Source: Aquamicrobium lusatiense
Lineage (GTDB): Bacteria; Pseudomonadota; Alphaproteobacteria; Rhizobiales; Rhizobiaceae
Reading direction: 5' to 3'
Length of the DNA stretch: 64,000 bases
Assembly (NCBI RefSeq): GCF_014201615.1
Contig: NZ_JACHEU010000007.1
Coordinates: forward strand, 6,114 to 70,113
The position numbers and the translations under genes were made by a program. Every line of letters begins with the position of its first letter. Positions within the stretch are counted from its first letter, which is position 1. Positions 1 through 64,000 of the stretch are shown piece by piece. Under the pieces are notes generated by a model, which was not told the DNA's origin, made no database searches, and worked only from the letters and a program-made list of their open reading frames with translations.

Positions 1-39
1 GGTTCTTCACAGAACTGTCCTTTGATCTGCCGCTGGGCG

Positions 40-1008
40 CTACTGGGGCAGGTACTCGTTGGTGTAGAAATCGGACACGGTGTATCCGGGAGCCACCTCG
101 CCAACCTCGCTCAGGGTGCCGAGCAATTTGCTCCACATCTCATCGGTCTGCTGTCCCCAGCTCGCATCTGAGGGGCTGACCGACAGGCTGATCAGGCCAC
201 TGAAATAATCCTCGCATGCGGACTGCGAATGGGTGAGGTTGAGTTCGGCCCGAGCCTTTTCACAGGCCGCAGGCACATCGGCGACAGCCGTCTGCCAGGA
301 TTTCTTGACCGCGCGCAGGAAACCCTTCACTGCCTCAGGGTTCTTTTCCGCAAAATCCTTGTTGACCGAATAGCCAAAGCCAAGAAGCGGCACACCGTGA
401 TCAGCCAAAGAGAAAAGCGCTGGCTGCTTGCCGGCTCCCCGCACGATGGCCGCGTAAGCAAAGCCGTCACCGCTGATCAGATCGATGCTTCCCGAAAGAA
501 GAGCCGCCTGCTTTGCGTTGGCATCAAGGGACACAACATTAAGATCGTTGTCTCCGATCTTGTTCACCGCTTTGAAGATGCGCAGGCTGAGCTGATCGGA
601 ACCACCGGGCGTGCTTCCAATGCTATAGGCTTTGACTGCATCCACACCGTCCAGTTTGACCTTGTCGGCGAGGCCGATAAACGATGCGGCTGTCTTGGTC
701 TGGTAAACCGCGACGGTCTTGATCGGAACGCCCTTCGAAATGGCGACGGCGGCGTTAGTCGTGTTGACATGGGCGATATCGTAATTGGACTCGCCGAGCA
801 TGATCGCAGTCGTGGCAGAGCCTCGACCCGGCTCGAACCTGAGGTCTATGCCCTCATCCCTGAAGTAGCCCTCCTGCATCCCGATAACGAGCGGAGCGTG
901 ATAGGGCAGATAACCCCAGTCGAGACCTAGACGCACCGTCGTGTCCTGAGCGAAGGCTGATTGAACGAGGGCCAACGTTGCGATGGCGTAAGCGGAAATG
1001 CGAAGCAT
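40..1008 (-). CDS. ABC transporter substrate-binding protein, NMT1/SsuA-like
   Basis: This is the periplasmic binding protein of a nitrate/sulfonate/taurine-type ABC importer. The 322-residue product starts with a signal peptide (MLRISAYAIATLALVQSAFA, then Q-D-T) and has the family signature of a mature domain beginning with a strand and then a 'GYLPYHAPLVIGMQEGYF' segment. The reading frame is open upstream to 1170, but the ATG at 1008 is preferred because the signal peptide begins there and a purine-rich GGAAAGGAAA lies just upstream. It is the last gene of the operon that runs from the aldehyde dehydrogenase through the ATPase and permease. The substrate cannot be read from the sequence; pyrimidine precursors, sulfonates and aromatic acids are all used by relatives. 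Confidence 0.88.
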   Translation of the reverse strand: MLRISAYAIATLALVQSAFAQDTTVRLGLDWGYLPYHAPLVIGMQEGYFRDEGIDLRFEPGRGSATTAIMLGESNYDIAHVNTTNAAVAISKGVPIKTVAVYQTKTAASFIGLADKVKLDGVDAVKAYSIGSTPGGSDQLSLRIFKAVNKIGDNDLNVVSLDANAKQAALLSGSIDLISGDGFAYAAIVRGAGKQPALFSLADHGVPLLGFGYSVNKDFAEKNPEAVKGFLRAVKKSWQTAVADVPAACEKARAELNLTHSQSACEDYFSGLISLSVSPSDASWGQQTDEMWSKLLGTLSEVGEVAPGYTVSDFYTNEYLPQ

Positions 1009-1063
1009 GAAGTTTCCTTTCCTGTGAAATTGTGGTGCGTGAGCCCGGAGCCGGGCTTCCTCG

Positions 1064-1891
1064 TTATTGACCGCGCTGACTGGCGTGCCAGGGGATACAC
1101 TTCTTTTCGACAAGCTCGGCGAGGTACCAGACGGCCACGCCGAAGCTGGAAACGATGATGACTGCAGCAAAGGCCAGGTCCGTGCTCATGCTGCCGACAG
1201 CCTGGATCAGGACATAGCCGAGACCCCGGTTCGAAGCGACGAACTCGCCAATTACCGCCCCCACCGGCGCCAGCGTCGCAGCCAGCTTGATGCCGGTGAA
1301 TATGTTTGGCAGAGCGTTTGGCAGCTTGATCTTCAGCATCATTCGCAGTCGCCCCGCGCCCATCGCACGGACAAGATGCAGCAGGTCAGGGTCTGCCGAT
1401 TTGAGCCCCATTACCGTGTTTACGACGATGGTGAAAAACGTGAAAAAGATAACGAAGATGATACCGCTCTTAAGGCCGAAGCCTATCCAGACAAGCATCA
1501 GCGGAGCCACGACTACCTTCGGGACAGCATGAGAGATGATCAGCCACGGGTAGATGATGCGGTCGACGATTGGCGACGCAGCGATGGCGATACCGAGCGT
1601 GACACCCAGCACCAGGGCGATAAAGAAACCCGACATTGCTGCGAGCGCCGTGTAACCAAGATTGGTCATCAGGTATGACCATCGCTCGACCATCGCCGAC
1701 AGTACGGCGGTGGGGGCAGGGAGCAGGTATCCGGGAATGGCCAGCCACCGGACGATTGCCTCCCACAGCACAATGCCAACGAGAGCACTTGCGAGCGGCA
1801 GCAAGGCATTGCGCATCCGGGTGCGGCGATGCCGCGCCTTCGCAATGGCGGAAACCTTTGGGACAGTGGGGGTTGCGGTGTCGCTCGTCAT
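1064..1891 (-). CDS. ABC transporter permease, SsuC/TauC-like
   Basis: This 275-residue inner-membrane protein is the permease of the NitT/TauT-type importer. A basic N-terminus (res 15-25) is followed by about six hydrophobic helices. The EAA-type cytoplasmic loop, which contacts the ATPase, is visible around residues 170-190 (LVRAMGAGRLRMMLKIKLP). Its ATG overlaps the stop codon of the upstream ATPase gene by 4 bases (1888-1891), so the two are translationally coupled. The binding protein follows after a 55-base gap. Confidence 0.9.
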   Translation of the reverse strand: MTSDTATPTVPKVSAIAKARHRRTRMRNALLPLASALVGIVLWEAIVRWLAIPGYLLPAPTAVLSAMVERWSYLMTNLGYTALAAMSGFFIALVLGVTLGIAIAASPIVDRIIYPWLIISHAVPKVVVAPLMLVWIGFGLKSGIIFVIFFTFFTIVVNTVMGLKSADPDLLHLVRAMGAGRLRMMLKIKLPNALPNIFTGIKLAATLAPVGAVIGEFVASNRGLGYVLIQAVGSMSTDLAFAAVIIVSSFGVAVWYLAELVEKKCIPWHASQRGQ

Positions 1892-2682
1892 GCCAGAACC
1901 CCCTCATTCTCGAATAGTACGCGTATCCGTCGGGCTATGGCCGCGAACTCAGGTTCCTCGCGGATGCTGAGTGGTCGGGGTTTGGGGAAATCAATATCGA
2001 TGACGTCGAGCACACGTCCCGGCCGCGCCGACATCACCACGACACGGTCCGACAGATAGACCGCTTCCGCGATACTGTGCGTGATCAGCATGGTACTCAC
2101 CTGCTCGTGGTCCTGAAGCCTCTGCAGGATCACGTTCATCTGGTCCCGCGTCATAGCGTCGAGAGCGCTGAACGGCTCATCCAGAAGCATCAAAGAAGGC
2201 TTGAGCAACAGCGCACGTGCAATCGCCACACGTTGACGCATGCCGCCGGAAAGCTCGTGAGGGTATCGGTTGGCGAAGTCTCCCACACCCAGTTCACGCA
2301 GCAGCTCCAGAGCGCGCGCGCGCGTTGCAGAGTCGAGGCGTCCTGCAAGCTCGGCCGGAAGCATCACGTTGTTGAATACGTTACGCCAATCGAGCAGGAG
2401 ATCGCGTTGGAACACGATACCCATGTCCGATACGGGGCCGGTTACCAGCTTGCCATTGATGACCGCCTTGCCGCCACTGGGGGTGTCAATCCCCGCAAGG
2501 ATGCGTAAAAGGGTGCTCTTGCCGCAGCCCGATGGTCCGACAACGCTGAGAATCTGCCCCCTGTCAAAGCTGAAAGTAACGGGGTCGAGCGCGTGAACAT
2601 CGCCGCTGTCGGTAATATATGTCTTGTGAACTCCAGACAGGTCCACGATTGGCCCCATCTTGGTCTCTCTGGTAATTGGCAC
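1888..2682 (-). CDS. ABC transporter ATP-binding protein, SsuB/TauB-like
   Basis: This is the cytoplasmic ATPase of the NitT/TauT-type importer. It shows Walker A (GPSGCGKST), the ABC signature (LSGGMRQRVAIARAL) and Walker B (LMLLDEPFSALD). The longest frame starts with GTG at 2682 (264 residues, GGGGAAC 7 bases upstream). An ATG at 2658 with AGAGAG upstream is an equally good start and gives 256 residues, nearer the start of the conserved domain. The gene lies 52 bases after the aldehyde dehydrogenase and was probably transcribed with it. Confidence 0.9.
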   Translation of the reverse strand: MPITRETKMGPIVDLSGVHKTYITDSGDVHALDPVTFSFDRGQILSVVGPSGCGKSTLLRILAGIDTPSGGKAVINGKLVTGPVSDMGIVFQRDLLLDWRNVFNNVMLPAELAGRLDSATRARALELLRELGVGDFANRYPHELSGGMRQRVAIARALLLKPSLMLLDEPFSALDAMTRDQMNVILQRLQDHEQVSTMLITHSIAEAVYLSDRVVVMSARPGRVLDVIDIDFPKPRPLSIREEPEFAAIARRIRVLFENEGVLA

Positions 2683-2734
2683 TATCGTTCCCCATTATTA
2701 TTTGTGCCTGCGCAGTCGCCTTGAAGGCGGTGGA

Positions 2735-4165
2735 TTAACTGTCTCCGTAGCCGACCATACCCTTGACCTCGAGAAATTCCTCGAGACCGAAGATGCCATA
2801 TTCCCTTCCGTTACCTGATTGCTTGTAGCCACCGAACGGGCCGTTTGAATCGACCGGCGCATAGTTGATGAGAACGCTGCCTGCCCGGATGCGGCGCGCG
2901 ACAGCGCGCGCTCTGTCGAGATCACGAGACTGAACGTAGCCAGTCAGGCCGTAAACAGTATCGTTGGCTATCTCAATCGCGTGATCCTCGTCGCGGTAAC
3001 CAACAATAGAAAGCACAGGGCCGAAGATTTCCTCGCGTTCAATGCGCATTCCGGTCTTAACATCGGCGAACACAGTTGGCCGGACATAGTATCCCTTACT
3101 GAGATCCGCAGGTCGGCCCGGACCCCCGGCAACCAGGCGCGCGCCCTGCTCAATGCCTGAGCGGATCAGGGCCTGAATTTTTTCGAACTGCGTTTTACTG
3201 ATCACGGGACCGAGATCGGTTTCGGGCGCGTTTGGATCGCCAACGCGTAGTCCGTTCGCTGCATCGGCTGCGATCTGCGCGGCGCGAGCCATCTGCGATT
3301 GCGGCACGAGCATACGCGTCGGTGCCGAGCAGGACTGACCGGAGTTTCGCATGCAGGCCAGCGTGCCGCGTCGTACCGCATCTTCGAAATCGACGTCCGG
3401 CAGCAGAATGTTGGGCGCCTTGCCGCCGAGTTCCAACGTAACACGTTTGATCGTGCCTGCTGCAGCCCGCGATACGGCGACACCGGCCCGCGTCGATCCG
3501 GTCAGGGACATCATATCGACGTCGGGATGCGCGCTAAGGGCCTCGCCGACTTCCTCGCCCGAACCGTTTACAAGGTTGAACACCCCGGCTGGAACGCCCG
3601 CCTCATGCAGAACTTCGGTAAAAGCGATACCGCTGAGTGGTGACAGCTCGCTTGGCTTGAGCACCATTGTGCAGCCAGCAGCCAACGCGGGCAGCACCTT
3701 GCAGACTATCTGATTGATCGGCCAGTTCCATGGCGTGATGAGCCCTGCGACGCCTATCGGTTCACGTCGAACCATTGTGGTGCCATTGAGCATCTCGAAG
3801 GTATAAGCTTCGAGAACTTCTATCATCTTCTTGAGATGTCCTTGCCCCGTTCCGGCCTGCGCATTTCGCGCGAACCCGATGGGGGCACCCATCTCTGAGG
3901 AGATCAGATCGCCGATCCTCATCTGGTGATCCTGATAGACCTCCAGTATTCGCCGCAGGAGCGTCAGGCGTTCATCCTTGGAAGTGACCGAAAACGCAAC
4001 GAATGCACGCCGTGCTGCAGCCACGGCGCGGTCAACATCGGCGGAGCCGCCAGCAGCGATTTCCGCTATTGATTCTTCTGTAGCTGGATTGATGACCTGT
4101 ATCCGGCCCGCACCTATCGGCGCGACCCATTGGCCGTCGATATAGAATTTCAGCAAGTTCGACAT
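2735..4165 (-). CDS. NAD(P)-dependent aldehyde dehydrogenase
   Basis: This 476-residue enzyme belongs to the ALDH superfamily and would oxidise an aldehyde to its acid in the cytoplasm. Visible motifs are ITPWNWP (oxyanion Asn), ELGGKAPN (general-base Glu), NSGQSCSAPTR with the catalytic Cys near residue 290, and EEIFGPV. The chosen ATG has AGGAGG 5 bases upstream; the open frame extends to 4207 without a better site. It heads the operon with the NitT/TauT-type transporter and is divergent from a LysR regulator, so the imported compound or one of its breakdown products is probably an aldehyde or is converted to one. The exact substrate is unknown. Confidence 0.92.
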   Translation of the reverse strand: MSNLLKFYIDGQWVAPIGAGRIQVINPATEESIAEIAAGGSADVDRAVAAARRAFVAFSVTSKDERLTLLRRILEVYQDHQMRIGDLISSEMGAPIGFARNAQAGTGQGHLKKMIEVLEAYTFEMLNGTTMVRREPIGVAGLITPWNWPINQIVCKVLPALAAGCTMVLKPSELSPLSGIAFTEVLHEAGVPAGVFNLVNGSGEEVGEALSAHPDVDMMSLTGSTRAGVAVSRAAAGTIKRVTLELGGKAPNILLPDVDFEDAVRRGTLACMRNSGQSCSAPTRMLVPQSQMARAAQIAADAANGLRVGDPNAPETDLGPVISKTQFEKIQALIRSGIEQGARLVAGGPGRPADLSKGYYVRPTVFADVKTGMRIEREEIFGPVLSIVGYRDEDHAIEIANDTVYGLTGYVQSRDLDRARAVARRIRAGSVLINYAPVDSNGPFGGYKQSGNGREYGIFGLEEFLEVKGMVGYGDS

Positions 4166-4296
4166 CCAGCCTCCTCGCGTAGCTGGCCTAAGGGTTCGGC
4201 CACGCAATGTGACTATACGGTTGCAAACGACCGAAGATCAGTCAAACTAAAACTTCTGGACTTTTGTTCAGTTGAATCGAACATGCCGAGGGCCTC

Positions 4297-5205
4297 ATGC
4301 TGAGCATCACAAATTTGCGAACTCTTATATTTGTGGCCGATTGCGGGGGAATTCGACCCGCTGCGGAACGGCTCGGCCGAACGCCATCTGCCGTATCCAT
4401 GGGCCTCAAGCAGCTTGAGGACGCGGTGGGCTCGGCGCTATTTGAGCAGGATCGCAAATCGCATCTCACAAAGGTAGGCGAGTTTACAGTTGAGACCGCG
4501 CGTGACGTGTTGAAGCACTACGATAATTCATGTGCGAGCATTCGCGCTTTCGCGCGCCACGAGGTCAGCCGCTGTACTGTGGCTTCGGTAACGTCTTTTG
4601 CGGGGACAGTTCTTCCCGAGGCGATATTCCGCGTGAAGAGCAGATGGACCAATTTCGAGGCAATGGTCCGGGAGGTTCATTCAACAAGGATGGCCGATAC
4701 GGTGGCCGATGGACTCGTAGATGTCGGCTTTGGCCGCATCACCGTCACACGCCCCGATGTCGAAGCAACGCCGTTGATGCATGACCGCTACGCCCTTGTT
4801 TGCCGAGAAGACCATCGCTTCGTCGATCTGGGACGACCTATCCGGTGGGAAGACCTCGCAGACGACGATTTTATCGGCAACGAAAGCTATGATAGCCACA
4901 CTTGCGAGGGCTTGAACCGCATGCACGACAATGCCCGGTTCCATGTGTCGAGTGCGTCGTCAGCTTTCGCCCTTGTCACGGCCAGAGTCGGCGTAACCGT
5001 CCTCCCCCAGCTCGCAAGCCAGATCGCTCCGCGGGGGATCAGGTTCGTCCCGCTCGAGGACAAGACTGCCTCGCGGGTGGTCGCTGTATATATACGCCGC
5101 GGCAAAAAGCTCTCCCCCGCGACACGAATGTTGATCGAAACCACGCAAGCTTTGCTGGTTGAATGGGCAGCCGACCTCGAAATCACACGAGTACGGAACA
5201 GCTAG
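4297..5205 (+). CDS. LysR-family transcriptional regulator
   Basis: The 302-residue protein has the LysR winged helix at residues 4-63 (LRTLIFVADCGGIRPAAERL, then a recognition helix with TPSAVSMGLKQLE) and a periplasmic-binding-like effector domain from about residue 90. It is divergent from the aldehyde dehydrogenase/ABC transporter operon across about 130 bases (4166-4296), the usual arrangement for a LysR protein and its target. The effector is not predictable. Downstream the genome is disrupted by IS relics, so it is monocistronic. Confidence 0.9.
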   Translation: MLSITNLRTLIFVADCGGIRPAAERLGRTPSAVSMGLKQLEDAVGSALFEQDRKSHLTKVGEFTVETARDVLKHYDNSCASIRAFARHEVSRCTVASVTSFAGTVLPEAIFRVKSRWTNFEAMVREVHSTRMADTVADGLVDVGFGRITVTRPDVEATPLMHDRYALVCREDHRFVDLGRPIRWEDLADDDFIGNESYDSHTCEGLNRMHDNARFHVSSASSAFALVTARVGVTVLPQLASQIAPRGIRFVPLEDKTASRVVAVYIRRGKKLSPATRMLIETTQALLVEWAADLEITRVRNS

Positions 5206-5350
5206 GTGTTCTGCCCCGGGATCTGGTGGATCGGGTTGAGGATTGATCGATCCGGCTCTGAGGACCAGATCTTGCAGATGTATTCGTATGGTGTGAAGCC
5301 TTTTAGATTCTGCAGTCTGCGTGCAAACTTGTATGCCGCCATGAAGTCGG
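5202..5350 (-). pseudogene. IS481-family transposase, C-terminal remnant
   Basis: The minus-strand frame ends with a stretch typical of the C-terminus of IS481-type transposases: an HLADFMAAYKFARRL segment, then KGFTPYEYICKIW, then LNPIHQIPGQNT before the stop. Only about 50 codons are recognisable, and the catalytic DDE core is absent. The fragment abuts the stop codon of the LysR gene. It is a dead relic, joined on its upstream side to an IS6 fragment. Confidence 0.72.
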
Positions 5351-5395
5351 CGAGATGCCATGCCCGATGGGGGCATCTGTGCAGCACTGATCTTG

Positions 5396-5588
5396 TCAGG
5401 TGCAGAATGGACGGTTGCAAGGCATAGGACATCTGCCCAGCAGCATGAGCGTGTGGGCCAGATACCAGCGCACGCACAGCAGGATCACTGATCGATCAAG
5501 GTGCCGGCCTTTGAACATGAAATCGGTTTCTGAAGTGGCGTCGACCTCATGCCATCCCTCCATTGCCGAAAAATTTTGCAACACAACC
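5396..5588 (-). pseudogene. IS6-family transposase, N-terminal remnant with terminal-repeat-like end
   Basis: On the minus strand the segment FKGRHLDRSVILLCVRWYLA matches the start of IS6/IS26-type transposases (start of the helix-turn-helix region). The similarity stops about 40 codons in, and the rest of the transposase is missing. The outer end at 5574-5583 reads TTTTGCAACA, resembling the inner part of an IS6 terminal inverted repeat. The piece is therefore the left end of an IS6 element cut off by a rearrangement and joined to the IS481 fragment. Confidence 0.68.
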
Positions 5589-5776
5589 GCGCGGTCTGAC
5601 GCTTGTCACGGCAGGGTGACGACATCAAACCCGACACGCGACGCCCTGCGGGGCGCGCGCGCCGAAATCAACAACGCCCCGACTGGCACCACAAAGTCGG
5701 CAGTCCTTGCGAAATCAATGAGAAGCACCAACTGAGCACATGTTTCGATGCCGCTGTTAAGAGAAAAGCTGCAACT
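5589..5776. other. Intergenic stretch with no recognisable gene
   Basis: Between the IS6 relic and the stop codon of the sugar ABC ATPase there are about 190 bases without a supported gene. The stretch includes a G+C-rich run, GCCCTGCGGGGCGCGCGCGC, around 5643-5662. It probably contains the 3' end of the transporter transcript, but no clear hairpin with a T-run was found. Confidence 0.5.
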
Positions 5777-6799
5777 TCAAACGTTCTGACCGCTTCCGAA
5801 GCCGATTGCAGCTTTGTTGGCATCAAAGCGATAAATGCTGTTCTCCCGCGGAGACACGTGAATTGTCCGGCCCGCGACAAGCTCTTCATTCAGCGATGTC
5901 CTGAGTGTCAGGATCTCGCCCTTGTCGAGGGTAAGATACGCAACGGTTTCCGCTCCCAGATGCTCGGTCCTGTCTATACGGCCCTGCCATTTCCCGCTTG
6001 TGGTCGACCATTCCACGGCTTCCGGTCTGACTCCTATGGTATGAGCGCCGTAGAGGTCGGCTTTTTGTCCCTCGATGAAATTCATTTTGGGAGAGCCGAT
6101 AAAACCGGCCACGAAAAGATTTGCCGGCCGCCGATAGAGTTCGAGAGGGGTGGCGAACTGCTCAATCCGCCCAGCGTTCATCACCGCGATGCGATCGGCC
6201 ATGGTCATGGCCTCGACCTGGTCATGGGTCACATAGATCATCGTGCTGCCCAGCCGTTTGTGCAGGTCCGAAATCTCCATGCGCATGCTCACCCGCAAAG
6301 CCGCATCCAGATTGGAGAGCGGTTCGTCGAAAAGAAAGCCGGTCGGCTGCCGGATAATGGCGCGTCCGATGGCCACGCGCTGGCGCTGTCCACCCGACAG
6401 GGCGCGGGGCCGACGCTCCAGATAAGGCAGGAGATCGAGGCTCGTTGCCACCTCCTGCACGCGCTTCCTGATAAGATCGGCTTTTTCTCCTGCCATTTTG
6501 AGCGGAAAGGCAATGTTCTGATAGACGGTCATATGGGGATAGAGCGCATATGACTGGAAAACCATCGAGAGCTTGCGCTGTGCCGGCGAGGTTTTGGTCA
6601 CATCCTGCCCGTCGATCACTATCCGCCCGCCGGTCGGCTCTTCGAGCCCCGCTATCAGGCGCAGAAGTGTGGACTTGCCGCACCCGGAAGGGCCAACGAA
6701 GACAACGAACTCCCCGTCCCCGATCTCAAGGTTTGCATCGGGAATGACGATCTGGCTGCCGAACGCTTTCTTCAGGCTCTCAAGCTTGATCGAACCCAT
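5777..6799 (-). CDS. smoK: Sugar/polyol ABC transporter ATP-binding protein (SmoK/MalK type)
   Basis: This 340-residue ATPase of the CUT1 carbohydrate importers shows Walker A (GPSGCGKST), signature ([15 protein letters not shown]), Walker B ([13 protein letters not shown]) and the switch His in [12 protein letters not shown]-terminal regulatory OB-type domain follows from about residue 235 (GVRPEAVEW). It is slightly shorter than the usual 350-370 residues of MalK-type proteins. It lies 11 bases after the second permease and closes the six-gene operon that begins with gluconokinase. The symbol reflects similarity of the whole transporter to sorbitol/mannitol systems and is tentative. Confidence 0.9.
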
Positions 6800-6810
6800 T
6801 ACATTTTCTC

Positions 6811-7641
6811 CTACTTGACGGCGCCGAAGGTCAGGCCGCGGACGAGCTGTTTCTGGCTTATCCAGCCGACCACAAGAATCGGGAGTATGGCCAGCGTGGA
6901 TGCGGCGGAAAGCTTTGCCCAGAACAGACCCTGCGGGCTGGAATAAGACGCGATAAAGGCCGTCAGGGGGGCTGCTTTGACCGCCGTCAGGCTGAGGGTC
7001 CAGAACGATTCATTCCACGCCAGAATGATATTGAGAAGCATTGTGGAGGCGACGCCGGGCAGGCTCATCGGCAGAAGCACATAAACGAGCTCCTTCAGGG
7101 TCGTCGCTCCGTCCATTCGGGCAGCTTCCAGTATATCCGAAGGTATTTCCCTGAAATATGTGTAGAGCATCCAGACCATGATCGGCAGGTTGCCGATCAG
7201 CAGGATCAGCGTGATCCCGACGAGATTGTCCAGCAGGCCAACGCTTTTGAAGATCAGAAAAATCGGAACGAGAGCGCCTACAGCCGGCATCATCTTGGTC
7301 GAAAGCATCCACATCAGAACATGACGGGTTCCGCGCCCGGGCTGAAACGCCATCGACCACGCTGCGGGAATGGCGACCATCATGCCCAGTATCGTGGAGC
7401 CCAGTGATATGATGACCGAATTGAGGAAGTGGCTGAAATATTCGGATCGTTCCTGGACCTGAAAGTAGTTTTCAAGGGTCCATCCTTCGGGCCAGAAGGC
7501 GGGCGGGAAGGCGATTGCCTCCACCTCTGTCTTGAAGCTTGTGAGCACCGTCCACAGGATCGGAAAAAACAGCAGCAGCGCCACCAGCCAGCCAAGGCCG
7601 GTCGTGGCGGCCCTTACCATGACGTCACGACGATGTTTCAT
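6811..7641 (-). CDS. smoG: Carbohydrate ABC transporter permease (SmoG/MalG type)
   Basis: The 276-residue inner-membrane permease belongs to the MalG class of CUT1 importers. About six hydrophobic helices are visible. The EAA loop near residues 180-200 reads [20 protein letters not shown], the site that docks on the ATPase. It starts 11 bases after the stop codon of the partner permease and ends 11 bases before the ATPase start, so the three genes form one tight cluster. It presumably imports a polyol, as inferred from the binding protein. Confidence 0.92.
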
Positions 7642-7652
7642 CGCATCATTCC

Positions 7653-8525
7653 TCAGGCTGTCAGGTTCCGTCCGGCAAGACGGATCGCAAAAATGGCGAC
7701 GATGTTGGCAAGAACGACAGCGATGATCGCACCGGCCGAGGCCGCGCCGACATCAAACTGCATGAGCGCCTGCACATAGATCAGATAGGGAAGATTGGTC
7801 GACGCATAGCCCGGTCCTCCGCTGGTGGTCACGAAGATCTCGGCGAAAATGGCCAGAATGAAGATTGTTTCGATCAGGATGACGACGGTGATCGCCCGAC
7901 CCAGATGCGGCAGGATGATGTAGATGAAACGGTCGAACGGACCCGCGCCGTCCATGCGTGCCGCTTCCTGCTGCTCATGATCGAGCGACTGCAATGCCGT
8001 CAGGAAAATCAGCGTGGCGAACGGCAGCCACTGCCAAGCGACGATGAGAATGATCGAGAGCAGCGGATAGTTGCTCAGCCATTCCACCGGCGGCAGTCCG
8101 AGCTTCATGGCAATCCAGGCAAATATGCCATAGCCGGGATGCATCAACATGTTCTTCCAGACCAGAGCTGAAACCGTAGGCATGACAAAAAACGGCGCGA
8201 TCATCAGAAGACGCGCAATGCCTCTTCCCCACATGGGCTGGTCGAAAAGCAGCCCCAGAAGAATACCGCCAATGACCGTGATGGCCAGAACCCCGCCTAC
8301 CAGCAGGAGCGTGTTGATGATCGCCTGCAGGAATGCGGGATCTGTCAGAAAAAACTCGTAGTTGCTCAATCCCGCGAACCCGCCAAGCGTGGGGTTCATG
8401 AAATTGTAGAACCGGAAAGACAGCCACAGGGTCGTTGCCAGCGGTACGATCATGCCCACGATCAGCAGCAGCACCGACGGTGCCAATGCAATCCGGGCTG
8501 TTCTTTTCATCTGGTAACCAGCCAT
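7653..8525 (-). CDS. smoF: Carbohydrate ABC transporter permease (SmoF/MalF type)
   Basis: This 290-residue inner-membrane protein is the MalF-class partner permease. It has about six hydrophobic helices and the EAA loop [20 protein letters not shown] near residue 205. The ATG at 8525 is preceded by AGGAGTGGATGAG, a good ribosome-binding site; a second in-frame Met lies five codons downstream. It is separated from the binding-protein gene by about 100 bases that contain a strong hairpin (8588-8617). Confidence 0.92.
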   Translation of the reverse strand: MAGYQMKRTARIALAPSVLLLIVGMIVPLATTLWLSFRFYNFMNPTLGGFAGLSNYEFFLTDPAFLQAIINTLLLVGGVLAITVIGGILLGLLFDQPMWGRGIARLLMIAPFFVMPTVSALVWKNMLMHPGYGIFAWIAMKLGLPPVEWLSNYPLLSIILIVAWQWLPFATLIFLTALQSLDHEQQEAARMDGAGPFDRFIYIILPHLGRAITVVILIETIFILAIFAEIFVTTSGGPGYASTNLPYLIYVQALMQFDVGAASAGAIIAVVLANIVAIFAIRLAGRNLTA

Positions 8526-8587
8526 TGCTCATCCACTCCTGTGGTGCTTCTTGACCTGCCGCAAAACTTAGCCTGCGGCGGGGCGCT

Positions 8588-8617
8588 GCGGCCGGAAATC
8601 ACCGGATTCCCGGCCGC
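8588..8617. terminator. Hairpin between the binding-protein and permease genes
   Basis: Arms GCGGCCGG (8588-8595) and CCGGCCGC (8610-8617) form a perfect 8-bp stem with a 14-base loop just after the stop codon of the binding-protein gene. There is no T-run on the minus-strand side. It is more likely an attenuator or mRNA-stabilising hairpin that raises binding-protein expression over the permeases, as in many sugar operons, than a full terminator. Confidence 0.55.
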
Positions 8618-8628
8618 CCGCAAATTTA

Positions 8629-9951
8629 CTACTTCTTGTAGTAGCCGGCCCGCTCCATCGTGCGTTCCGCGTAGGCCTGTGATTCCTGAAGAGCCTCGTC
8701 CGCAGTTTTGCTGCCACTCAAAGCGGCGGCGATGTTCTGTCCGATGGTGGTGCCGAGTGCCTGGAATTCGGCGATGTCGATGAAGCCGGCGCCGGTGTAG
8801 GGCACTTCATTGACGGTGGGCTTTGTCGGGTTCACTGCCGAGATGGCGGCCAGTACCTTGTCCGCAAAAGGCTCGGCGACATTCTGGTATTCCGGCAGGG
8901 CATAAGTCGACTTGCGCGTACCCGAAGGAGCAAGAAGCCAGCCCTCGCGCTCACCAACGAGACGAGCATATTCCTTTGAGGTGGCCCATTCGATGAACTT
9001 CTTTGCAGCCGCAGCATTGTCGGTCACGCTTGCCGGGATAGCGAGAGCCCAGGCCCCGCTCCAGCCGGCAGCCTGCGGATTCTTGTCCGTAACCGGGAAT
9101 GGCGCAAAGCCGGTGGTGTCTGAAACCTGCGATTCCTTCGGGTCGAGGAGGTAACCGGCCGTCACGGTCGCGTCGATCCACATGCCGCACTTGCCGCTGC
9201 TGAAAAGGACACGATTTTCATTGTAGCCGTTCGTCGCGGCGCCGACCGGTCCTGCTTTCTTCATCACATCCAGATACCAGTCCATAGCCTGACGCCACGG
9301 TTCGCTGGTCAGGCGTGGCTTCCATTCCATGTCAAACCACTCACCACCCAGTGCGGAAACGAAGGTTGTGATGAGCGGCGTGTTTTCGCCCCAGCCCGGC
9401 TTGCCCCGCAGGCAGATACCATTGATGCCGTTCTCCCGGTCCGTGATCTTTTCAGCGAAACCCGCGAGATCATCGAGTGTTGGCTTTTCGGGCATCGTGA
9501 TGCCCGCCTTCTCGAAAAGATCCTTGCGGTAGAAAGTGATGAGGCTCTCACCGTAGAAGGGAGCTCCATACATAACCCCGTCGACCGAAAGGCTCTGGCG
9601 CGTGGCCGGGATGAAGTCGTCATAGTCGTAGCTGGCGCTGAAATCGTCCAGCTTCGTCAGCCATCCCATCTTCGCCCAAAGCTGGGTCTGATAGGAATTC
9701 ACCGAAATGACGTCATACTGCCCCGCCTTGGTGGCGATGTCGGCGGCAAGCCTTTCACGCAAGGTGTTTTCTTCGAGAACCACCCAGCGCAGTTTGATGC
9801 CGGTCTGATCTTCGAACTCCTTCGACAATTTCTGCATGATGATCATGTCGCCATTGTTGACGGTCGCGATCACAATCTCTTCTGCTGAAGCAGATGACAC
9901 CGCTCCACCCAAAGCAAGTGCAGCGCCGAACGCAATAATAGACTTACGCAT
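8629..9951 (-). CDS. smoE: Polyol/sugar ABC transporter substrate-binding protein (SmoE-like)
   Basis: This 440-residue periplasmic binding protein starts with a signal peptide (MRKSIIAFGAALALGGAVSS, cleavage near ASA-EE). The early mature segment IVIATVNNGDMIIMQKLS and the later ITFYRKDLFEKAGI are typical of the family-1 sorbitol/mannitol binding proteins. The frame stays open to 10137, but the ATG at 9951 begins the signal peptide and has AGGAGGAAAT upstream. It lies 118 bases after the amidase gene and is probably in the same operon. Polyol specificity is inferred from overall resemblance only. Confidence 0.88.
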   Translation of the reverse strand: MRKSIIAFGAALALGGAVSSASAEEIVIATVNNGDMIIMQKLSKEFEDQTGIKLRWVVLEENTLRERLAADIATKAGQYDVISVNSYQTQLWAKMGWLTKLDDFSASYDYDDFIPATRQSLSVDGVMYGAPFYGESLITFYRKDLFEKAGITMPEKPTLDDLAGFAEKITDRENGINGICLRGKPGWGENTPLITTFVSALGGEWFDMEWKPRLTSEPWRQAMDWYLDVMKKAGPVGAATNGYNENRVLFSSGKCGMWIDATVTAGYLLDPKESQVSDTTGFAPFPVTDKNPQAAGWSGAWALAIPASVTDNAAAAKKFIEWATSKEYARLVGEREGWLLAPSGTRKSTYALPEYQNVAEPFADKVLAAISAVNPTKPTVNEVPYTGAGFIDIAEFQALGTTIGQNIAAALSGSKTADEALQESQAYAERTMERAGYYKK

Positions 9952-10069
9952 TGCTATTTCCTCCTTGTTATCCGGTTTCCTGACCGGTCCCACCTCACCG
10001 AGGTCGCCGACACGCTGTCGCACGACTTCCCGACACGAACCTGAAGGGCCCGTAACTTTCACGTCCTTC

Positions 10070-11500
10070 TCAGGACAGGCTGCTTCCTGCCGCGAACTGT
10101 GGATCAACCGGCGTCGGCAGCACGACATGCCGTTCAATCGTTTCCGCAGCGGCCAGCAGGCGCTCTTCCTCGAATTGCGAGGCCATCAGCTGAACGCCCA
10201 TCGGCACTCCGTCCACGAGACCGGTCGGCACAGCCATGGAAGGCAGGCCAAGCAGCGGCGGCACGTGCAATGGCGACAGCTCAAGAACCATTTCTTCGGT
10301 GAGCGCGACCGGCCGGTCGTAGAAATCGGCAGGCTGCGGCTTACGCCATGCTGTGGGCGTCAGCACGATCGGATAGGTTTCCATGAACAGGAGCCATTCG
10401 CGAATGATCGTGGTGCGTCGCGCCAACCCTTCACGGAACTGTTCGAAATCGATGTGCGGCGTGGCCGCAAGCAAGGCATGTGCTTCGTTTATTTCCTCAG
10501 GCGGCGCATGCGCTTCGATCTGATCCAGCATATGCCGGCGGATTTCGTGGATGAGCAGACGATCCCGCAGAGCCGAGGCTTCGGCGAAGCGGGGCAGTGC
10601 AATTTCCTCCACTTCATAGCCGGCCTTCTGCAGCCAGGATGCAGCCTGGCGGACAGCCGTGACAACCTCAGCGTCCTTTTCGACGCCGGGCAGCTCCGTC
10701 AACACCGCAACCTTGCATGGCGAAGAAGCGCCAGCGCGGCTTACAGGCTCGTGCACCGACCACGGGTCGCGCGGATCGTGGCCCGACATTGCCCACAATG
10801 CCGTACGCAGATCGCCGGCCGAACGGGCAAAAGGCCCGTTTACCACCGCCAGCTGCGACATGATCGGCAGATCGGCAGGCGAAGTGCCGCTGAAATGCGC
10901 AACGCGACCGAAGGTGGGACGAATTCCCGAGATTCCGCAGCAATAGGCCGGATAGCGGATCGACCCCCCGCTGTCATTGCCATGCGCGAGAGGCACCATG
11001 CCCGTAGCGACGGAAACCGCCGCGCCACCGCTGGAGCCACCCGGCGACACGGTCTTGTCCCATGGATTGAGTGTGCGCCCATAGAGCTTGTTGTTGGTGA
11101 ACAGGCCGAAGGACAGCGCAGGTGTATTGGTTCTGCCGACGACAATGGCGCCCGCCGCCCGCCACTTCTGCACCAGCGGCGAATCCTCCGTGGCGATGCG
11201 GTCTGCAAAGGCAGCCACGCCATTGGTCGTCGCCCTGCCCGCGACGTCGATGTTCACCTTTATGGTGACAGGCACACCGTGCAGGGCTCCGGCTTCTTCC
11301 CCCCGCATGAGTGCGGCATCCGCCCGACGCGCATCCGACCGCGCCTGCTCTTCCATGAGGTCAACGACCGCATTGACGGCAGGATTGACCTGCGCAATGC
11401 GCGCCAGACAACTTTCCATAACCTCACTGCAGGAGACCTTCTTCTCCCGTATTGCGGCAGCCGTCTCGCGCGCGCCCCAGCGCCAGATATCATCACTCAT
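10070..11500 (-). CDS. Amidase (amidase-signature family)
   Basis: This 476-residue enzyme belongs to the amidase-signature (AS) family of Ser-cisSer-Lys hydrolases. The catalytic Lys is in [19 protein letters not shown]. The Ser-rich core is [17 protein letters not shown], and the nucleophile follows in [12 protein letters not shown]. The chosen ATG has AGGAGGCG 8 bases upstream and begins only 4 bases after the gluconokinase stop; longer in-frame starts would overlap that gene. The position between gluconokinase and a polyol importer suggests it releases a sugar acid or related product from an amide, which is inference only. Confidence 0.88.
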
Positions 11501-11504
11501 GAGA

Positions 11505-12059
11505 TCACGCCTCCTCAGCCGGCCCGTGTCCGACAAGTTGCACGGCCCTTGCCACGATCTGCGCCTGGCTGCCGTCTATCGACAGCGCCGCGCCCTCCTC
11601 ATCGGCCTGCGGCGGCTCAAGCGTGGCAAGCTGACTGTCCAGCAACTCGACCGGCATGAAATGCGTCTGCCGCTCGGCCAGACGGGCCCGGATCAACTCC
11701 ATCGGCCCCGACAGATGAATGATAAACAGAGGTGACAGCATCTGGCGCAGTACATCCCTGTAGCTGCGCTTCAGCGCGGAGCAGGCGATGACGACGGGTC
11801 CGCCGGTTCGCTCCATGGCGATGATTGCAGATTCTGCAACCGCTTGCAGCCATGGCCAGCGATGTGCATCGGTTAAAGGCTCGCGATCTGACATCCGGCG
11901 TATGTTCTCCGCAGGATGGAAATCGTCCGCCTCCACGAAGCAGCCGCCAATCTTGTCGGCCAATGCCTTTCCAATCGTCGATTTTCCGGCACCACTGACA
12001 CCCATGATAAGGATGTAGCGGGCTTTGCTGTCTGCAACAGTGATGCCTGGCAGCGTCAT
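11505..12059 (-). CDS. gntK: Gluconokinase
   Basis: The 184-residue kinase phosphorylates D-gluconate to 6-phosphogluconate, which feeds the Entner-Doudoroff or pentose phosphate route. Visible are the P-loop GVSGAGKST, the substrate region FVEADDFHPAENI, and the GntK-type signature CSALKRSYRDVLR. The ATG at 12059 is preferred over 12095 because the conserved domain begins soon after it. It heads the operon gntK-amidase-smoEFGK and its promoter region holds a LacI-type operator (12101-12118), pointing to control by the divergent regulator. Confidence 0.93.
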   Translation of the reverse strand: MTLPGITVADSKARYILIMGVSGAGKSTIGKALADKIGGCFVEADDFHPAENIRRMSDREPLTDAHRWPWLQAVAESAIIAMERTGGPVVIACSALKRSYRDVLRQMLSPLFIIHLSGPMELIRARLAERQTHFMPVELLDSQLATLEPPQADEEGAALSIDGSQAQIVARAVQLVGHGPAEEA

Positions 12060-12100
12060 GCCCACGCAAATCTCCTTCGACGAACTCGGTCTCATTTGTG

Positions 12101-12118
12101 AATGTAAGCGCTTGCATT
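12101..12118. promoter_or_regulatory. LacI/GntR-type operator
   Basis: The 18-base site AATGTAAGCGCTTGCATT is a near-perfect palindrome with the central AAGCGCTT core. This is the classic binding sequence type for LacI-family regulators of the GntR group. It lies upstream of gntK and between it and the divergent lacI-type gene, so it probably controls the whole gntK-amidase-transporter operon and perhaps the regulator itself. Confidence 0.8.
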
Positions 12119-12175
12119 GTCAACACGCCTTTTCAAAATCGAAAATCGATGCCACAACCTCAGCCGAGGTGACGG

Positions 12176-13192
12176 ATGATCGACGGGCGTGTCAGACTTT
12201 CGGATGTGGCAACCGCGGCGGGGGTAAGTACGGCCACGGTGTCGCGTGTATTGCGGCGGCCGGATATGGTTTCCGCCGACGTGCGCCAGCGCATTCTCCA
12301 GATCATTGAAGAACTGGGCTATGTGGCCAATCCGGCTGCGCGGGCGCTGGCCTCTGCCCGCACCAATGTGATCGGCATCCTGATTCCATCGCTGACCAAC
12401 AATGTCTTTGCCGATGTGCTGCGCGGCATCTACGCGGTTGCGCAGGACAGCACCTATGATGTCCAGTTCGCAAACACCCGCTATTCGAATCTGGAAGAAG
12501 AAAACCTTCTTCGGGTTTTCCTCAATCAGAAGCCTTCCGGCCTTATCGTTACGGGCACGGACCAGTCAGTCGCATCGCGCGCTTTGCTGAAACAGGCGAA
12601 TTGCCCTGTCGTGCAGATCATGGAAACCGGGGAAAGCCCGGTGGACATGATGGTGGGGTTTTCCCACGTGAAAGGTGCTTATGCGGCAACCTCGCATCTG
12701 GTCGGGAGCGGGTATCGGCGCATTGCCTTTCTTGGCGCGCGCATGGATCCGCGCACGCAAAGACGCCTGCTGGGCTACACAGAGGCGCTGGAGGAGGCCG
12801 GCCTGTTTGACGAGCGGCTGATTGTTACAACGCCGCGCTCCTCCACGGTAACGCTTGGCTGCGAGTTGCTTGGCCTGCTCCTTGACAGGGATCTGGGGGC
12901 GGATGCCGTTTTCTGCAACAATGATGACCTTGCTCTGGGCGTCCTGTTCGAGTGCCAGCGCCGCCGAATTCCTGTCCCCTCCGAAATGGGTATTTGCGGC
13001 TTCAACGATCTGGAGATGATGGCCGTTGCCAACCCCTCGATCACCAGCGTCCGAACTTTCCGGCAGGAGATGGGAGAAAAGGCCATACGCATGCTGATCG
13101 ACAGGATCGAAGGCAGGCAGGTCGAAAATCCCCTGCTTGACCTCGGTTTCGAACTCATCGCCCGCCAGAGCAGCCAAAAACTCCGCCCTTAG
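12176..13192 (+). CDS. LacI-family transcriptional regulator (GntR-like)
   Basis: The 338-residue protein has the LacI N-terminal HTH (RLSDVATAAGVSTATVSRVLRRPD, residues 7-30) with the hinge helix NPAARALASART at about 53-64. A periplasmic-binding-like effector domain follows (VIGILIPSLTNNVFADVL). It is divergent from gntK with a LacI-type palindrome in between. The likely effector is gluconate or a metabolite of the imported polyol/amide, by analogy with GntR proteins. Confidence 0.92.
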   Translation: MIDGRVRLSDVATAAGVSTATVSRVLRRPDMVSADVRQRILQIIEELGYVANPAARALASARTNVIGILIPSLTNNVFADVLRGIYAVAQDSTYDVQFANTRYSNLEEENLLRVFLNQKPSGLIVTGTDQSVASRALLKQANCPVVQIMETGESPVDMMVGFSHVKGAYAATSHLVGSGYRRIAFLGARMDPRTQRRLLGYTEALEEAGLFDERLIVTTPRSSTVTLGCELLGLLLDRDLGADAVFCNNDDLALGVLFECQRRRIPVPSEMGICGFNDLEMMAVANPSITSVRTFRQEMGEKAIRMLIDRIEGRQVENPLLDLGFELIARQSSQKLRP

Positions 13193-13706
13193 CATAATCC
13201 TCGCATCGCTTAGGGGAGACTGACGGCCCTCGCTGGAAGTCAACAGCTCGCGCTATCCGTCTGCCCTCTCCACGGAGCAGCATGCCTCTGAGTGGAGTGC
13301 CTTGCCACCGGACGCCGACATTTCGTCCGGGGAGCGCCGCTGCATATGCCAGCGTCCGCGCCGCACAAGCTGCCAGCTCGACAGCGATTCCGGCGGCACC
13401 TGAAACGTGCGGACCTGCTCCACCGTGTCGACCTTGCGCTCCAGCTGCGAGACGATCTCGCTACCCGGTTCCCTTTGCACACGCTGTATCTCCACGCGGC
13501 CACGCTCATAGCGCCCGGCCCGGATGACACGCGAGGTGGAACTGTCGGCCAGCGTTGTTGTTGAGGGTGATCCTCTCCGCGTCCCTCGACACCGAGCCGG
13601 ACACCTCGCCGATCCGCAAGAGCCGAACGAACGGTTTGAATCCACTCCTGTTGGCTGATTGCGGGTTCCGACTCAGAGATTCCGTTGCACGCCCTGCAAA
13701 GACAGA
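13193..13706. other. Non-coding or degenerate stretch
   Basis: About 510 bases between the LacI-type gene and the stop of the GST gene carry only frames without recognisable domains. The longest minus-strand frames (13253-13645 and 13240-13710) have Arg/Ser-rich compositions typical of unselected high-G+C sequence. One region (about 13430-13480) reads SQLERKVDTVEQVRTFQVPPES on the minus strand split over the frame and could be the ghost of an old gene. No terminator or RNA gene was found. Confidence 0.45.
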
Positions 13707-14516
13707 TCACAACTTCAGGCGTTCAAGCGCGATAGCGAACTGTCGCCGCGCACTGTCGCCCAGAGGATCGCCGACCTCCTTGTAGGCCTGAATCTTGTAT
13801 GCCGGGATCCAGCTTCCGATCGCGGCCTCGAATGCAGGGCGATCCATTGATCGTTCGAACCAATCCGTCACATGTGGAAAGCTTTCTTTCCACATGTGAT
13901 CCATCTGCAGAACCCTCAGCCGGTTGAGGTAGGAGAGGAAACCGATATCGGCGAGTGAATAGTTGTCGCTTGCCAGCCATCGTCTCTTCTCCAGCACCGC
14001 TTCCATGTCGAGGAAAAGCCGGGCGAAGGCCGTAAACGCTTCGAGAACGTAGTCGGAATCCATGCCGATATCGACAAGTTCGCGCCATTTCTTGCGGCGC
14101 AGAGGATCGGGAATGCCTGCCACGCGCGCCTCCCGTGCCTCTTCCGACTTCGCCTGCTCCCATGCCCTGAACAGGGTCGCCGTCGTCACGGTATTTATCG
14201 CGTAGTGTATGGCATCCTCGCGTCGCGTCCATAGCCGCACCTGCGCACGGCCGGCGGGATCGGAGGGACGCAGCGCCCGTTGCGGGAAGGCCTCATCGAG
14301 ATATTCGTTGATGACCGTAGACTCGATCACGACCACGTCGTCATGAACGAGCGTGGGAACGACCGCATTCTGGTTCAGCTTCATGTAGGCCGGGTCGAAC
14401 TGGTCTCCTGTTTCCAGATTGAGCAGGCGCCCGTCCCATTCAAGCTGCTTTTCGGCCAGGGTCAGGCGAACCTTGGCGGCGCAGACCGATGTATCGGCGT
14501 GATAGAGTGTGAGCAT
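13707..14516 (-). CDS. Glutathione S-transferase family protein, LigF-like
   Basis: This 269-residue cytoplasmic protein has the thioredoxin-fold GST N-domain (LTLYHADTSVCAAKVRLTLA, then NAVVPTLVHDDVVVIEST with the glutathione-binding E-S-T) and an all-helical C-domain. The pattern of ESTVINEYLDEAFP followed by LRPSDPAGRAQVRLW recalls the LigF-type beta-aryl etherases of lignin-degrading sphingomonads. That assignment is by memory of the family and is tentative. It is the last gene of the ten-gene operon with the extradiol dioxygenase, and starts 42 bases after the creatininase-like gene. A perfect 14-bp inverted repeat lies within the coding region (13868-13899). Confidence 0.85.
   Translation of the reverse strand: MLTLYHADTSVCAAKVRLTLAEKQLEWDGRLLNLETGDQFDPAYMKLNQNAVVPTLVHDDVVVIESTVINEYLDEAFPQRALRPSDPAGRAQVRLWTRREDAIHYAINTVTTATLFRAWEQAKSEEAREARVAGIPDPLRRKKWRELVDIGMDSDYVLEAFTAFARLFLDMEAVLEKRRWLASDNYSLADIGFLSYLNRLRVLQMDHMWKESFPHVTDWFERSMDRPAFEAAIGSWIPAYKIQAYKEVGDPLGDSARRQFAIALERLKL
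13868..13899. repeat. Perfect 14-bp inverted repeat inside the GST gene
   Basis: Arms TCACATGTGGAAAG (13868-13881) and CTTTCCACATGTGA (13886-13899) are exact reverse complements with a 4-base loop CTTT. The repeat encodes part of the helical domain (DHMWKESFPHVTDW). A 14-bp perfect stem in a coding region is unexpected by chance and could form an mRNA hairpin. Confidence 0.9.
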
Positions 14517-14558
14517 TCCGTGCTCCGGTCGATGTTCGAGATCAGAAAAAGCCGTTTG

Positions 14559-15377
14559 TCAGGAAATCGCGGCGGCCATGATCCTCGCCGTCTCGTCGAA
14601 ATGCCGCCACAGATCGGGATCGATCGGGTTGGGATCGCCGAAATAGCCGTCCGGCGTGAGCGCGCGCGCGTCGTCGCCACCCTTGCGCCAGCGCGGCAGA
14701 TCCGCTGCCGTCAGCGCGGTTGGATGCAGCCCCCGCAGCCGCTCGTAATCCACAGTCTCCGGGAAGTAGCGCACGATGGCGGCGGTCTCATATTCGTCGG
14801 CATGGACGCCGAACACGCCCGTCACCCGAAAATCCTCCAATGCCGGTGTCGGCTCCCACGGCAGCCAGATCGGCTCCGTGCCATCCATGCCCAGCCGGGC
14901 AAACATCCGCCAGCGGATCGGCGTATAGAGCCAGCGCACGCGGGGTTGTCCCTTTCCGTGAAACTTCAGCAGCACGTCGCGGATCATCTCGTTGTGGGAG
15001 AGTTCGCCGTGATGGCTGATCAGCAGCACGTCGCTGAATCCGTTCGCGATCAGCGAGTCGATCACGTCTTCCAGCAGCATCGCCGAGGTTTCGGGGCGGA
15101 TCCTGAAACTGCCAGGAAATTCCGCCAGTGCCATGTTGATACCCCAGTAATAGGTGGGCGCGATCAGCACTTCCTGACCCCTGCCGGCGGCATAGTCCGC
15201 AGTCGCCCGCGAAAGCGCCAGCGCGATGAATGCGTCTGTGCCAATCGGCAGGTGAGGGCCGTGGCACTCCATGACACCGATCGGCAGGATGACCTTCGCC
15301 CCCCTGCCGGCGGCATCCCGGATCGCGGTGCCCGTCATCTCGGCCATCGTGCCGGCCATGGTGTGTTCCTGCTTCAC
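14559..15377 (-). CDS. Creatininase-family amidohydrolase-like protein
   Basis: The 272-residue protein shows the creatininase-family metal site LPIGVMECHGPHLPIGTDAF (Glu, His, Asp ligands). The later segment normally written NGHGGN in the family is here SHHGELSHNEM, so the second half of the site is modified. The GTG at 15377 is chosen as start because GGGGAGG lies 7 bases upstream; the open frame runs to 15455, inside livF. Family members cleave cyclic or linear amides, but the substrate here is unknown. It sits 13 bases after livF in the dioxygenase/transporter operon. Confidence 0.82.
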   Translation of the reverse strand: MKQEHTMAGTMAEMTGTAIRDAAGRGAKVILPIGVMECHGPHLPIGTDAFIALALSRATADYAAGRGQEVLIAPTYYWGINMALAEFPGSFRIRPETSAMLLEDVIDSLIANGFSDVLLISHHGELSHNEMIRDVLLKFHGKGQPRVRWLYTPIRWRMFARLGMDGTEPIWLPWEPTPALEDFRVTGVFGVHADEYETAAIVRYFPETVDYERLRGLHPTALTAADLPRWRKGGDDARALTPDGYFGDPNPIDPDLWRHFDETARIMAAAIS

Positions 15378-15390
15378 GCCAACCTCCCCG

Positions 15391-16086
15391 TCAAACCGCA
15401 ATCCATTCCTGTACTCGCCCGAAATCGGCGAGAAGTTCCTGCGACGAGCCTTCAAGCACCACCCTGCCCCGGTCGAGCACGATGGCGCGGTCGCTCAGGC
15501 GCAACGCATCCTCGGCGCGCTGCTCGACGATGATGGTCGCGAACCCCTCCTCCCGGCGCAACCTCTGCAACGTCTCCTCCAGCTCCTCGACGATGACGGG
15601 AGCCAGCCCCTCGAACGGCTCGTCCAGGAGGAGGAGCTTCGGATTGGTCATCAGCGTGCGGCCGATGGCCAGCATCTGCTGCTCACCGCCGGAAAGCTTG
15701 CCGCCCATGTTCGACCTGCGCTGCCTCAGTCGCGGGAAAAGGCGATAGATGGCCTCCAGGTCGAAACGCCCCGAACGTCCCGCAACCAGAAGATTTTCTT
15801 CCACCGTCAGCGAGGGGAAGATGTCGCGTTCCTGCGGAACCCATCCAAGCCCAAGCCTTGCACGCCGATAGGCCGGCACATGGCCCAGGTCATCGCCATT
15901 CCAGCGCAGGCTGCCGCCGACATGGCGGGCATGGCCCATGATGGACAGCATCAGCGTCGTCTTGCCGACGCCATTGCGACCCAGAACCGAGAGGCCCTCA
16001 TGTTCATTGATGGCAAGGTTCATGCCGTCGATGACCACGGCATCGCCGTATCCGGATACGAAATTGTCAAGTTCAAGCAGCGGCAT
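15391..16086 (-). CDS. livF: Branched-chain-type ABC transporter ATPase, LivF
   Basis: The 231-residue ATPase has Walker A (GRNGVGKTTL), the signature (LSGGEQQMLAIGRTL) and Walker B (LLLLDEPFEGLAP), all of the LivF type. The ATG at 16086 has GGAGGG 4 bases upstream and lies inside the 3' end of livG (14-base overlap), indicating coupled translation. With livG, livM, livH and the binding protein it forms a full HAAT-family importer. The operon context points to an aromatic acid as substrate rather than an amino acid. Confidence 0.93.
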   Translation of the reverse strand: MPLLELDNFVSGYGDAVVIDGMNLAINEHEGLSVLGRNGVGKTTLMLSIMGHARHVGGSLRWNGDDLGHVPAYRRARLGLGWVPQERDIFPSLTVEENLLVAGRSGRFDLEAIYRLFPRLRQRRSNMGGKLSGGEQQMLAIGRTLMTNPKLLLLDEPFEGLAPVIVEELEETLQRLRREEGFATIIVEQRAEDALRLSDRAIVLDRGRVVLEGSSQELLADFGRVQEWIAV

Positions 16087-16834
16087 GATGCCCTCCACGC
16101 CCCAGATAGACTTCGCGCACGCGTTCATCTTTCGAGATCTCGGCAGGCGTTCCCTCTGTCATGATCGCCCCTTCCGCCAGAACGGTGATGCGCTCGGCAA
16201 AGCGGAAGACGAGGTTCATGTTATGCTCGACGAAAAGCAGGGTAAGGTCGCGCGGCAGCGCCGCGATCCGCTCGAAAATGGCTTCGCTCTGGGTCGTCGG
16301 CACGCCAGCCGCCGGCTCGTCGAGAACGATGATGTCCGGCCTCGTCGCCAGCGCGATGGCGATCTCCACCAGACGGCGCATGCCGTAAGGAAGCGAGGCC
16401 ACGACCTTGTCGGCCTGCGGTCCCAGTTGCGCGAGTTCGAGCAACTCGCGCCCTTCCTCCAGCACCGAGCGTTCTGCGGCCATGGATGTCCAGAAGACCT
16501 TCGAGCGCTGCTCGCGCTCAAGGATCGCCATGCAGACATTGTCCAGCACCGTCAGCTTCGGAAACAGCTGGTTGATCTGGAATGTGCGCGTCAGGCCGGA
16601 GCGCACGCGTGCCCGCTGCGAGCTTCCGGTCATGTCCCTGCCCGAAATGAAGACGCGGCCCGAAGTGCTCGGAATGCTTCCCGTCAGCGCATGGACAAGC
16701 GAGGTCTTGCCGGCTCCGTTCGGCCCTATGATCGCATGACGCGCGCCCTTGCGAACCTGAAGCGAAACCGCGTTGACGGCTGTGAAGCTCCCGAAGCGCA
16801 GCGTGAGGTCACGCGTTTCGATGGCGAAGCTCAT
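16073..16834 (-). CDS. livG: Branched-chain-type ABC transporter ATPase, LivG
   Basis: The 253-residue ATPase carries Walker A (GPNGAGKTSL), Walker B (IIVLDEPAAGV) and the LivG-typical H-loop FVEHNMNLVF. The signature region is LPYGMRRLVEIAIAL, with the usual S-G replaced by Y-G as is common in LivG proteins. The ATG at 16834 has AGGAGG 6 bases upstream and overlaps the livM stop by 4 bases. The frame extends upstream to 16942 but only as an overlap of livM. Confidence 0.93.
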   Translation of the reverse strand: MSFAIETRDLTLRFGSFTAVNAVSLQVRKGARHAIIGPNGAGKTSLVHALTGSIPSTSGRVFISGRDMTGSSQRARVRSGLTRTFQINQLFPKLTVLDNVCMAILEREQRSKVFWTSMAAERSVLEEGRELLELAQLGPQADKVVASLPYGMRRLVEIAIALATRPDIIVLDEPAAGVPTTQSEAIFERIAALPRDLTLLFVEHNMNLVFRFAERITVLAEGAIMTEGTPAEISKDERVREVYLGRGGHHAAA

Positions 16835-17787
16835 GACGACCTCCTGCGAAGCCAGCGTTGAACGCGCGCCGGTATCCCCGCCAGTCCGTCCGGCAGCACG
16901 AAAACCGAAGCCATCAGGAACAGTCCAATCCCCAGATGCCAATAGCGCGGGCTGATGGCCGAGAGCATGTCCTTGAACCAGGTGAAGATCGTCGCGCCCA
17001 GCACAACACCGGGTATGCTTCCCGTGCCGCCCAGCGCGGTCATCACGACCACGTCGGCCGAACGCTCGAAGCCGAGCATGTCGAGCGAAGCGAAGTTGCT
17101 GGTCTGTGCAAGCGCGGCTCCGGCCAGTCCGGCCAGTCCGCCCGAAAGCACGTAGGTTACGGCCATATGGCGCGACACCGGCGAACCGATCGCATGCATC
17201 CGGGTCGTGTTCTCACGAATGCCGCGGAGCGCCAGACCGAAGGGCGACGTCGTGATCCGCCAGACCGCCAGATAGACGATCACGAGGATGGCCAGCGTGT
17301 AGAAGAACGCTGTGCGGCCCCACATGTCGAAGCGGAAAACGCCAAATATCTCGCCTACGGTGAAGCTGGCGAGCCCGTCCGCCCCGCCGGTAAGCCAGTG
17401 CGCCTGGTTGGCTGCCTCGAAGAAAAGGAAGCCGACGCCCAGCGTAACGAGAAGGCGGGTGAAGTCGTTGCCGGTCACGACGATACGCGCGAGCAGACCT
17501 GCAACGGCCGCGTTGATCATCAGTCCGGCGAGGAGGGTCAGGATCGGATCGGTGATCCCCGCGCCGCCAAGGATCGCGACGGTATAGGCCCCTATTCCGA
17601 AGAACACCGCATGGCCAAGCGAGACAATGCCTGCATAGCCCTGCAGAAGATCGTAAGAGAGAGCGAATGTCGCGACGATGAAAATTGTCGAGAACAGCCC
17701 GAGATAGCCGGGAAACAGGAAGTAGGCTGCAAGCGCAAGCGCGATCAGGATCGGCAGCGCGACGCGCAGGTCGTATTTCTGGGTCAT
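16831..17787 (-). CDS. livM: Branched-chain-type ABC transporter permease, LivM
   Basis: This 318-residue membrane protein has about nine hydrophobic segments. It shows the LivM-type sequence LLQGYAGIVSLGHAVFFGIGAYTVA near residues 48-70 and FGLALRGIRENTTRMHAIG near 180-200, the cytoplasmic loop. Its ATG overlaps the livH stop by 4 bases (17784-17787). Confidence 0.92.
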   Translation of the reverse strand: MTQKYDLRVALPILIALALAAYFLFPGYLGLFSTIFIVATFALSYDLLQGYAGIVSLGHAVFFGIGAYTVAILGGAGITDPILTLLAGLMINAAVAGLLARIVVTGNDFTRLLVTLGVGFLFFEAANQAHWLTGGADGLASFTVGEIFGVFRFDMWGRTAFFYTLAILVIVYLAVWRITTSPFGLALRGIRENTTRMHAIGSPVSRHMAVTYVLSGGLAGLAGAALAQTSNFASLDMLGFERSADVVVMTALGGTGSIPGVVLGATIFTWFKDMLSAISPRYWHLGIGLFLMASVFVLPDGLAGIPARVQRWLRRRSS

Positions 17788-18653
17788 GCCCCCCTCCTCG
17801 CCAGACCGTAGGGCATGAAGACCATCGCCAGCACCAGTATGGTATAGATTACGAAGCCGCCCACTTCAGGCAGGAGATATTTGAACAGCGAGTCCGCCAG
17901 GCCGAGGAAGATTGCCGCGATGAAGGAGCCTCCGACCGAACCGGGACCGCCGATGGCGACCACCATCAGGACGAGCACGAGATATTTCAGCGGAAAGCTG
18001 GGATCGAGGCCGAGAAACCCGACCGCCAGCGCGCCGCCCAGCCCGGCGAAGGCCGCGCCAAGGCCGAAGGCGGCGGCAAACAGGCCGGAAACGTTGATGC
18101 CGATGCCTTCGGCCGTCACGCGATTGTCGACCGCTGCGCGGATTCTCGCGCCAAACAGCGTCCGGTTGATCAGAAGCAGCAGCGCCAAAAGCGCGACCAC
18201 ACCGCTCGCCATGATGAAAAGCCTGTAGCCGGAGGTGACCACACCGAGAAACTCGACCCGCTGGGTTGCCCATCCGGGCAATGCGATCGGCTGCTGCTGC
18301 GGCCCGAAGATGATGTTGGCGACCGCACCGGCCGCGAAGGCGAGGCCGATCGAGAAAAGGACATGCTGAAGCTCGGGCTTGCGATAAACATGGCGGATCA
18401 GCGTTCGTTCGAGAGCGATGCCGATTGCCCCTGTCAGCAGAAATGCGATCGGCAGCACGAGCAGAAACGGAATTCCCAGACGCCCGGTCAAGACCACAAG
18501 AATGTAGCCCCCGCACATGGCGAAGGCGCCATGTGCGAGATTGACGAACCGCATCAGCCCCAGGGTGATCGACAGGCCGATCGAGAACAGGAAGAGAAGC
18601 ATTCCGTAAGCGACACCGTCGACGACAACCGTAAGGAGGCTGGTCAGGTTCAT
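17784..18653 (-). CDS. livH: Branched-chain-type ABC transporter permease, LivH
   Basis: This 289-residue membrane protein has eight or so hydrophobic segments. Family sequence features are GVAYGMLLFLFSIGLSITLG and FVNLAHGAFAM near the N-terminus, and RAAVDNRVTAEGIGINV, the cytoplasmic loop, near residues 195-210. The start overlaps the stop of the binding-protein gene by 4 bases. Confidence 0.92.
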   Translation of the reverse strand: MNLTSLLTVVVDGVAYGMLLFLFSIGLSITLGLMRFVNLAHGAFAMCGGYILVVLTGRLGIPFLLVLPIAFLLTGAIGIALERTLIRHVYRKPELQHVLFSIGLAFAAGAVANIIFGPQQQPIALPGWATQRVEFLGVVTSGYRLFIMASGVVALLALLLLINRTLFGARIRAAVDNRVTAEGIGINVSGLFAAAFGLGAAFAGLGGALAVGFLGLDPSFPLKYLVLVLMVVAIGGPGSVGGSFIAAIFLGLADSLFKYLLPEVGGFVIYTILVLAMVFMPYGLARRGA

Positions 18654-19852
18654 TTGGCAGGGTCTCGGACCATGTCGACGACTGCAATGGTGTTGTTGGA
18701 CCCCTTTCCGTCCACAAACTCGCCCTTGCGAATGTAGATGTTCTGGGTGATGTCGCGGGTATCCGGCTCGATCAGTATGGGACCGCGCGGGCTGGCCAGC
18801 TTCATGCCCTTGAACCTGGACATCAGAGCATCCGCGCTGACATCGCCGCCGGTCTCCTCAAGTGCCTTGTAGATCATGTCCATGCCATCATAGCCCTGCA
18901 GGACGCGATAGCTCGGCGCTCCTTCGTGGTCGGCCCGGAAGGCTTCAAGGAACGCCTTGTTCTCCGGCGTGTCGACATCCTCCTGATAGTGCCAGGCAGA
19001 GATGACATCCTGCACGGCGCTTCCCATCGCCGGCAAGAGGTTGTCGTCAACGACATCGCCCGTCACCATCAGCTTGATGCCGGTCCCCTTCAGGCGCTCT
19101 CCCGACTGCTTCATGAAGGCGATGGAAACATCGCCGCCGGGATTGAACGCGAAGATCGCGCCCGGCTTGGCCTCGATGGCACGCTGGAGGAAGGGGCCGT
19201 ACTCGGTTGCGGCAACCGGGGTCCGGTCGCTGCCGAGCACTTTGCCGCCGCCTTCGGTGAAGCCCTTGGTGAACCAGGTTTCAGCGTCGATGCCCGGTGC
19301 GTAATCCGAAACGATCGTGTAGGCACTGCCGATGCCGTTGGAGGCGGCCCATTTCCCGAGCGTGTAGGTGACCTGCGACAAGGTCATCGAGACGCGGGTG
19401 AAATAGTCCGACTTGGTGGTGATGCTGGACGTCGCCGCATTGACGATGATTGCGGGAATTTTCGCCTCGGTCAGAAGCGTCGCCACCGACATGGCATTGG
19501 GAGTGAAGCTGTAACCCAGAATGATGTTTGCGCCGTTGCGCAGGATGAGTTCCTGCGTGAGACGCCGCGCGAGATCGCCTGAACCCGGCCCCTGGTCGTC
19601 GCGCACCACAAGCTCGACTTCCTTGCCCGCGACTTTCGTCCCATGGACCTTCTGATAGAGCCGCATCCCGGTTTCGTAATGTGATCCCTGATCGGCAAAT
19701 GCACCCGACAAGGGCAGCACCACGCCGACGACCACCTTGTCATCGGCCGCCGCTGCGGGAAGCGCCGCGCCAATTGCGATCGCCGCCGCGAAGCCGAGTA
19801 TGCGCCGGCGGTTGATGCCGCCAGGGATGCTGGAAGTTCTGCTCCCGTTCAT
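18650..19852 (-). CDS. Branched-chain-type ABC transporter substrate-binding protein
   Basis: The 400-residue periplasmic binding protein belongs to the LivJ/HAAT class (VGVVLPLSGAFADQG near the mature N-terminus). The leader reads NRRRILGFAAAIAIGAALPAA, a hydrophobic signal with three arginines that could be Tat-dependent, with cleavage near AAA-DD. It follows the dioxygenase gene by 51 bases and starts the transporter part of the operon. Members of this class often bind aromatic acids; here protocatechuate, gallate or a lignin monomer is the natural guess. Confidence 0.9.
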   Translation of the reverse strand: MNGSRTSSIPGGINRRRILGFAAAIAIGAALPAAAADDKVVVGVVLPLSGAFADQGSHYETGMRLYQKVHGTKVAGKEVELVVRDDQGPGSGDLARRLTQELILRNGANIILGYSFTPNAMSVATLLTEAKIPAIIVNAATSSITTKSDYFTRVSMTLSQVTYTLGKWAASNGIGSAYTIVSDYAPGIDAETWFTKGFTEGGGKVLGSDRTPVAATEYGPFLQRAIEAKPGAIFAFNPGGDVSIAFMKQSGERLKGTGIKLMVTGDVVDDNLLPAMGSAVQDVISAWHYQEDVDTPENKAFLEAFRADHEGAPSYRVLQGYDGMDMIYKALEETGGDVSADALMSRFKGMKLASPRGPILIEPDTRDITQNIYIRKGEFVDGKGSNNTIAVVDMVRDPAK

Positions 19853-19903
19853 GATACTGTTCCCCTGTTTTCGTTGTTTGTATCGCTGGCGGACCGGCCG
19901 TAT

Positions 19904-21133
19904 CTAGCGTGCGTCTGGCACCCTGCGCGTCGCCATAAACTCGTCGAACGTCTCCCCGCGCATCTCGGCATAGACTTCGAGATTGGTTTCGCCGACGAGG
20001 CGGGCGAACTTCTCCAGCACGAAGAAATTGGTCCCGTAGCGGACGAGGCCGATCCAGTCGCGCTCACGAACCATCCTGGTTTCTTCGGCGGTCAGACCGG
20101 CAGCCTCACAGGCCGCCTGCTCGTCCGCCGAGAACTCTGCGCGGGCTTCCGGAAGACGCATGTTCCAGAAGAAACGGTTGATGCGGACCTTGTCGACCCC
20201 GGTGGGGATATCGAACGGATAGGTGCCCTCGATGTCCTCGATCCCGACCGTCTGCGGATTGCCGTGGCGGATTTCGCCGGATGAGGGAACATGGACATTG
20301 TTCTCCTCAAGCACCATCGTCGCCATGTTGGTCGTGGTGGCGAGGTAGTTGCTCTTGTGGACCAGCTTCAGGTCGTCGCTGAGCGCACCGCGCATCGCGA
20401 GCCACATGATGACCTCCGCGCCTTCGGCGCCCCCCAGCCGCACATAGTCGACCAGCTTCATGCTGGCGAGCTGCATCGGATCCTTTTCGATAAGCTCCAG
20501 GAAACGGTCGTCCCAGTCGGTGTCGTTGTAGCCGGTGCGCTCGCCATGGATCTGATGCGACAGGCCGCCGGTGCCGATGATCGCGACCGTGAGATCTTCG
20601 GGATAGGAATGGATCGCACGGCGCAGGGCCTGACCGAGCTTGAAACAGCGCATCGGCGTCGGCAGCGGATAGCGCACCACGTTGACCATGATCGGCACGA
20701 CCTTGCCCGGCCAGCCGCCTTCATGCGGCCACAGAAGCGGCAGCGGGGAGAACACGCCGTGGTCGAGCGGCCGGTCATGGAAGACGGCCATGTCGAACTC
20801 GTCGGCGACGAGTTGCTCGGCCAGATGAGTGGCGAACTCGGTATGGCCCGGCAGCATCGGCAGCGGGCGCCGGCCTGCACCCTCATCGGCAACGTCATGC
20901 TGCGGCGCAGCGCCGATCGAAAAGGTCGGATAGAGGTCGTAGAAGAAGGCGTTGAGGTGATCGTTGTAGAGGATCACCAGCACATCCGGCTTCTTCTGCG
21001 CCAGCCAGTCGAAGGCCGGCTTTGCGCCCCTGAACAGGGGAGCCCAGGCCGGATTGTCCCATTTCTGCTTGTCGTAGGCCACGCCGATGGTCGGGACGTG
21101 GGACATGCCAACACTGCCGATTATTCGAGCCAT
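19904..21133 (-). CDS. galA: Class III extradiol dioxygenase, fused LigB-LigA type (gallate dioxygenase-like)
   Basis: The 409-residue enzyme is a LigB-type extradiol dioxygenase (residues 1-280) fused to a C-terminal LigA-like helical domain (about 300-405). That architecture is the one of gallate dioxygenases GalA and DesB (about 418-420 residues). Iron ligands expected for DesB fall at the right places: His12 (GMSHVP), His59 (YNDH) and Glu240 (GAEVIMW). His125 (DHGVFSP) and His193 (GGLSHQ) match the catalytic histidines. It would cleave gallate to 4-oxalomesaconate; activity on protocatechuate cannot be excluded. It lies 64 bases after the NTF2-like gene, has GAGG upstream, and precedes the transporter genes. 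Confidence 0.87.
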   Translation of the reverse strand: MARIIGSVGMSHVPTIGVAYDKQKWDNPAWAPLFRGAKPAFDWLAQKKPDVLVILYNDHLNAFFYDLYPTFSIGAAPQHDVADEGAGRRPLPMLPGHTEFATHLAEQLVADEFDMAVFHDRPLDHGVFSPLPLLWPHEGGWPGKVVPIMVNVVRYPLPTPMRCFKLGQALRRAIHSYPEDLTVAIIGTGGLSHQIHGERTGYNDTDWDDRFLELIEKDPMQLASMKLVDYVRLGGAEGAEVIMWLAMRGALSDDLKLVHKSNYLATTTNMATMVLEENNVHVPSSGEIRHGNPQTVGIEDIEGTYPFDIPTGVDKVRINRFFWNMRLPEARAEFSADEQAACEAAGLTAEETRMVRERDWIGLVRYGTNFFVLEKFARLVGETNLEVYAEMRGETFDEFMATRRVPDAR

Positions 21134-21197
21134 TTCTTCAATCCTCGCTCAAAGTTCGTCTCCGCGTGGCGTCGGCTGGCGGAAATACCTTCTGTTT

Positions 21198-21632
21198 CTA
21201 CGTCAGCGCCAACAGGTGCTGTACTATGGCTTCGTCGATAGCGGTGCTGCCGCGGCGGGAGCGGAACAGCCAGATACCGCCCTCCCGCACCAGAACGTCG
21301 TCGAACGCTCCGACCGAAAGCGATATGCCCCGTTGCGGCACCGCGCTGACGAGAACGGAATAACTGGTCGCATTGGCGACATCGGGGCCATCGAACCCGA
21401 TCACGGTATTGCACACGAGGTGTCGGGCCAGCCGCGCCGGCCGGGCCCTGAACGCCGCCAGGATCGCCTCGCGCCCGGCAATCGGGCTGTCCGGCGCGCT
21501 TGGCCGTACAAGTTCTCCGCCCTCGACGAACAGGCTTGCGACATCTTCCCAGCGGCCGGCATCGACGAGATGCACATAGCGCCGGATGAGCGTCTCGATC
21601 GCCCTTTCGTCTTCCAGGCGTGACGCCATCAT
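21198..21632 (-). CDS. NTF2/SnoaL-like protein
   Basis: This 144-residue protein has the SnoaL/NTF2-like cone fold signature: an initial helix ERAIETLIRRYVHLVDAGRWEDVASLF, then IAGREAILAAF, and a C-terminal strand IWLFRSRRG. Family members are isomerases, hydratases or accessory subunits of ring-hydroxylating dioxygenases, and none of the catalytic signatures is decisive. Its ATG overlaps the stop codon of the isochorismatase-like gene by 4 bases, so it belongs to the same transcript as the dioxygenase. Confidence 0.82.
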   Translation of the reverse strand: MMASRLEDERAIETLIRRYVHLVDAGRWEDVASLFVEGGELVRPSAPDSPIAGREAILAAFRARPARLARHLVCNTVIGFDGPDVANATSYSVLVSAVPQRGISLSVGAFDDVLVREGGIWLFRSRRGSTAIDEAIVQHLLALT

Positions 21633-22327
21633 TCCCCCTGCCCGTCCCCTGCCGAAGTCAGGATTTCATTGATCATCTGGTCGGCGGTGACGACGTCGCC
21701 AAAACTCTGGAACACCGTGGTGAAGCCGACATCGTGATCCTCCTGGAAGCGCGCCGCATTGGCGTCGGAGATCATCGCCACGCGGTAATCCAGCATCATC
21801 GCGTCGCGGGCCGAGGTTTCGCAGCAGAAATTGGTGAGCATGCCGGTTATGATGACATTGCGGATGCCACGTGCCTCGAGCATGCCGGGAAGGTCGGACT
21901 TGCCGGGGATGAAGGCGCTGAATCGCGACTTGTTGGCGATCAGGTCGCCCTCGGCCACATCGAGGTCGGCCCGAAGCTCCTGCCCCGGCGCACCCTCCGT
22001 GAGATTGTCGCGATGGCGGGCCGCATTTTCCGGCGTGAAGAAATAGTCGTGGTAGATCGGCCAAAGGCTCTCGCCGTTCCTGCCGGCCACCATCTTCACC
22101 CAAGCCACCACGCCGCCCTTCTCACGCACTGCTGCCGCCAGCCGGTTGATGACCGGAATAATCGCCACCGCCGAGGGCACATCCTTCACGTAAAATTCCT
22201 GCATGTCCACGACGACCAGCGCCGTTTCGGCAGCAATGAAGGTGTCGAATACCCGGACACGACCGCGCTTGGTCATGACCCTGTCGAGCACATATTGCGG
22301 CATGTCGAATCCGGCGCGTGCCTGCAT
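21629..22327 (-). CDS. Isochorismatase-family hydrolase
   Basis: The 232-residue cysteine hydrolase shows the expected triad: Asp in ALVVVDMQEFYV, Lys in ANKSRFSAF, and Cys in GMLTNFCCETSARDAM. Relatives hydrolyse N-carbamoylsarcosine, maleamate, nicotinamide or isochorismate. In an aromatic operon an amide or an enol ether is the likely substrate, but no specific choice can be made. The ATG at 22327 has GGAGCAAGAG just upstream; the frame is open to 22432. It is the first gene of the ten-gene operon that ends with the GST, and is divergent from a tandem-HTH LysR gene. Confidence 0.85.
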   Translation of the reverse strand: MQARAGFDMPQYVLDRVMTKRGRVRVFDTFIAAETALVVVDMQEFYVKDVPSAVAIIPVINRLAAAVREKGGVVAWVKMVAGRNGESLWPIYHDYFFTPENAARHRDNLTEGAPGQELRADLDVAEGDLIANKSRFSAFIPGKSDLPGMLEARGIRNVIITGMLTNFCCETSARDAMMLDYRVAMISDANAARFQEDHDVGFTTVFQSFGDVVTADQMINEILTSAGDGQGE

Positions 22328-22489
22328 CTCTTGCTCCAGTCTCTGCCGGGAGTGAAGCCCGGCCGTGTTTCTATCCGACTTGCATGAGGCACCATTTCCC
22401 AATCGACGCACAGTTGAATCCATTTTGCGCAATATCTAATTTTCTTATATCATGTCCGCCTCTGCAACTTATTTGATACAGCGCGGGCG

Positions 22490-23686
22490 ATGATCAATCT
22501 GAAATTCCTTCGTACCTTTCTCGCGGTCATGGAGCGCGGCAGCATCAGCTCTGCGGCGCTGGCTGTCGGCCGGGCGCAATCCGCTGTTACGCGCAGCATC
22601 CTGGAACTTGAGGCGGGGCTTGGCACACAACTTTTCGAGCGGAATGTTCACGGCATGCTGCCAACCGACATGGCCTACATTCTCCAGAGCCATGCGGAAA
22701 AGGCGATGGCCGAGATGGACCATGCACGCAGCATCTTTCTGGAGACATTCGGCCCGCAGGGCTGCAACCTGAACGCGCCGGTATTCTCACTTGCGATCGG
22801 CCATACGCGCCTGCTCATCTTTGTGCAGCTTGTTGAGCAGCGACACATGGGAATGGTGGCGGACCATCTGGAAGTGTCGCAACCCTTCGTCAGCCAGACA
22901 TTGCGCGAGCTTGAGCAGGGCATAGGTGTCGAACTGATGACACGCATCGCGACAGGAATGGCACCCACGGCCACAGCGCTGGTTCTCGCCGCTCAGGCAA
23001 GGCGTGCGCTGGCCGAACTGCGCAAGGCGGAAGACACGATTGCATCGCTGCAACTGGGAATGACGGGCAGTGTCGTCATCGGCACGCTGTCGCTCGGCCG
23101 CATTCACCTGCTGCCCCGCGCCATCGCCCGGATCGTGTCTGATTTTCCCAACGTTACCGTGCGAACCGTCGAAGGAACCTTCGAGCATCTCGCCTCCCTG
23201 CTTCATGCCGGAGACCTGGATTTCATCATGGGCGCGCTTCGGCCCGCCGAGCATATCATCGGATTGCTGGCGGAGACGCTGGTTGACGACCAGATCGCCG
23301 TCGTCGCAAGACGAGATCACCCGCTCGCAAACCGCACCGGGATCGGGGCCGAGGACCTGCGTGCGGCCCGATGGATACTGCCTCCGCGCGGCACATCCAC
23401 CCGCGTCCTCCTGGAACAGGCTCTTGGCCGCCCCGACGTGCCGGTCGAAACCGCGGACATCACCATTACCCGCGACCTCGTCCTTCAGAGCGATCTGCTG
23501 ACAGCCACCTCGCCGCACCTTCTGCGTCACGAGATAGACGCGGGACGGATGACCATCCTGTCCGTTGCCGTCCCCTTCAGGAGAAGAGGCATCGGCCTCA
23601 TTCAGAGGTCGAACAGCGTCCTGTCTATGCCATCGAAGTTGCTTATCGATACGATACGCAACATGGCACATGAACAGGCACTTTAG
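22490..23686 (+). CDS. LysR-type regulator with two tandem HTH domains (I)
   Basis: At 398 residues this is about 100 residues longer than a usual LysR protein. A first winged helix covers residues 3-62 (FLRTFLAVMERGSISSAAL, then AQSAVTRSILELE). A second, diverged winged helix covers about 103-165 (LLIFVQLVEQRHMGMVADHL, then SQPFVSQTLRELE and a TPTATAL-like wing). The effector domain starts near residue 185 (GSVVIGTLSLGR). It is divergent from the dioxygenase/transporter operon and convergent with pobA (4-base overlap of the ends). The likely inducer is an aromatic acid. Confidence 0.88.
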   Translation: MINLKFLRTFLAVMERGSISSAALAVGRAQSAVTRSILELEAGLGTQLFERNVHGMLPTDMAYILQSHAEKAMAEMDHARSIFLETFGPQGCNLNAPVFSLAIGHTRLLIFVQLVEQRHMGMVADHLEVSQPFVSQTLRELEQGIGVELMTRIATGMAPTATALVLAAQARRALAELRKAEDTIASLQLGMTGSVVIGTLSLGRIHLLPRAIARIVSDFPNVTVRTVEGTFEHLASLLHAGDLDFIMGALRPAEHIIGLLAETLVDDQIAVVARRDHPLANRTGIGAEDLRAARWILPPRGTSTRVLLEQALGRPDVPVETADITITRDLVLQSDLLTATSPHLLRHEIDAGRMTILSVAVPFRRRGIGLIQRSNSVLSMPSKLLIDTIRNMAHEQAL

Positions 23687-24858
23687 TCTCGGACGTCGCT
23701 CAGCATCACATACTGCTCGGCGATCAGGCGCTGGGCGGCTTCCGATTGCGCGATGTAGTCAAGCTCGGCCATCTGCATACCGCGCTGGAAGGGGCTGTGC
23801 TCGTCAAAACGATGCAGCAGGTCGGTAAGATAAACCGAGAAACGGATGGTACGCCATACCCTGTCGATACAGTCGTGCGTATAGCGATCCAAAGCGTCGG
23901 AGCTGCCGGTTTCATAGAACGCAGCAATCGCCCTTGCCATGATCCGTACATCCGCGACAGCCATGTTCAGTCCCTTGGCGCCGGCCGGTGGCACGATATG
24001 GACTGCATCTCCGGCAAGATAGAGCCGCCCATATTGCATCGGGCTGGCGATATAGGAGCGCAGAACCGCGAGATCGCGCTGGAAGATCTCCCCTTCCTGT
24101 ATCTCGGAGCGGTTTTCGTCGAACATACGGGTGTGAAGTTCGTCCCAGAACCTCGCATCCGACCAGTTGGCGTGATCGTCCTCCGCCGGCACCTGCAGAT
24201 ACAGCCGTGAAATGCTTGACGAGCGGCGGCTGCACAGCGCAAATCCCCGGTCGTGGTTCGTATAGGTCATGTCGGCGATCGGGGGTGCCTTGGCGAGCAC
24301 GCCGAGCCAGGCGAAATCGTAGTTCCGGGTATATGTCTGGATCACGCCTTCCGGTGCCGATGCCCGGCAAACGCCATGAAAGCCATCGCAGCCTGCGATG
24401 ACGTCACAGTCCAGAATCTTGTTCTTGCCGTCATGTCTGAAATGAATGGATGGACGGGTGACGGTCAGGTCATCGAGATGCGTCGCTTCGGCCTCGAACA
24501 GGATTGGATCCCCGGCGGCAAGGCGCGCAGCAATCAGATCCTTGACCACTTCAAGCTGTCCGTAGATGCGCACGCTGCGTCCGGTCAGTCCCGGCAGGTC
24601 GAGATGGATGTTGCGGCCACGGAAGCGCATGTCCAGACCGTCATCGACCATGCCCTCGCGCATCATCCGCTCGCCTAGACCAAGCGCGTTCAGGGTGTCG
24701 ATCGTGCCCGCTTCCAGAACTCCGGCGCGCACGCGCGCTTCGACGTGAGCACGGCTTCGGGACTCGAGAATGACACTCTCTATTCCCCGCTGCTTCAGCA
24801 GGTGGGACAGGAACAGCCCGGCCGGACCAGCGCCGACGATACCGACCTGCGTTCTCAT
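23683..24858 (-). CDS. pobA: 4-hydroxybenzoate 3-monooxygenase (PobA)
   Basis: The 391-residue FAD enzyme hydroxylates 4-hydroxybenzoate to protocatechuate using NAD(P)H. It shows GAGPAGL (FAD), DCDVIAGCDGFHGV (a DG-type motif) and GDAVHIVPPAGAKGLN. Against the well-studied Pseudomonas enzyme the substrate residues Tyr201 (TYTNH), Ser212, Arg214 (CSRRS) and Tyr222 are kept, as is Tyr385 (EQYVM). The usual Thr294 of the PPTGAKG motif is Ala. The ATG at 24858 begins the conserved domain; the frame is open to 24939. Its promoter region faces galB (25016). Confidence 0.93.
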   Translation of the reverse strand: MRTQVGIVGAGPAGLFLSHLLKQRGIESVILESRSRAHVEARVRAGVLEAGTIDTLNALGLGERMMREGMVDDGLDMRFRGRNIHLDLPGLTGRSVRIYGQLEVVKDLIAARLAAGDPILFEAEATHLDDLTVTRPSIHFRHDGKNKILDCDVIAGCDGFHGVCRASAPEGVIQTYTRNYDFAWLGVLAKAPPIADMTYTNHDRGFALCSRRSSSISRLYLQVPAEDDHANWSDARFWDELHTRMFDENRSEIQEGEIFQRDLAVLRSYIASPMQYGRLYLAGDAVHIVPPAGAKGLNMAVADVRIMARAIAAFYETGSSDALDRYTHDCIDRVWRTIRFSVYLTDLLHRFDEHSPFQRGMQMAELDYIAQSEAAQRLIAEQYVMLSDVRD

Positions 24859-25015
24859 TCGTTGTGTAGACATCATGGGGCATAGTGAAGACGAGGAGTT
24901 CGGAGCCCGCAACATCAATATAGCCATTTCTAATGACAATGGCCTGCTTTCGATGTTGTCCGGAGAAGTCGGAGAGGCAACCCTGCGGCCTAACGATCAT
25001 CGGAGTTTCACGCCC

Positions 25016-25747
25016 ATGCCCGACAAGACCGCCCTCGTCGTAAGCGCCCATTCCGCCGATTTCGTCTGGCGGTGCGGCGGCGCCATCGCGCTCCATGCCG
25101 AGAAGGGCTGCGACGTCACCGTCGTCTGCCTTTCCTATGGCGAACGCGGTGAAAGCGCGAAGCTGTGGAAGGAGGGAGGAATGACCCTCGACCGGGTGAA
25201 AACGGAGCGCCGCAAGGAGGCCGAGGCCGCAGCCAGGGCGCTCGATGTGCACGATATCCGCTTCTTCGACCTTGGCGACTACCCGCTCGTCATGGATCAG
25301 GACGCAAAATTCAGGCTTGTCGATGTCATCCGCGAGGTGATGCCGTCGTTCATGCTGACCCACTCCACCTGGGATCCCTACAATCCGGATCATATGCTGA
25401 CCCTGCAATGGACACTGGAATGCCGCGCCATTGCCCAGGCATGGGGACACAATCCGGGTCAGGCAGTGCTGGGCGCGCCGCAAGTCTATCTTTTCGAGCC
25501 TCATCAGACCGAGCAGATGAACTGGAAACCTGACGTGTTCCTCGACATCACGCCGGTGTGGGACCGCAAATGGGCGGCGATCCAGTGCATGCAGGGCCAG
25601 GAGCATCTCTGGTCCTTCTACAGGAACGCCGCCGAGAACCGTGCAAATCATTTCCAGCGCAATTCCGGCGGCCAATCCGGTGGCCGCGCGGCGAAATATG
25701 CGGAAGGCTTCCAGTCGGTATTCCCGCGCACCGTGGATGAACTGTGA
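25016..25747 (+). CDS. galB: 4-oxalomesaconate hydratase, PIG-L type (GalB)
   Basis: The 243-residue protein has the PIG-L/LmbE deacetylase fold: [18 protein letters not shown] near the N-terminus supplies the metal-binding AHxxD-like site, and [13 protein letters not shown] supplies the third histidine. In pseudomonads a PIG-L-like zinc protein, GalB, is the hydratase that converts the enol or keto form of 4-oxalomesaconate to 4-carboxy-4-hydroxy-2-oxoadipate. Its stop overlaps the ATG of galC by 4 bases. The ATG at 25016 has CGGAG 10 bases upstream; the longer frame from 24770 overlaps pobA antisense and is not needed. Confidence 0.88.
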
Positions 25748-26418
25748 TGAACGTCGTCCGGCAGAGCATCGAACGCGCCCCGTCAGATGTTATCGACGGG
25801 CTCGCGGCCTGCGGTGTCGCGACCGTCCACGAGGCGCAAGGCCGGCGCGGCATGCTGCAAAGCTATCTGAGGCCGATCTGGTCGGGAGCGCAGATCGCCG
25901 GATCAGCCGTCACCATTTCCGCGCCGCCGGGCGACAACTGGATGGTGCATGTGGCGATCGAGCAGTTGAAGTTCGGAGACATATTGGTGCTGGCGCCGAC
26001 AAGCCCCTGCGACAATGGCTATTTCGGCGATCTTCTCGCCACATCGGCGCTGGCACGTGGCTGCCGCGGACTCATCATCGACGCGGGCGTGCGCGACATA
26101 CGCGACCTCACCGCCATGGGCTTCCCCGTCTGGGCCAAGGCGATCAGCGCACAGGGAACGGTTAAGGAGACGCTCGGCTCTGTCAACGTTCCCGTCGTCT
26201 GCGCAGGCGCTGCGATCGAGGCCGGCGACATCATTGTGGCCGACGACGACGGCGTTTGCGTCGTTCGTCCCGACGAGGCGGCCGGTGTGCTGGCGGCCGC
26301 CCGCAAGCGGGTCGATCTGGAGGAGGCCAAGCGCCGCCGGCTGGCGGCGGGAGAGCTTGGTCTCGACATCTACGACATGCGGCCGAGATTGAAGGAAAAG
26401 GGCCTGCGCTATGTCTGA
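25744..26418 (+). CDS. galC: 4-carboxy-4-hydroxy-2-oxoadipate aldolase (GalC/LigK)
   Basis: This 224-residue RraA-fold class II aldolase cleaves 4-carboxy-4-hydroxy-2-oxoadipate to pyruvate and oxaloacetate, the last step of the gallate and protocatechuate 4,5-cleavage routes. Visible are the metal and substrate segment [14 protein letters not shown] (Arg and Asp) and [19 protein letters not shown]. The overlap with galB and with galD shows that the three genes are co-translated. Confidence 0.92.
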
Positions 26419-27463
26419 CGGCACCCGTGCCATGTGGATGCGCGGTGGCACATCGAAGGGCGGCTATTTCCTCGCCTCCGACCTTCCCGCAGACACCGCT
26501 GCGCGAGACGCCCTGCTTCTGAGGGTCATGGGATCGCCCGATCCGCGTCAGATCGACGGCATGGGCGGCGCAAACCCGCTGACCTCCAAGGTCGCGATCG
26601 TCAAAGCCTCGCAGCGTGACGGCGTCGATGTCGACTACCTCTTCCTTCAGGTCTTTGTCGACCGGGCGCTGGTCACGGACTCGCAGAATTGCGGCAACAT
26701 TCTCGCCGGCGTCGGCCCGTTTGCGATAGAACGGGGACTGGTGCATCCGGCGGGCGACATGACCGAGGTTCGCATCTACATGGAAAACACTGGCCAGATC
26801 GCGGTCGCCAGCGTCCCAACGCCCGGCGGCAAGGTCAGCTATGACGGCGCCGCCCGCATCGACGGCGTGCCGGGCACGGCGGCGCCAGTTCCGATTGTGT
26901 TCAAGGATACCGCCGGCTCCAGTTGCGGAGCCCTTCTGCCGACCGGACGATCCGTCGATCGTATCGGCGGCATCGATGCGACCCTGATAGACAATGGCAT
27001 GCCCTGCGTCATCCTCGACGCTGCCGACTTCGGCATTACCGGGGCCGAAACACCGGCGGAACTGAATGCCGATACCGCGCTGAAAGCCCGTCTCGAAGCC
27101 GTTCGCCTCGAGGCGGGACCGTTGATGAACCTCGGCGACGTGTCGGAAAAACCGATCCCGAAGATGGTGCTGGTCAGCGTGGCCGGCGACGGCGCGGCCA
27201 TCTCGACCCGCAGTTTCATCCCCCATGTCTGCCACGAAGCGATCGGCGTCCTGGCCGCCGTCACCGTCGCTACGGCTTGCCTGTTGCCAGAGGGACCGGC
27301 AGCACGCCATGCGTTTGTTCCGGCGGGGGACGAAAAGGCGCTTTCGGTTCGCCACCCAGGCGGTGAGTTCACGGTCATCGCGCGTCTGGACAAAAGCGGC
27401 GGGGTCGAAAGCGCGGGCGTGCTGCGCACCGCGCGCAAACTCTTCGACGGGCTGGCCTTCTGA
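26411..27463 (+). CDS. galD: 4-oxalomesaconate tautomerase (GalD, PrpF family)
   Basis: The 350-residue protein is a PrpF-family isomerase with a diaminopimelate-epimerase-like two-domain fold. The signature [15 protein letters not shown] is at the N-terminus and [15 protein letters not shown] carries the first catalytic-type cysteine. GalD interconverts the keto and enol tautomers of 4-oxalomesaconate so that the hydratase can act. It overlaps the end of galC by 8 bases and is convergent with the second tandem-HTH LysR gene, with only 6 bases between the stop codons. Confidence 0.9.
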
Positions 27464-27469
27464 TGCGCC

Positions 27470-28651
27470 TTACCGGCCAAATTTTTGCGAAACTGCGCGC
27501 ACCGTGTCGAGAAATACGGCCTGTGACCGCGTCGGATGCCAGTCGTCGCGGGTGGTGATGCCGATCTCTCGCCGGCTGTCATGAACATCGAAAGCCAGAC
27601 GCACCAGCACACCCTTGTCGATGTCGCCGCGCACCTGAAGCCGTGAAATGCAGCCGAGATAGGGACCGGCGAGCAGGAGTTCGCGCATCAGCATCTGCGA
27701 GCCCGTCTCGACCAGCGCGCCGGTAGCGCTCGGGCCCAGCGCGGACAGGAATGCGTCGAACTGGCGGCGCGCCGGCGTGTCCGGCAATGCCACGACCCAG
27801 CGCGAAGCGGCAAGCGCGGCGATTTCGACAGTCCCTGCCTTTGCGAACGGATGTTCAGGACCGCAGACGACCGCAAGTTCATCTTCGAACAGCCGCTCCT
27901 GCCGCATGCCCTCCATCAGCGCCGGCGGACGAAGTGCGCCCAGCAGCAGGTCGAGTTCGCCGCGCCTCAGCCCTGCCAGCAGGCTGGCGTAAGGCCCTTC
28001 ATGGACGCGGATATCGACCTTCGGACAGGCCTCCTGAAACCGGGAAATCGCTTCGGGCAGTACGGACGTGCGCGACAGCGGCATTGCCCCCACCATGATC
28101 CTCATCTCCCCCCGGCTGCCAGCCTCCGCAAGTTCCATCTCCGCCTGGCGCAACTCGGCAAATGCCAGCTGGGCGGCCTGGGCGATCAACTGCCCGATGC
28201 GGGTCGGCGTACTGCCATATTGAGTACGGCGAAACAGCGAGCGGCCAACCTCGCTTTCCAGATGGACAATGGCGCGGTGCACCGTCGGCTGCGCGACTCC
28301 CAGCTTTCGGGCGCCGAGAGACAGGCTCTCGGCCTGGGAGGCCGCAACCAGCCCGCGCAATTGTGCGGCCGTGGCGGTCAGCCGCAACCGGGGCGAAACG
28401 CTCTCACATGCGCGATCCATGATATCGAGCGCGCGACGCACCCGTTGCGCCAGCATCCGCGCCAGATCGGTCGGAAAGACGCCCCTGCTCGTACGATCGA
28501 AAAGACGGGCGTCGAACGCCTCCTCCACCCGCTTCAGCGCCTGCGTGGCCGCCGACTGGGTCACATTCTGCGACATGGCTGCCTGCGTGACCGAGCCGCT
28601 GTCGACGGTGACGAGAAACAGGCGCAGGTGGCGGAGATTGGGATTCGCCAC
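27470..28651 (-). CDS. LysR-type regulator with two tandem HTH domains (II)
   Basis: This is a second long LysR protein (about 393 residues from the GTG near 28651). The first winged helix is at about residues 5-64 (LFLVTVDSGSVTQAAM, then TQSAATQALKRVE). The second is at about 100-160 (GLVAASQAESLSLGARKL, then AQPTVHRAIVHLESEVG). The effector domain begins near 185. The frame extends upstream to 28747 within the 3' end of the oxidoreductase gene, so a start near that gene's stop (28654) is preferred. The same two-HTH layout occurs in the regulator at 22490, and the pair flanks pobA-galBCD. Confidence 0.85.
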   Translation of the reverse strand: MANPNLRHLRLFLVTVDSGSVTQAAMSQNVTQSAATQALKRVEEAFDARLFDRTSRGVFPTDLARMLAQRVRRALDIMDRACESVSPRLRLTATAAQLRGLVAASQAESLSLGARKLGVAQPTVHRAIVHLESEVGRSLFRRTQYGSTPTRIGQLIAQAAQLAFAELRQAEMELAEAGSRGEMRIMVGAMPLSRTSVLPEAISRFQEACPKVDIRVHEGPYASLLAGLRRGELDLLLGALRPPALMEGMRQERLFEDELAVVCGPEHPFAKAGTVEIAALAASRWVVALPDTPARRQFDAFLSALGPSATGALVETGSQMLMRELLLAGPYLGCISRLQVRGDIDKGVLVRLAFDVHDSRREIGITTRDDWHPTRSQAVFLDTVRAVSQKFGR

Positions 28652-28653
28652 AG

Positions 28654-29538
28654 TCAGCCGGATGCCTCCGGAGCCAATCCCATCGCCTCGAGCACCGGCC
28701 CCGCATCCTGCGCTTCTACAGGCAGGTTGCCGAGCAATGCCTGCCATTCGACAGATCCCCGGCTCATGACGGATGGCAAGCCGAGATCGGCAACCATGGC
28801 GGCTGCTTCCGACATCTCAGCAGCACGGCGTACACCATGCTGCGTCGTGCGCTGCAGGACGTAGGACAGGCGCTTTCGCCACTCGATATCCGGATCGCTC
28901 GTCTCAAGCGACCGGATCACCTCCTCCTCGACGCCGCCGCGCCGCGCCGCCAGGAAGCATTCCGCAAACAGCGCCTCCATCCCCTTCACCATGACCGAGC
29001 GGGTAAGCTTGATCGCTGAGGCCTGCCCGACGCGGTCACCGACGACACGGACATTCATGCCGAGTGCGGTCAACAAGCGCTCCGCGCGATATGCCTGCGG
29101 ACCGGAAAGCAACACGGGCGTCTTCTCCCGGTGGGGATGGACGGGCGCCATGATCGCCATGTCGACATAGTCGGCGGCGCTCGACGAAACGGCTTCTGCG
29201 CTGCGCCCTTTGGTTTTTGGCGAGCACGAATTTCCGTCGATGAACAACACCCCTTTTGCCAGACAGGATGCGGCAGCCTTCGCCGCTTCCTCGCTCTGAT
29301 CCGCGGTTACAAGGCTAATTACGATTTGTGCATCTCGAAGAGCCGTCTCCAGATCCCCGGCAAATGCAACCTTCAGCCGGCGGCAACGATCCTCAATGAC
29401 GGCCTGTCCATCGTCCAGCAAGACCTTCACGTCGAATGCCGAAATCCGTCCGAGAGCGTCCCGGTTCCAGCCGGACGCAAAGGCGGTGGCCGCTTCGCCA
29501 AAGCCTAGCAGTGATAGGTTGAGGTGGTCGAAGCGCAT
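28654..29538 (-). CDS. NAD(P)-dependent oxidoreductase, 6-phosphogluconate dehydrogenase-like with DUF1932 C-domain
   Basis: The 294-residue protein has a Rossmann fold starting LSLLGFGEAATAFASGW and the beta-hydroxyacid dehydrogenase-like segment VISLVTADQSEEAA followed by FIDGNSCSP. The catalytic-type Lys is in GQASAIKLTRSVMVKGM, the start of the C-terminal helical DUF1932 domain. Relatives reduce or oxidise hydroxyacids, and several lie in gallate/protocatechuate clusters. It is not the Gfo/Idh-type LigC, so its role in this pathway is open. It is upstream of, and partly coupled to, the second tandem-HTH LysR gene. Confidence 0.82.
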   Translation of the reverse strand: MRFDHLNLSLLGFGEAATAFASGWNRDALGRISAFDVKVLLDDGQAVIEDRCRRLKVAFAGDLETALRDAQIVISLVTADQSEEAAKAAASCLAKGVLFIDGNSCSPKTKGRSAEAVSSSAADYVDMAIMAPVHPHREKTPVLLSGPQAYRAERLLTALGMNVRVVGDRVGQASAIKLTRSVMVKGMEALFAECFLAARRGGVEEEVIRSLETSDPDIEWRKRLSYVLQRTTQHGVRRAAEMSEAAAMVADLGLPSVMSRGSVEWQALLGNLPVEAQDAGPVLEAMGLAPEASG

Positions 29539-29990
29539 CGGGAGATGAACCTGAGAATCTCGAAAACATTGAGATCGTTCACCTCATTTTGCAACTTCTT
29601 ATAGCCAATTCTTATGCCCGCAGCGTTCTGGCAATGAAGGCATGACCCGAATACAGCGCGGGACTTTCGTCAAATGCGAGGACGAGGCGCATAGGAAAAC
29701 CGGACAACCTGCTGCACCACAGCGAGCAAGGCAGCCACCAATATACCAGTGAGCAGTTCCAGCCTCTGATGGCCGAACGGCTTCTGCTGCTCGATGAACC
29801 GGTTAGACATGGCATTTTGCGCTCCCCAACGCTGACATTGTGATAAGTGATTCTCTTCAATGTCTGGCTCTGCCCCCCGAAAGCCGACTGGCTGGTTGTG
29901 CGACCGATCATAAAGCACTGGATGCGACACATCAGCAGTATTGGTACCGGAACAAGCTGATCGTATCTCTGCATCCGGAGCCTCTTGGTC
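29539..29990. other. Intergenic region, no recognisable gene
   Basis: About 450 bases upstream of the oxidoreductase contain its promoter region and the border of an IS5-type relic. Minus-strand frames at 29612-29974 and 29670-29930 overlap each other and have no recognisable domain; a short hydrophobic run (LLTGILVAALLAVVQQVV, near 29705-29760) is the only feature and is probably fortuitous. Confidence 0.5.
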
Positions 29991-30708
29991 GAACGTCGGA
30001 TGCGGAGGACCGCCGGTTGGGAGGTAGGGCCATTAGGCCGCGCGGCTCGCCGGCGACCGTGGGGTGATCTCCGGCATCATGCATATGCTGCGTTCGGGCG
30101 GGCGCTGGAAGGACTGCCCTACGGTCTATGGCCCTTACACCACGATCTATAATCGTTGGAACCGATGGAGCCTGCAGGGCGTGTGGGAGCGGATTTTCTA
30201 CGCCCTGACCGGGTCGATGGGAGTGTTCACCGGCTCGAGGGATTCCACCCACATCAAGGCACATCGTTCGGCGGCGGGCGCAACAGGGGGGCCTGTCATC
30301 ACGCCATTGGCACCTCGCGCGGCGGGCGAATGACCAAAATCCATGCGTTGAGCGACGATTGCGGCCGGCCCGTCGCCTCTGCCCTGACGCCCGGGAATGC
30401 TCATGACCTCGCCGGCGCCAAGGCGCTGCCCCAGCCACAAGCTGCTGGCCGACTGCGCCTATGATGCAGCGAGCCTGCGCGACTGGCTCGCCGAGCGAAG
30501 AACAGAGCCCGTCATCCCGCCTAATCCCACACGCAAGAACCCAAACGGTTATGATCGCGACGCCTATAGCGGCCGAAACCTTATCGAGCAAATGTTCTGC
30601 CGTCTGAAGGACTTCCGCCGCATCGCAACCCGCTACGACAAACGCGCCGACATCTTCCTGTCTGCAGCCTTCATCACAGCCGCAATCACATGGTGGTCCG
30701 CAAATTGA
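29991..30708 (+). pseudogene. IS5-family (IS427-like) transposase, frameshifted
   Basis: Pieces in three frames add up to a degraded IS427-group transposase. The first frame (30064-30333) reads GIMHMLRSGGRWKDCP and YTTIYNRWNRWSLQGVW, then the DDE-type STHIKAHRSAAG. The second (about 30277-30425) reads RGGRMTKIHALSDDCGRP and TPGNAHDLAGAKAL. The third (about 30430-30708) reads KLLADCAYDAASLRDWL, NLIEQMFCRLKDFRRIATR and AFITAAITWW. One shift may be the programmed frameshift of this group, but the second, near 30425, looks like a real lesion, and the N-terminus is also broken. The element is inactive. Confidence 0.85.
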
Positions 30709-30884
30709 GTCGCCAACCTAGTCGAGCGGCCCGCCAGTCGATGCCGGCGAGCCGTTGGCTTTCTGCTTCGGGCAGCTCAGCCAAATTGATCCATGGTGGC
30801 GTCAGGGTATTTGCCTGCCACGCATCGGCAACCCTTGGCATAATCACTTAACGCGCCTTCTCTCCAGACATACGTGGTCACGTC

Positions 30885-32060
30885 TCAGGTGCCGCATAGT
30901 TGCTGTTCGTCTGATACGGATGTCCTGCGGACCGCGATCAGAACGGCACCCAGCCCGATGGCCGAGGTCGCCGCGCCCGCCAGGGCCACGGCGGGATAAC
31001 CAAGGCCGAACGCGATTACACCGCCACCCAGCGCAGCACCAATCGCATTGCCCAGGTTGAACGCGCCGATATTGACCGACGAGGCCAGATTGGGCGCGTC
31101 TGCGGCCGCGGTCATTACCCGGACCTGAAGCGGCGGCACCAGTGCGAAGCTCGCCACACCCCACAGGAAGATGACAATCGGCATCGGCGCCATAAAGGGC
31201 ATCAACAAGGCCAAAGCGATGAGGATCGCCGTCAGACTGCCCAGTGTCACGATCAGCGTCCGATCGACCGATCGGTCCGCAAAGCGACCGCCCAGCCAGT
31301 TGCCCACTGTCAGTCCCACGCCATAGGTCATGAGCATCGCGGTTACGAAGCCAAGCGAGGCGTGCGTGGTTTCGCGCAGGATCGGAGCGATATAGGTGAA
31401 GACGGTGAACATCGCGCTCGAACCGATGACGGTGAGCGCGAGCGCGCCCAGCACCTGTCCGCGCCTCAGTACACGCAGTTCGGCGAGAGCGTTGCCCCCC
31501 TCCGGCGCGGGCAGAGCTGGCAATGTCAGGCGAAGCGCGGTCATGGTGGCAACGCCGAGCCCGGCAATGCCCCAGAAGGCCATTCGCCAGCCGAGATGCT
31601 CGCCCGCCCAGGTCGCGAGCGGCACGCCGACAACATTGGCGATGGTCAGCCCCATGAACATTGCCGCCACCGCACCGGCCTTGCGCTCGGGCGGCACCAG
31701 ACTGGCCGCAACGATCGAACCGACACCGAAGAAGGCGCCGTGGTTGAGGGAGGTAAGGAGCCGCGCGGCCAGAAGCATGCCGTAGCCGGTCGAGACCGCG
31801 GCCAGCAGATTGCCAAGCGTGAAGATGCCGGCAAGCAGGATCAGCAGCATGCGTCGTGGAACGCGGCCCGTCGTGAGCGTCATCAGCGGCGCGCCGATCA
31901 TCACTCCCAGGGCATAGGCGCTGATCAGCAACCCCGCGGTCGGAATCGAAACACCGAGGTCGGTCGCGATAACCGGCAGCAGTCCCATCGGAGCGAATTC
32001 CGTCACGCCGATGCCGAAAGCGCCGATCGACAGGGCTATCAGCCCGGGATTGAGTCTCAT
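30885..32060 (-). CDS. MFS transporter, AraJ/drug-efflux type
   Basis: This 391-residue membrane protein has 12 predicted hydrophobic helices and belongs to the DHA1-like major facilitator group. The motif A-type loop is GAPLMTLTTGRVPRRMLL near residues 57-75, and GAFGIGVTEFAPMGLLPVIA at the N-terminus is typical of AraJ-like permeases. It is probably a proton-driven efflux pump for a sugar or drug. It follows the aldo/keto reductase in the same direction with 31 bases between them, and both are divergent from a LysR gene at 33215. Confidence 0.9.
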   Translation of the reverse strand: MRLNPGLIALSIGAFGIGVTEFAPMGLLPVIATDLGVSIPTAGLLISAYALGVMIGAPLMTLTTGRVPRRMLLILLAGIFTLGNLLAAVSTGYGMLLAARLLTSLNHGAFFGVGSIVAASLVPPERKAGAVAAMFMGLTIANVVGVPLATWAGEHLGWRMAFWGIAGLGVATMTALRLTLPALPAPEGGNALAELRVLRRGQVLGALALTVIGSSAMFTVFTYIAPILRETTHASLGFVTAMLMTYGVGLTVGNWLGGRFADRSVDRTLIVTLGSLTAILIALALLMPFMAPMPIVIFLWGVASFALVPPLQVRVMTAAADAPNLASSVNIGAFNLGNAIGAALGGGVIAFGLGYPAVALAGAATSAIGLGAVLIAVRRTSVSDEQQLCGT

Positions 32061-32091
32061 GGCTGGAATTCCTTATTGGCTCAGGTCTGGG

Positions 32092-33126
32092 TCAGACCAT
32101 CGGGGGATTGAGGCGGGCGAAGCCCTCCTGCTGCCGATACGGGGTGTGGGGATAAGGCGGCAGCAGGTCGCTTGCGTCATCGAGCACGGCCATCTGCTCA
32201 GCAGTGAGCCTCCAGTCAATCGCTCCAAGATTCTGGCGAAGCTGCTCCTCGTTGCGCGCACCAATAATGACTGACGAGACGGTCGGGCGCTGGAGCAGCC
32301 AGTTGATCGCGATCTGCGGCACGGTCCTGCCCGTCTCCCGAGCGATGTCTTCCAGCGCATCGATCACCCGGTAGAGATGTTCCTCCGCAACAGGTGGCGC
32401 GAACTGGGCGGTCTCGTGAAGGCGGCTGCCTTGCGGGATCGGGCGATCGCGCCCGATCCTGCCGGTCAGCCGGCCCCAGCCAAGCGGGCTCCACACCAGG
32501 GCGCCCACTCCCTGATCGGCGGCGAGCGGCATCAGTTCCGCCTCATAGGCGCGCCCGATCAGAGAATAGTAGACCTGGTGCGCGACAAGGCGCGGCAAGC
32601 CCTGCCGGTCTGCGTGCGCCTGTGCCTTCATGATCTGCCAGCCGGGATAGTTGGAAACGCCGGCATAGCGCAGCTTGCCCGCAGTGATCAGCCCATCGAG
32701 CGTGCCCATCAGTTCTTCCACCGGGGTAAAGGCGTCGAAAGCGTGAAGCTGGAGCAGGTCGATGTAATCGGTGCCCAGCCGTCGCAGGGATTCTTCGACC
32801 GCACGGATCAGCCGCGCGCGCGATACACCCCTGTCGAGCGGGCCTTCGCCCATCGGCAGGCCGGTCTTGGTCGAAATGAGCACCGCATCACGCCGGCCCC
32901 TGACAGCCTCGCCGAGCACCTCCTCGGACGCGCCATTCGAATAGACGTCTGCGGTGTCGAAAAGCGTGACGCCTGCGTCCAGGCAGATGTCGATCAGTCG
33001 CCGCGCCTCGGCGGCGTCGCTTTGTCCCCATGCGCTGAACAGTGGCCCCTTGCCGCCGAAGGTGCCGGTGCCGAAACTCAGCGCAGGCACGCGCAGGCCG
33101 GACGCTCCCAATTGCCTATACTCCAT
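32092..33126 (-). CDS. Aldo/keto reductase
   Basis: The 344-residue NADPH-dependent reductase has the AKR catalytic tetrad: Asp in FDTADVYSNG, Tyr in the same loop, Lys in LISTKTGLP, and His in LLQLHAFDAF. The C-terminal cofactor segment is SVIIGARNEEQLRQNL. The ATG at 33126 opens the conserved EYRQLGASGLRVPALSFG segment; the frame runs open to 33345 but those codons overlap the start of the divergent LysR gene. Carbonyl substrates are unknown; a detoxification role with the MFS pump is likely. Confidence 0.92.
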   Translation of the reverse strand: MEYRQLGASGLRVPALSFGTGTFGGKGPLFSAWGQSDAAEARRLIDICLDAGVTLFDTADVYSNGASEEVLGEAVRGRRDAVLISTKTGLPMGEGPLDRGVSRARLIRAVEESLRRLGTDYIDLLQLHAFDAFTPVEELMGTLDGLITAGKLRYAGVSNYPGWQIMKAQAHADRQGLPRLVAHQVYYSLIGRAYEAELMPLAADQGVGALVWSPLGWGRLTGRIGRDRPIPQGSRLHETAQFAPPVAEEHLYRVIDALEDIARETGRTVPQIAINWLLQRPTVSSVIIGARNEEQLRQNLGAIDWRLTAEQMAVLDDASDLLPPYPHTPYRQQEGFARLNPPMV

Positions 33127-33214
33127 GATCCACCTTTCCGTTTGCGATGCAAACGCATAGATGGACGCCGGGACCGCACGATAATAGCGTGTCGCGGAAC
33201 GAAGGATTTTTGCC

Positions 33215-34120
33215 ATGCACGCAAAAGCGATGGACGGGGCCGATCGTGCGCGTGCCCTTGAAGTATTCACGGCAGTGGTCGACCTTGGCAGTTTCTCGGC
33301 GGCCGGCCGGGCACTCGACCTGACCCCCTCCGCGGTCAGCCGCACGATCGACCGGATCGAGACACGACTCGGCGTGCGGTTGCTGCTGCGCTCGACACGC
33401 GCACTGACCCTGACGGCGGAGGGACGCTCCTATCTCCAGGCTGCGCGACGCATTCTGGCCGACCTGAACGATGCCGAGCAGCAGATCGCGGATCAGGGCG
33501 CGCCGCGCGGGCGGCTGCGGGTCAGCGCGGCGCAATCGCATGGCCGTCTATGCGTGGTGCCGTTGCTTGGCGAGTTCGTACGGCTCTATCCGCATATTTT
33601 GGTCGACATCGCCTTGACCGACGCGCTGGTCGACGTCGCAGGTGGCGAAGCGGATGTGGCGATCCGCTTCGGGCCGCTCGCCGACAGCGGACTCATGGCA
33701 CGCAAGTTAGGCGAGACAGGCCGTGTCATCGTCGCATCGCCGGACTATCTGGCGCGTTCCGGCACCCCGCACGTGCCTGAGGATCTGCATCATCACAACT
33801 GCCTCAATTTCAATTTCCGCCGTGTCGAGCCGATCTGGCCATTCCGCCGCGACGGGCAGGATTTCTCGCTGAAGGTGGAGGGCACGATCGAAGCGAACAA
33901 TGGCGAGACGCTGGGTGAACTCGCTGCGCAGGGGGTCGGGATCACCCGCGTTGGCAGCTTCAGCGTCGTCGGCGAAATCGAAAACGGCCGATTGGTCCCG
34001 CTGCTTGAGGCGTACAACCCCGGTGATATCGAGCATATCCACGCAGTCTTTGTTGGCGGTGGCAACATTCCGGCCCGCGTTCGCGTCTTCGTGGATTTCC
34101 TGGTCGATAATCTACGCTGA
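33215..34120 (+). CDS. LysR-family transcriptional regulator
   Basis: The 301-residue protein has the LysR HTH at residues 10-66 (EVFTAVVDLGSFSAAGRAL, then TPSAVSRTIDRIE) and an effector domain of the type that begins GRLRVSAAQSHGRLCVVPLL. It resembles the CrgA/YhjC-like regulators that sit next to aldo/keto reductases. It is divergent from the reductase and MFS genes across about 90 bases and is presumed to control them. Confidence 0.9.
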   Translation: MHAKAMDGADRARALEVFTAVVDLGSFSAAGRALDLTPSAVSRTIDRIETRLGVRLLLRSTRALTLTAEGRSYLQAARRILADLNDAEQQIADQGAPRGRLRVSAAQSHGRLCVVPLLGEFVRLYPHILVDIALTDALVDVAGGEADVAIRFGPLADSGLMARKLGETGRVIVASPDYLARSGTPHVPEDLHHHNCLNFNFRRVEPIWPFRRDGQDFSLKVEGTIEANNGETLGELAAQGVGITRVGSFSVVGEIENGRLVPLLEAYNPGDIEHIHAVFVGGGNIPARVRVFVDFLVDNLR

Positions 34121-34233
34121 GGCCGACTGCTTCGCACCCTCGTTTCGGACGTTCGACCAACACTTGCTACTTAACCGAAAGCAGACATTTCTTATGGTGT
34201 AGCCAACCGCCAACGGATTACTTCGACATATAT

Positions 34234-34257
34234 GTTCGAATCCCACTCGGTCCGCCA
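34234..34257 (+). other. tRNA 3'-end fragment (tRNA-Ser-like), possible att site
   Basis: The 24 bases at these positions end in TCCGCCA and contain the GTTCGAATCCC T-loop and 3' T-stem of a tRNA. The 5' part of the T-stem and the rest of a tRNA are missing, since the bases immediately before do not pair with CCCAC. The 3' acceptor strand would be TCGGTCC with discriminator G, as in alphaproteobacterial tRNA-Ser genes. Such fragments are left or carried by elements that integrate into tRNA genes; a second copy was not found in the window. Confidence 0.65.
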
Positions 34258-34742
34258 AACACCGCCGATTACCGCACAAATTGGCCGACTATCTCTTTAA
34301 TTATCAAAGGGATAGCGTCTTAGGGGGCGATTGCCCTACAGCAGGGGTTCTCGCACGCCCTCCCAGTCAGCATATCCTTCACTACGACCGCCGATCATAT
34401 GCTATGGCGCGAAAGGCGGCTCGGTCGTCCGTTGCTAGCCTAGCATGATACCTGTAATGGTTCTGCGCGTGACTGCGTAGATGCTCTTCATTGCCTGGGG
34501 TATGCCACGACCGATACCGACCAGATGTGGCATATGTTGCCGACTATGGCTTCGTGGTTCTCGGCCAGCCCTTTCAGTCGACCCAGGATCCAGATGCAAA
34601 TTGCAGTCTGTTCGTTCGGTCTTTACCCTCGGCGCGAGGGGTAAAGCCACCGCTCTTCTATCCTTGCTCTCGGATGAGGCTAAATGGGATAGCCTGAGGT
34701 CCGCGTTGTCATTATGTTCTCGCTGAGGAAGAGAAGAACTGC
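34258..34742. other. Intergenic region before the NACHT-nuclease gene
   Basis: About 480 bases with lower G+C than the flanks separate the tRNA fragment from the large NTPase gene. No gene, RNA gene or clear terminator could be recognised. The short frames present are not supported by any motif. It presumably contains the promoter of the NTPase gene. Confidence 0.5.
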
Positions 34743-37700
34743 ATGGCAAGAGCACCTGATACCAACGACATTGAGCGCAGCTTTCAGGACATCCCTGAGG
34801 ACAAGACCACGGAGGCCGAGCAAACCGCCTTCCTGATGGATTTAGGCTGGCATAAGGGCTTGAGTTGGGATGACCTGCTGAAGTCGAGGCGCGTTCTTAT
34901 TATTTCTGAAGCAGGCGCAGGCAAAACCTATGAGTGCCGCGCGCAGCAGCAGTCTCTATGGACAGCGGGTGAGCCCGCTTTTTATGTAGAGTTGGCTGAC
35001 CTCGCACGCAGTAATCTGCGCGATTTACTGTCACATGAGGAAGAAACTCGGTTCGATTCATGGCGCACTGCACAATCCGATGTTGCGACCTTCTTTCTCG
35101 ATTCCGTCGATGAGCTGAAACTCAACCTTGGCTCGTTCGAGCAGGCGCTGAAACGCCTGGCGAAGGCGGTAGCCGGACAACTCGGCCGGGTTCGGGTGAT
35201 TATCACTTCCCGACCCATTCCCGTTGACGAGCAACTCTTCCGCCAAATTTTACCGGTGCCGGATGAGGCCGATGAAGTGGCAACCAGCGAAGAGTTCGCT
35301 AATATCGCGATGGCACGTCGACCGCAGAAATCATCCGATGAACAAACTGCGCGGGATTGGCGTAACGTCGCATTGCTGCCCTTGTCTAGTGCCCAAATTA
35401 GGCAAATGGCGAGCAAGGAAGGCGTGGATGATCCAGATGCGCTGCTCGCCGACATCCGGCAGCGTAACGCCGAGGAATTTGTACGCCGACCACAGGACCT
35501 GATCGAGCTATGCGCTGATTGGTGGGAACATCGTCGAGTTCGTTCGCATCGCGATCAGGTGTTGAGTAACATCGCCGTGAAGTTAAAGCCGCGTGAGAAC
35601 GGTCGGGAAAATACGGCTTTGTCTCCCGAAAAGGCATCGGAAGGTGCCCGACGCTTGGCGCTTGCGGCCACCCTTAGCCGCAAGCTCACCTTGCGCCATA
35701 GCGCCGAGGCTGACCGCGATAGCGATCCGACCGAAGCGCCGCTTGATCCTTCAAATATTCTTCAGGATTGGACGCAAGGCGAACGCACCACCCTGTTGGA
35801 ACGGTCGCTTTTCGGCTTTGCTTCCTACGGCCGAGTGCGCTTCCACCACCGCTCGGTGATCGAGCATTTGGCGGCTGAGCACCTTCTCGCGCTACGCATG
35901 AAGGGTATGCCGGTCAGGTCGATCAAGCGCATCTTGTTTACAACAACGGCGCAGGGTGAAGCAGTGGTCAAGCCGTCACTGCGTCCGGTCGCTGCTTGGA
36001 TGGCGCTGCGCGACGATGCCATTTTCGAAGAAGTGCTGCGGCGCGAGCCGGATGTCCTCCTGAATTTTGGTGACCCCGAGTCGCTTTCATCACTGCAACG
36101 GCGGCGAGCCCTACGCGCCTACGTCGAGCGTCATAGCACGGGCGGATGGCGTGGATTGCGCGTGCCGAGCATCCAACTTCACCGCTTTGCAGCGGCCGAC
36201 TTGGGGCCAGAGGTCAAGCGCCTGTGGGAGGGCGGCATCGAGAATCACGAAATCCGCGAAATTCTTTTGAATCTGATCGGTCATGGGAAGATGGCCGATT
36301 GCGCAGATATTGCCTATAGCGTCGCGGTCGATGCTTCTGCCCTCTATGGCGAACGGATTGATGCGTTGGATGCGCTCATCCAACTAGACGATCCTCGCCT
36401 TGCTGCGATCAGCACGAGCTTGGCTGATGACGCGGCGCTTTGGCCGAACCGCCTCGCAGGTGCCGCACTGCTGCGGCTGTTCCCGGTCCACCTGTCCGTA
36501 GGACTCCTTTGCAAAGCGCTCGCACAAATCACGGAAAAGAAGCGCTCGGTCGGTGACATTTCATGGAATCTCCCGCGCTTGATCGAGCATGTCGATTTAT
36601 CACCGGATATGCTCAACGCATTGCGTCATGGGCTTACCGAACTGGCGGTGGAAGGCATCGCCTGGAACGAAAAGCACTGGCCCCATCTCGCCAGCAAGCG
36701 ACAATTTCTCTTACCGGCTCTGGCCGCGACCTGCCTCCGTCAGATTCAAAATGGCGTCACCACGCCGGAAGTAATGCGTTCAACCGCGATTGCGTTACGA
36801 CTGGCAGAACGCGAATACCACCACACCGAGCCCGCCAAACAATTGACTGCTGCACTCCCTGGCTTGCCGCCAGATGCCCGATGCCTCATGTTCGAGGCCG
36901 AAGACGCATTCCTGCAAGCGCATCATCAGGTGACGGACCCCTTCAAACGCTATGCGCGCTTGGCGTTTCACGGGGCGGCAATGCATCTGGGTGCCATTGA
37001 TGCAGATTGGGTGCTTGCATCGCTTGCCGATCGCCGCCGCCACGCTGACGCTCGCGCGATGATGCTCGAAGCGGCGATCCGCATCCGGGACGACAATGTT
37101 GAATGGACCGATCATCTGGCGGCGTTGGAACCGCGTGTTGCCGATCTGCCGGAACTGCTTGAACGCCTCGACCAGCTTGCCCAGCCGCAAAAACCCAGCC
37201 CCGAAGAACTGCGCTGGCAGCGCGAGGATGCCAAACGGAAGAAGCATGATGAACGCCGCGACGCGAAAGCCCACGCGAGTTGGGTGATGTTCTGGCGCGA
37301 AATCGTTAATGATTCTGAAGCGGTGTTTGCCACCGATCGTTCCGAGAATACCGCCTGGAACCTTTGGCGGGCAATGGAACGCAGCGGCGAGGAAAGCCGG
37401 GCGTCAGGCTGGAACCGACGTTTTATCGAGCGGCATTTTGGCAAGGAGGTGGCCGACCGGTTGCGCCTCGCGGTCATGGCGTTTTGGCGTAAGGATCGCC
37501 CGACCTTGCGAAGCGAGCGTCCGGAGGAAGAAAAAGGCACTTATCTGACCCGATGGCAGCTTGGCTTGGCGGGGATCGCCGCCGAGGCCGAGGATCCCCA
37601 ATGGGCAGAAAAACTCAGTGAAGAAGAAGCGAAACTAGCGCTCCGCTACGTTTCCGTTGAGTTGAACGGCTTTCCGGTCTGGCTTGAAGGATTTGCCGCC

Positions 37701-39137
37701 GTGCATCCGGCAGCGGTTGACGCCGTGCTAGGAGCGGAATTGACAGCGGAGCTCGATGAACCAGCCATCGTCCATTCCGGCATGCTGCAAGATATTCTGT
37801 ATGGAACCCCCACCGTAGCGCGCCTTTTCGTACCGCGCCTGCGTGCCTGGTTGGATACGGGTAAATGGCGGCTTGGCCACAATGAGGACGAGACTGCCCG
37901 CGCGAACCGGCTTCGCCAAGTAGTTCAAATCCTCGTGCAACATGGCGACGCCAGCACCATCGCGCATATACACGCGCTCGCGAAATCTGAACTGGCAGAA
38001 GGTGCGAAAGATGCAGTAAGCAGCATCTGGCTCCCGGCATTGATGCGTCTCGGTCCGGACGACGGCATCGATGCACTTGAGAGGACCATACAGCCGCATC
38101 CTCCGGCAAAATTCGGCCCAGCGACGGATTGGTTCAGTTCTCTCTTCGGCGATCGGCACGGCGATGGTGAAACCTACCTCTCGGCGGCCGGCTTCACCCC
38201 AGAATTGCTGCTGAGGCTCGCACGCCTTGCTTATCAATATATCCGTCGGTGCGACGATATGGTCCGTGAGGAAGGTAGCTTTTCTCCCAACGCACGCGAT
38301 CATGCAGAACGTGGCAGAAGCAATATTATCAACGCGCTTCTATCGACCACCGGACCCGAGGGTTGGGCTATCAAACTCAGATTGGCCGATGATCCGCTCT
38401 TTGCCGATTTCAAAGACCGGGCGTTGGCAATGGCCCGCGAGCGGGCGGCCGAAGAAGCGGATGCAACTGCCTTCGCCGAGGCCGATATCGTGGCGCTCGA
38501 CCGATATGGCGAACTTCCGCCGCTGACGCGCGATGAGATGTTCGTGCTTATGACTGACCGGCTGGACGACATCGACGACGCCCTGCTGCGTGACGACTCA
38601 CCGCGTGCGGCCTGGGCACTCATCGACGATGAGAAAATCATGCGTCAGCAGATCGCACGCGAGCTTCGCACCAGCGCCAATGCCGCTTACACGGTCGATC
38701 AGGAAGCGGTGACGGCAGATGAGAAAGAAACCGACATCCGCCTTCGCTCTACCGGTTCAGAGCATGAGGCGATTATCGAATTGAAGATCTGCGAGAAAGA
38801 CCGCTCCGCTGCCGATCTGAAAGCCACAATCAAAGACCAACTCGTCGCCAAATACATGGCAGCGGAAAATAGCCGTGCTGGTTGTCTGCTAATAACCATT
38901 AAGTCTCCCCGTACATGGCTCCACCCCGAAACCGGCGCGGCGTTAGACCTAGCCGGGCTCATCGACATGTTGAATGAAGAAGCCAACCGGATTGAGCAGA
39001 AAATGGGAGGTAGCCTACGGTTGACGGCGCGGGGCCTCGACCTTCAACCGCGCTTGTCAACAGAGCGCGTAAAGTCACGCGGCCGTCAGCGAAAAGCTTC
39101 GCCCAATCAAGAGCCGGAAGAAGCAGTCATTGGGTGA
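34743..39137 (+). CDS. NACHT/STAND-like NTPase with C-terminal PD-(D/E)XK nuclease domain
   Basis: This 1464-residue protein has a P-loop NTPase at its N-terminus: Walker A EAGAGKT (residues 56-62), Walker B FFLDSVDE (Asp120, D123-E124) and IITSRP (Arg157, sensor-like), the pattern of NACHT/STAND NTPases. A very long, mostly helical region (about 250-1250) looks like repeats but has no clear consensus. Residues about 1305-1400 look like a PD-(D/E)XK nuclease: Asp1331 in ETDIRL, then Glu1346-x-Lys1348 in IIELK, and QLVAKYM behind. A Lys/Arg-rich tail follows. A role in anti-phage defence is inferred from the domains and the island location. The partner gene 39145-40530 is convergent. Confidence 0.78.
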   Translation: MARAPDTNDIERSFQDIPEDKTTEAEQTAFLMDLGWHKGLSWDDLLKSRRVLIISEAGAGKTYECRAQQQSLWTAGEPAFYVELADLARSNLRDLLSHEEETRFDSWRTAQSDVATFFLDSVDELKLNLGSFEQALKRLAKAVAGQLGRVRVIITSRPIPVDEQLFRQILPVPDEADEVATSEEFANIAMARRPQKSSDEQTARDWRNVALLPLSSAQIRQMASKEGVDDPDALLADIRQRNAEEFVRRPQDLIELCADWWEHRRVRSHRDQVLSNIAVKLKPRENGRENTALSPEKASEGARRLALAATLSRKLTLRHSAEADRDSDPTEAPLDPSNILQDWTQGERTTLLERSLFGFASYGRVRFHHRSVIEHLAAEHLLALRMKGMPVRSIKRILFTTTAQGEAVVKPSLRPVAAWMALRDDAIFEEVLRREPDVLLNFGDPESLSSLQRRRALRAYVERHSTGGWRGLRVPSIQLHRFAAADLGPEVKRLWEGGIENHEIREILLNLIGHGKMADCADIAYSVAVDASALYGERIDALDALIQLDDPRLAAISTSLADDAALWPNRLAGAALLRLFPVHLSVGLLCKALAQITEKKRSVGDISWNLPRLIEHVDLSPDMLNALRHGLTELAVEGIAWNEKHWPHLASKRQFLLPALAATCLRQIQNGVTTPEVMRSTAIALRLAEREYHHTEPAKQLTAALPGLPPDARCLMFEAEDAFLQAHHQVTDPFKRYARLAFHGAAMHLGAIDADWVLASLADRRRHADARAMMLEAAIRIRDDNVEWTDHLAALEPRVADLPELLERLDQLAQPQKPSPEELRWQREDAKRKKHDERRDAKAHASWVMFWREIVNDSEAVFATDRSENTAWNLWRAMERSGEESRASGWNRRFIERHFGKEVADRLRLAVMAFWRKDRPTLRSERPEEEKGTYLTRWQLGLAGIAAEAEDPQWAEKLSEEEAKLALRYVSVELNGFPVWLEGFAAVHPAAVDAVLGAELTAELDEPAIVHSGMLQDILYGTPTVARLFVPRLRAWLDTGKWRLGHNEDETARANRLRQVVQILVQHGDASTIAHIHALAKSELAEGAKDAVSSIWLPALMRLGPDDGIDALERTIQPHPPAKFGPATDWFSSLFGDRHGDGETYLSAAGFTPELLLRLARLAYQYIRRCDDMVREEGSFSPNARDHAERGRSNIINALLSTTGPEGWAIKLRLADDPLFADFKDRALAMARERAAEEADATAFAEADIVALDRYGELPPLTRDEMFVLMTDRLDDIDDALLRDDSPRAAWALIDDEKIMRQQIARELRTSANAAYTVDQEAVTADEKETDIRLRSTGSEHEAIIELKICEKDRSAADLKATIKDQLVAKYMAAENSRAGCLLITIKSPRTWLHPETGAALDLAGLIDMLNEEANRIEQKMGGSLRLTARGLDLQPRLSTERVKSRGRQRKASPNQEPEEAVIG

Positions 39138-39144
39138 GTGGGTT

Positions 39145-40530
39145 TCACCGACAGCGCGGGTCACGCGCCCAATTGTCTTCTTGATGCTTGGGATGCTGAA
39201 TAGTCAAATTCCGGACATAGCCGCCGAGCTGAGCGTCTCCCCAATCTGACCGGTCCAGCGATACCCGTATTCCGTTGACTATCCAGGTCTCCGGTTCGGA
39301 GTCATGAGCGCGGGCGTAGATCGTCGTCGCTCGTTCAGCGTCGAACGCCTTCGTGAGCAGGGTCAGCGCGCGTTCATCGAAGGCGCGCTGCGCTTCCCTC
39401 GTGTCGTTCTGATTCGAGCCATCGAGTGCAAGTCGCAGCCGCGTCACGGCGCGCTCGTTGCCGGTGAGGTAATAGGAAATTCGATCGGCCAGCACTTTGT
39501 CGTTCAGCTTCACTGACGAAATGTCTGCGAACCACTCGTACTGCGAGCGGTGATAGTCGTCGGTGACCAGGCCATATTCTTCAAGGAATAGCCGTGCTGC
39601 ATAGGGCGACCAGCCTTCAGTGCGCATAACGGTGGGCGGATTCTTTTCGACTTTGATGAGTCGTCTGATTTCCTGGATGGCCTCTTTAACGCCCTGCTTG
39701 TTGGCGATATCGCGCCCACGAATATCTCGTGCGAGGCGCTTTACTCCGTCGATATTCCAGCCAAACGCAAACAGCGCGCGCCATCGCGTATAGCGTACGA
39801 TGGGTGCCTGTCTTGGTCTCAAATGTAAATGGATGAAGGCTTCCTCGTAGGTCATATATACGGCGAGTAGGAAAATGAATGGAATGAACATTAGCCAGAG
39901 CAGTAAGGGTAGCCCGAACTCGCGCAATGTGTTCAATGACCAGAATTCGGAAATGCTAGCGGCAACCAGCCAATAGCTAAAGCCGAGGATAGTGAGACCC
40001 GCCAGAATCTGGAGCCCGCGCAGCAGGCTGAGCACTCGGGGGACGCCGGGTTTGTCAGTTTGATGTTCGCCGACCGCTATAAGGAGAGCGAGAAGCACAA
40101 GTGCCGGAAGCATGAGCAGTTCTACCCAAAGTGGAAAGCTCACCAGCTCGGCGATGAACAGAATGACGGCAGATAGAGTGAACGCATCGCGCAGCAGCTT
40201 ACGTAGCGCATGCGGTTTTTCCTTAAGTCGCTGGGCTTCAAAGATGCTGGTGAAACCGACCGTCAACCACCAAAGTAGGGTCGATTTGAGATTGGGCCAG
40301 TCCCATAGATTCAGCCATGCGAGCAGCCAGAGACAGGCCACCACGTAGAGGGACATGAGCAGCCAGATCAGTGCGAGCTTCGGCATAAAGAAGGCCCGCA
40401 CGACATCAAAGGCGAGAGGCCGCCCCTTTTTCCACAGCAGCAAAGCAGCCAGTAGAAGGCCTAAATAAACAAGGACGGCAATCTCGCGATTGCTCAGGTC
40501 GAATCCGAAGCTGGCCAGTGTGAAGGACAT
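39145..40530 (-). CDS. Polytopic membrane protein of unknown function
   Basis: I do not recognise this 461-residue protein. The first half (residues 15-225) has about seven hydrophobic helices, with aromatic-rich segments such as LALIWLLMSLYVVACLWLLA. The second half (about 235-461) is a soluble, charged domain with predicted helices. It lies 7 bases from the stop of the NACHT-nuclease gene in convergent orientation, inside the same island and next to a serine recombinase. A role as a membrane component of a defence module is possible but unproven. Confidence 0.6.
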   Translation of the reverse strand: MSFTLASFGFDLSNREIAVLVYLGLLLAALLLWKKGRPLAFDVVRAFFMPKLALIWLLMSLYVVACLWLLAWLNLWDWPNLKSTLLWWLTVGFTSIFEAQRLKEKPHALRKLLRDAFTLSAVILFIAELVSFPLWVELLMLPALVLLALLIAVGEHQTDKPGVPRVLSLLRGLQILAGLTILGFSYWLVAASISEFWSLNTLREFGLPLLLWLMFIPFIFLLAVYMTYEEAFIHLHLRPRQAPIVRYTRWRALFAFGWNIDGVKRLARDIRGRDIANKQGVKEAIQEIRRLIKVEKNPPTVMRTEGWSPYAARLFLEEYGLVTDDYHRSQYEWFADISSVKLNDKVLADRISYYLTGNERAVTRLRLALDGSNQNDTREAQRAFDERALTLLTKAFDAERATTIYARAHDSEPETWIVNGIRVSLDRSDWGDAQLGGYVRNLTIQHPKHQEDNWARDPRCR

Positions 40531-40650
40531 ATCTTTTTAGACCGCACTTCACGCACAGCGGCAATCGCTCGCTTCGACGCGGGAGTCAGCTAAAACCGTT
40601 TGTTTGGTGCGGCAGCTTTGAGCAAGTTAAAGATGAGGTTTGAAAGCCCA

Positions 40651-42195
40651 CTATCGTGCATACACGATCTGCACTTTTCCCGCCTCAGCAACGATCTGTT
40701 TGGCGAAGACGGATACGTAGCTGCGTCGAAAGCCATGCCCTCGCTCTAGCAGGCGTTCCTCTGCCGCCTTTATGACCCTGCGCACCAACGAAGGTGAAAT
40801 AGCCAGTGTCCCGGCATAGTTAAGCTCAGCCAGAAGGCTTCTGATCTCTTCCCCCGTTCGAGTTTGCAAGGCCTGAAGGTATGCTAAGCGCTCCTGCAAC
40901 GCTGGTTCATCCAGGCTGAGCGCGCCCATCTCAATCGCCTTGAGGAGGCGTTTCAGGCGCAACCGCACCTCCTCACCGCGCCGGGTCAATTCGTCGAGCC
41001 GGTCACCTCCATCACGTGCTATCCGCTCCCGTTGGCGTTCGAAGATTTGCGTCAGGATGATCTTGAGGCGCTTCGGAACCAGCAGCCGTGCCGTCATATG
41101 CTTGGCGATCAGCGTGTCGAGCGCATCCATCGGAAGCGCCATACCAGTGCATCTGGACGTATCTGTCCGCGCCTTCTTCTGGCAGACATAGTAGCGATAG
41201 CGCCCCGCCTTGCCGTTGCGCATAACCATGGGGCCTCCACATTGCGCGCAGTGCAGCAGGCCGGTCAGCATGTTCGGGCTGTTGACGAGTCGCGGTGCGA
41301 GGGTTTTCGGATTGCGAGCGCGCAGATGCGCTTGAACGGCATCGAACGTGGCTTGGTCGATCAGCGGTGGAACGGCCACCGTAATGATCTCGTCATCCGA
41401 TTTTGGCGTCTTACCCTTGCCATGCATGTTGAACCTGTGCCGGCCAACATAGGTCGTGCGCGTCAATATCTTGTGGGTTTGGCCGATGCCCCAGCGACCG
41501 CCATCGCGGGTGCATATCCTGCGGTCATTGAGATATTCGACGATCGCCTTCACGCCCATCGGCCCGGTGATTCCGTCGCCTGATAGCGCCAGACGATAGA
41601 TCAGGCGTACAGTGTCGGCATGCATGGGATCGATGGCCAATGTCTTCTTGACCTTGGCTCCGCGCCGTTCGGCCTCGACAATGCGGTATCCGATCGGCGG
41701 CAACGAGCCGTTCCAGAAGCCCTGGCGGGCGTTCTCTTTCATAGCGCGGAGCGTGTGCTTGCCGTTCTCCCGCGACTGGTACTCATCGAACAGGGTCATG
41801 ACCCGTCGCATCATGACTTGCATGGGGTCGTCACCGACCTCCTGGGTGATCGAGATCAGCTTCACACCATTGCGGGCCAGCTTCCGGATATGGAACTCCA
41901 GCTCGAAATGGTCGCGGAAGAAGCGGCTGAAGGAATGAACGAGGATGATGTCGAATGGGGCTGGCCGTTCGCGCGCCGCTTCGATCAGGCGCTGGAACTC
42001 GGGTCGGCGATCGCTGGTGGCCGAAACGCCGGCATCCACGAAGGTCTCGACAAGCTCATAGCCATGTGTGGCGCACCAGGCTTCGCCCTGCCTGTGCTGA
42101 TCGGGAATGGAGACGTCGTGCTCGGCCTGCCGAGCCGTGGAAACGCGCAGATAAAGCGCGACCCGCAGCGCTTCGCCGCTACTTGCAACGGTCAT
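40651..42195 (-). CDS. Large serine recombinase
   Basis: The 514-residue protein is a large serine recombinase. The resolvase domain (residues 8-160) has the nucleophile in ALYLRVSTARQ and the segment IILVHSFSRFFRD. A recombinase domain follows (about 175-290). A zinc-ribbon appears as LLHCAQCGGPMVMRN with CQKKARTDTSRC downstream (about 310-350), and then a coiled-coil-rich C-terminus. It is the likely integrase of the accessory island. Its start overlaps the stop of a small upstream gene by 4 bases. Confidence 0.92.
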   Translation of the reverse strand: MTVASSGEALRVALYLRVSTARQAEHDVSIPDQHRQGEAWCATHGYELVETFVDAGVSATSDRRPEFQRLIEAARERPAPFDIILVHSFSRFFRDHFELEFHIRKLARNGVKLISITQEVGDDPMQVMMRRVMTLFDEYQSRENGKHTLRAMKENARQGFWNGSLPPIGYRIVEAERRGAKVKKTLAIDPMHADTVRLIYRLALSGDGITGPMGVKAIVEYLNDRRICTRDGGRWGIGQTHKILTRTTYVGRHRFNMHGKGKTPKSDDEIITVAVPPLIDQATFDAVQAHLRARNPKTLAPRLVNSPNMLTGLLHCAQCGGPMVMRNGKAGRYRYYVCQKKARTDTSRCTGMALPMDALDTLIAKHMTARLLVPKRLKIILTQIFERQRERIARDGGDRLDELTRRGEEVRLRLKRLLKAIEMGALSLDEPALQERLAYLQALQTRTGEEIRSLLAELNYAGTLAISPSLVRRVIKAAEERLLERGHGFRRSYVSVFAKQIVAEAGKVQIVYAR

Positions 42196-42428
42196 GGCTT
42201 CGACCGGTCGATGGGATCGATCGAACCGAAAAGTTCATCGAGGACATCACCGAAATAGCGCTCGAATATCTCGATTTCCGCCTCGGTGATCGGCACCTTT
42301 TCGGGCCAGTCGTCAGTGACGGTCCAGGTGGACACATCGTGCTTCGGGCGGCGGCGGTTTGGGCTTGAAGCCGCTTGGTTAGAGTTCGTGGACGAGGGGG
42401 ATCGGGATTTATGCGGAGGTTGTGACAT
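42192..42428 (-). CDS. Small hypothetical protein upstream of the serine recombinase
   Basis: This 78-residue protein overlaps the recombinase start by 4 bases (42192-42195). It is Pro/Ser-rich at the N-terminus and has an acidic C-terminal helix, TEAEIEIFERYFGDVLDELF. The tight coupling suggests a recombinase accessory or directionality protein. No known motif was recognised. Confidence 0.6.
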   Translation of the reverse strand: MSQPPHKSRSPSSTNSNQAASSPNRRRPKHDVSTWTVTDDWPEKVPITEAEIEIFERYFGDVLDELFGSIDPIDRSKP

Positions 42429-42742
42429 TCACAGCGTATCGCTGGAATGGCAGGCAATGGAAATACACCTATGCCGCTAATATATTGATCTGGCGTATTA
42501 TTCCCAAGTTTCTGAACAGCGCTCCGACATTGTCGGCCAGAGCGTCGCTAAGCGTCCACGTAAATCAGAGCCACGCCTTCGGCAGACCTCAAGCCCACTA
42601 CCCATCGGAATCGGTATTAAGGAGGGCTATAGCGTAGGTGTAGTTCTCGCCTTCTTCGTTTCCCTCCCGCCATCTGCCACAGATCGCTCCTATAGCGTGC
42701 TGCGGCCTTGAAATGTTCCCTTTTTGTTCATAAAATGATAGG
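42429..42742. other. Intergenic region with first copy of a 17-bp direct repeat
   Basis: This stretch is upstream of both the recombinase operon and the endonuclease III-like gene. It carries GCGTAGGTGTAGTTCTC at 42632-42648, repeated exactly at 46941-46957. On the minus strand the repeat reads ENYTYA preceded by GNEEG, suggesting a remnant of a coding sequence rather than a pure regulatory site. No other gene was recognised. Confidence 0.55.
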
Positions 42743-43516
42743 ATGCAAATGGCATTCGATTTTGGCGCCGCGGCGGACATGGCGTGGGTGCGGGAGCAAC
42801 TGAAATTCTTTTTCGGTCGCCCTGACCGGGTCCCCGCACGGACTCCGATCGGCCAGCTTGTGAAGTCGTCTATCAGCAACCGCACGCTGGACGAAGTTTC
42901 TCTGGCCGCCTATCAGCGGCTCGTCGAAGCTTACCCGGAATGGCCGGCTCTCGCAGCGGCGTCGACCGGCGATGTCGAGGCCCTGATCGGCAACGTTACC
43001 TTTCCCGATGTCAAGGCGCGGCATCTCGGCGATGCGCTTCGCGTCATAGGAGTTCGTCATCCGGACTTTAACCTGGATTTCCTAGGCTGCCTGAGTGTTG
43101 CCGAGGCGCTCGCCTGGCTGGAGCGCCTGCCAGGCGTCGGCCGCAAGATCTCGGCCTCAACGCTCAACTTCAGTACGTTGGAGATGCCGGCATTCGTGGT
43201 GGACACGCATGTCTTGCGAGTATTGAGCCGATACGGCTTCGTCCGGAATACGGCCGACACGCGGACCGCCTGTGATGCGGTAATGGCGGCTTCGCCTCGA
43301 TGGGGCGCGGCCGAACTGGCCGAGCTTCACATTCTGATGAAAAGTCTGGGGCAGACCATATGCCGGCATGACCGCGCCCGCTGCCCCGATTGTCCGATCC
43401 GCCAGCACTGCAAGACGGCCGCCGCCTCTGCCCGGAGGCCGGTGCGTGTGAGAGCGCGCAATGTGGGTCGTCGGCAGGGACCTACCCGGGAACAGCGGAG
43501 CGGATGGAAGGAATAA
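42743..43516 (+). CDS. Endonuclease III-like (HhH-GPD) DNA glycosylase with 4Fe-4S site
   Basis: The protein (257 residues, or 255 from the ATG at 42749, which has AGGA 5 bases upstream) is an HhH-GPD DNA repair glycosylase. The helix-hairpin-helix is LPGVGRKIS, with the catalytic Lys position kept, and the catalytic Asp is in VVDTHVLRVLSRYG. The 4Fe-4S ligands follow exactly the endonuclease III spacing C-x6-C-x2-C-x5-C near residues 214-230 (CRHDRARCPDCPIRQHC). A basic C-terminal tail (about 240-257) is extra. It is followed by the PHP-UvrD gene after 210 bases, and both lie between the 17-bp direct repeats. Confidence 0.88.
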   Translation: MQMAFDFGAAADMAWVREQLKFFFGRPDRVPARTPIGQLVKSSISNRTLDEVSLAAYQRLVEAYPEWPALAAASTGDVEALIGNVTFPDVKARHLGDALRVIGVRHPDFNLDFLGCLSVAEALAWLERLPGVGRKISASTLNFSTLEMPAFVVDTHVLRVLSRYGFVRNTADTRTACDAVMAASPRWGAAELAELHILMKSLGQTICRHDRARCPDCPIRQHCKTAAASARRPVRVRARNVGRRQGPTREQRSGWKE

Positions 43517-43726
43517 ATCGATAAGATTCCGGCCTGGACATCGAAAGACACGGCTGCGCCCTTCGGCGGCTTTCTTCCGCGTCGGCTGGATTAAAGCGGC
43601 ATATCGGTCCGAATGCTGTGATTTGCGTACTTTCCTTGTGATCTGTCCCGTTTCCGCCTGCTATCTAAGCAATGCAGGGCTGGAGGAGCCGTCGCATCCC
43701 GTCCGCAAGTTGAGTGACGTTGCACC

Positions 43727-46700
43727 ATGACTTTCCATGCCGATCTGCACATCCACTCGAAATACTCCCGGGCCACCAGCCGGGATCTCGATCTGGAGCG
43801 CCTGTTCTGGTGGGCGGCGCGCAAGGGCGTACGGGTCGTGGGCACCGGAGACTGTGTGCATCCGGCCTGGCTCGCAGAGATCAAGGACAAGCTGGTGGCC
43901 GAGGGCAACGGGCTCTTCCGCCTGAGACCAGAAATCGAGGCGGCGCTGTGGGAAACGCTTCCGCCCGTCTGCCGGCGGCCGGTCTCCTTCATGATCTGCA
44001 CCGAGATTTCGACCATCTACAAGAAAGGCGACAAGACCCGGAAGATCCATCACCTGCTCTATACGGCCGATCTCGACGCCACCGACCGGCTGGCGGCAAG
44101 CCTTGCGCGCATCGGCAACATCGCCTCGGATGGCCGCCCGATCCTCGGCCTCAATTCGCGCGATTTGCTGGAGATCGCGCTGGAGTCCGGGCCGGATTCC
44201 TATCTCGTCCCTGCCCATATCTGGACGCCATGGTTTGCCGCGCTCGGCTCGCAATCGGGCTTCGATTCCATTGATGAGTGCTATGGCGATCTTGCCGGGC
44301 ACATCTTCGCGGTGGAGACGGGCCTCTCGTCCGACCCCGCCATGAACTGGCGCATATCCTCGCTCGACCGCTTCCGCCTCACCTCCAATTCCGACGCCCA
44401 TTCGCCCGGCAAGCTCGGTCGCGAGGCCACCCGCTTTTCCTGTGAGCCGGACTATTTCGCCATTCGCCGCGCGCTGGAGACCGGGGATGGCTATGTCGGC
44501 ACGGTCGAGTTCTTCCCCGAGGAAGGCAAATATCACATGGACGGGCACCACGCCTGCGGCGTGCGGCTCGACCCGAAAGAGACGATCGAGCTCGGCGGCC
44601 GTTGCCCGGTCTGCGGGCGGCCAGTCACGGTCGGCGTGGCGCATCGCGTCGAAGCGCTCGCCGACCGCAGCGAAGCCGAGGCTGCGCCGCCACCTACCGC
44701 AGGTGCGGTATCGAGCCTTGTGCCGCTGCCCGAGATCCTCTCGGAGATCGTCGGCAGCGGCGTCGCCTCGAAGGCTACCACCTACACTTATGACCGCACG
44801 ATTGCCGCGCTCGGGCCAGAGCTTGCCCTGCTGCAGGAAATGCCGGTCGAGGATATCGCCAGGCTCGATCCGCTGCTCGGTGAGGCCGTGACGCGGCTGC
44901 GCTCCGGCGAGGTCATCCGGCAGGCCGGCTATGACGGAGAATATGGCGTCATCCGCCTGTTTCACGACGGCGAGTTGGATCGCCTCGCTGGAAACCAGTT
45001 TCTGTTCAATGGGCCGCTGTTCAGCCGCGCACGCCGGGTGAAACCCAAAGCGAAGGATACGGCACCGGACGATGCTCCGCTATTTCCAGAAGCCACGCCG
45101 GCGATGCAACCATCGGGTCGCAGCGGCATTCTGGCCGGGCTGGACCCTGACCAGGCGCGCGCAGCAGAGGCCGTAGACGGATCGCTGATGGTGATCGCCG
45201 GCCCCGGCTCCGGCAAGACGCGCATGCTCACCCACCGCATCGCCCATCTGGTGCTGGAATGCGGCGTGCCGGCTGGTTCGTGCATCGCCGTCACCTTTAC
45301 ACGCAAGGCGACGGAGGAATTGCGCACCCGCCTTGCGGGGCTTCTCGGCGAGCAGGCGGAGGCCGTGGCGGTGCACAGCTTCCATTCGCTGGGCCTCGCG
45401 ATCCTGCACGCGCATGCCGGCCGCGCCGGTCTCGGGGCAGACTTTCGCATCGCCAGCGAGGCGGAGCGCAAGGCGGCGCTGGCAGAAACGCTCGGCGTCA
45501 GCGATACGCGCGCCGCCCGCCTCATCAAGGCGGTCTCCGTGCTCAAGCGCAGCGGCGCGAAAGGCACGAATGAGGAAGCAGAGGCCCGCGCTGTCCTCGA
45601 CCGGATCGGCCGGGCGCAAGGATGGGTCGATTTCGACGATCTTATCCTCTTGTCGGCCGATCTTCTGGAGGAGGATGCGGCGATCGCCGCCGCATGGCAG
45701 GCCCGTTTCCCGCACATCGTCGCCGACGAGTTTCAGGATGTGGACGAGCAGCAATATCGCCTGCTGCGGCTGATGAACGGGGACAGCGGCAATCTCTGCG
45801 TCATCGGCGATCCCGATCAGGCGATCTACGGCTTCCGAGGGGCGGATGCCGCCTGCTTCGCGCGCTTCGGCCGGGACTTTCCCGCGGCCAAAACCCTTAG
45901 GCTTTCACGCAACTACCGCTCGACCGGCATCATCGTGAAGGCGGCGTCCGGCTTCATCGAGGCACCCTCGTCAGGCCCGACACGCCCCATGGGCGAGCCG
46001 ATCGTGGCCCATGCGGCAGCGAACGAAGCCGCAGAAGCGGAGTTCGTCGCCGGAGCAATCGAAAGCCTGCTCGGCGGTCATGACCTGCTCGCCGCCAATC
46101 GCAAGGGTGGCGGAATGCCCACCGGCAGGCCCCTCGGCTTTGCCGATTGCGCGGTGCTCTACCGCACCGATGCGCAGGCGGGGGCACTGCGGACCGCCTT
46201 CGACCGCGCCGGCATTCCGTTCATGAAAAGCTCGCCCGCTCCCATCGCCGGCCATCCCGGCGTGACCGCGATCCTCGACGGACTGGACGGGGTGGAGGGG
46301 CAGGAGCTTGCTGCGCGCATTGGGCAGGCGGCGGAAGACGCCCGCAGGGCGCGGAAGGCTGATGCCGCGGCGCTCGCGGAGGCGAGAGGCTGGCTTATCG
46401 CGCTTGCCAACTCGGATCAGGTGACCGGCGATCCGTTACTACGGCTTGGCGAAGCGACGGCGCTTTCCACCGAGGCCGATTTCCGCGATGCGCGCGCGGC
46501 CCGCGTCACCCTCATGACGATGCACGCGGCCAAGGGTTTGGAATTTCCTGTCGTGTTCGTGGTGGGCATGGAAGATGGGATCGTGCCGTTTTCATGGGGA
46601 GCCGAAACACCTCAGGAGGAGGCGACGCAGGCCGAGGAGCGGCGTCTGTTCTACGTCGCCATGACCCGCGCAAAGGACAGGCTGTTCCTCACCCGTGCCA

Positions 46701-46837
46701 AAGAGCGGTTCTGGCACGGCGCGGTGCGCGCGCTGCCGCCTTCGCCTTTCCTCGGACAGATCGCCGGGGACCTGATAGTCAGCGAGAGTGCAAGCGGACG
46801 AAAAAGCAGGCAGACGCAGCAGCTCAACCTGTTTTGA
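43727..46837 (+). CDS. PHP-domain nuclease fused to UvrD-like helicase
   Basis: This 1036-residue protein has an N-terminal PHP-type metallo-domain of the TIGR00375 group (residues 1-280: HADLHIHSKYSR, CTEIST, NSDAHSPGKLGR). A zinc-ribbon-like CPVCGRP follows near 295. A UvrD/PcrA-type superfamily 1 helicase fills the second half: Walker A GPGSGKTRM with Lys497, ADEFQDVDEQQ, GDPDQAIYGFRGAD, LSRNYRST, and TMHAAKGLEFPVVFVVG. The last residues are QLNLF (codons 46820-46834), a pentapeptide of the type that binds the DNA polymerase sliding clamp. It probably processes DNA structures during replication or repair. It is adjacent to an endonuclease III-like gene. Confidence 0.88.
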   Translation: MTFHADLHIHSKYSRATSRDLDLERLFWWAARKGVRVVGTGDCVHPAWLAEIKDKLVAEGNGLFRLRPEIEAALWETLPPVCRRPVSFMICTEISTIYKKGDKTRKIHHLLYTADLDATDRLAASLARIGNIASDGRPILGLNSRDLLEIALESGPDSYLVPAHIWTPWFAALGSQSGFDSIDECYGDLAGHIFAVETGLSSDPAMNWRISSLDRFRLTSNSDAHSPGKLGREATRFSCEPDYFAIRRALETGDGYVGTVEFFPEEGKYHMDGHHACGVRLDPKETIELGGRCPVCGRPVTVGVAHRVEALADRSEAEAAPPPTAGAVSSLVPLPEILSEIVGSGVASKATTYTYDRTIAALGPELALLQEMPVEDIARLDPLLGEAVTRLRSGEVIRQAGYDGEYGVIRLFHDGELDRLAGNQFLFNGPLFSRARRVKPKAKDTAPDDAPLFPEATPAMQPSGRSGILAGLDPDQARAAEAVDGSLMVIAGPGSGKTRMLTHRIAHLVLECGVPAGSCIAVTFTRKATEELRTRLAGLLGEQAEAVAVHSFHSLGLAILHAHAGRAGLGADFRIASEAERKAALAETLGVSDTRAARLIKAVSVLKRSGAKGTNEEAEARAVLDRIGRAQGWVDFDDLILLSADLLEEDAAIAAAWQARFPHIVADEFQDVDEQQYRLLRLMNGDSGNLCVIGDPDQAIYGFRGADAACFARFGRDFPAAKTLRLSRNYRSTGIIVKAASGFIEAPSSGPTRPMGEPIVAHAAANEAAEAEFVAGAIESLLGGHDLLAANRKGGGMPTGRPLGFADCAVLYRTDAQAGALRTAFDRAGIPFMKSSPAPIAGHPGVTAILDGLDGVEGQELAARIGQAAEDARRARKADAAALAEARGWLIALANSDQVTGDPLLRLGEATALSTEADFRDARAARVTLMTMHAAKGLEFPVVFVVGMEDGIVPFSWGAETPQEEATQAEERRLFYVAMTRAKDRLFLTRAKERFWHGAVRALPPSPFLGQIAGDLIVSESASGRKSRQTQQLNLF

Positions 46838-47536
46838 AACTGCACGCCAGATTTCATGATCGCCTCCACCTGCTCCTGTGGCTGGCTGCATTTCTCATCC
46901 TTCACGAGATGAGGATTGGGAGGGCTTTTGAAGAGTTACGGCGTAGGTGTAGTTCTCCGGCTCTTCCCGGGTTCCGGTTTGGTCGCAGGACGCGGGGTTA
47001 ATGGCTGTTCCACCTTCGTGCTTACGGCCCCTGCTTCACGCGCCCGCCTCTGATGCAGTGCCCGGTGCGTCTCCGTCGTGCACCCGCGCAACCTGTGCGA
47101 CGGGCGCGACATCGTAAAGGCTTCGGCATGGGCGTTTGCATGCGGGAGGCCACTCGTCCCGGCTGTGGGGAACGGGGAACCCATACGAGCGGATATATAT
47201 TCTTTAAAGCACTAAACCGCACGTCCAGTCGTAACTATAAAATGTCCGATAATGTTGCCTTATCGTTCGTTGTGCTGCAGGATGCTCAAACGGCGTTCCC
47301 GGCGGGCAGAAGCACGACAATGCGGGCTTGCCAGCCTCAGCGCGACATCACAGCCAGTGTTATCGGCGTCATACAGATTTTTTGGGCACCAAGGGCGGAC
47401 GTTAAGGAATATCGGTGAACCAGCTACTTTCAGCGCGTCTTGTTTAAGCAAAGCTCCGCGTGAATTTCCCTGCCTGTTCTGGAAAAATGCGTTGTTTGAA
47501 CGCCATGAAATCCAGCGTCCGGGCTCATCGAGCAGA
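46838..47536. other. Non-coding stretch between PHP-UvrD gene and IS5 relic
   Basis: About 700 bases without a supported gene. The second copy of the 17-bp repeat is at 46941-46957; on the minus strand it again encodes an ENYTYA-like peptide (REEPENYTYAVTL), so it is a second fragment of the same ancestral sequence. The rest shows no RNA gene or terminator. Confidence 0.55.
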
Positions 47537-48250
47537 TTCAGAAGATGACGGTTCCGGCGAGCACGATTGCGGAGAAGAATGCAGTCTGACACCTGTCGTA
47601 GCGTGTAGCGACGTCCTGCCAGTGCTTGAGACGCCCGAACGCGGTCCCCCGATGTGCTTGCAGCGTTCGGAGCGGTGCGTATCGTGTTTAACAGTCTTGT
47701 TCTGTGAACGTCTATCCGGGATGCAGCTAGTGATCCCATTGCCCGCAAAGCAATTCCAAAAACAGTCGGCAAGCCATTGGTTGGTCAGCAGCCATTTGGC
47801 CATGGGAAGCTCATCAGGCACGGCGGCAGCACCAGTGTATTCGCTGTCCTGCCCCGCCGTTATGACCAAGATGAACGGGGCGATTATTCTGATCCGTTGC
47901 GGCATGAAGCCTTGGTGCTCATACCACCTTTCGTGCGGCCGATCAGGCGTACTGCGCCTCCTTTTACCCGCAGGCTGGAAGCCGTGCGGTATGCCTTGAG
48001 ATAGGTCTCATCAGTCATAATCGTCTTGCGATCTGGAATCTTAGGCATGGCCAGATCTTTTATCATCCGCGGGAAGATGCCCTTTTCGCCTCGGCGCCTT
48101 CAACGGTTGCAGAGCGTCCTGGAGAGGTCATGTTCCTTCGTCGACCGCAACCTAAGCCGTTTGCGGTCGACGGAGCTGATGCAGCGGTCACGAATGACAG
48201 GGGAAGCCTGAGCCAGCATTTCGGGAAACGCCTGTCCGAGGCCTGGTGAT
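47537..48250 (-). pseudogene. IS5-family (IS1031-like) transposase, degenerate
   Basis: Minus-strand pieces in several frames reconstruct an IS1031-type transposase. N-terminal side: GIFPRMIKDLA, IMTDETYLKAYRTASSLRVK and RLIGRTKGGMSTK (about 48090-47935). Middle: TAGQDSEYTGAAAV, ELPMAKWLL and NGITSCIPDRRSQNKTVKHD (about 47860-47700). C-terminal: DVATRYDRCQTAFFSAIVL (about 47620-47545). At least three frameshifts interrupt it, so it is inactive. It marks the right edge of the accessory region next to repC. Confidence 0.85.
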
Positions 48251-48515
48251 TGTGCCTATCCACTCAGGCCTCAATCCTCTTCCGATATAAGACCGTACCG
48301 ACAACATCCTCCACCATGAACAATCCTGAGCCGTATGAATGGTTCTCGTGCGAAACAAGCTTCTGTTTACAATCCCATCGAAACAGACCACAAAACCCCT
48401 CCCCTCTTTTCTGAACCGCATAAAGAAAGTTCAGTCGCACCCCAGCCCCTTCTCTTGTGTTAAGAAGCTCTTCAGCAGCTTGCTACGGTCCCCCTCTGTG
48501 CCAGAACAGCTTCCG
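48251..48515. other. Downstream flank of repC
   Basis: About 265 bases between the IS5 relic and the stop codon of repC carry no recognisable gene. A rho-independent terminator for the repABC transcript would be expected here but no clear hairpin with a T-run was identified. Confidence 0.45.
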
Positions 48516-49721
48516 TCATGCTGTCATCGCCACCTCAGCCCCACCAGTTTTCAGCGCTGCCATCAGCATCGGGCCGACGGAGAAGTTGCCGCTGCCTGCC
48601 TTTTCGGTGAGGGCCCGCAGATAACCTCCGGCTGAATGGATATGCTGCGATCGCTGAAGAATGCAGGCTATGACGATGGCAGTGCTTTCCTGCCCCATCA
48701 CCTCCAGCGCATCGGCATAGGCGGATGGCGATATGCCCAGGTAGCCGCGTACCTGTGCTGCGGTTGCCATGAAATCACGCCAGCTATCGATGCCATCAAC
48801 AGCATAGTCGCGGATATCTGGGCAGGCACGCAAAACCAAACCAAGCGGATAGGCTTTTGGCAGATCGAAGGGTTGGGAAGCTGGCTCGGTCTCGACCCTG
48901 TCTTTTTTTGAAGCAGGTTCAAATTCAGAATAAGCGTTTGTATTTGAATTAGATTGTTGCCGTTCATTTTGTTGGTCATTGCCGTTCATAAATTCAGTAT
49001 TCATATGCATTTCCAGCAACTTATCGATATCCGCGCGAACCTGTTCAAGGTCGCTGACGACAAGTTCCATATCCGCAAGTGAAGCGCGGCGGGGAATGGC
49101 CTCAACAACAGCGCGGAAACGCTGCCAAAGGCTCGTCCAGTCGCCCACAGCCTGCTCCCCCATAGCGGCCTCGATCAGCTTGCTGATATCGCGGCGGTGC
49201 AGCGTGATGCGCTCACGCATCAGCTTCAGCGCCTGGGCCTCGGCCCGTACCTGCTCGGCCGCCGCCCCAAACTCACCCGCCCGCACCAGCAAAGGCGCAA
49301 GCGAGAAGCCGAATGCCTCGCCAGGCTCCCCTTCCCTGCTTCTGCGCGCATAGCGCTTGCCATTGGGACTGTCGCGGCGAACAATCAATCCGCCATCCAC
49401 CAGGGCCGCCAGATGGCGCCGCAAGGTCACTTCCGACATGCCATGCGCCCGCAGGGCGAGCTGGCGGTTCGACGGAAACACGACAAGGCCATGTTCCTCG
49501 GATAGCTCCTCATGCGGATAAAACGACAGCAATGCCGCGAGGATGGCCAGCGCCCGGTCGCCCACGCCTATGATCGTCTTTCCTTCACACAAATCCCTGT
49601 AGACCTGCCACTTGCCCGCTGTCGCCCCTTCCGGGATAGCAGCTGCTTCCTGCTGCACTGCCAGCATGGCAAGCGACATCGGCCGCCGCCCAAAAGGCGT
49701 CGCTGCAATATGCGTATCCAT
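48516..49721 (-). CDS. repC: Replication initiator RepC
   Basis: The 401-residue protein is the essential initiator of repABC replicons. It shows the RepC N-terminal domain (ATAGKWQVYRDLCEGK, IIGVGDRALAILAALLSFYP, then FPSNRQLALRAHGMSEVTLRRHL with the winged-helix core). The C-terminal domain ends near VGPMLMAAL. The linker at residues about 240-275 is low-complexity (Asn/Gln/Ser/Glu-rich) and is encoded by an A+T-rich segment that probably contains the replication origin. It is the third gene of the operon and is preceded by the antisense ctRNA region. Confidence 0.95.
   Translation of the reverse strand: MDTHIAATPFGRRPMSLAMLAVQQEAAAIPEGATAGKWQVYRDLCEGKTIIGVGDRALAILAALLSFYPHEELSEEHGLVVFPSNRQLALRAHGMSEVTLRRHLAALVDGGLIVRRDSPNGKRYARRSREGEPGEAFGFSLAPLLVRAGEFGAAAEQVRAEAQALKLMRERITLHRRDISKLIEAAMGEQAVGDWTSLWQRFRAVVEAIPRRASLADMELVVSDLEQVRADIDKLLEMHMNTEFMNGNDQQNERQQSNSNTNAYSEFEPASKKDRVETEPASQPFDLPKAYPLGLVLRACPDIRDYAVDGIDSWRDFMATAAQVRGYLGISPSAYADALEVMGQESTAIVIACILQRSQHIHSAGGYLRALTEKAGSGNFSVGPMLMAALKTGGAEVAMTA
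48895..49010. other. Probable replication origin (oriV) within repC
   Basis: In repABC plasmids the origin lies within the repC coding sequence in an A+T-rich stretch. Here the segment TTTTTTTGAAGC... to ...ATTCATATGCAT region is markedly A+T-rich compared with its surroundings and encodes the low-complexity linker of RepC. The position matches experience with other repABC replicons, so this is inferred by analogy. Confidence 0.6.
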
Positions 49722-49780
49722 GTCCTTCCACCTTCAATCAGGCAAAAGAAACCCGCCCGTCAAAACGACAGTTTCAACGC

Positions 49781-49809
49781 TTGACACAGATTCACGGAAA
49801 TGCGATTCT
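49781..49809 (+). promoter_or_regulatory. Promoter of the antisense RNA (ctRNA)
   Basis: A -35 box TTGACA (49781-49786) and a -10-like GATTCT (49804-49809) are separated by exactly 17 bases, on the strand opposite to repABC. Transcription would start near 49816. This is the position and orientation of the incA/ctRNA promoter of repABC replicons. Confidence 0.75.
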
Positions 49810-49815
49810 CGGATT

Positions 49816-49870
49816 GTCCAGATACGAGAAGGGCTTCCGCGACGACAGTCGTTCGGGGGCCTTTTTCTTT
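49816..49870 (+). ncRNA. incA: Antisense counter-transcribed RNA (ctRNA, incA-type)
   Basis: A short antisense RNA is predicted on the plus strand in the repB-repC gap. It would start about 7 bases after the -10 box and end at a strong hairpin (about 49830-49862, GC-rich arms around GACGAC and GTCGTTCGG) followed by the T-rich run CTTTTTCTTTT (49861-49871). Such ctRNAs of about 50-60 bases pair with the repC leader and keep copy number low, and are strong incompatibility determinants. Existence is inferred from the promoter, hairpin and position. Confidence 0.75.
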
Positions 49871-49871
49871 T
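49830..49871 (+). terminator. Rho-independent terminator of the ctRNA
   Basis: A G+C-rich inverted repeat from about 49830 to 49862 pairs GGGCTTCCGCGACGAC with GTCGTTCGGGGGCC around the loop near 49846-49848, followed by a T-rich tract (CTTTTTCTTTT). It lies just downstream of the ctRNA promoter. Confidence 0.75.
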
Positions 49872-49877
49872 GCGGCT

Positions 49878-50861
49878 TCAATGCTCCTGTTCGGTTTTCT
49901 CCGACTTTCTGAATGCCTCATAAAGGCTGCTCAGATTACTCGAAATCCACTCGGCAAATCTGGGTCCGTCGGCTGCTCCAATTGCAAGAGTTGCCGTCTT
50001 ACCTGCCTTTTTCAGCCGTACGCTGACCTTCTTGTCCTGGGGTAGCCAGGCTGTGTCCGCAGACTTCGTGACAGCCTTGCGAGCAGGCTTGCTCCCGGCA
50101 GCCAAAGCGGCGTGCAAAGCTTCAAAGCGGGCGTTGCTGTCGAGTTGGCTGAACTCGGGTGTTGCGGCGACGGAGCCTGCCATTTCCAGCCGGCGAGGTA
50201 CCAGAAGGGAGAGCTCCACCCACCTCTCCCGGCCGATAGCCGGCGCCGGGCCGATTGCCTTGATGATATCTTCGGGGACACGGGTTACTGTCGTGATCAT
50301 CTTCGACACAGCCGCTTCGTTAGAGGCCAGAGCCGAACAGATGATGTCGCGGGTGTAACCAAGATCCTCGAGGCGCTTTGCGAATGCGGCCTTCTCGATA
50401 AAGCTCAAATTCGCCCGGGCAGAATTCTCCTGCCCCTGGGCGATGACATGCGCCTTGTCATCAATCGCTTTCACCACGGCCCGGACCTTGCGGCCGAGCT
50501 CTTTCGCCACCCTGACGCGACGATGGCCGAACACGATCATGTAACGACCTTCCCGCTCGGGATGAGGACGCACCAATATCGGCGAATTCTGGCCATTCTC
50601 TCTAATGGCTTCGAGAAGTTCCTGATGATGTTCCTGATCTTCGGAGAGACGGTCGGCAACAAACGAGCCATCGATCATCTCGGGGTCGAGATCCACCACC
50701 TGCTCGCCTTCGAGATAGGCATCGGCCTGCCGCGCCAGCTCGCTGACCGAGCGGATCATCGACTTGGACGCGCCACGCATGGGATAGGCTGGCGCATTCG
50801 AAGCGCCCTGCCCTTCCTCATTTGTCTCCATAAGGCCTGACAGCAGGTTCTTACGGGCCAT
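49878..50861 (-). CDS. repB: Partitioning protein RepB (ParB family)
   Basis: The 327-residue ParB-family protein binds parS sites and is loaded by RepA for segregation. Seen are the ParB N-domain (QVVDLDPEMIDGSFVADRL, ENGQNSPILVRPHPEREGRYMIVFGHRRV, then an arginine finger region) and the HTH (LEDLGYTRDIICSALASNEAAVSKMIT). The gene lies between repA and repC, 71 bases after repA, with a parS-like palindrome in the gap. Confidence 0.95.
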   Translation of the reverse strand: MARKNLLSGLMETNEEGQGASNAPAYPMRGASKSMIRSVSELARQADAYLEGEQVVDLDPEMIDGSFVADRLSEDQEHHQELLEAIRENGQNSPILVRPHPEREGRYMIVFGHRRVRVAKELGRKVRAVVKAIDDKAHVIAQGQENSARANLSFIEKAAFAKRLEDLGYTRDIICSALASNEAAVSKMITTVTRVPEDIIKAIGPAPAIGRERWVELSLLVPRRLEMAGSVAATPEFSQLDSNARFEALHAALAAGSKPARKAVTKSADTAWLPQDKKVSVRLKKAGKTATLAIGAADGPRFAEWISSNLSSLYEAFRKSEKTEQEH

Positions 50862-50915
50862 TCAACCTCTCCTGTTGTTGCCTAATTCGTTGAAACACAA
50901 CGGCGAAGACGTGTT

Positions 50916-50931
50916 TTTGTCGGCTGACAAG
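50916..50931. promoter_or_regulatory. parS-like palindrome between repA and repB
   Basis: The sequence TTTGTCGGCTGACAAG fits the repABC parS consensus GTTNNCNGCNGNNAAC at all central positions. It deviates only at the outermost bases. It lies just before the repB start, inside the repA-repB gap, a typical parS position. Confidence 0.72.
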
Positions 50932-50932
50932 A

Positions 50933-52141
50933 TCACCTCCCCCACGCTTCGTGAATAAGTCCGGCTATTTCCGAGTTCACACCATCCAGAGATTCCATCG
51001 CCCGCTCATAGGTCGAACGGGTCATGGTGTTCTTTTCCACCTCGTACAAAGTCTGCTTGGTGATGCCGGCATCGGATATGGCCGTGGACTTGAGCATCTG
51101 GTTTCTGAGGATGAATTCGCCAAACAGCGTTTGCAGGAAAGCCACCATCTGCGCCTGCGGCTGGTCCATCGGCTCATAGCGCGTGATCAGATAGCGATAC
51201 CATTCCAGATTGACCTCTGCGCCAGCGCTGCGGATCGGCTCCAGGATGTTGCCCAGCATCAACAGGAACTGGCCCATCGACATCACATCCAGCATCTGCG
51301 GATGAATGGTAATCAGCACCGACGTGGCGGCTGTCAAAGCGGCAATCGTCAGATAGCCGAGATGTGGCGGACAGTCGACGACCACAACATCGTAGCGGTT
51401 CTCCACCTCTTCCAGAGATCGCGCGATGCGCGTGAAAAAGGCCTTACCGGCATTGGAACTGCGGTCGGCCATCGCCAGCGGCGTATCGTACTCGAATTCC
51501 TGCAATTCGAGATTTGCAGGCACGATGTCGAGCCCCGGGAAATTGGTGGTATGAATGATGTCGGAAAGAGAGACCCTTTCGTCATCATAACGGATGGCGT
51601 CGTAGAGCGACTTGATCCTGTCGAGTTCGGGCTGGAAGCCATGCAGCGAAGACAGCGATGCCTGCGGATCGAGGTCGACGGCCAACACACGGTGCCCGGT
51701 CAGCGCCAGATACTGCGCCAGATGCGCGGCCGTCGTCGTCTTGCCGGAGCCGCCCTTGAAATTGACGACGGCCAGAACCTGCAGCTTTTCTCCCGGGCGG
51801 CGATGCGGAACATATCTGCGCGCTTCCGAGCGTCCGTACTGGTCGAGATACTGCCTGAGCTCCAGCATCTGCTGGGCAGTATAAGAGCGCCGGCCCGTCG
51901 ATGACGTTTCAGGAACGGGACCCTTGCCTTCGAGATGCAGCTTCTTCAGATGGCTCTGGGAAACGCCCAGGTAATTCGCAACTTCAGCCAGCGTAAACGA
52001 ACGCAGATCCTTCTTAGCAAGCGGCGGGAATCGCTGCAGGCTCAGAAGATGCAGCTTCTGCGAAATCTGATCGCCCTGCTCGAGAATGTGTTTCTCGAAA
52101 TGCAACGGCTGTCTTGCTGGTCTCGGTGAACTCACGTTCAT
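50933..52141 (-). CDS. repA: Partitioning ATPase RepA (ParA family)
   Basis: The 402-residue ParA-family ATPase begins with an N-terminal region that includes a MerR-like HTH (FTLAEVANYLGVSQSHLKKL, residues about 49-68). The ATPase core has the deviant Walker A KGGSGKTTT (about residues 130-138), DLDPQASL and DVVVVDCPPHLG. It controls transcription of the operon and, with RepB, segregates the replicon. Confidence 0.95.
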   Translation of the reverse strand: MNVSSPRPARQPLHFEKHILEQGDQISQKLHLLSLQRFPPLAKKDLRSFTLAEVANYLGVSQSHLKKLHLEGKGPVPETSSTGRRSYTAQQMLELRQYLDQYGRSEARRYVPHRRPGEKLQVLAVVNFKGGSGKTTTAAHLAQYLALTGHRVLAVDLDPQASLSSLHGFQPELDRIKSLYDAIRYDDERVSLSDIIHTTNFPGLDIVPANLELQEFEYDTPLAMADRSSNAGKAFFTRIARSLEEVENRYDVVVVDCPPHLGYLTIAALTAATSVLITIHPQMLDVMSMGQFLLMLGNILEPIRSAGAEVNLEWYRYLITRYEPMDQPQAQMVAFLQTLFGEFILRNQMLKSTAISDAGITKQTLYEVEKNTMTRSTYERAMESLDGVNSEIAGLIHEAWGR

Positions 52142-52534
52142 TCGGGCTGCATTTCCTAATAACGATTTTTAGAGAAGTTTCTCCAAACAACCGTGATTAT
52201 GCCCGATTCGGGTTTGCCGGCAATAGCGCCCCCTGCTGAATCAATGCCCTCCCCAGCTAAATAACAGCCCTCACCTTCCATAGAAATTTATATGCCTTTG
52301 AAATAAAAGCCTTTTGTTGGGATTTTGTCCGCTGACAAGCCTGCATCCCCACCTTTTCGGGCTCAAGAATTCGCCGACAGCCCTTGTTCAGGCGAATATG
52401 TTCCGGCCGCCGACGGTGGAACAGCCAGCGAATCGATTTTACGCGTTGCGCTCCTGCATGTGGTCTGGAGGCCTGTAGAAAACGCTCCGGAACACCGGAC
52501 GCATCCGGCACACTGACCCCTTATAACAGAAGTT
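52142..52534. other. repABC promoter region
   Basis: About 390 bases upstream of repA contain the expected autoregulated promoter region and a second parS-like site at 52324-52339. No gene is supported here; the small minus-strand frames are shadows. Confidence 0.55.
52324..52339. promoter_or_regulatory. parS-like palindrome upstream of repA
   Basis: TTTGTCCGCTGACAAG is nearly identical to the site at 50916-50931 (one base differs), and shares the parS consensus core. Two parS-like copies on either side of repA strengthen the assignment as partition sites. Confidence 0.72.
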
Positions 52535-52747
52535 GTGCTGTGCCGGGTGGATGATGTTATGCTCGGCACGTCATTCGTCGGAATCGGGAACTTCTGTCGA
52601 ATGGGGAGAGGGGAAGCAGTTGCTTATGACGATCACGACTTCAATGAGCCGTCCGTCCGGCACGGTTTTTACATGGCTGATGGCATCACAAAAGTCTGGT
52701 GCGGGATCACCCGGGCCCGGTTTCATCAAAGCGATGGCCTGACCGCA

Positions 52748-53383
52748 GTGGAGAAATCTCGTCCGCCTACCCGCATTCAGACCAAGCGGCGCCGAAAAAT
52801 TCTGGAAGCAGCGCTGGAGATATTTTCCACGCATGGCTTTCGCGGCGCGACCATCGACCAGATCGCCGAAGCTGCCGGCATGTCCAAGCCCAACCTGCTG
52901 TACTATTTTCGCAGCAAGGACGAAATCCACAGCACGCTGATCAAGCGTCTGCTGGACGACTGGCTACAGCCTCTCCGCGATCTCGATGCCGATGGCGATC
53001 CGATGGCCGAGTTGCAGTCATATATCCGGCGCAAGATGGAGATGTCCCGGGATTTCCCGAGAGAGGGAAGGCTGTTCACCAATGAGATTCTACAGGGCGC
53101 ACCGCACACGCTGGAAATGCTTCAGGATGTGCTGAAACCGCTTGTCGACGAAAAGGTGAAGGTCATCGAAGGATGGATGAAAGATGGCCGTATCGCCCAG
53201 ACCGATCCATATCACCTGATCTTCTCGCTCTGGGCGACGACACAGCATTATGCCGATTTCGACGTACAGGTGAGGGCGGTTCTTGGGCCTGATCGCAGCG
53301 GAGAACGGCTGTTCGAAGATGGGGCACAGTTCCTCGAACAGCTTTACCTCAACGGGCTTTCGCCAGAGGCCAGCAGAAACTGA
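52748..53383 (+). CDS. rutR: TetR-family regulator, RutR-like
   Basis: From the GTG at 52748 the product is about 211 residues, close to the 212 of E. coli RutR. The HTH is RRRKILEAALEIFSTHGFRGATIDQIAEAAG (starting near residue 16), followed by KPNLLYYFRSKDEIHS. The ligand domain contains KMEMSRDFPREGRLFTNE, LVDEKVKVIEGWM and SLWATTQHYADF, all like RutR, which senses uracil. Convergent with the dihydropyrimidinase gene. The upstream part of the longer frame (52535-52747) has no RutR-like sequence and the start could also be the ATG at 52673. Confidence 0.88.
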   Translation: MEKSRPPTRIQTKRRRKILEAALEIFSTHGFRGATIDQIAEAAGMSKPNLLYYFRSKDEIHSTLIKRLLDDWLQPLRDLDADGDPMAELQSYIRRKMEMSRDFPREGRLFTNEILQGAPHTLEMLQDVLKPLVDEKVKVIEGWMKDGRIAQTDPYHLIFSLWATTQHYADFDVQVRAVLGPDRSGERLFEDGAQFLEQLYLNGLSPEASRN

Positions 53384-53414
53384 CCGGCCGCGCAGATTGC
53401 TCTGCGCGGCCGGT
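53383..53414. terminator. Bidirectional terminator hairpin between rutR-like gene and hydA
   Basis: Arms ACCGGCCGCGCAGA (53383-53396) and TCTGCGCGGCCGGT (53401-53414) form a perfect 14-bp stem with a 4-base loop, directly at the rutR stop and in front of the hydA 3' end. The T-run is weak on both sides, but the position between two convergent genes suits a terminator. Confidence 0.75.
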
Positions 53415-53440
53415 GTGGTCTTGCAAGTGTTTCGACAGGA

Positions 53441-54895
53441 TCACACGCCGATGGGCATATGCTCCGGGGAGCGGGTGACAGCGCGTGGCGCGGTCAGTTC
53501 CTTCCATGTCGAAAGCGCCTTGTTGACGGCCTGGAAAGGCTGGCGGGCAATGAACTTGCCGCGTCCGGGCTTTGCTCTGGCAACGCCTTCGCCCCAAACG
53601 ACGTCCCCGCGCGAAAGCGTGTAGCGCGGCAGACCGGACACCTTCATGCCCTCGAAGACATTGTAGTCGATGATCGACTTCTGGTTTGCCGCCGAGATGG
53701 TCTTGCCCGTCTTCGGGTCCCACACAACGAGATCGGCATCGGCACCCGGCACGATAGCGCCCTTGCGCGGATAGATGTTGAGGATCTTCGCAATGTTGGT
53801 GGAGGTCACGGCGACGAACTCGTTCGGCGTCAGCCGGCCGGTTTCGACGCCAGTGGTCCACAGCATCGACAAGCGGTCTTCGACGCCGCCCGTGCCATTG
53901 GGAATCTTCGTGAAATCGTTGAGCCCGAGCAGCTTCTGCTTCATGGTGAAGGCGGCGTGATCGGTAGCCACCGTATGCAGCGAGCCCGATTGCAGACCCG
54001 CCCACAGCGAAGCCTGGTGGCGGGCGTCGCGGAAGGGCGGAGACATGACGCGCTGCGCCGCGTGGGCCCAGTCGGGATTGGAATATTCGCTCTCATCCAG
54101 CGTCAGGTGCTGGATCAGCGGCTCGCCATAGACGCGGATGCCCTTATGCTGGGCGCGGCGGATGGCTTCATGCGCCTGCTCGCAGGAGACGTGCACGATG
54201 TAGATCGGAACGCCGGCGGCATCGGCAATGGTGATGGCGCGGTTGACGGCCTCACCCTCGACATCCGGAGGCCGCGAATAGGCATGCGCCTCGGGGCCGC
54301 TCAGGCCGGAACTCATCAGCTTCTGCTGCATGGCCGCGACAAGGTCGCCGTTTTCGGCATGAACGAAGGGGATGGCGCCAAGCGCGGCGCAGCGCTGGAA
54401 CGAGGCGAACATCTCGTCGTCGTTGACCATCAGCGCGCCCTTGTAGGCCATGAAGTGCTTGAACGTATTCACGCCGCGCCCGACGACGGTTTCCATCTCC
54501 TCGAAGATCTTTTTCGACCAGCCGGTGATGGAGACATGGAAGGAATAGTCGCTGCATGCCTGACGCGCCGCGCGCTCCTCCCACTCATCGAGGGCTGCTA
54601 TCAGTCCGTCCTCACCGGGGATGACGAAGTCCACCACCATCGTCGTTCCGCCCGAAACGGCGGCATAAGTGCCGCTTTCCCATGTCTCCGCCGTGGTGGT
54701 GCCCATGAAGGGCATCTCAAAATGGGTGTGCGGGTCGATGCCGCCGGGAATGATCAATGCGCCTTCGGCGTCGATGACCTCATCACCCTTGAGATCCGGT
54801 CCGATGGCGGCGATGGTCTCGCCTTCGATCAGCACATCCGCCTCATAGCTGCGGTCGGCGGCGACGATCGTGCCTCCCTTGATTACTTTCGACAT
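53441..54895 (-). CDS. hydA: Dihydropyrimidinase / D-hydantoinase
   Basis: The 484-residue cyclic amidohydrolase opens dihydrouracil, dihydrothymine or hydantoins. Seen are the first metal-binding motif GGIDPHTHFE, the carbamylated-Lys region FKHFMAYKGA (near residue 145-155), VHAENGD, HVSCEQAHE and ATDHAAF (final Asp). The length matches dihydropyrimidinases. It follows the NCS1 transporter (same direction, 235-base gap with two hairpins), and together they make a pyrimidine/hydantoin uptake and ring-opening module controlled presumably by the RutR-like protein. Confidence 0.94.
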   Translation of the reverse strand: MSKVIKGGTIVAADRSYEADVLIEGETIAAIGPDLKGDEVIDAEGALIIPGGIDPHTHFEMPFMGTTTAETWESGTYAAVSGGTTMVVDFVIPGEDGLIAALDEWEERAARQACSDYSFHVSITGWSKKIFEEMETVVGRGVNTFKHFMAYKGALMVNDDEMFASFQRCAALGAIPFVHAENGDLVAAMQQKLMSSGLSGPEAHAYSRPPDVEGEAVNRAITIADAAGVPIYIVHVSCEQAHEAIRRAQHKGIRVYGEPLIQHLTLDESEYSNPDWAHAAQRVMSPPFRDARHQASLWAGLQSGSLHTVATDHAAFTMKQKLLGLNDFTKIPNGTGGVEDRLSMLWTTGVETGRLTPNEFVAVTSTNIAKILNIYPRKGAIVPGADADLVVWDPKTGKTISAANQKSIIDYNVFEGMKVSGLPRYTLSRGDVVWGEGVARAKPGRGKFIARQPFQAVNKALSTWKELTAPRAVTRSPEHMPIGV

Positions 54896-55045
54896 TGCTG
54901 AAGCCTTTCATTTTCATGCGGGTGACCGGGCGCGCGATACGGCCGGGTCGAACGGGGCTATGCGGGCGCTCATCTCATCTTTCGCGCTTGCGGCCGGGTT
55001 GGGGGAGCCGGTCCGCGCACCACCGCAGCGCCGGTCGGTGGCAGG

Positions 55046-55119
55046 AACCGCCGGCCGTCTGCCGGCGGTTTTCTTGCTGAGGCTGGTCATGGGAGCAGGA
55101 GACCTGTCCCGCTCCCATG
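55046..55119. repeat. Two hairpins between NCS1 permease and hydA
   Basis: Two perfect inverted repeats lie in this gap. Arms AACCGCCGGC (55046-55055) and GCCGGCGGTT (55061-55070) enclose a 5-base loop. Arms CATGGGAGC (55088-55096) and GCTCCCATG (55111-55119) enclose 14 bases. They could attenuate or stabilise the transporter-hydA transcript. Confidence 0.65.
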
Positions 55120-55130
55120 GAATTTTCGTC

Positions 55131-56561
55131 TTAGTCAGTGGCGACGGTGCCAAGCGCACGGCGTTTGCTGGTGCTGAGCTGGCAATAGATGACCGCCGAC
55201 AGCACGACGCCGACAGGCCAGGAGAACGGCGTCCAGGCGCTGATCGCAGGGATGACCGACATGCCGATGGCAATGATGCCCGAGACGACAAGGGCAATGA
55301 TGGCGTTGGTGTTGTAGCCGCCATTGTAATAATACTTGCCGCCGGGCGTATCGTCGAACAGAGCATCCGAATCGATTTTCTGACGCCTGATGATGTAGTA
55401 GTCCGCCATCACGATGCCGTAGAGCGGCCCCATCAGGGCTCCGACGCTGCCGATGAAGTGATTGACGATCACCGGGCTGGAAAACAGGTTCCACGGCGTC
55501 ACGATCACCGACAGAATGGCCACGACCACACCCGCCTTGCGGAAGGTGAAGTGACGCGGCCACACATTGATGATGTCATAGACCGGCGCGACGAAGTTCA
55601 TGATGATGTTGATGCCGGCCGTGGCCGTGCCGATGGCGATGATGGCCACCAGCAGGATGGCGATGCTGTCGATGTCCTTCATCAGCGCGATCGGATCGTG
55701 GATCGCCTCGCCATAGACCTTCACCGAGGCCAGCGCGATGACGATGGAGATGGCGCCGAAAGCCGTCGCGTTCAGCAGCAGGCCCCATGCGTTGCCGCGG
55801 CGCACCGAGGCCTCGTCGGGCGCGTTGCGGGTAAAGTCGGCAAAGTTCAGCGTCGGGCCGGCAAGATAGGCGACAACGATGAACATGGCGGAAGCCATGC
55901 CGAACAGGCCACTGTTATGCTCCACGGTGCGGTAGCTGAAATCGACCGACCAGCCGGCACGTGCCAGGACCCATACGGCAAGCGCGATCATGGCGATCCA
56001 GATGGCGGGACCGGCGAAGTCGGAGAGGCGGCGCACCGCCTCCATGCCGCGCGATAGCACGATGAGCTGCGCAAAGGACAGCACGAGGAAGCAGATCCAG
56101 CCGAGCGTCGAAAGGCCCGCGAACGAGCTTTCCGTCAGGGTTGCCGAGGATGGAAACACCTTGATGACCAGAAGCATCATCGCCGCGGAGGCCAGATAAG
56201 TCTGGATGCCGTACCATGCCACGGCAACGATGGCGCGCAGAATGGCGGGGATGTTGGCGCCGTAAACGCCGAAGCTGGCGCGCGCAAAGACCGGGAACGG
56301 CACCTTGACGCGCTGACCGGCCACGCCGCTCATATTGTTGGTGAAATAGAGAATGATGATGCCCGCCGTGAATGCGGCGATCATCTGGTATCCGCTCAGG
56401 CCCAGTGCGAACAGGCCGACCGCCATGGTGTATCCGCCGAGGCTGTGCCAGCCCGACATCCACCAGGCAAACAGGTTCCATGTCTTCCATGTACCCGTCG
56501 CCGTCTCCGGCGATAGCTCGACGTTGAAAAGTCGAGACGATTCATTTGCATGCTTATGCAT
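55131..56561 (-). CDS. NCS1-family transporter (pyrimidine/allantoin/hydantoin permease)
   Basis: The 476-residue membrane protein has about 12 hydrophobic helices. Family features are WNLFAWWMSGWHSLGGYTMAVG near the N-terminus, SFGVYGANIPAILRAIVAVAWYG near 105-125, and GPLYGIVMADYYIIRRQ near 390. This is the nucleobase-cation-symport-1 family (CodB, PucI, Mhp1). It probably brings a uracil-, cytosine- or hydantoin-type compound into the cell. The ATG at 56561 has GGGAGGAG 5 bases upstream. The 235-base gap to hydA has no gene. Confidence 0.9.
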   Translation of the reverse strand: MHKHANESSRLFNVELSPETATGTWKTWNLFAWWMSGWHSLGGYTMAVGLFALGLSGYQMIAAFTAGIIILYFTNNMSGVAGQRVKVPFPVFARASFGVYGANIPAILRAIVAVAWYGIQTYLASAAMMLLVIKVFPSSATLTESSFAGLSTLGWICFLVLSFAQLIVLSRGMEAVRRLSDFAGPAIWIAMIALAVWVLARAGWSVDFSYRTVEHNSGLFGMASAMFIVVAYLAGPTLNFADFTRNAPDEASVRRGNAWGLLLNATAFGAISIVIALASVKVYGEAIHDPIALMKDIDSIAILLVAIIAIGTATAGINIIMNFVAPVYDIINVWPRHFTFRKAGVVVAILSVIVTPWNLFSSPVIVNHFIGSVGALMGPLYGIVMADYYIIRRQKIDSDALFDDTPGGKYYYNGGYNTNAIIALVVSGIIAIGMSVIPAISAWTPFSWPVGVVLSAVIYCQLSTSKRRALGTVATD

Positions 56562-57116
56562 TAAGCTCCTCCCAGAATGGTTGCGTTGATGTCGTATCCT
56601 GCCCGGCACCTCCTAGGCCGCTGCGGGATACGCCGTTGTTCAGCTGTCGATAATGGTCAGCCCCCTTGCGATACACGCCACCCGTCTTCGCCCCAGCGGG
56701 GAGAGGCGGTTGTGGAATGATCCGTATGTCATGAGGGCTGGAGGCAGAGCCTCACCACAGGCACCGGCATGGTGCAGGAAGGGCGGGCTCTGCATGTCCT
56801 GAAATGCCTTGAAAGGCACTTTCGGGCATCTTGCGGACGGTGCGGCGCAGGCGATGGGAAATGGTATTGGCTGCGCGGATCGCGCCTTGCCGGTCACATC
56901 GGGAACTTCACGCCGACACATCATGTCGAATTCTCTCCCATATGCATGGCATCGGAGATTTCCTGCCCGGATTCTGATGTCCGGTTGAGGGGATCCCCAA
57001 GCCTGGCTCCGGCACCCATCTTCAGATGGACTCAGGATACCGAAGCCAAAGATAACGAAAATTCAGTGGGTTACCTTAGTCGGAAACATTCCGGCTGACG
57101 TTTCGTAAACACCCAC
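56562..57116. other. Divergent promoter region between the permease and the F420 operon
   Basis: About 555 bases with no supported gene, separating the minus-strand permease/hydA operon from the plus-strand F420 operon. Plus-strand frames at 56769-57098 have no recognisable domain. The regulatory features lie at its right end. Confidence 0.5.
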
Positions 57117-57164
57117 TTGACATTTTTTTATCATGCAGTCAAATTTTGATCAGATGATAAAAAA
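57117..57164. promoter_or_regulatory. Palindromic operator/promoter of the F420 operon
   Basis: Two nested inverted repeats precede the operon. TTGAC (57117-57121) pairs with GTCAA (57138-57142). TTTTTTATCAT (57124-57134) pairs with ATGATAAAAAA (57154-57164), a perfect 11-bp repeat with a 19-base loop. TTGACA could also be the -35 box. It is a probable binding site for a dimeric regulator; the classical RutR palindrome is not present in this exact form. Confidence 0.6.
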
Positions 57165-57179
57165 TGGGAGGAGGAACCC

Positions 57180-57296
57180 ATGAAGCAGGCACTCGCCACA
57201 GGTGCAGGCTTGCCACGGAGGAGGGGCGGAATCCGTATCCGCGTCAGTTCCGGACAAGGCATTTTTCTGCACGATCATTCTCCTGCGACCGTCTGA
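57180..57296 (+). CDS. Putative 38-residue leader peptide upstream of cofG
   Basis: An ATG with a very strong GGGAGGAGG site 5 bases upstream opens a 38-codon frame (MKQALATGAG... ending SPATV). It stops 11 bases before the cofG ATG, which has only a weak ribosome-binding site. Basic and Gly/Arg-rich in the middle. It could be a leader or coupling peptide for cofG translation. I know of no homologue, so its reality rests on the ribosome site and position. Confidence 0.45.
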   Translation: MKQALATGAGLPRRRGGIRIRVSSGQGIFLHDHSPATV

Positions 57297-57307
57297 CGGC
57301 CGGCACC

Positions 57308-58426
57308 ATGATCACGATCGATGACGTCTACGCGGCAGACCGCGTCAGCGAAGCCGAACTTGCGCGCCTGCGTCAGCGGGCCTGTGAAATCCGCGACCAG
57401 TACTGGGGACGGGAGATCACTTACTCCCGCAAGGTTTTCATCCCCCTCACCAATATGTGCCGCAACACCTGCGGCTACTGCGTCTTCGTCAAGCATCCGG
57501 GCGATCCGGCAGCCAACTACCTGACGCCCGAAGATGTGCTCGACATCGCCCGCCGGGGTGAGCGCCTCGGCTGCAAGGAAGCCCTGTTCTCGCTGGGCGA
57601 ACGCCCGGAGCGGCGCTACCCGGAAGCAGCCGCCATTCTGAAAGACCTCGGCTACGCCACCACCGTCGACTATCTGGTCGATGCCTGCCGTCTGGTTCTC
57701 GAACACACCTCGCTGATCCCGCATGTCAATGCGGGCACGCTGACTGAAGAGGAGGTGGAGCGGCTTGGCGAGGTCTCGGCCTCGATGGGCATGATGCTCG
57801 AAAATGTCAGCAAGCGCCTGTCGAAGCCCGGCCTGCCGCATCATGCCTGCCCCGACAAGGCACCGGTGTTACGCCTGCGCACCATCGAGGCGGCAGGGCG
57901 TCTCGGCGTTCCCTTCACCACCGGCATTCTGATCGGCATCGGCGAGACATGGTCCGAGCGCATCGACAGCCTGATTGCCATCAACGACATCCATCTGCGC
58001 CACGGCAATGTGCAGGAGGTGATCGTCCAGAATTTCCGCGCCAAGGCGGGCACCGCCATGGCCGAATGGATCGAGCCTTCCCGCCACGAAATGCTGAAGA
58101 CGCTGGCTGCGGCCCGCATCGTGCTCGATCCGTCGATCAGCCTGCAGGCCCCGCCCAATCTCGACGAGGAATTCGAGGACTACATCGAATCCGGCATCAA
58201 TGACTGGGGCGGCATCTCGCCGCTCACCAAGGACCACATCAACCCCGAGCGGGCATGGCCGGCGCTGGGCGAGCTTTCGCGCCGCACCTCCGCCAAGGGG
58301 TATCGCCTCGCCGAACGGCTGACCGTCTACCCCCGCTATCTGGCCGAGTGCCGGGAAGCGCTGGCCGGCCCGCTGTCCCGTCTTGCCCGCGCCGACGGTC
58401 TGGCGCGCGAACAATTCACGAGTTGA
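57308..58426 (+). CDS. cofG: FO synthase subunit CofG
   Basis: This 372-residue radical-SAM enzyme, with CofH, makes the deazaflavin core FO of coenzyme F420. The 4Fe-4S site is NMCRNTCGYC (C-x3-C-x2-C). Other features are SLGERPERRYPEA, HVNAGTLTEEEV, MLENVSKRL and ILIGIGETWSERIDSL, then PPNLDEEFEDYIESG, typical of CofG. The ATG at 57308 is chosen as the start of the conserved domain; a longer frame from 57164 would include the strong ribosome site of the upstream small peptide. cofH starts 3 bases after its stop. Confidence 0.93.
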   Translation: MITIDDVYAADRVSEAELARLRQRACEIRDQYWGREITYSRKVFIPLTNMCRNTCGYCVFVKHPGDPAANYLTPEDVLDIARRGERLGCKEALFSLGERPERRYPEAAAILKDLGYATTVDYLVDACRLVLEHTSLIPHVNAGTLTEEEVERLGEVSASMGMMLENVSKRLSKPGLPHHACPDKAPVLRLRTIEAAGRLGVPFTTGILIGIGETWSERIDSLIAINDIHLRHGNVQEVIVQNFRAKAGTAMAEWIEPSRHEMLKTLAAARIVLDPSISLQAPPNLDEEFEDYIESGINDWGGISPLTKDHINPERAWPALGELSRRTSAKGYRLAERLTVYPRYLAECREALAGPLSRLARADGLAREQFTS

Positions 58427-58429
58427 GCC

Positions 58430-59701
58430 ATGAGCATCGATCTCGAAGTCATGAAGCAGTTGGAAAACCGCCCGGATGAGGTTCTGACGCGGGCCTCCGC
58501 ACAGGTGCGCGCCATTCTCGAGCGCGCGCTGGCAGGCGGAGAAATCTCGCGCGAGGCAGGTGAAGTGCTGTTCAACACGGAGGGCGCGGACCTCTCCGCC
58601 GTGCTCAAGGTTGCCGATACGGTGCGGCGCGAGCGGGTGGGCGACAGGGCAACCTTCGTCACCGTGCGCAACATCAACTTCACCAATGTCTGCTACATGG
58701 CCTGCCAGTTCTGCAATTTCGGCGTGCGCAAGGAGGCCAGCGGCGCAGAGCTGCTGACGCCCGAACAGGTGGCGGCGCGTGCCGAGGAAGCCTGGAACCG
58801 GGGCGGCACCGAAGTCTGCATTCAGGGCGGCCTGCATCCCGACATTCCGGGCGACTATTATGTGCAGTTGCTGCGCGCGGTGAAGAAGCGCGTGCCGAAG
58901 ATGCATGTCCACGCCTTCTCGCCGTTCGAGATCTGGTACGGCGTGCGCAAGAGCCGCATGTCGCTCGACGACTTCCTCGCCATGCTGCGCGACGAGGGGC
59001 TGGGGTCCATGCCGGGCACCGCAGCGGAAATCCTCGACACCGAAATCCGCCTGCAGCTCACCCGCAACAAGCTTTCCGCCGATGAGTGGGAAAAGATCAT
59101 CCGCGCCGCGCACCGGCAGAATATTCCGACGACCTCGACCATTATGTACGGCCATATCGACGGGCCGTCGCACTGGGCCGCCCATATCGACCGCCTGCGC
59201 TCGATCCAGAAGGACACCGGCGGCTTCACCGAACTGGTTCCGCTCGGCTTCATCCACGAAAACACCCGCCTTTACCGCAATGTGCCGGGCGTGCGGCCGG
59301 GGCCTTCCATGACCGAGAACCTGAAGATGCACGCCGTGGCGCGCATCATGCTTCAGGGTTACATCGACAACATCCAGGCATCGTGGGTGAAGCTCGGCCC
59401 GGAAATGGCGCAGACCATGCTGGCCTGCGGCGTCAACGATCTTGGCGGCACGCTCATGAACGAGAGCATTTCGCGGGCAGCCGGCGCAAAGCACGGGCAG
59501 GAGATCACGCCGCTGGAGATGGTGCGCATCATCCGCGCCGCCGGCCGCATCCCGGTGCAGCGCAACACGCTCTACCAGACGCTGGAAGACTTCACCGATC
59601 ACGATCCTCCCGAGATCGAGCCACTGGTCGAACGTGCCTGTGGCGCAAGCCCGGTCGCTTTCCTCACGCAGGCAGAAATGCAGCAGGCGGCTAGGGGCTG
59701 A
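58430..59701 (+). CDS. cofH: FO synthase subunit CofH
   Basis: The 423-residue radical-SAM enzyme is the second FO synthase subunit and couples tyrosine to the diaminouracil precursor. Its cluster motif is NVCYMACQFC (C-x3-C-x2-C). CIQGGLHPDIPGDYY, MPGTAAEILD and NIPTTSTIMYGHID are typical of the CofH/MqnC-like group. It lies 3 bases after cofG and its stop is next to the cofD start. Confidence 0.94.
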   Translation: MSIDLEVMKQLENRPDEVLTRASAQVRAILERALAGGEISREAGEVLFNTEGADLSAVLKVADTVRRERVGDRATFVTVRNINFTNVCYMACQFCNFGVRKEASGAELLTPEQVAARAEEAWNRGGTEVCIQGGLHPDIPGDYYVQLLRAVKKRVPKMHVHAFSPFEIWYGVRKSRMSLDDFLAMLRDEGLGSMPGTAAEILDTEIRLQLTRNKLSADEWEKIIRAAHRQNIPTTSTIMYGHIDGPSHWAAHIDRLRSIQKDTGGFTELVPLGFIHENTRLYRNVPGVRPGPSMTENLKMHAVARIMLQGYIDNIQASWVKLGPEMAQTMLACGVNDLGGTLMNESISRAAGAKHGQEITPLEMVRIIRAAGRIPVQRNTLYQTLEDFTDHDPPEIEPLVERACGASPVAFLTQAEMQQAARG

Positions 59702-59704
59702 CGG

Positions 59705-60664
59705 ATGGAAACTGGCGTTCAAAAAGTGGTGCTGCTTGCCGGTGGCGTCGGTGGCGCGCGCATGGCCGAAGGGCTGATGCGCGCCCTGCCGGAAGGGGCG
59801 CTCACCGTCGTCGTCAATGTCGGTGACGACGACACCTTCTATGGCCTGCTCGTCTGTCCCGACATCGACACCATTCTTTATACGCTCTCCGACCGGATCG
59901 ACCGAGGGCAGGGGTGGGGCGTCGCCAACGATACGGTGAACGGCCTCAATGTCCTGCGCGATCTTGGCGCGCCGGTGTGGATGAAGCTCGGAGACGCCGA
60001 TTTCGGCCTGCATATCTGGCGCAACTGGCGCATGTCACAGGGCGCCTCGCTGAGCGAGGTAACGGAAGAATGCGCCACTCGTTTCGGTATCAAAGCCCGC
60101 ATCCTGCCCGCGACGGACGATCCCGTACGCACCAGGCTCATGACGGAGAAGGGCCTGCTCGACTTCCAGAACTGGTTCGTCGGCGAACGTTGCCAGCCGG
60201 CCGTGCGCGAAATCAGCTATGCAGGTGCGGAAGAGGCTGCCGCCAGCCCTCAGGCACTTGCCGCCATCAGGGAAGCAGACCTGATTGTTTTCGCCCCTTC
60301 CAACCCGCTGCTGTCGCTTGAGCCGCTCCTGTCGGCGAAGGCCCTGCGCGAGGCGGTTGCCGCAAGCCATGCGCCCCGCATCGGCGTATCGCCTCTGATC
60401 GGCGGCAAGGCAGTTAAAGGTCCGCTCGACAAGCTGCTTGCCGATCTCGGCCAGCCCGGCGGCGCTGCCGGCGTTGCCGCCCGTTACAAGGGCCTGATCG
60501 ACGGCTTTCTGGTCGACAGCGACGACGTCAACGACATCGCAGCCATCGAGGCCGACGGCATAAGCGTCCATGCCACCGACATATTGATGCGCGATCCCGC
60601 CGGAGCGGAACGCCTTGCCCGCGAGCTTATCGGCTTCGCTCCAACGCTCGGAGCGCGGGCATGA
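59705..60664 (+). CDS. cofD: 2-phospho-L-lactate transferase CofD
   Basis: The 319-residue enzyme transfers the lactyl- or phosphoenolpyruvate-derived phospho group from its GDP-activated donor to FO, giving F420-0 or dehydro-F420-0. Family signatures are LLAGGVGGARMAEGLM, NVGDDDTFYGLLVCPDIDT and DRGQGWGVANDT. Overlap of its stop with the start of the next gene is 4 bases. Confidence 0.94.
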   Translation: METGVQKVVLLAGGVGGARMAEGLMRALPEGALTVVVNVGDDDTFYGLLVCPDIDTILYTLSDRIDRGQGWGVANDTVNGLNVLRDLGAPVWMKLGDADFGLHIWRNWRMSQGASLSEVTEECATRFGIKARILPATDDPVRTRLMTEKGLLDFQNWFVGERCQPAVREISYAGAEEAAASPQALAAIREADLIVFAPSNPLLSLEPLLSAKALREAVAASHAPRIGVSPLIGGKAVKGPLDKLLADLGQPGGAAGVAARYKGLIDGFLVDSDDVNDIAAIEADGISVHATDILMRDPAGAERLARELIGFAPTLGARA

Positions 60665-62031
60665 CGGTCGCCATCGCCATATTGATGAAGGACCCCTGTC
60701 AGGCCAAGACGCGTCTCAAACCCGCACTCGGCAACGATGCGCGCGAAACGCTGGCGCTGCTCCTGTTCGAGAACACGCTCGGCTTCTTTCGCCGCTTCCA
60801 TGGCGACAATCCTCTGGCGGTGGTTACGCCATCGGAGCGCGTGGCCGAGATCGCGCGCGCTCATGATGCGACCGCGCTCGGCCAGAACGGAAAGGCCGGC
60901 ATCAACGGGGCGGCGGCCCGCGCCGCCGAATGGGCCCGCTCCATAAACGCCGAAAAGCTGCTCGTCATCCATGCCGACATCCCGACGCTTGAAGCGGCCG
61001 AGATCGCCATACTGATCGGGGCTTCGGACGAAGCATCTGTCGTTATCGCCGAATCCCACGACGGCGGCACCAATGCGATCCTGCTTTCGCCGCCCGACGC
61101 AATCCCGTTCAGCTTCGGCCCACGCTCGGCGGATGCACATGAAGTGGCGGCGGCTGGGAAGGGCAGGGGCTGCACGCGGCTCACGCTTCCAAATCTCTGC
61201 CGCGACATCGACACGCCACACGACCTCTTCTCTGCCTCCACCTCGGGCAGCATCCGCAGGCAGGACGTCAGCCTGTTCGCCGTGGCCGGCATCCCGGAGA
61301 TCGGGGCGGGTGATGATCTGCCGGCGGCGATCGGGCAGGCCCTCTCCGACATGGGTAGCGAGCTGATGCCGCGCGACATCGTGATCGTTGCGCAGAAGAT
61401 CGTCTCCAAGAGCGAAGCGCGGATGTTTGCGCTCGACGCCTTCGTGCCGTCGCCCCGCGCCCTCGAAATTGCGGCCGAGATCGGCAAGGACGCACGCAAG
61501 GTCGAGGCGATCCTCTCGGAATCCTCCGACATCATCCGCGCCCGGCGGCAGGAGCCGGACGGGCTTCTGATCACCCGCCACCGTCAGGGCTGGATCTGCG
61601 CCAATGCCGGCATCGACCAGTCGAATCTGGGCGAGGGCAGGGACGACATGCTGCTGCTTCTCCCCGAGGATCCCGATGCGAGCGCCGCCCGCCTCCGGGC
61701 CGGGCTTGAGGAGCGCTATGGCGTGCAGATCGGCGTCGTCATCACCGACACCTTCGGCAGGCCATGGCGTCACGGTCTGGTCAATGTCGCCATCGGCGTG
61801 GCCGGCGTGCCCGCCGTCGTCGACTGGACGGTGCGCGCCGACGCCTATGGGCGCGGCCTCAAGGCGACCTTGCCGGCCTTTGCCGATGAACTGGCCGCCG
61901 CATCCGGCCTGCTCATGCAGAAGGATGCCGGCCTTCCCGTGGTGATCATACGCGGCCTGCCGTGGAGCGACACGCCCTCGGCCAGCGCCGGCGACTTTCT
62001 TCGACCGCTTTCACAGGAGCTGTTTCTATGA
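60661..62031 (+). CDS. cofC-cofE: CofC-CofE fusion: phospholactate guanylyltransferase / F420-0 gamma-glutamyl ligase
   Basis: This 456-residue protein joins two F420 enzymes. Residues 1-200 are CofC (guanylyltransferase): [27 protein letters not shown] and [14 protein letters not shown]. Residues about 212-456 are CofE, which adds glutamate residues: [29 protein letters not shown], and [17 protein letters not shown]. The fused arrangement makes one protein supply the GDP-linked donor and the polyglutamate tail. Its start overlaps the stop of cofD and its stop overlaps npdG. Confidence 0.93.
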
Positions 62032-62705
62032 CCATTGCAATTCTCGGAGGAACCGGCCCGCAAGGGCAGGGGCTGGCACTCAGGTTCGCGCGCAGCGGCG
62101 TGGCCGTGGCGCTGGGTTCGCGCGATGCCGAACGAGCGCACGCCATCGCCGAAGACCTCAACGCGAAACTGACCGAGGCAGGCGGATCTTTCACGGCCAT
62201 TACCGGCGCGGACAACATCAACGCCGCGCAGTCTGCCGAGCGCATGGTAATGCTGGCCGTGCCCTTCGCCGCGCACGAGGCCACGCTGGAGGAAGTGCGC
62301 GCAGCACTCGACGGCAAGATCCTCGTCGATGTCGTGGTGCCGCTGGAGCAGGGCAATCCGCGCGGCTACGGCCCGCCCCCCGAAGGCTCGGCCACCGAGG
62401 CAGCCCAGAAGCTGCTGGGCGAGGGGGTCAAGGTCGTGGGCGCTCTGCACAACGTCTCCGCGCACTCGCTGAACGACCTGCCGACGCCGATCAATTGCGA
62501 CGTCTTCGTCTGCGGCGACGATCTCGCTGCGAAGGAAGAAGTGCAGGCGCTGATCGAGGGCATTGGCGTTCAGACTTACGATGCCGGCCCCGCCAAAAGC
62601 GCGCGCTGCGTCGAGGCCATCACGCCTTTGCTGATCCGCCTCAACATCTCGAAGAAGGTTCCCTTCTCCCATGCGGGTGTCCGCATCTGGGCGCCCGGAC
62701 ACTGA
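62028..62705 (+). CDS. npdG: NADPH-dependent F420 reductase (Fno type)
   Basis: The 225-residue Rossmann protein reduces F420 with NADPH or the reverse. Its start [20 protein letters not shown] and the NADP-binding LGSRDAERA segment are typical of Fno/NpdG, as are [13 protein letters not shown] and [14 protein letters not shown]. The ATG at 62028 overlaps the stop of the cofCE gene by 4 bases. It would supply F420H2 to the downstream oxidoreductase. Confidence 0.92.
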
Positions 62706-62784
62706 CGGGCGCGCCACCCAACACCAAGGGGTCTGAAGCGCGGCACCCGATCAAGTCCGCGTCGTTATAAAATGGAGGAAAACA

Positions 62785-63792
62785 ATGGAATTCGGAATTA
62801 CGTTCAAAGGCTTCGTCGAGCCCGACCGCGCCCGCTATCTGGTGCGTGCCGCCGAATATGCGGGCTTCAGCCATTGCTGGTTCTATGACTCGCATATTCT
62901 GTGGCGTGAATGCTATCCCGCCATCGCCATGTGCATGGAGCACACGACGAAGATGCATTTCGGCCCGCTCGTCACCAATCCGGACGTGCGCGACTGGTCG
63001 GTCGCCGGCTCGCTGTTCGCCTCGCTGAACAAGCAGAGCAACGGCCGCTTCGAGATTGCGGTCGGCCGCGGCGATTCCTCGCGCCGCGTGATGGGCAAGA
63101 AGCCTGCTCCGCTGTCGCGCGTCACCGAATTCGTGCAGAAGATGAAGGCCATGGTGCGCGGTGAGGAAGTCACCTATCCGGAGTGCCCGGAGCCGGTGAA
63201 ATTCCCCTGGGCCGTCGGCCACGACATGGCTGCCTGGATCGGCGCCTATGGCCCGCTGGCGCTGAAGGCCGCCGGTGAAGCCGCTGACGGCGTGGTGCTC
63301 CAGATCGGCGATCCGAGCCTGTGCAAATGGTTCACCGACCAGTGCATCGAGGCCGGCAAGGCAGCCGGGCGCGACATGTCCAAATTCCGCTCCATGGCCG
63401 CTGCTCCCGCCTATTTCGGCACCAAAGAAAAAGCCATCGAGGCGACCAAATGGTTCCCGGCCATGGTCGGCAACCACGTCGCCGACATCGTCGAGAAATA
63501 CGGCGCCGATTCCGACCTCGTGCCGAAAAGCCTCACCAGCTACATCGAGAAGCGCCGCGGCTACGACTATTCCAAGCACGGCCAGAGCGACAATCCCTAT
63601 CTCGACTTCATCACGCCCGACATCGTCGAGAGCTTCTGCGTGCTCGGCGAGCCGGAGGACCACATCGCCAAGATCCGGGAACTGGAGGCGGCAGGCGTCA
63701 CGCAGTTCAACATCTATCTCGACAGCGGCGAGGAAGAGGAAATCATCGCGCGCTACGGCCGCGAGGTTATTCCCGCCTTTGCGAACAACTGA
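62785..63792 (+). CDS. F420-dependent LLM-family oxidoreductase (Mer-like)
   Basis: This 335-residue protein is a luciferase-like (LLM) TIM-barrel flavin/F420 oxidoreductase close to the F420-dependent Mer/FGD group. It starts MEFGITFKGFVEPDRARYLV and shows GPLVTNPDVRDWSVAGSLFASL, RFEIAVGRGDSSRRVMGKK, and ALKAAGEAADGVVLQIGDP. The last gene encoding an F420 enzyme in the operon, it is separated from npdG by 79 bases and followed by a carbamoylase gene. The reaction is unknown; the context suggests a reduction in the pyrimidine or hydantoin pathway. AGGAGG-like AATGGAGGAAAAC precedes the ATG. Confidence 0.88.
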   Translation: MEFGITFKGFVEPDRARYLVRAAEYAGFSHCWFYDSHILWRECYPAIAMCMEHTTKMHFGPLVTNPDVRDWSVAGSLFASLNKQSNGRFEIAVGRGDSSRRVMGKKPAPLSRVTEFVQKMKAMVRGEEVTYPECPEPVKFPWAVGHDMAAWIGAYGPLALKAAGEAADGVVLQIGDPSLCKWFTDQCIEAGKAAGRDMSKFRSMAAAPAYFGTKEKAIEATKWFPAMVGNHVADIVEKYGADSDLVPKSLTSYIEKRRGYDYSKHGQSDNPYLDFITPDIVESFCVLGEPEDHIAKIRELEAAGVTQFNIYLDSGEEEEIIARYGREVIPAFANN

Positions 63793-63900
63793 TCTGGCCG
63801 GAAACAAGCCATGATCTGGTGCAGGCGACCGAAACCGGCCGCCTGCATCATGTCGACAAAAACCGACCAGCACTCCGAAATGCATCGAAAGGAACATGTC

Positions 63901-64000
63901 ATGTCCACCTCCGGCGAGAACCTTCGCATTGATCCGGACCGTTTGTGGGATTCGCTGATGGAGATGGCGAAGGTTGGTCCCGGCATTGCGGGCGGCAACA
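63901..64000 (+). CDS. M20-type hydantoinase/carbamoylase amidohydrolase, 5' end only
   Basis: Only the first 33 codons are in the window (MSTSGENLRIDPDRLWDSLM, then EMAKVGPGIAGG). The DRLWDSLMEMAK-type start is that of zinc-dependent M20 amidases that hydrolyse N-carbamoyl-beta-alanine, N-carbamoyl amino acids or allantoate. With the dihydropyrimidinase it would complete ring opening and decarbamoylation. It is the next gene after the F420-dependent oxidoreductase (about 108 bases), in the same direction. The gene continues past 64000. Confidence 0.78.
   Translation, partial: MSTSGENLRIDPDRLWDSLMEMAKVGPGIAGGN

Follow-up and report, generated by a model that had tools for sequence, protein, structure and literature searches.

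A TIGR03842 luciferase-fold enzyme encoded with coenzyme F420 synthesis genes as a probable F420H2-dependent uracil reductase replacing dihydropyrimidine dehydrogenase in Proteobacteria

Introduction

Why a complete set of genes for coenzyme F420 synthesis should lie among genes of pyrimidine or hydantoin catabolism is the question raised by a stretch of 64,000 nucleotides from Aquamicrobium lusatiense, referred to here as the window. Passages of a 2021 review ask why Proteobacteria make F420 at all, and state that experimental work on bacterial F420-dependent reductases and F420-reducing dehydrogenases had not gone beyond Actinobacteria (PMC8498797). A sequence-only reading of the window had proposed that the LLM enzyme encoded at the end of the F420 operon uses F420H2 to reduce uracil, thymine or a related imported heterocycle in place of the dihydropyrimidine dehydrogenase PreAT. 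Within the titles, abstract starts and passages of the open-access literature covered, no report of a catabolic reduction of uracil or thymine with F420 was found, and the names TIGR03842 and CPS_4043 returned no open-access paper.

Gene content of the F420 cluster

Profile searches recovered every gene that had been read from the sequence, in the order RutR-like regulator, dihydropyrimidinase, NCS1 permease, cofG-cofH-cofD-cofCE-npdG-LLM and the start of an M20 gene (Table 1), and the window is free of PreAT, as had been claimed. The six F420 and LLM genes follow one another on the same strand, separated by 3, 3, -4, about -4 and 79 bases. Both halves of the cofC-cofE fusion exceed their cut-offs (CofE, 259 bits against 181; CofC, 135 bits against 105), and the npdG reading frame opens at 61962, the first methionine of its matched part being at 62028. 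The contig carrying the window (NZ_JACHEU010000007.1) also encodes the repABC replication genes, which the F420 cluster adjoins, and window position 64000 is the contig end (C7:70113).

Table 1. Features of the catabolic and F420 genes in the window and the evidence for each.
Feature	Position	Strand or location	Evidence
RutR-like TetR regulator	52535..53383	+	homology from ~52751; ends just before 53441
Dihydropyrimidinase / D-hydantoinase	53441..54895	-	TIGR02033, 579 bits (cut-off 393)
NCS1-family nucleobase-type permease	55131..56609	-	PF02133, 270 bits
Possible RutR-type operator	57146..57161	NCS1/cofG divergent region	3 mismatches of 14; weak alone
cofG	57164..58426	+	TIGR03550, 448 bits (cut-off 213); likely start about 57308 (inferred)
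cofH	58430..59701	+	TIGR03551, 499 bits (cut-off 374)
cofD	59705..60664	+	TIGR01819, 296 bits (cut-off 257)
Fused cofC-cofE, 456 aa	60661..62031	+	TIGR03552, residues 6-197; TIGR01916, residues 204-455
npdG, NADPH:F420 reductase	62028..62705	+	TIGR01915, 215 bits (cut-off 150)
TIGR03842 LLM enzyme, predicted F420H2-dependent uracil/thymine reductase	62785..63792	+	483 bits (cut-off 295)
Start of M20 Zn-dependent amidohydrolase (carbamoylase type)	63901..64000	+	open frame ended by contig end

Only the first 33 codons of the M20 gene fall within the window, the last 95 bases of which are identical to the reverse complement of C5:1-95, the start of another contig of the same assembly. A search of the assembly found no complete copy of this gene, just two remote relatives with identities of 34% and 28%, which is consistent with a collapsed repeat. 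The complete relative at locus L063 exceeds the cut-offs of PRK09290.1-3 and of TIGR01879, a hydantoinase/carbamoylase family, membership of which does not fix the substrate.

The LLM enzyme and its family

The LLM enzyme matches the hypothetical family TIGR03842 (F420_CPS_4043) over its full length (profile positions 1-329 of 329) and is a barrel close to solved F420 enzymes. Its structural model is Mer-like, Mer standing ahead of RutA among the matches listed, and no RutA model was among the 16 NCBIfam families matched at E 0.001. A Mer function was ruled out by a score of 123 bits against the Mer model TIGR03555 (cut-off 349) and by the replacement of the catalytic Glu6 of Mer with Thr or Cys in all 16 aligned LLM rows. 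The solved F420 LLM enzymes work on C-O and C=N bonds, and this, like the replaced Glu6, counts against a uracil reductase.

The strain itself encodes PreTA

The search of the genome for PreA and PreT, by which the sequence-only reading could have been refuted, found PreA on contig C5 (731 bits, cut-off 335) with a GltD-type gene beside it in the position of PreT, and thus a strain devoid of PreTA was ruled out. A second dihydropyrimidinase, an aminotransferase and the beginning of an M20 gene likewise lie on contigs other than that of the window. Replacement of PreAT by the LLM enzyme in this particular strain was therefore not borne out; since PreA and its PreT-type partner are present, the F420 cluster would be, judging from gene content, a second and likely plasmid-borne route beside PreTA. 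The LLM enzyme and PreA also occur together in A. defluvii, Paraburkholderia sp. BCC1884 and the genome G540, and their coexistence in these four genomes indicates that the LLM enzyme is not needed there for uracil use.

It is a real, if minority, possibility that in this strain the cluster is a passenger, newly acquired, redundant or silent, and that PreTA carries out all of the pyrimidine reduction. An operator-like site with 3 mismatches lies 72 bases before preT, the seven other sampled genomes bearing the same genus label encode PreA but lack the LLM enzyme, and the cluster lies next to repABC. Against this, the frames of the cluster are uninterrupted as far as the contig end, and A. defluvii, whose LLM enzyme is 95% identical, has retained both routes. 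A passenger in this strain is compatible with a uracil reductase function of the family as a whole.

PreA is rare where the LLM enzyme is encoded

Relatives of the LLM enzyme are encoded in 396 stretches of the genome collection, which ruled out a cluster unique to this genome, and the best 80 of the 396 were used as loci. PreA was counted for 42 of the 80 loci, corresponding to 41 genomes searched (L069 was left out), the other 38 loci being mostly from Devosia and outside the count. PreA exceeded its cut-off of 335 bits in 2 of these 41 genomes; all 41 match the model somewhere at E 0.001 and matches below the cut-off were counted as absent, the three best of these being 219 bits over nearly the full length in G035, 149 bits in G009 and 115 bits in G002. 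Dihydropyrimidinase was above cut-off in 41/41, with a partial match in G020 and an internal stop in G021. The neighbour search found PreA with PreT at none of the 80 LLM loci, some of which end at contig ends.

The same relationship was observed within two orders, in searches where a loose first pass picked the candidates and just some per genome were scored. Among 244 genomes of the order of Marinomonas, the LLM enzyme was found in 11, PreA in 15 and dihydropyrimidinase in 24; LLM and PreA never occurred together, LLM and dihydropyrimidinase did so in 10 genomes (G146 being the sole LLM genome without dihydropyrimidinase over cut-off), and dihydropyrimidinase was missing in 6 of the 15 PreA genomes. 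Among 297 genomes of the order of A. lusatiense, 24 had the LLM enzyme, all 24 had dihydropyrimidinase with it and 2 had PreA, against PreA in 103 of the 168 remaining dihydropyrimidinase genomes. The Fisher p values, 0.002 within the 24 dihydropyrimidinase genomes of the first order and 7e-7 in the second, overstate independence because the genomes are related.

Exchange within genera and neighbouring genes

Sixteen extra stretches were taken, and the argument rests mainly on L098, L099, L100, L104, L105, L107 and L108, with L106 and L113 as PreA-type comparators. In two genera, sister species were found to carry either PreTA or the LLM enzyme. Under genus label g54, L104 and L105 have PreT-PreA near an aminotransferase-to-dihydropyrimidinase operon, and L099 has cofGHDCE-npdG-LLM at that same operon. 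Under genus label g88, PreT-PreA lies between RutR and a nucleoside hydrolase in L107; the genome G523 has no PreT-PreA in that slot (L108) and encodes the LLM enzyme elsewhere.

The clusters of the relatives variously include an omega-aminotransferase of AptA type, a semialdehyde dehydrogenase of MmsA type, cytosine deaminase, cytosine permease, Upp and the transhydrogenase PntAB. L098 has aptA-mmsA-M20-dihydropyrimidinase-ABC-type match-cofGHDCE-npdG-LLM on one strand. On a complete plasmid from Leisingera, cofGHDCE-npdG-LLM and a TetR gene adjoin the series NCS1-hydA-Zn hydrolase-aminotransferase-pntB-pntA. In L101, dihydropyrimidinase lies about 12 kb before cofGHDCE-npdG-LLM. The locus types and neighbour score limits were chosen by the analyst; by these, none of the 42 type B and 7 type C LLM loci has a dihydropyrimidinase within its flanks, and L102 is also of type B. 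Similarly, no dihydropyrimidinase is annotated within 14 kb of the Paracoccus alcaliphilus plasmid cluster, and both findings count against a uracil reductase. The LLM and NpdG genes of L103 are on a separate contig from the aminotransferase-to-dihydropyrimidinase operon (L112), and in G540 PreTA, this operon and a type B LLM gene are all apart (L109, L110, L111).

A RutR-like regulator and its sites

The RutR-like protein of the window scored below the cut-offs of the RutR models (228 bits for TIGR03613, cut-off 368; 205 bits for the other, cut-off 230), exceeded that of PF08362 and matched E. coli RutR in PDB (6z1b E) at 5e-56. The residues contacting uracil in E. coli RutR are W77, Y97, W167, Q171 and Q179 (PMC10891134), and all five are kept in the alignment.

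The promoters were drawn from 84 sequences, of which 36 had the CofG motif, and these were reduced to 21 similarity groups each represented by its first name. A RutR-type site was present before cofG in 14 of the 21 groups, a number reached by 0 of 629 permuted half-sites. The site fails in the groups of L009, L010, L058, L060, L061, L072 and L098. The group of the window is represented by L009, which has 4 mismatches, the window itself having 3. L010 and L011 both fail, although a site with two mismatches lies a little beyond the region tested, and L101, with a one-mismatch site before cofG, had no CofG motif match and falls outside the count. Directly before the LLM gene, the site was found in 42/42 type B loci, picked by the analyst from the 80, and no permutation reached 42. 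The Leisingera stretch has no RutR-type site within 3 mismatches; this, the seven failing groups and the weakness of the window's own site speak against the proposed role.

Substrate and step

The reading of the LLM enzyme as acting with F420H2 in place of PreTA is well supported at the level of the family, although not for this strain; the support comes from the near-exclusion with PreA, the exchange within genera, the beta-alanine and cytosine/uracil neighbours in relatives and the RutR-type sites. Of the substrates proposed, uracil and thymine are favoured by these findings, and hydantoin is less supported. It is quite improbable that another imported heterocycle is reduced, such as a 5-substituted pyrimidine, a hydantoin or a compound related to allantoin, with the dihydropyrimidinase and M20 enzymes working as hydantoinase and carbamoylase. 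The TIGR02033 and M20 models alone do not split pyrimidine from hydantoin enzymes, the best match of the NCS1 permease is an allantoin permease model, though none of the five NCBIfam models that it matches is reached at its cut-off, and a putative F420-dependent LLM enzyme is proposed in Chloroflexota uric-acid clusters (PMC12507026). However, AptA, MmsA, cytosine deaminase, cytosine permease and Upp in the relatives point to uracil or thymine, as do the exchange with PreTA inside one genus and the RutR-type sites with a retained uracil pocket. A later role, as an F420H2-dependent malonate or methylmalonate semialdehyde reductase in a disposal step, is very unlikely: solved F420-dependent LLM relatives do include alcohol and sugar dehydrogenases and the AptA-type aminotransferase adjoining the cluster in some relatives should yield a semialdehyde, but several operons already contain an MmsA-type semialdehyde dehydrogenase and such a role would not account for PreA being so rare in genomes with the LLM enzyme.

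Discussion

The comparative evidence makes it probable that the LLM enzyme is an F420H2-dependent reductase of uracil, likely also of thymine, which catalyses the opening step of the reductive pathway, and it would take the place of PreTA in most genomes that encode a TIGR03842 LLM enzyme. In the proposed mechanism, CofG, CofH, CofD and CofCE would build F420, and NpdG would reduce it with NADPH. The LLM enzyme may then pass the hydride of F420H2 to the pyrimidine at C6, which neighbours N1 and chemically resembles the iminium carbon reduced by Mer, with a proton going to C5. The dihydropyrimidinase would open the ring of dihydrouracil, and the M20 hydrolase would liberate beta-alanine, CO2 and ammonia. 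In the presence of uracil, the RutR-like regulator is predicted to leave its sites.

More broadly, a luciferase-fold F420H2-dependent uracil reductase has probably replaced dihydropyrimidine dehydrogenase several times in Proteobacteria, with the uracil-sensing RutR turning on F420 production, and with F420 made, or its precursor imported, mainly for pyrimidine breakdown. If so, pyrimidine breakdown would be one testable answer to why Proteobacteria make F420, TIGR03842 would gain a function, a central catabolic step would have a new electron donor and an unrelated protein fold, and synthesis of a cofactor would be under the control of a nucleobase sensor.

The closest known system is the reductive (Pyd) pathway with PreT-PreA, which has the predicted step and the downstream genes in common with the F420-LLM set, and in sister species of genus label g54 the two lie at the same operon. 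PreA, an Fe-S flavoprotein, is related to dihydroorotate dehydrogenases, whereas the LLM enzyme has a luciferase-type barrel and F420H2 as its predicted cofactor. RutA, an FMN-dependent uracil monooxygenase, opens the ring oxidatively and differs from the LLM enzyme, whose 16 NCBIfam matches include no RutA model. Mer (8qq8, 8qpl, 1z69) is 26-28% identical to the LLM enzyme and is set apart by its model cut-off and its Glu6. In the parts of the literature covered, the mureidomycin and napsamycin clusters encode SSGG-03002/NpsU, a putative F420/FMN-dependent oxidoreductase needed for reduction of the uracil C5-C6 bond, for which an in vitro assay failed (PMC10714638); it serves antibiotic biosynthesis, unlike the catabolic LLM cluster, and is likened to it by description only. 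An LLM enzyme of Chloroflexota has been proposed, in passages arguing from gene neighbourhood only, to replace the yanthine reductase YgfK or UacX (PMC12507026), and, as far as those passages describe it, it shares with TIGR03842 the replacement of another reductase by an LLM enzyme, with a differing substrate and phylum.

The F420 cluster and the PreTA route in one genome

The genes named in the sequence-only reading (a regulator, a dihydropyrimidinase, an NCS1 permease, an F420 operon, a luciferase-like LLM enzyme and an M20 start) were found at the end of the window, where the contig also stops (position 64000). The gaps along the plus-strand run from cofG to M20 are 3, 3, -4, about -4, 79 and 108 bases, and this spacing suggests a single transcript. 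Because the adjoining repC, repB and repA each scored above a repABC model cut-off, the 70-kb contig is probably a plasmid. A 1036-aa open frame (43727–46837, +), as read by eye, has a PHP-type hydrolase-like start and a UvrD-type helicase-like remainder.

Features of the F420/pyrimidine locus and its surroundings
Feature	Position	Strand	Remark
repC, repB, repA (repABC replicon)	48516–52141	-	adjoin F420 cluster
RutR-like TetR gene		+	first in order at window end
Dihydropyrimidinase		-	after RutR-like gene
NCS1 permease		-	after dihydropyrimidinase
Candidate RutR-type site	57146–57161		3 mismatches
cofG, cofH, cofD, cofC-cofE fusion, npdG, TIGR03842 LLM enzyme	LLM 62785–63792	+	in that order after NCS1
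M20 hydrolase		+	first 33 codons only; last in window, after LLM gene

The proposal that the LLM enzyme acts in place of the dihydropyrimidine dehydrogenase PreT-PreA (PreTA) is not supported for this strain, because another contig (C5) encodes PreA (731 bits) with a GltD-type gene upstream in the PreT position (best model TIGR01316, 306 bits, under its cut-off), a finding of the kind that the sequence-only reading had named as its refutation. An AptA-type omega-aminotransferase follows downstream (768 bits against a cut-off of 500). The window closes with 95 bases of the M20 start (63906–64000) that match the reverse complement of C5:1–95 (L008 1–95) without a difference; on C5 they lie directly downstream of this aminotransferase gene. 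The end of contig C1, where the second dihydropyrimidinase of the genome sits, encodes what looks like an M20 tail just ahead of it. So the M20 start is present twice in the genome, following PreT-PreA-aminotransferase in one place and the LLM gene in the other, and this repeat is where the assembly breaks; from the duplication behind both routes we infer a common hydrolase substrate. The LLM contig of A. defluvii stops at about the same place. The F420 cluster of this strain would be an additional, likely plasmid-borne route beside PreTA.

Distribution of LLM and PreA

Among 41 LLM genomes (covering all but one of 42 loci taken from the 80), PreA exceeded the cut-off of 335 bits in two, A. 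defluvii and Paraburkholderia sp. BCC1884, and three others gave weaker matches (219, 149 and 115 bits); dihydropyrimidinase was above its cut-off in all 41, with one match partial and one carrying an internal stop. The 244 genomes of the Marinomonas order include 11 with LLM, 15 with PreA and 24 with dihydropyrimidinase, and none with LLM and PreA together. The 24 dihydropyrimidinase genomes divide into 10 with LLM, 9 with PreA and 5 with neither; one LLM and six PreA genomes lack dihydropyrimidinase. In the strain's own order (297 genomes; LLM 24, PreA 108, dihydropyrimidinase 192), every one of the 24 LLM genomes also has dihydropyrimidinase, and PreA occurs in two of them (this strain and G540) against 103 of the 168 dihydropyrimidinase genomes without LLM. 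Since kinship of genomes inflates the Fisher values (0.002 within the 24 Marinomonas-order genomes, 7e-7 in the own order), contrasts inside genus labels weigh more. Under g54, four genomes (G332, G403, G432, G457) have PreA without LLM and G369 has LLM without PreA; under g88, the same holds for G408 and G557 and for G523, respectively.

These contrasts are also seen at the loci. Two g54 loci (L104, L105) carry PreT-PreA, two opposite-strand RutR-like matches, aptA-mmsA-M20-dihydropyrimidinase and an ABC-type match, and a third (L099) carries cofGHDCE-npdG-LLM divergent from dihydropyrimidinase-M20-mmsA, with no aptA match. RutR and a nucleoside-hydrolase match flank PreT-PreA in one g88 locus (L107); in G523 (L108) they lie 0.9 kb apart with PreTA absent between them, and its LLM gene sits with CofE and a putative F420-0 transporter on a separate contig (L100).

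Gene neighbourhoods of LLM

The LLM flanks were counted in 80 named loci (the best 80 of 396), family names being taken from scans of single members. The 28 gammaproteobacterial loci contain CofG (24), M20 (25), RutR-like (27), NCS1 (20), dihydropyrimidinase (7), aminotransferase (5), MmsA-like (5), PntB (4), cytosine deaminase (3), cytosine permease (3) and Upp (2), and three loci of the same kind (L009, L058, L060) contain CofG (3) and dihydropyrimidinase, M20, NCS1 and RutR-like (2 each). In L098, from the strain's own order, aptA-mmsA-M20-dihydropyrimidinase, an ABC-type match, about 3 kb unlabelled and cofGHDCE-npdG-LLM lie on one strand, which shows what would be the whole predicted route. 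NAD(P) transhydrogenase genes adjoin the cluster in L058, L072, L078, L082, L084 and L115, and an alanine dehydrogenase gene in L058, as if for local supply of NADPH to NpdG and pyruvate to the aminotransferase.

The 42 type B loci (mostly Devosia) have an F420-dependent glucose-6-phosphate-dehydrogenase type enzyme (35), a putative F420-0 transporter binding protein (39) and permease (40), and nucleoside hydrolase (9), with no cofG, cofH, cofD or dihydropyrimidinase in their flanks. The transporter, CofE and the glucose-6-phosphate dehydrogenase adjoin LLM in type B loci among L012–L059 (e.g. L012 7044–10996). Transporter and CofE in flanks free of cofG, cofH and cofD make it possible that these bacteria scavenge an F420 precursor made by others. 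The seven type C loci (mostly Rhizobiaceae) have the glucose-6-phosphate enzyme (7) and CofG (6), and dihydropyrimidinase in none of their flanks.

Eleven records of a plasmid collection matched LLM at E 1e-80 (Leisingera 10, Paracoccus 1). A complete Leisingera aquaemixtae plasmid carries cofGHDCE-npdG-LLM and a TetR gene divergent from NCS1-hydA-Zn hydrolase-aminotransferase-pntB-pntA. The Paracoccus alcaliphilus plasmid (L114 14001–21763) carries cofGHDCE-npdG-LLM, with no hydA or dihydropyrimidinase annotated within 14 kb; an ABC transporter and adenosylcobinamide amidohydrolase follow the cluster.

RutR-type sites

Operators were searched with what we take to be the E. coli RutR operator, allowing up to 3 mismatches of 14, with permuted half-sites as control. 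Of 21 promoter groups, 14 have a match ahead of CofG, against a mean of 0.28 and a maximum of 9 over 629 permutations; the seven groups without one include L058, where two operator-like sites precede the dihydropyrimidinase gene instead. Each of the 42 type B loci, where LLM lies apart from cof genes, has a match 36–102 bases ahead of the LLM start, with no more than 2 mismatches in 41 of them, and no permutation equals 42 (maximum 17), these loci being related and hence not independent. No match with 3 or fewer mismatches lies in the Leisingera stretch. The candidate operator of the window is weak alone, as the 64 kb contain 6 such matches against 1.6 expected. The strain's PreTA operon has similar sites: one with 3 mismatches lies 72 bases ahead of preT, and one with 2 mismatches lies 24 bases ahead of the aminotransferase gene. 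As described in excerpts of PMC10891134 and PMC6245113, RutR targets a roughly 16-base palindrome, from which uracil releases it; the RutR-like protein of the window keeps 5 of 5 uracil contacts named in the PMC10891134 excerpt.

The idea of LLM in place of PreTA, not supported for this strain, is well supported at the family level by PreA in 2 of 41 LLM genomes, the genus-label contrasts, the gene neighbours in relatives and the RutR-type sites, and the case for predicted F420H2-dependent pyrimidine reduction by this family is strong for one built from sequence.
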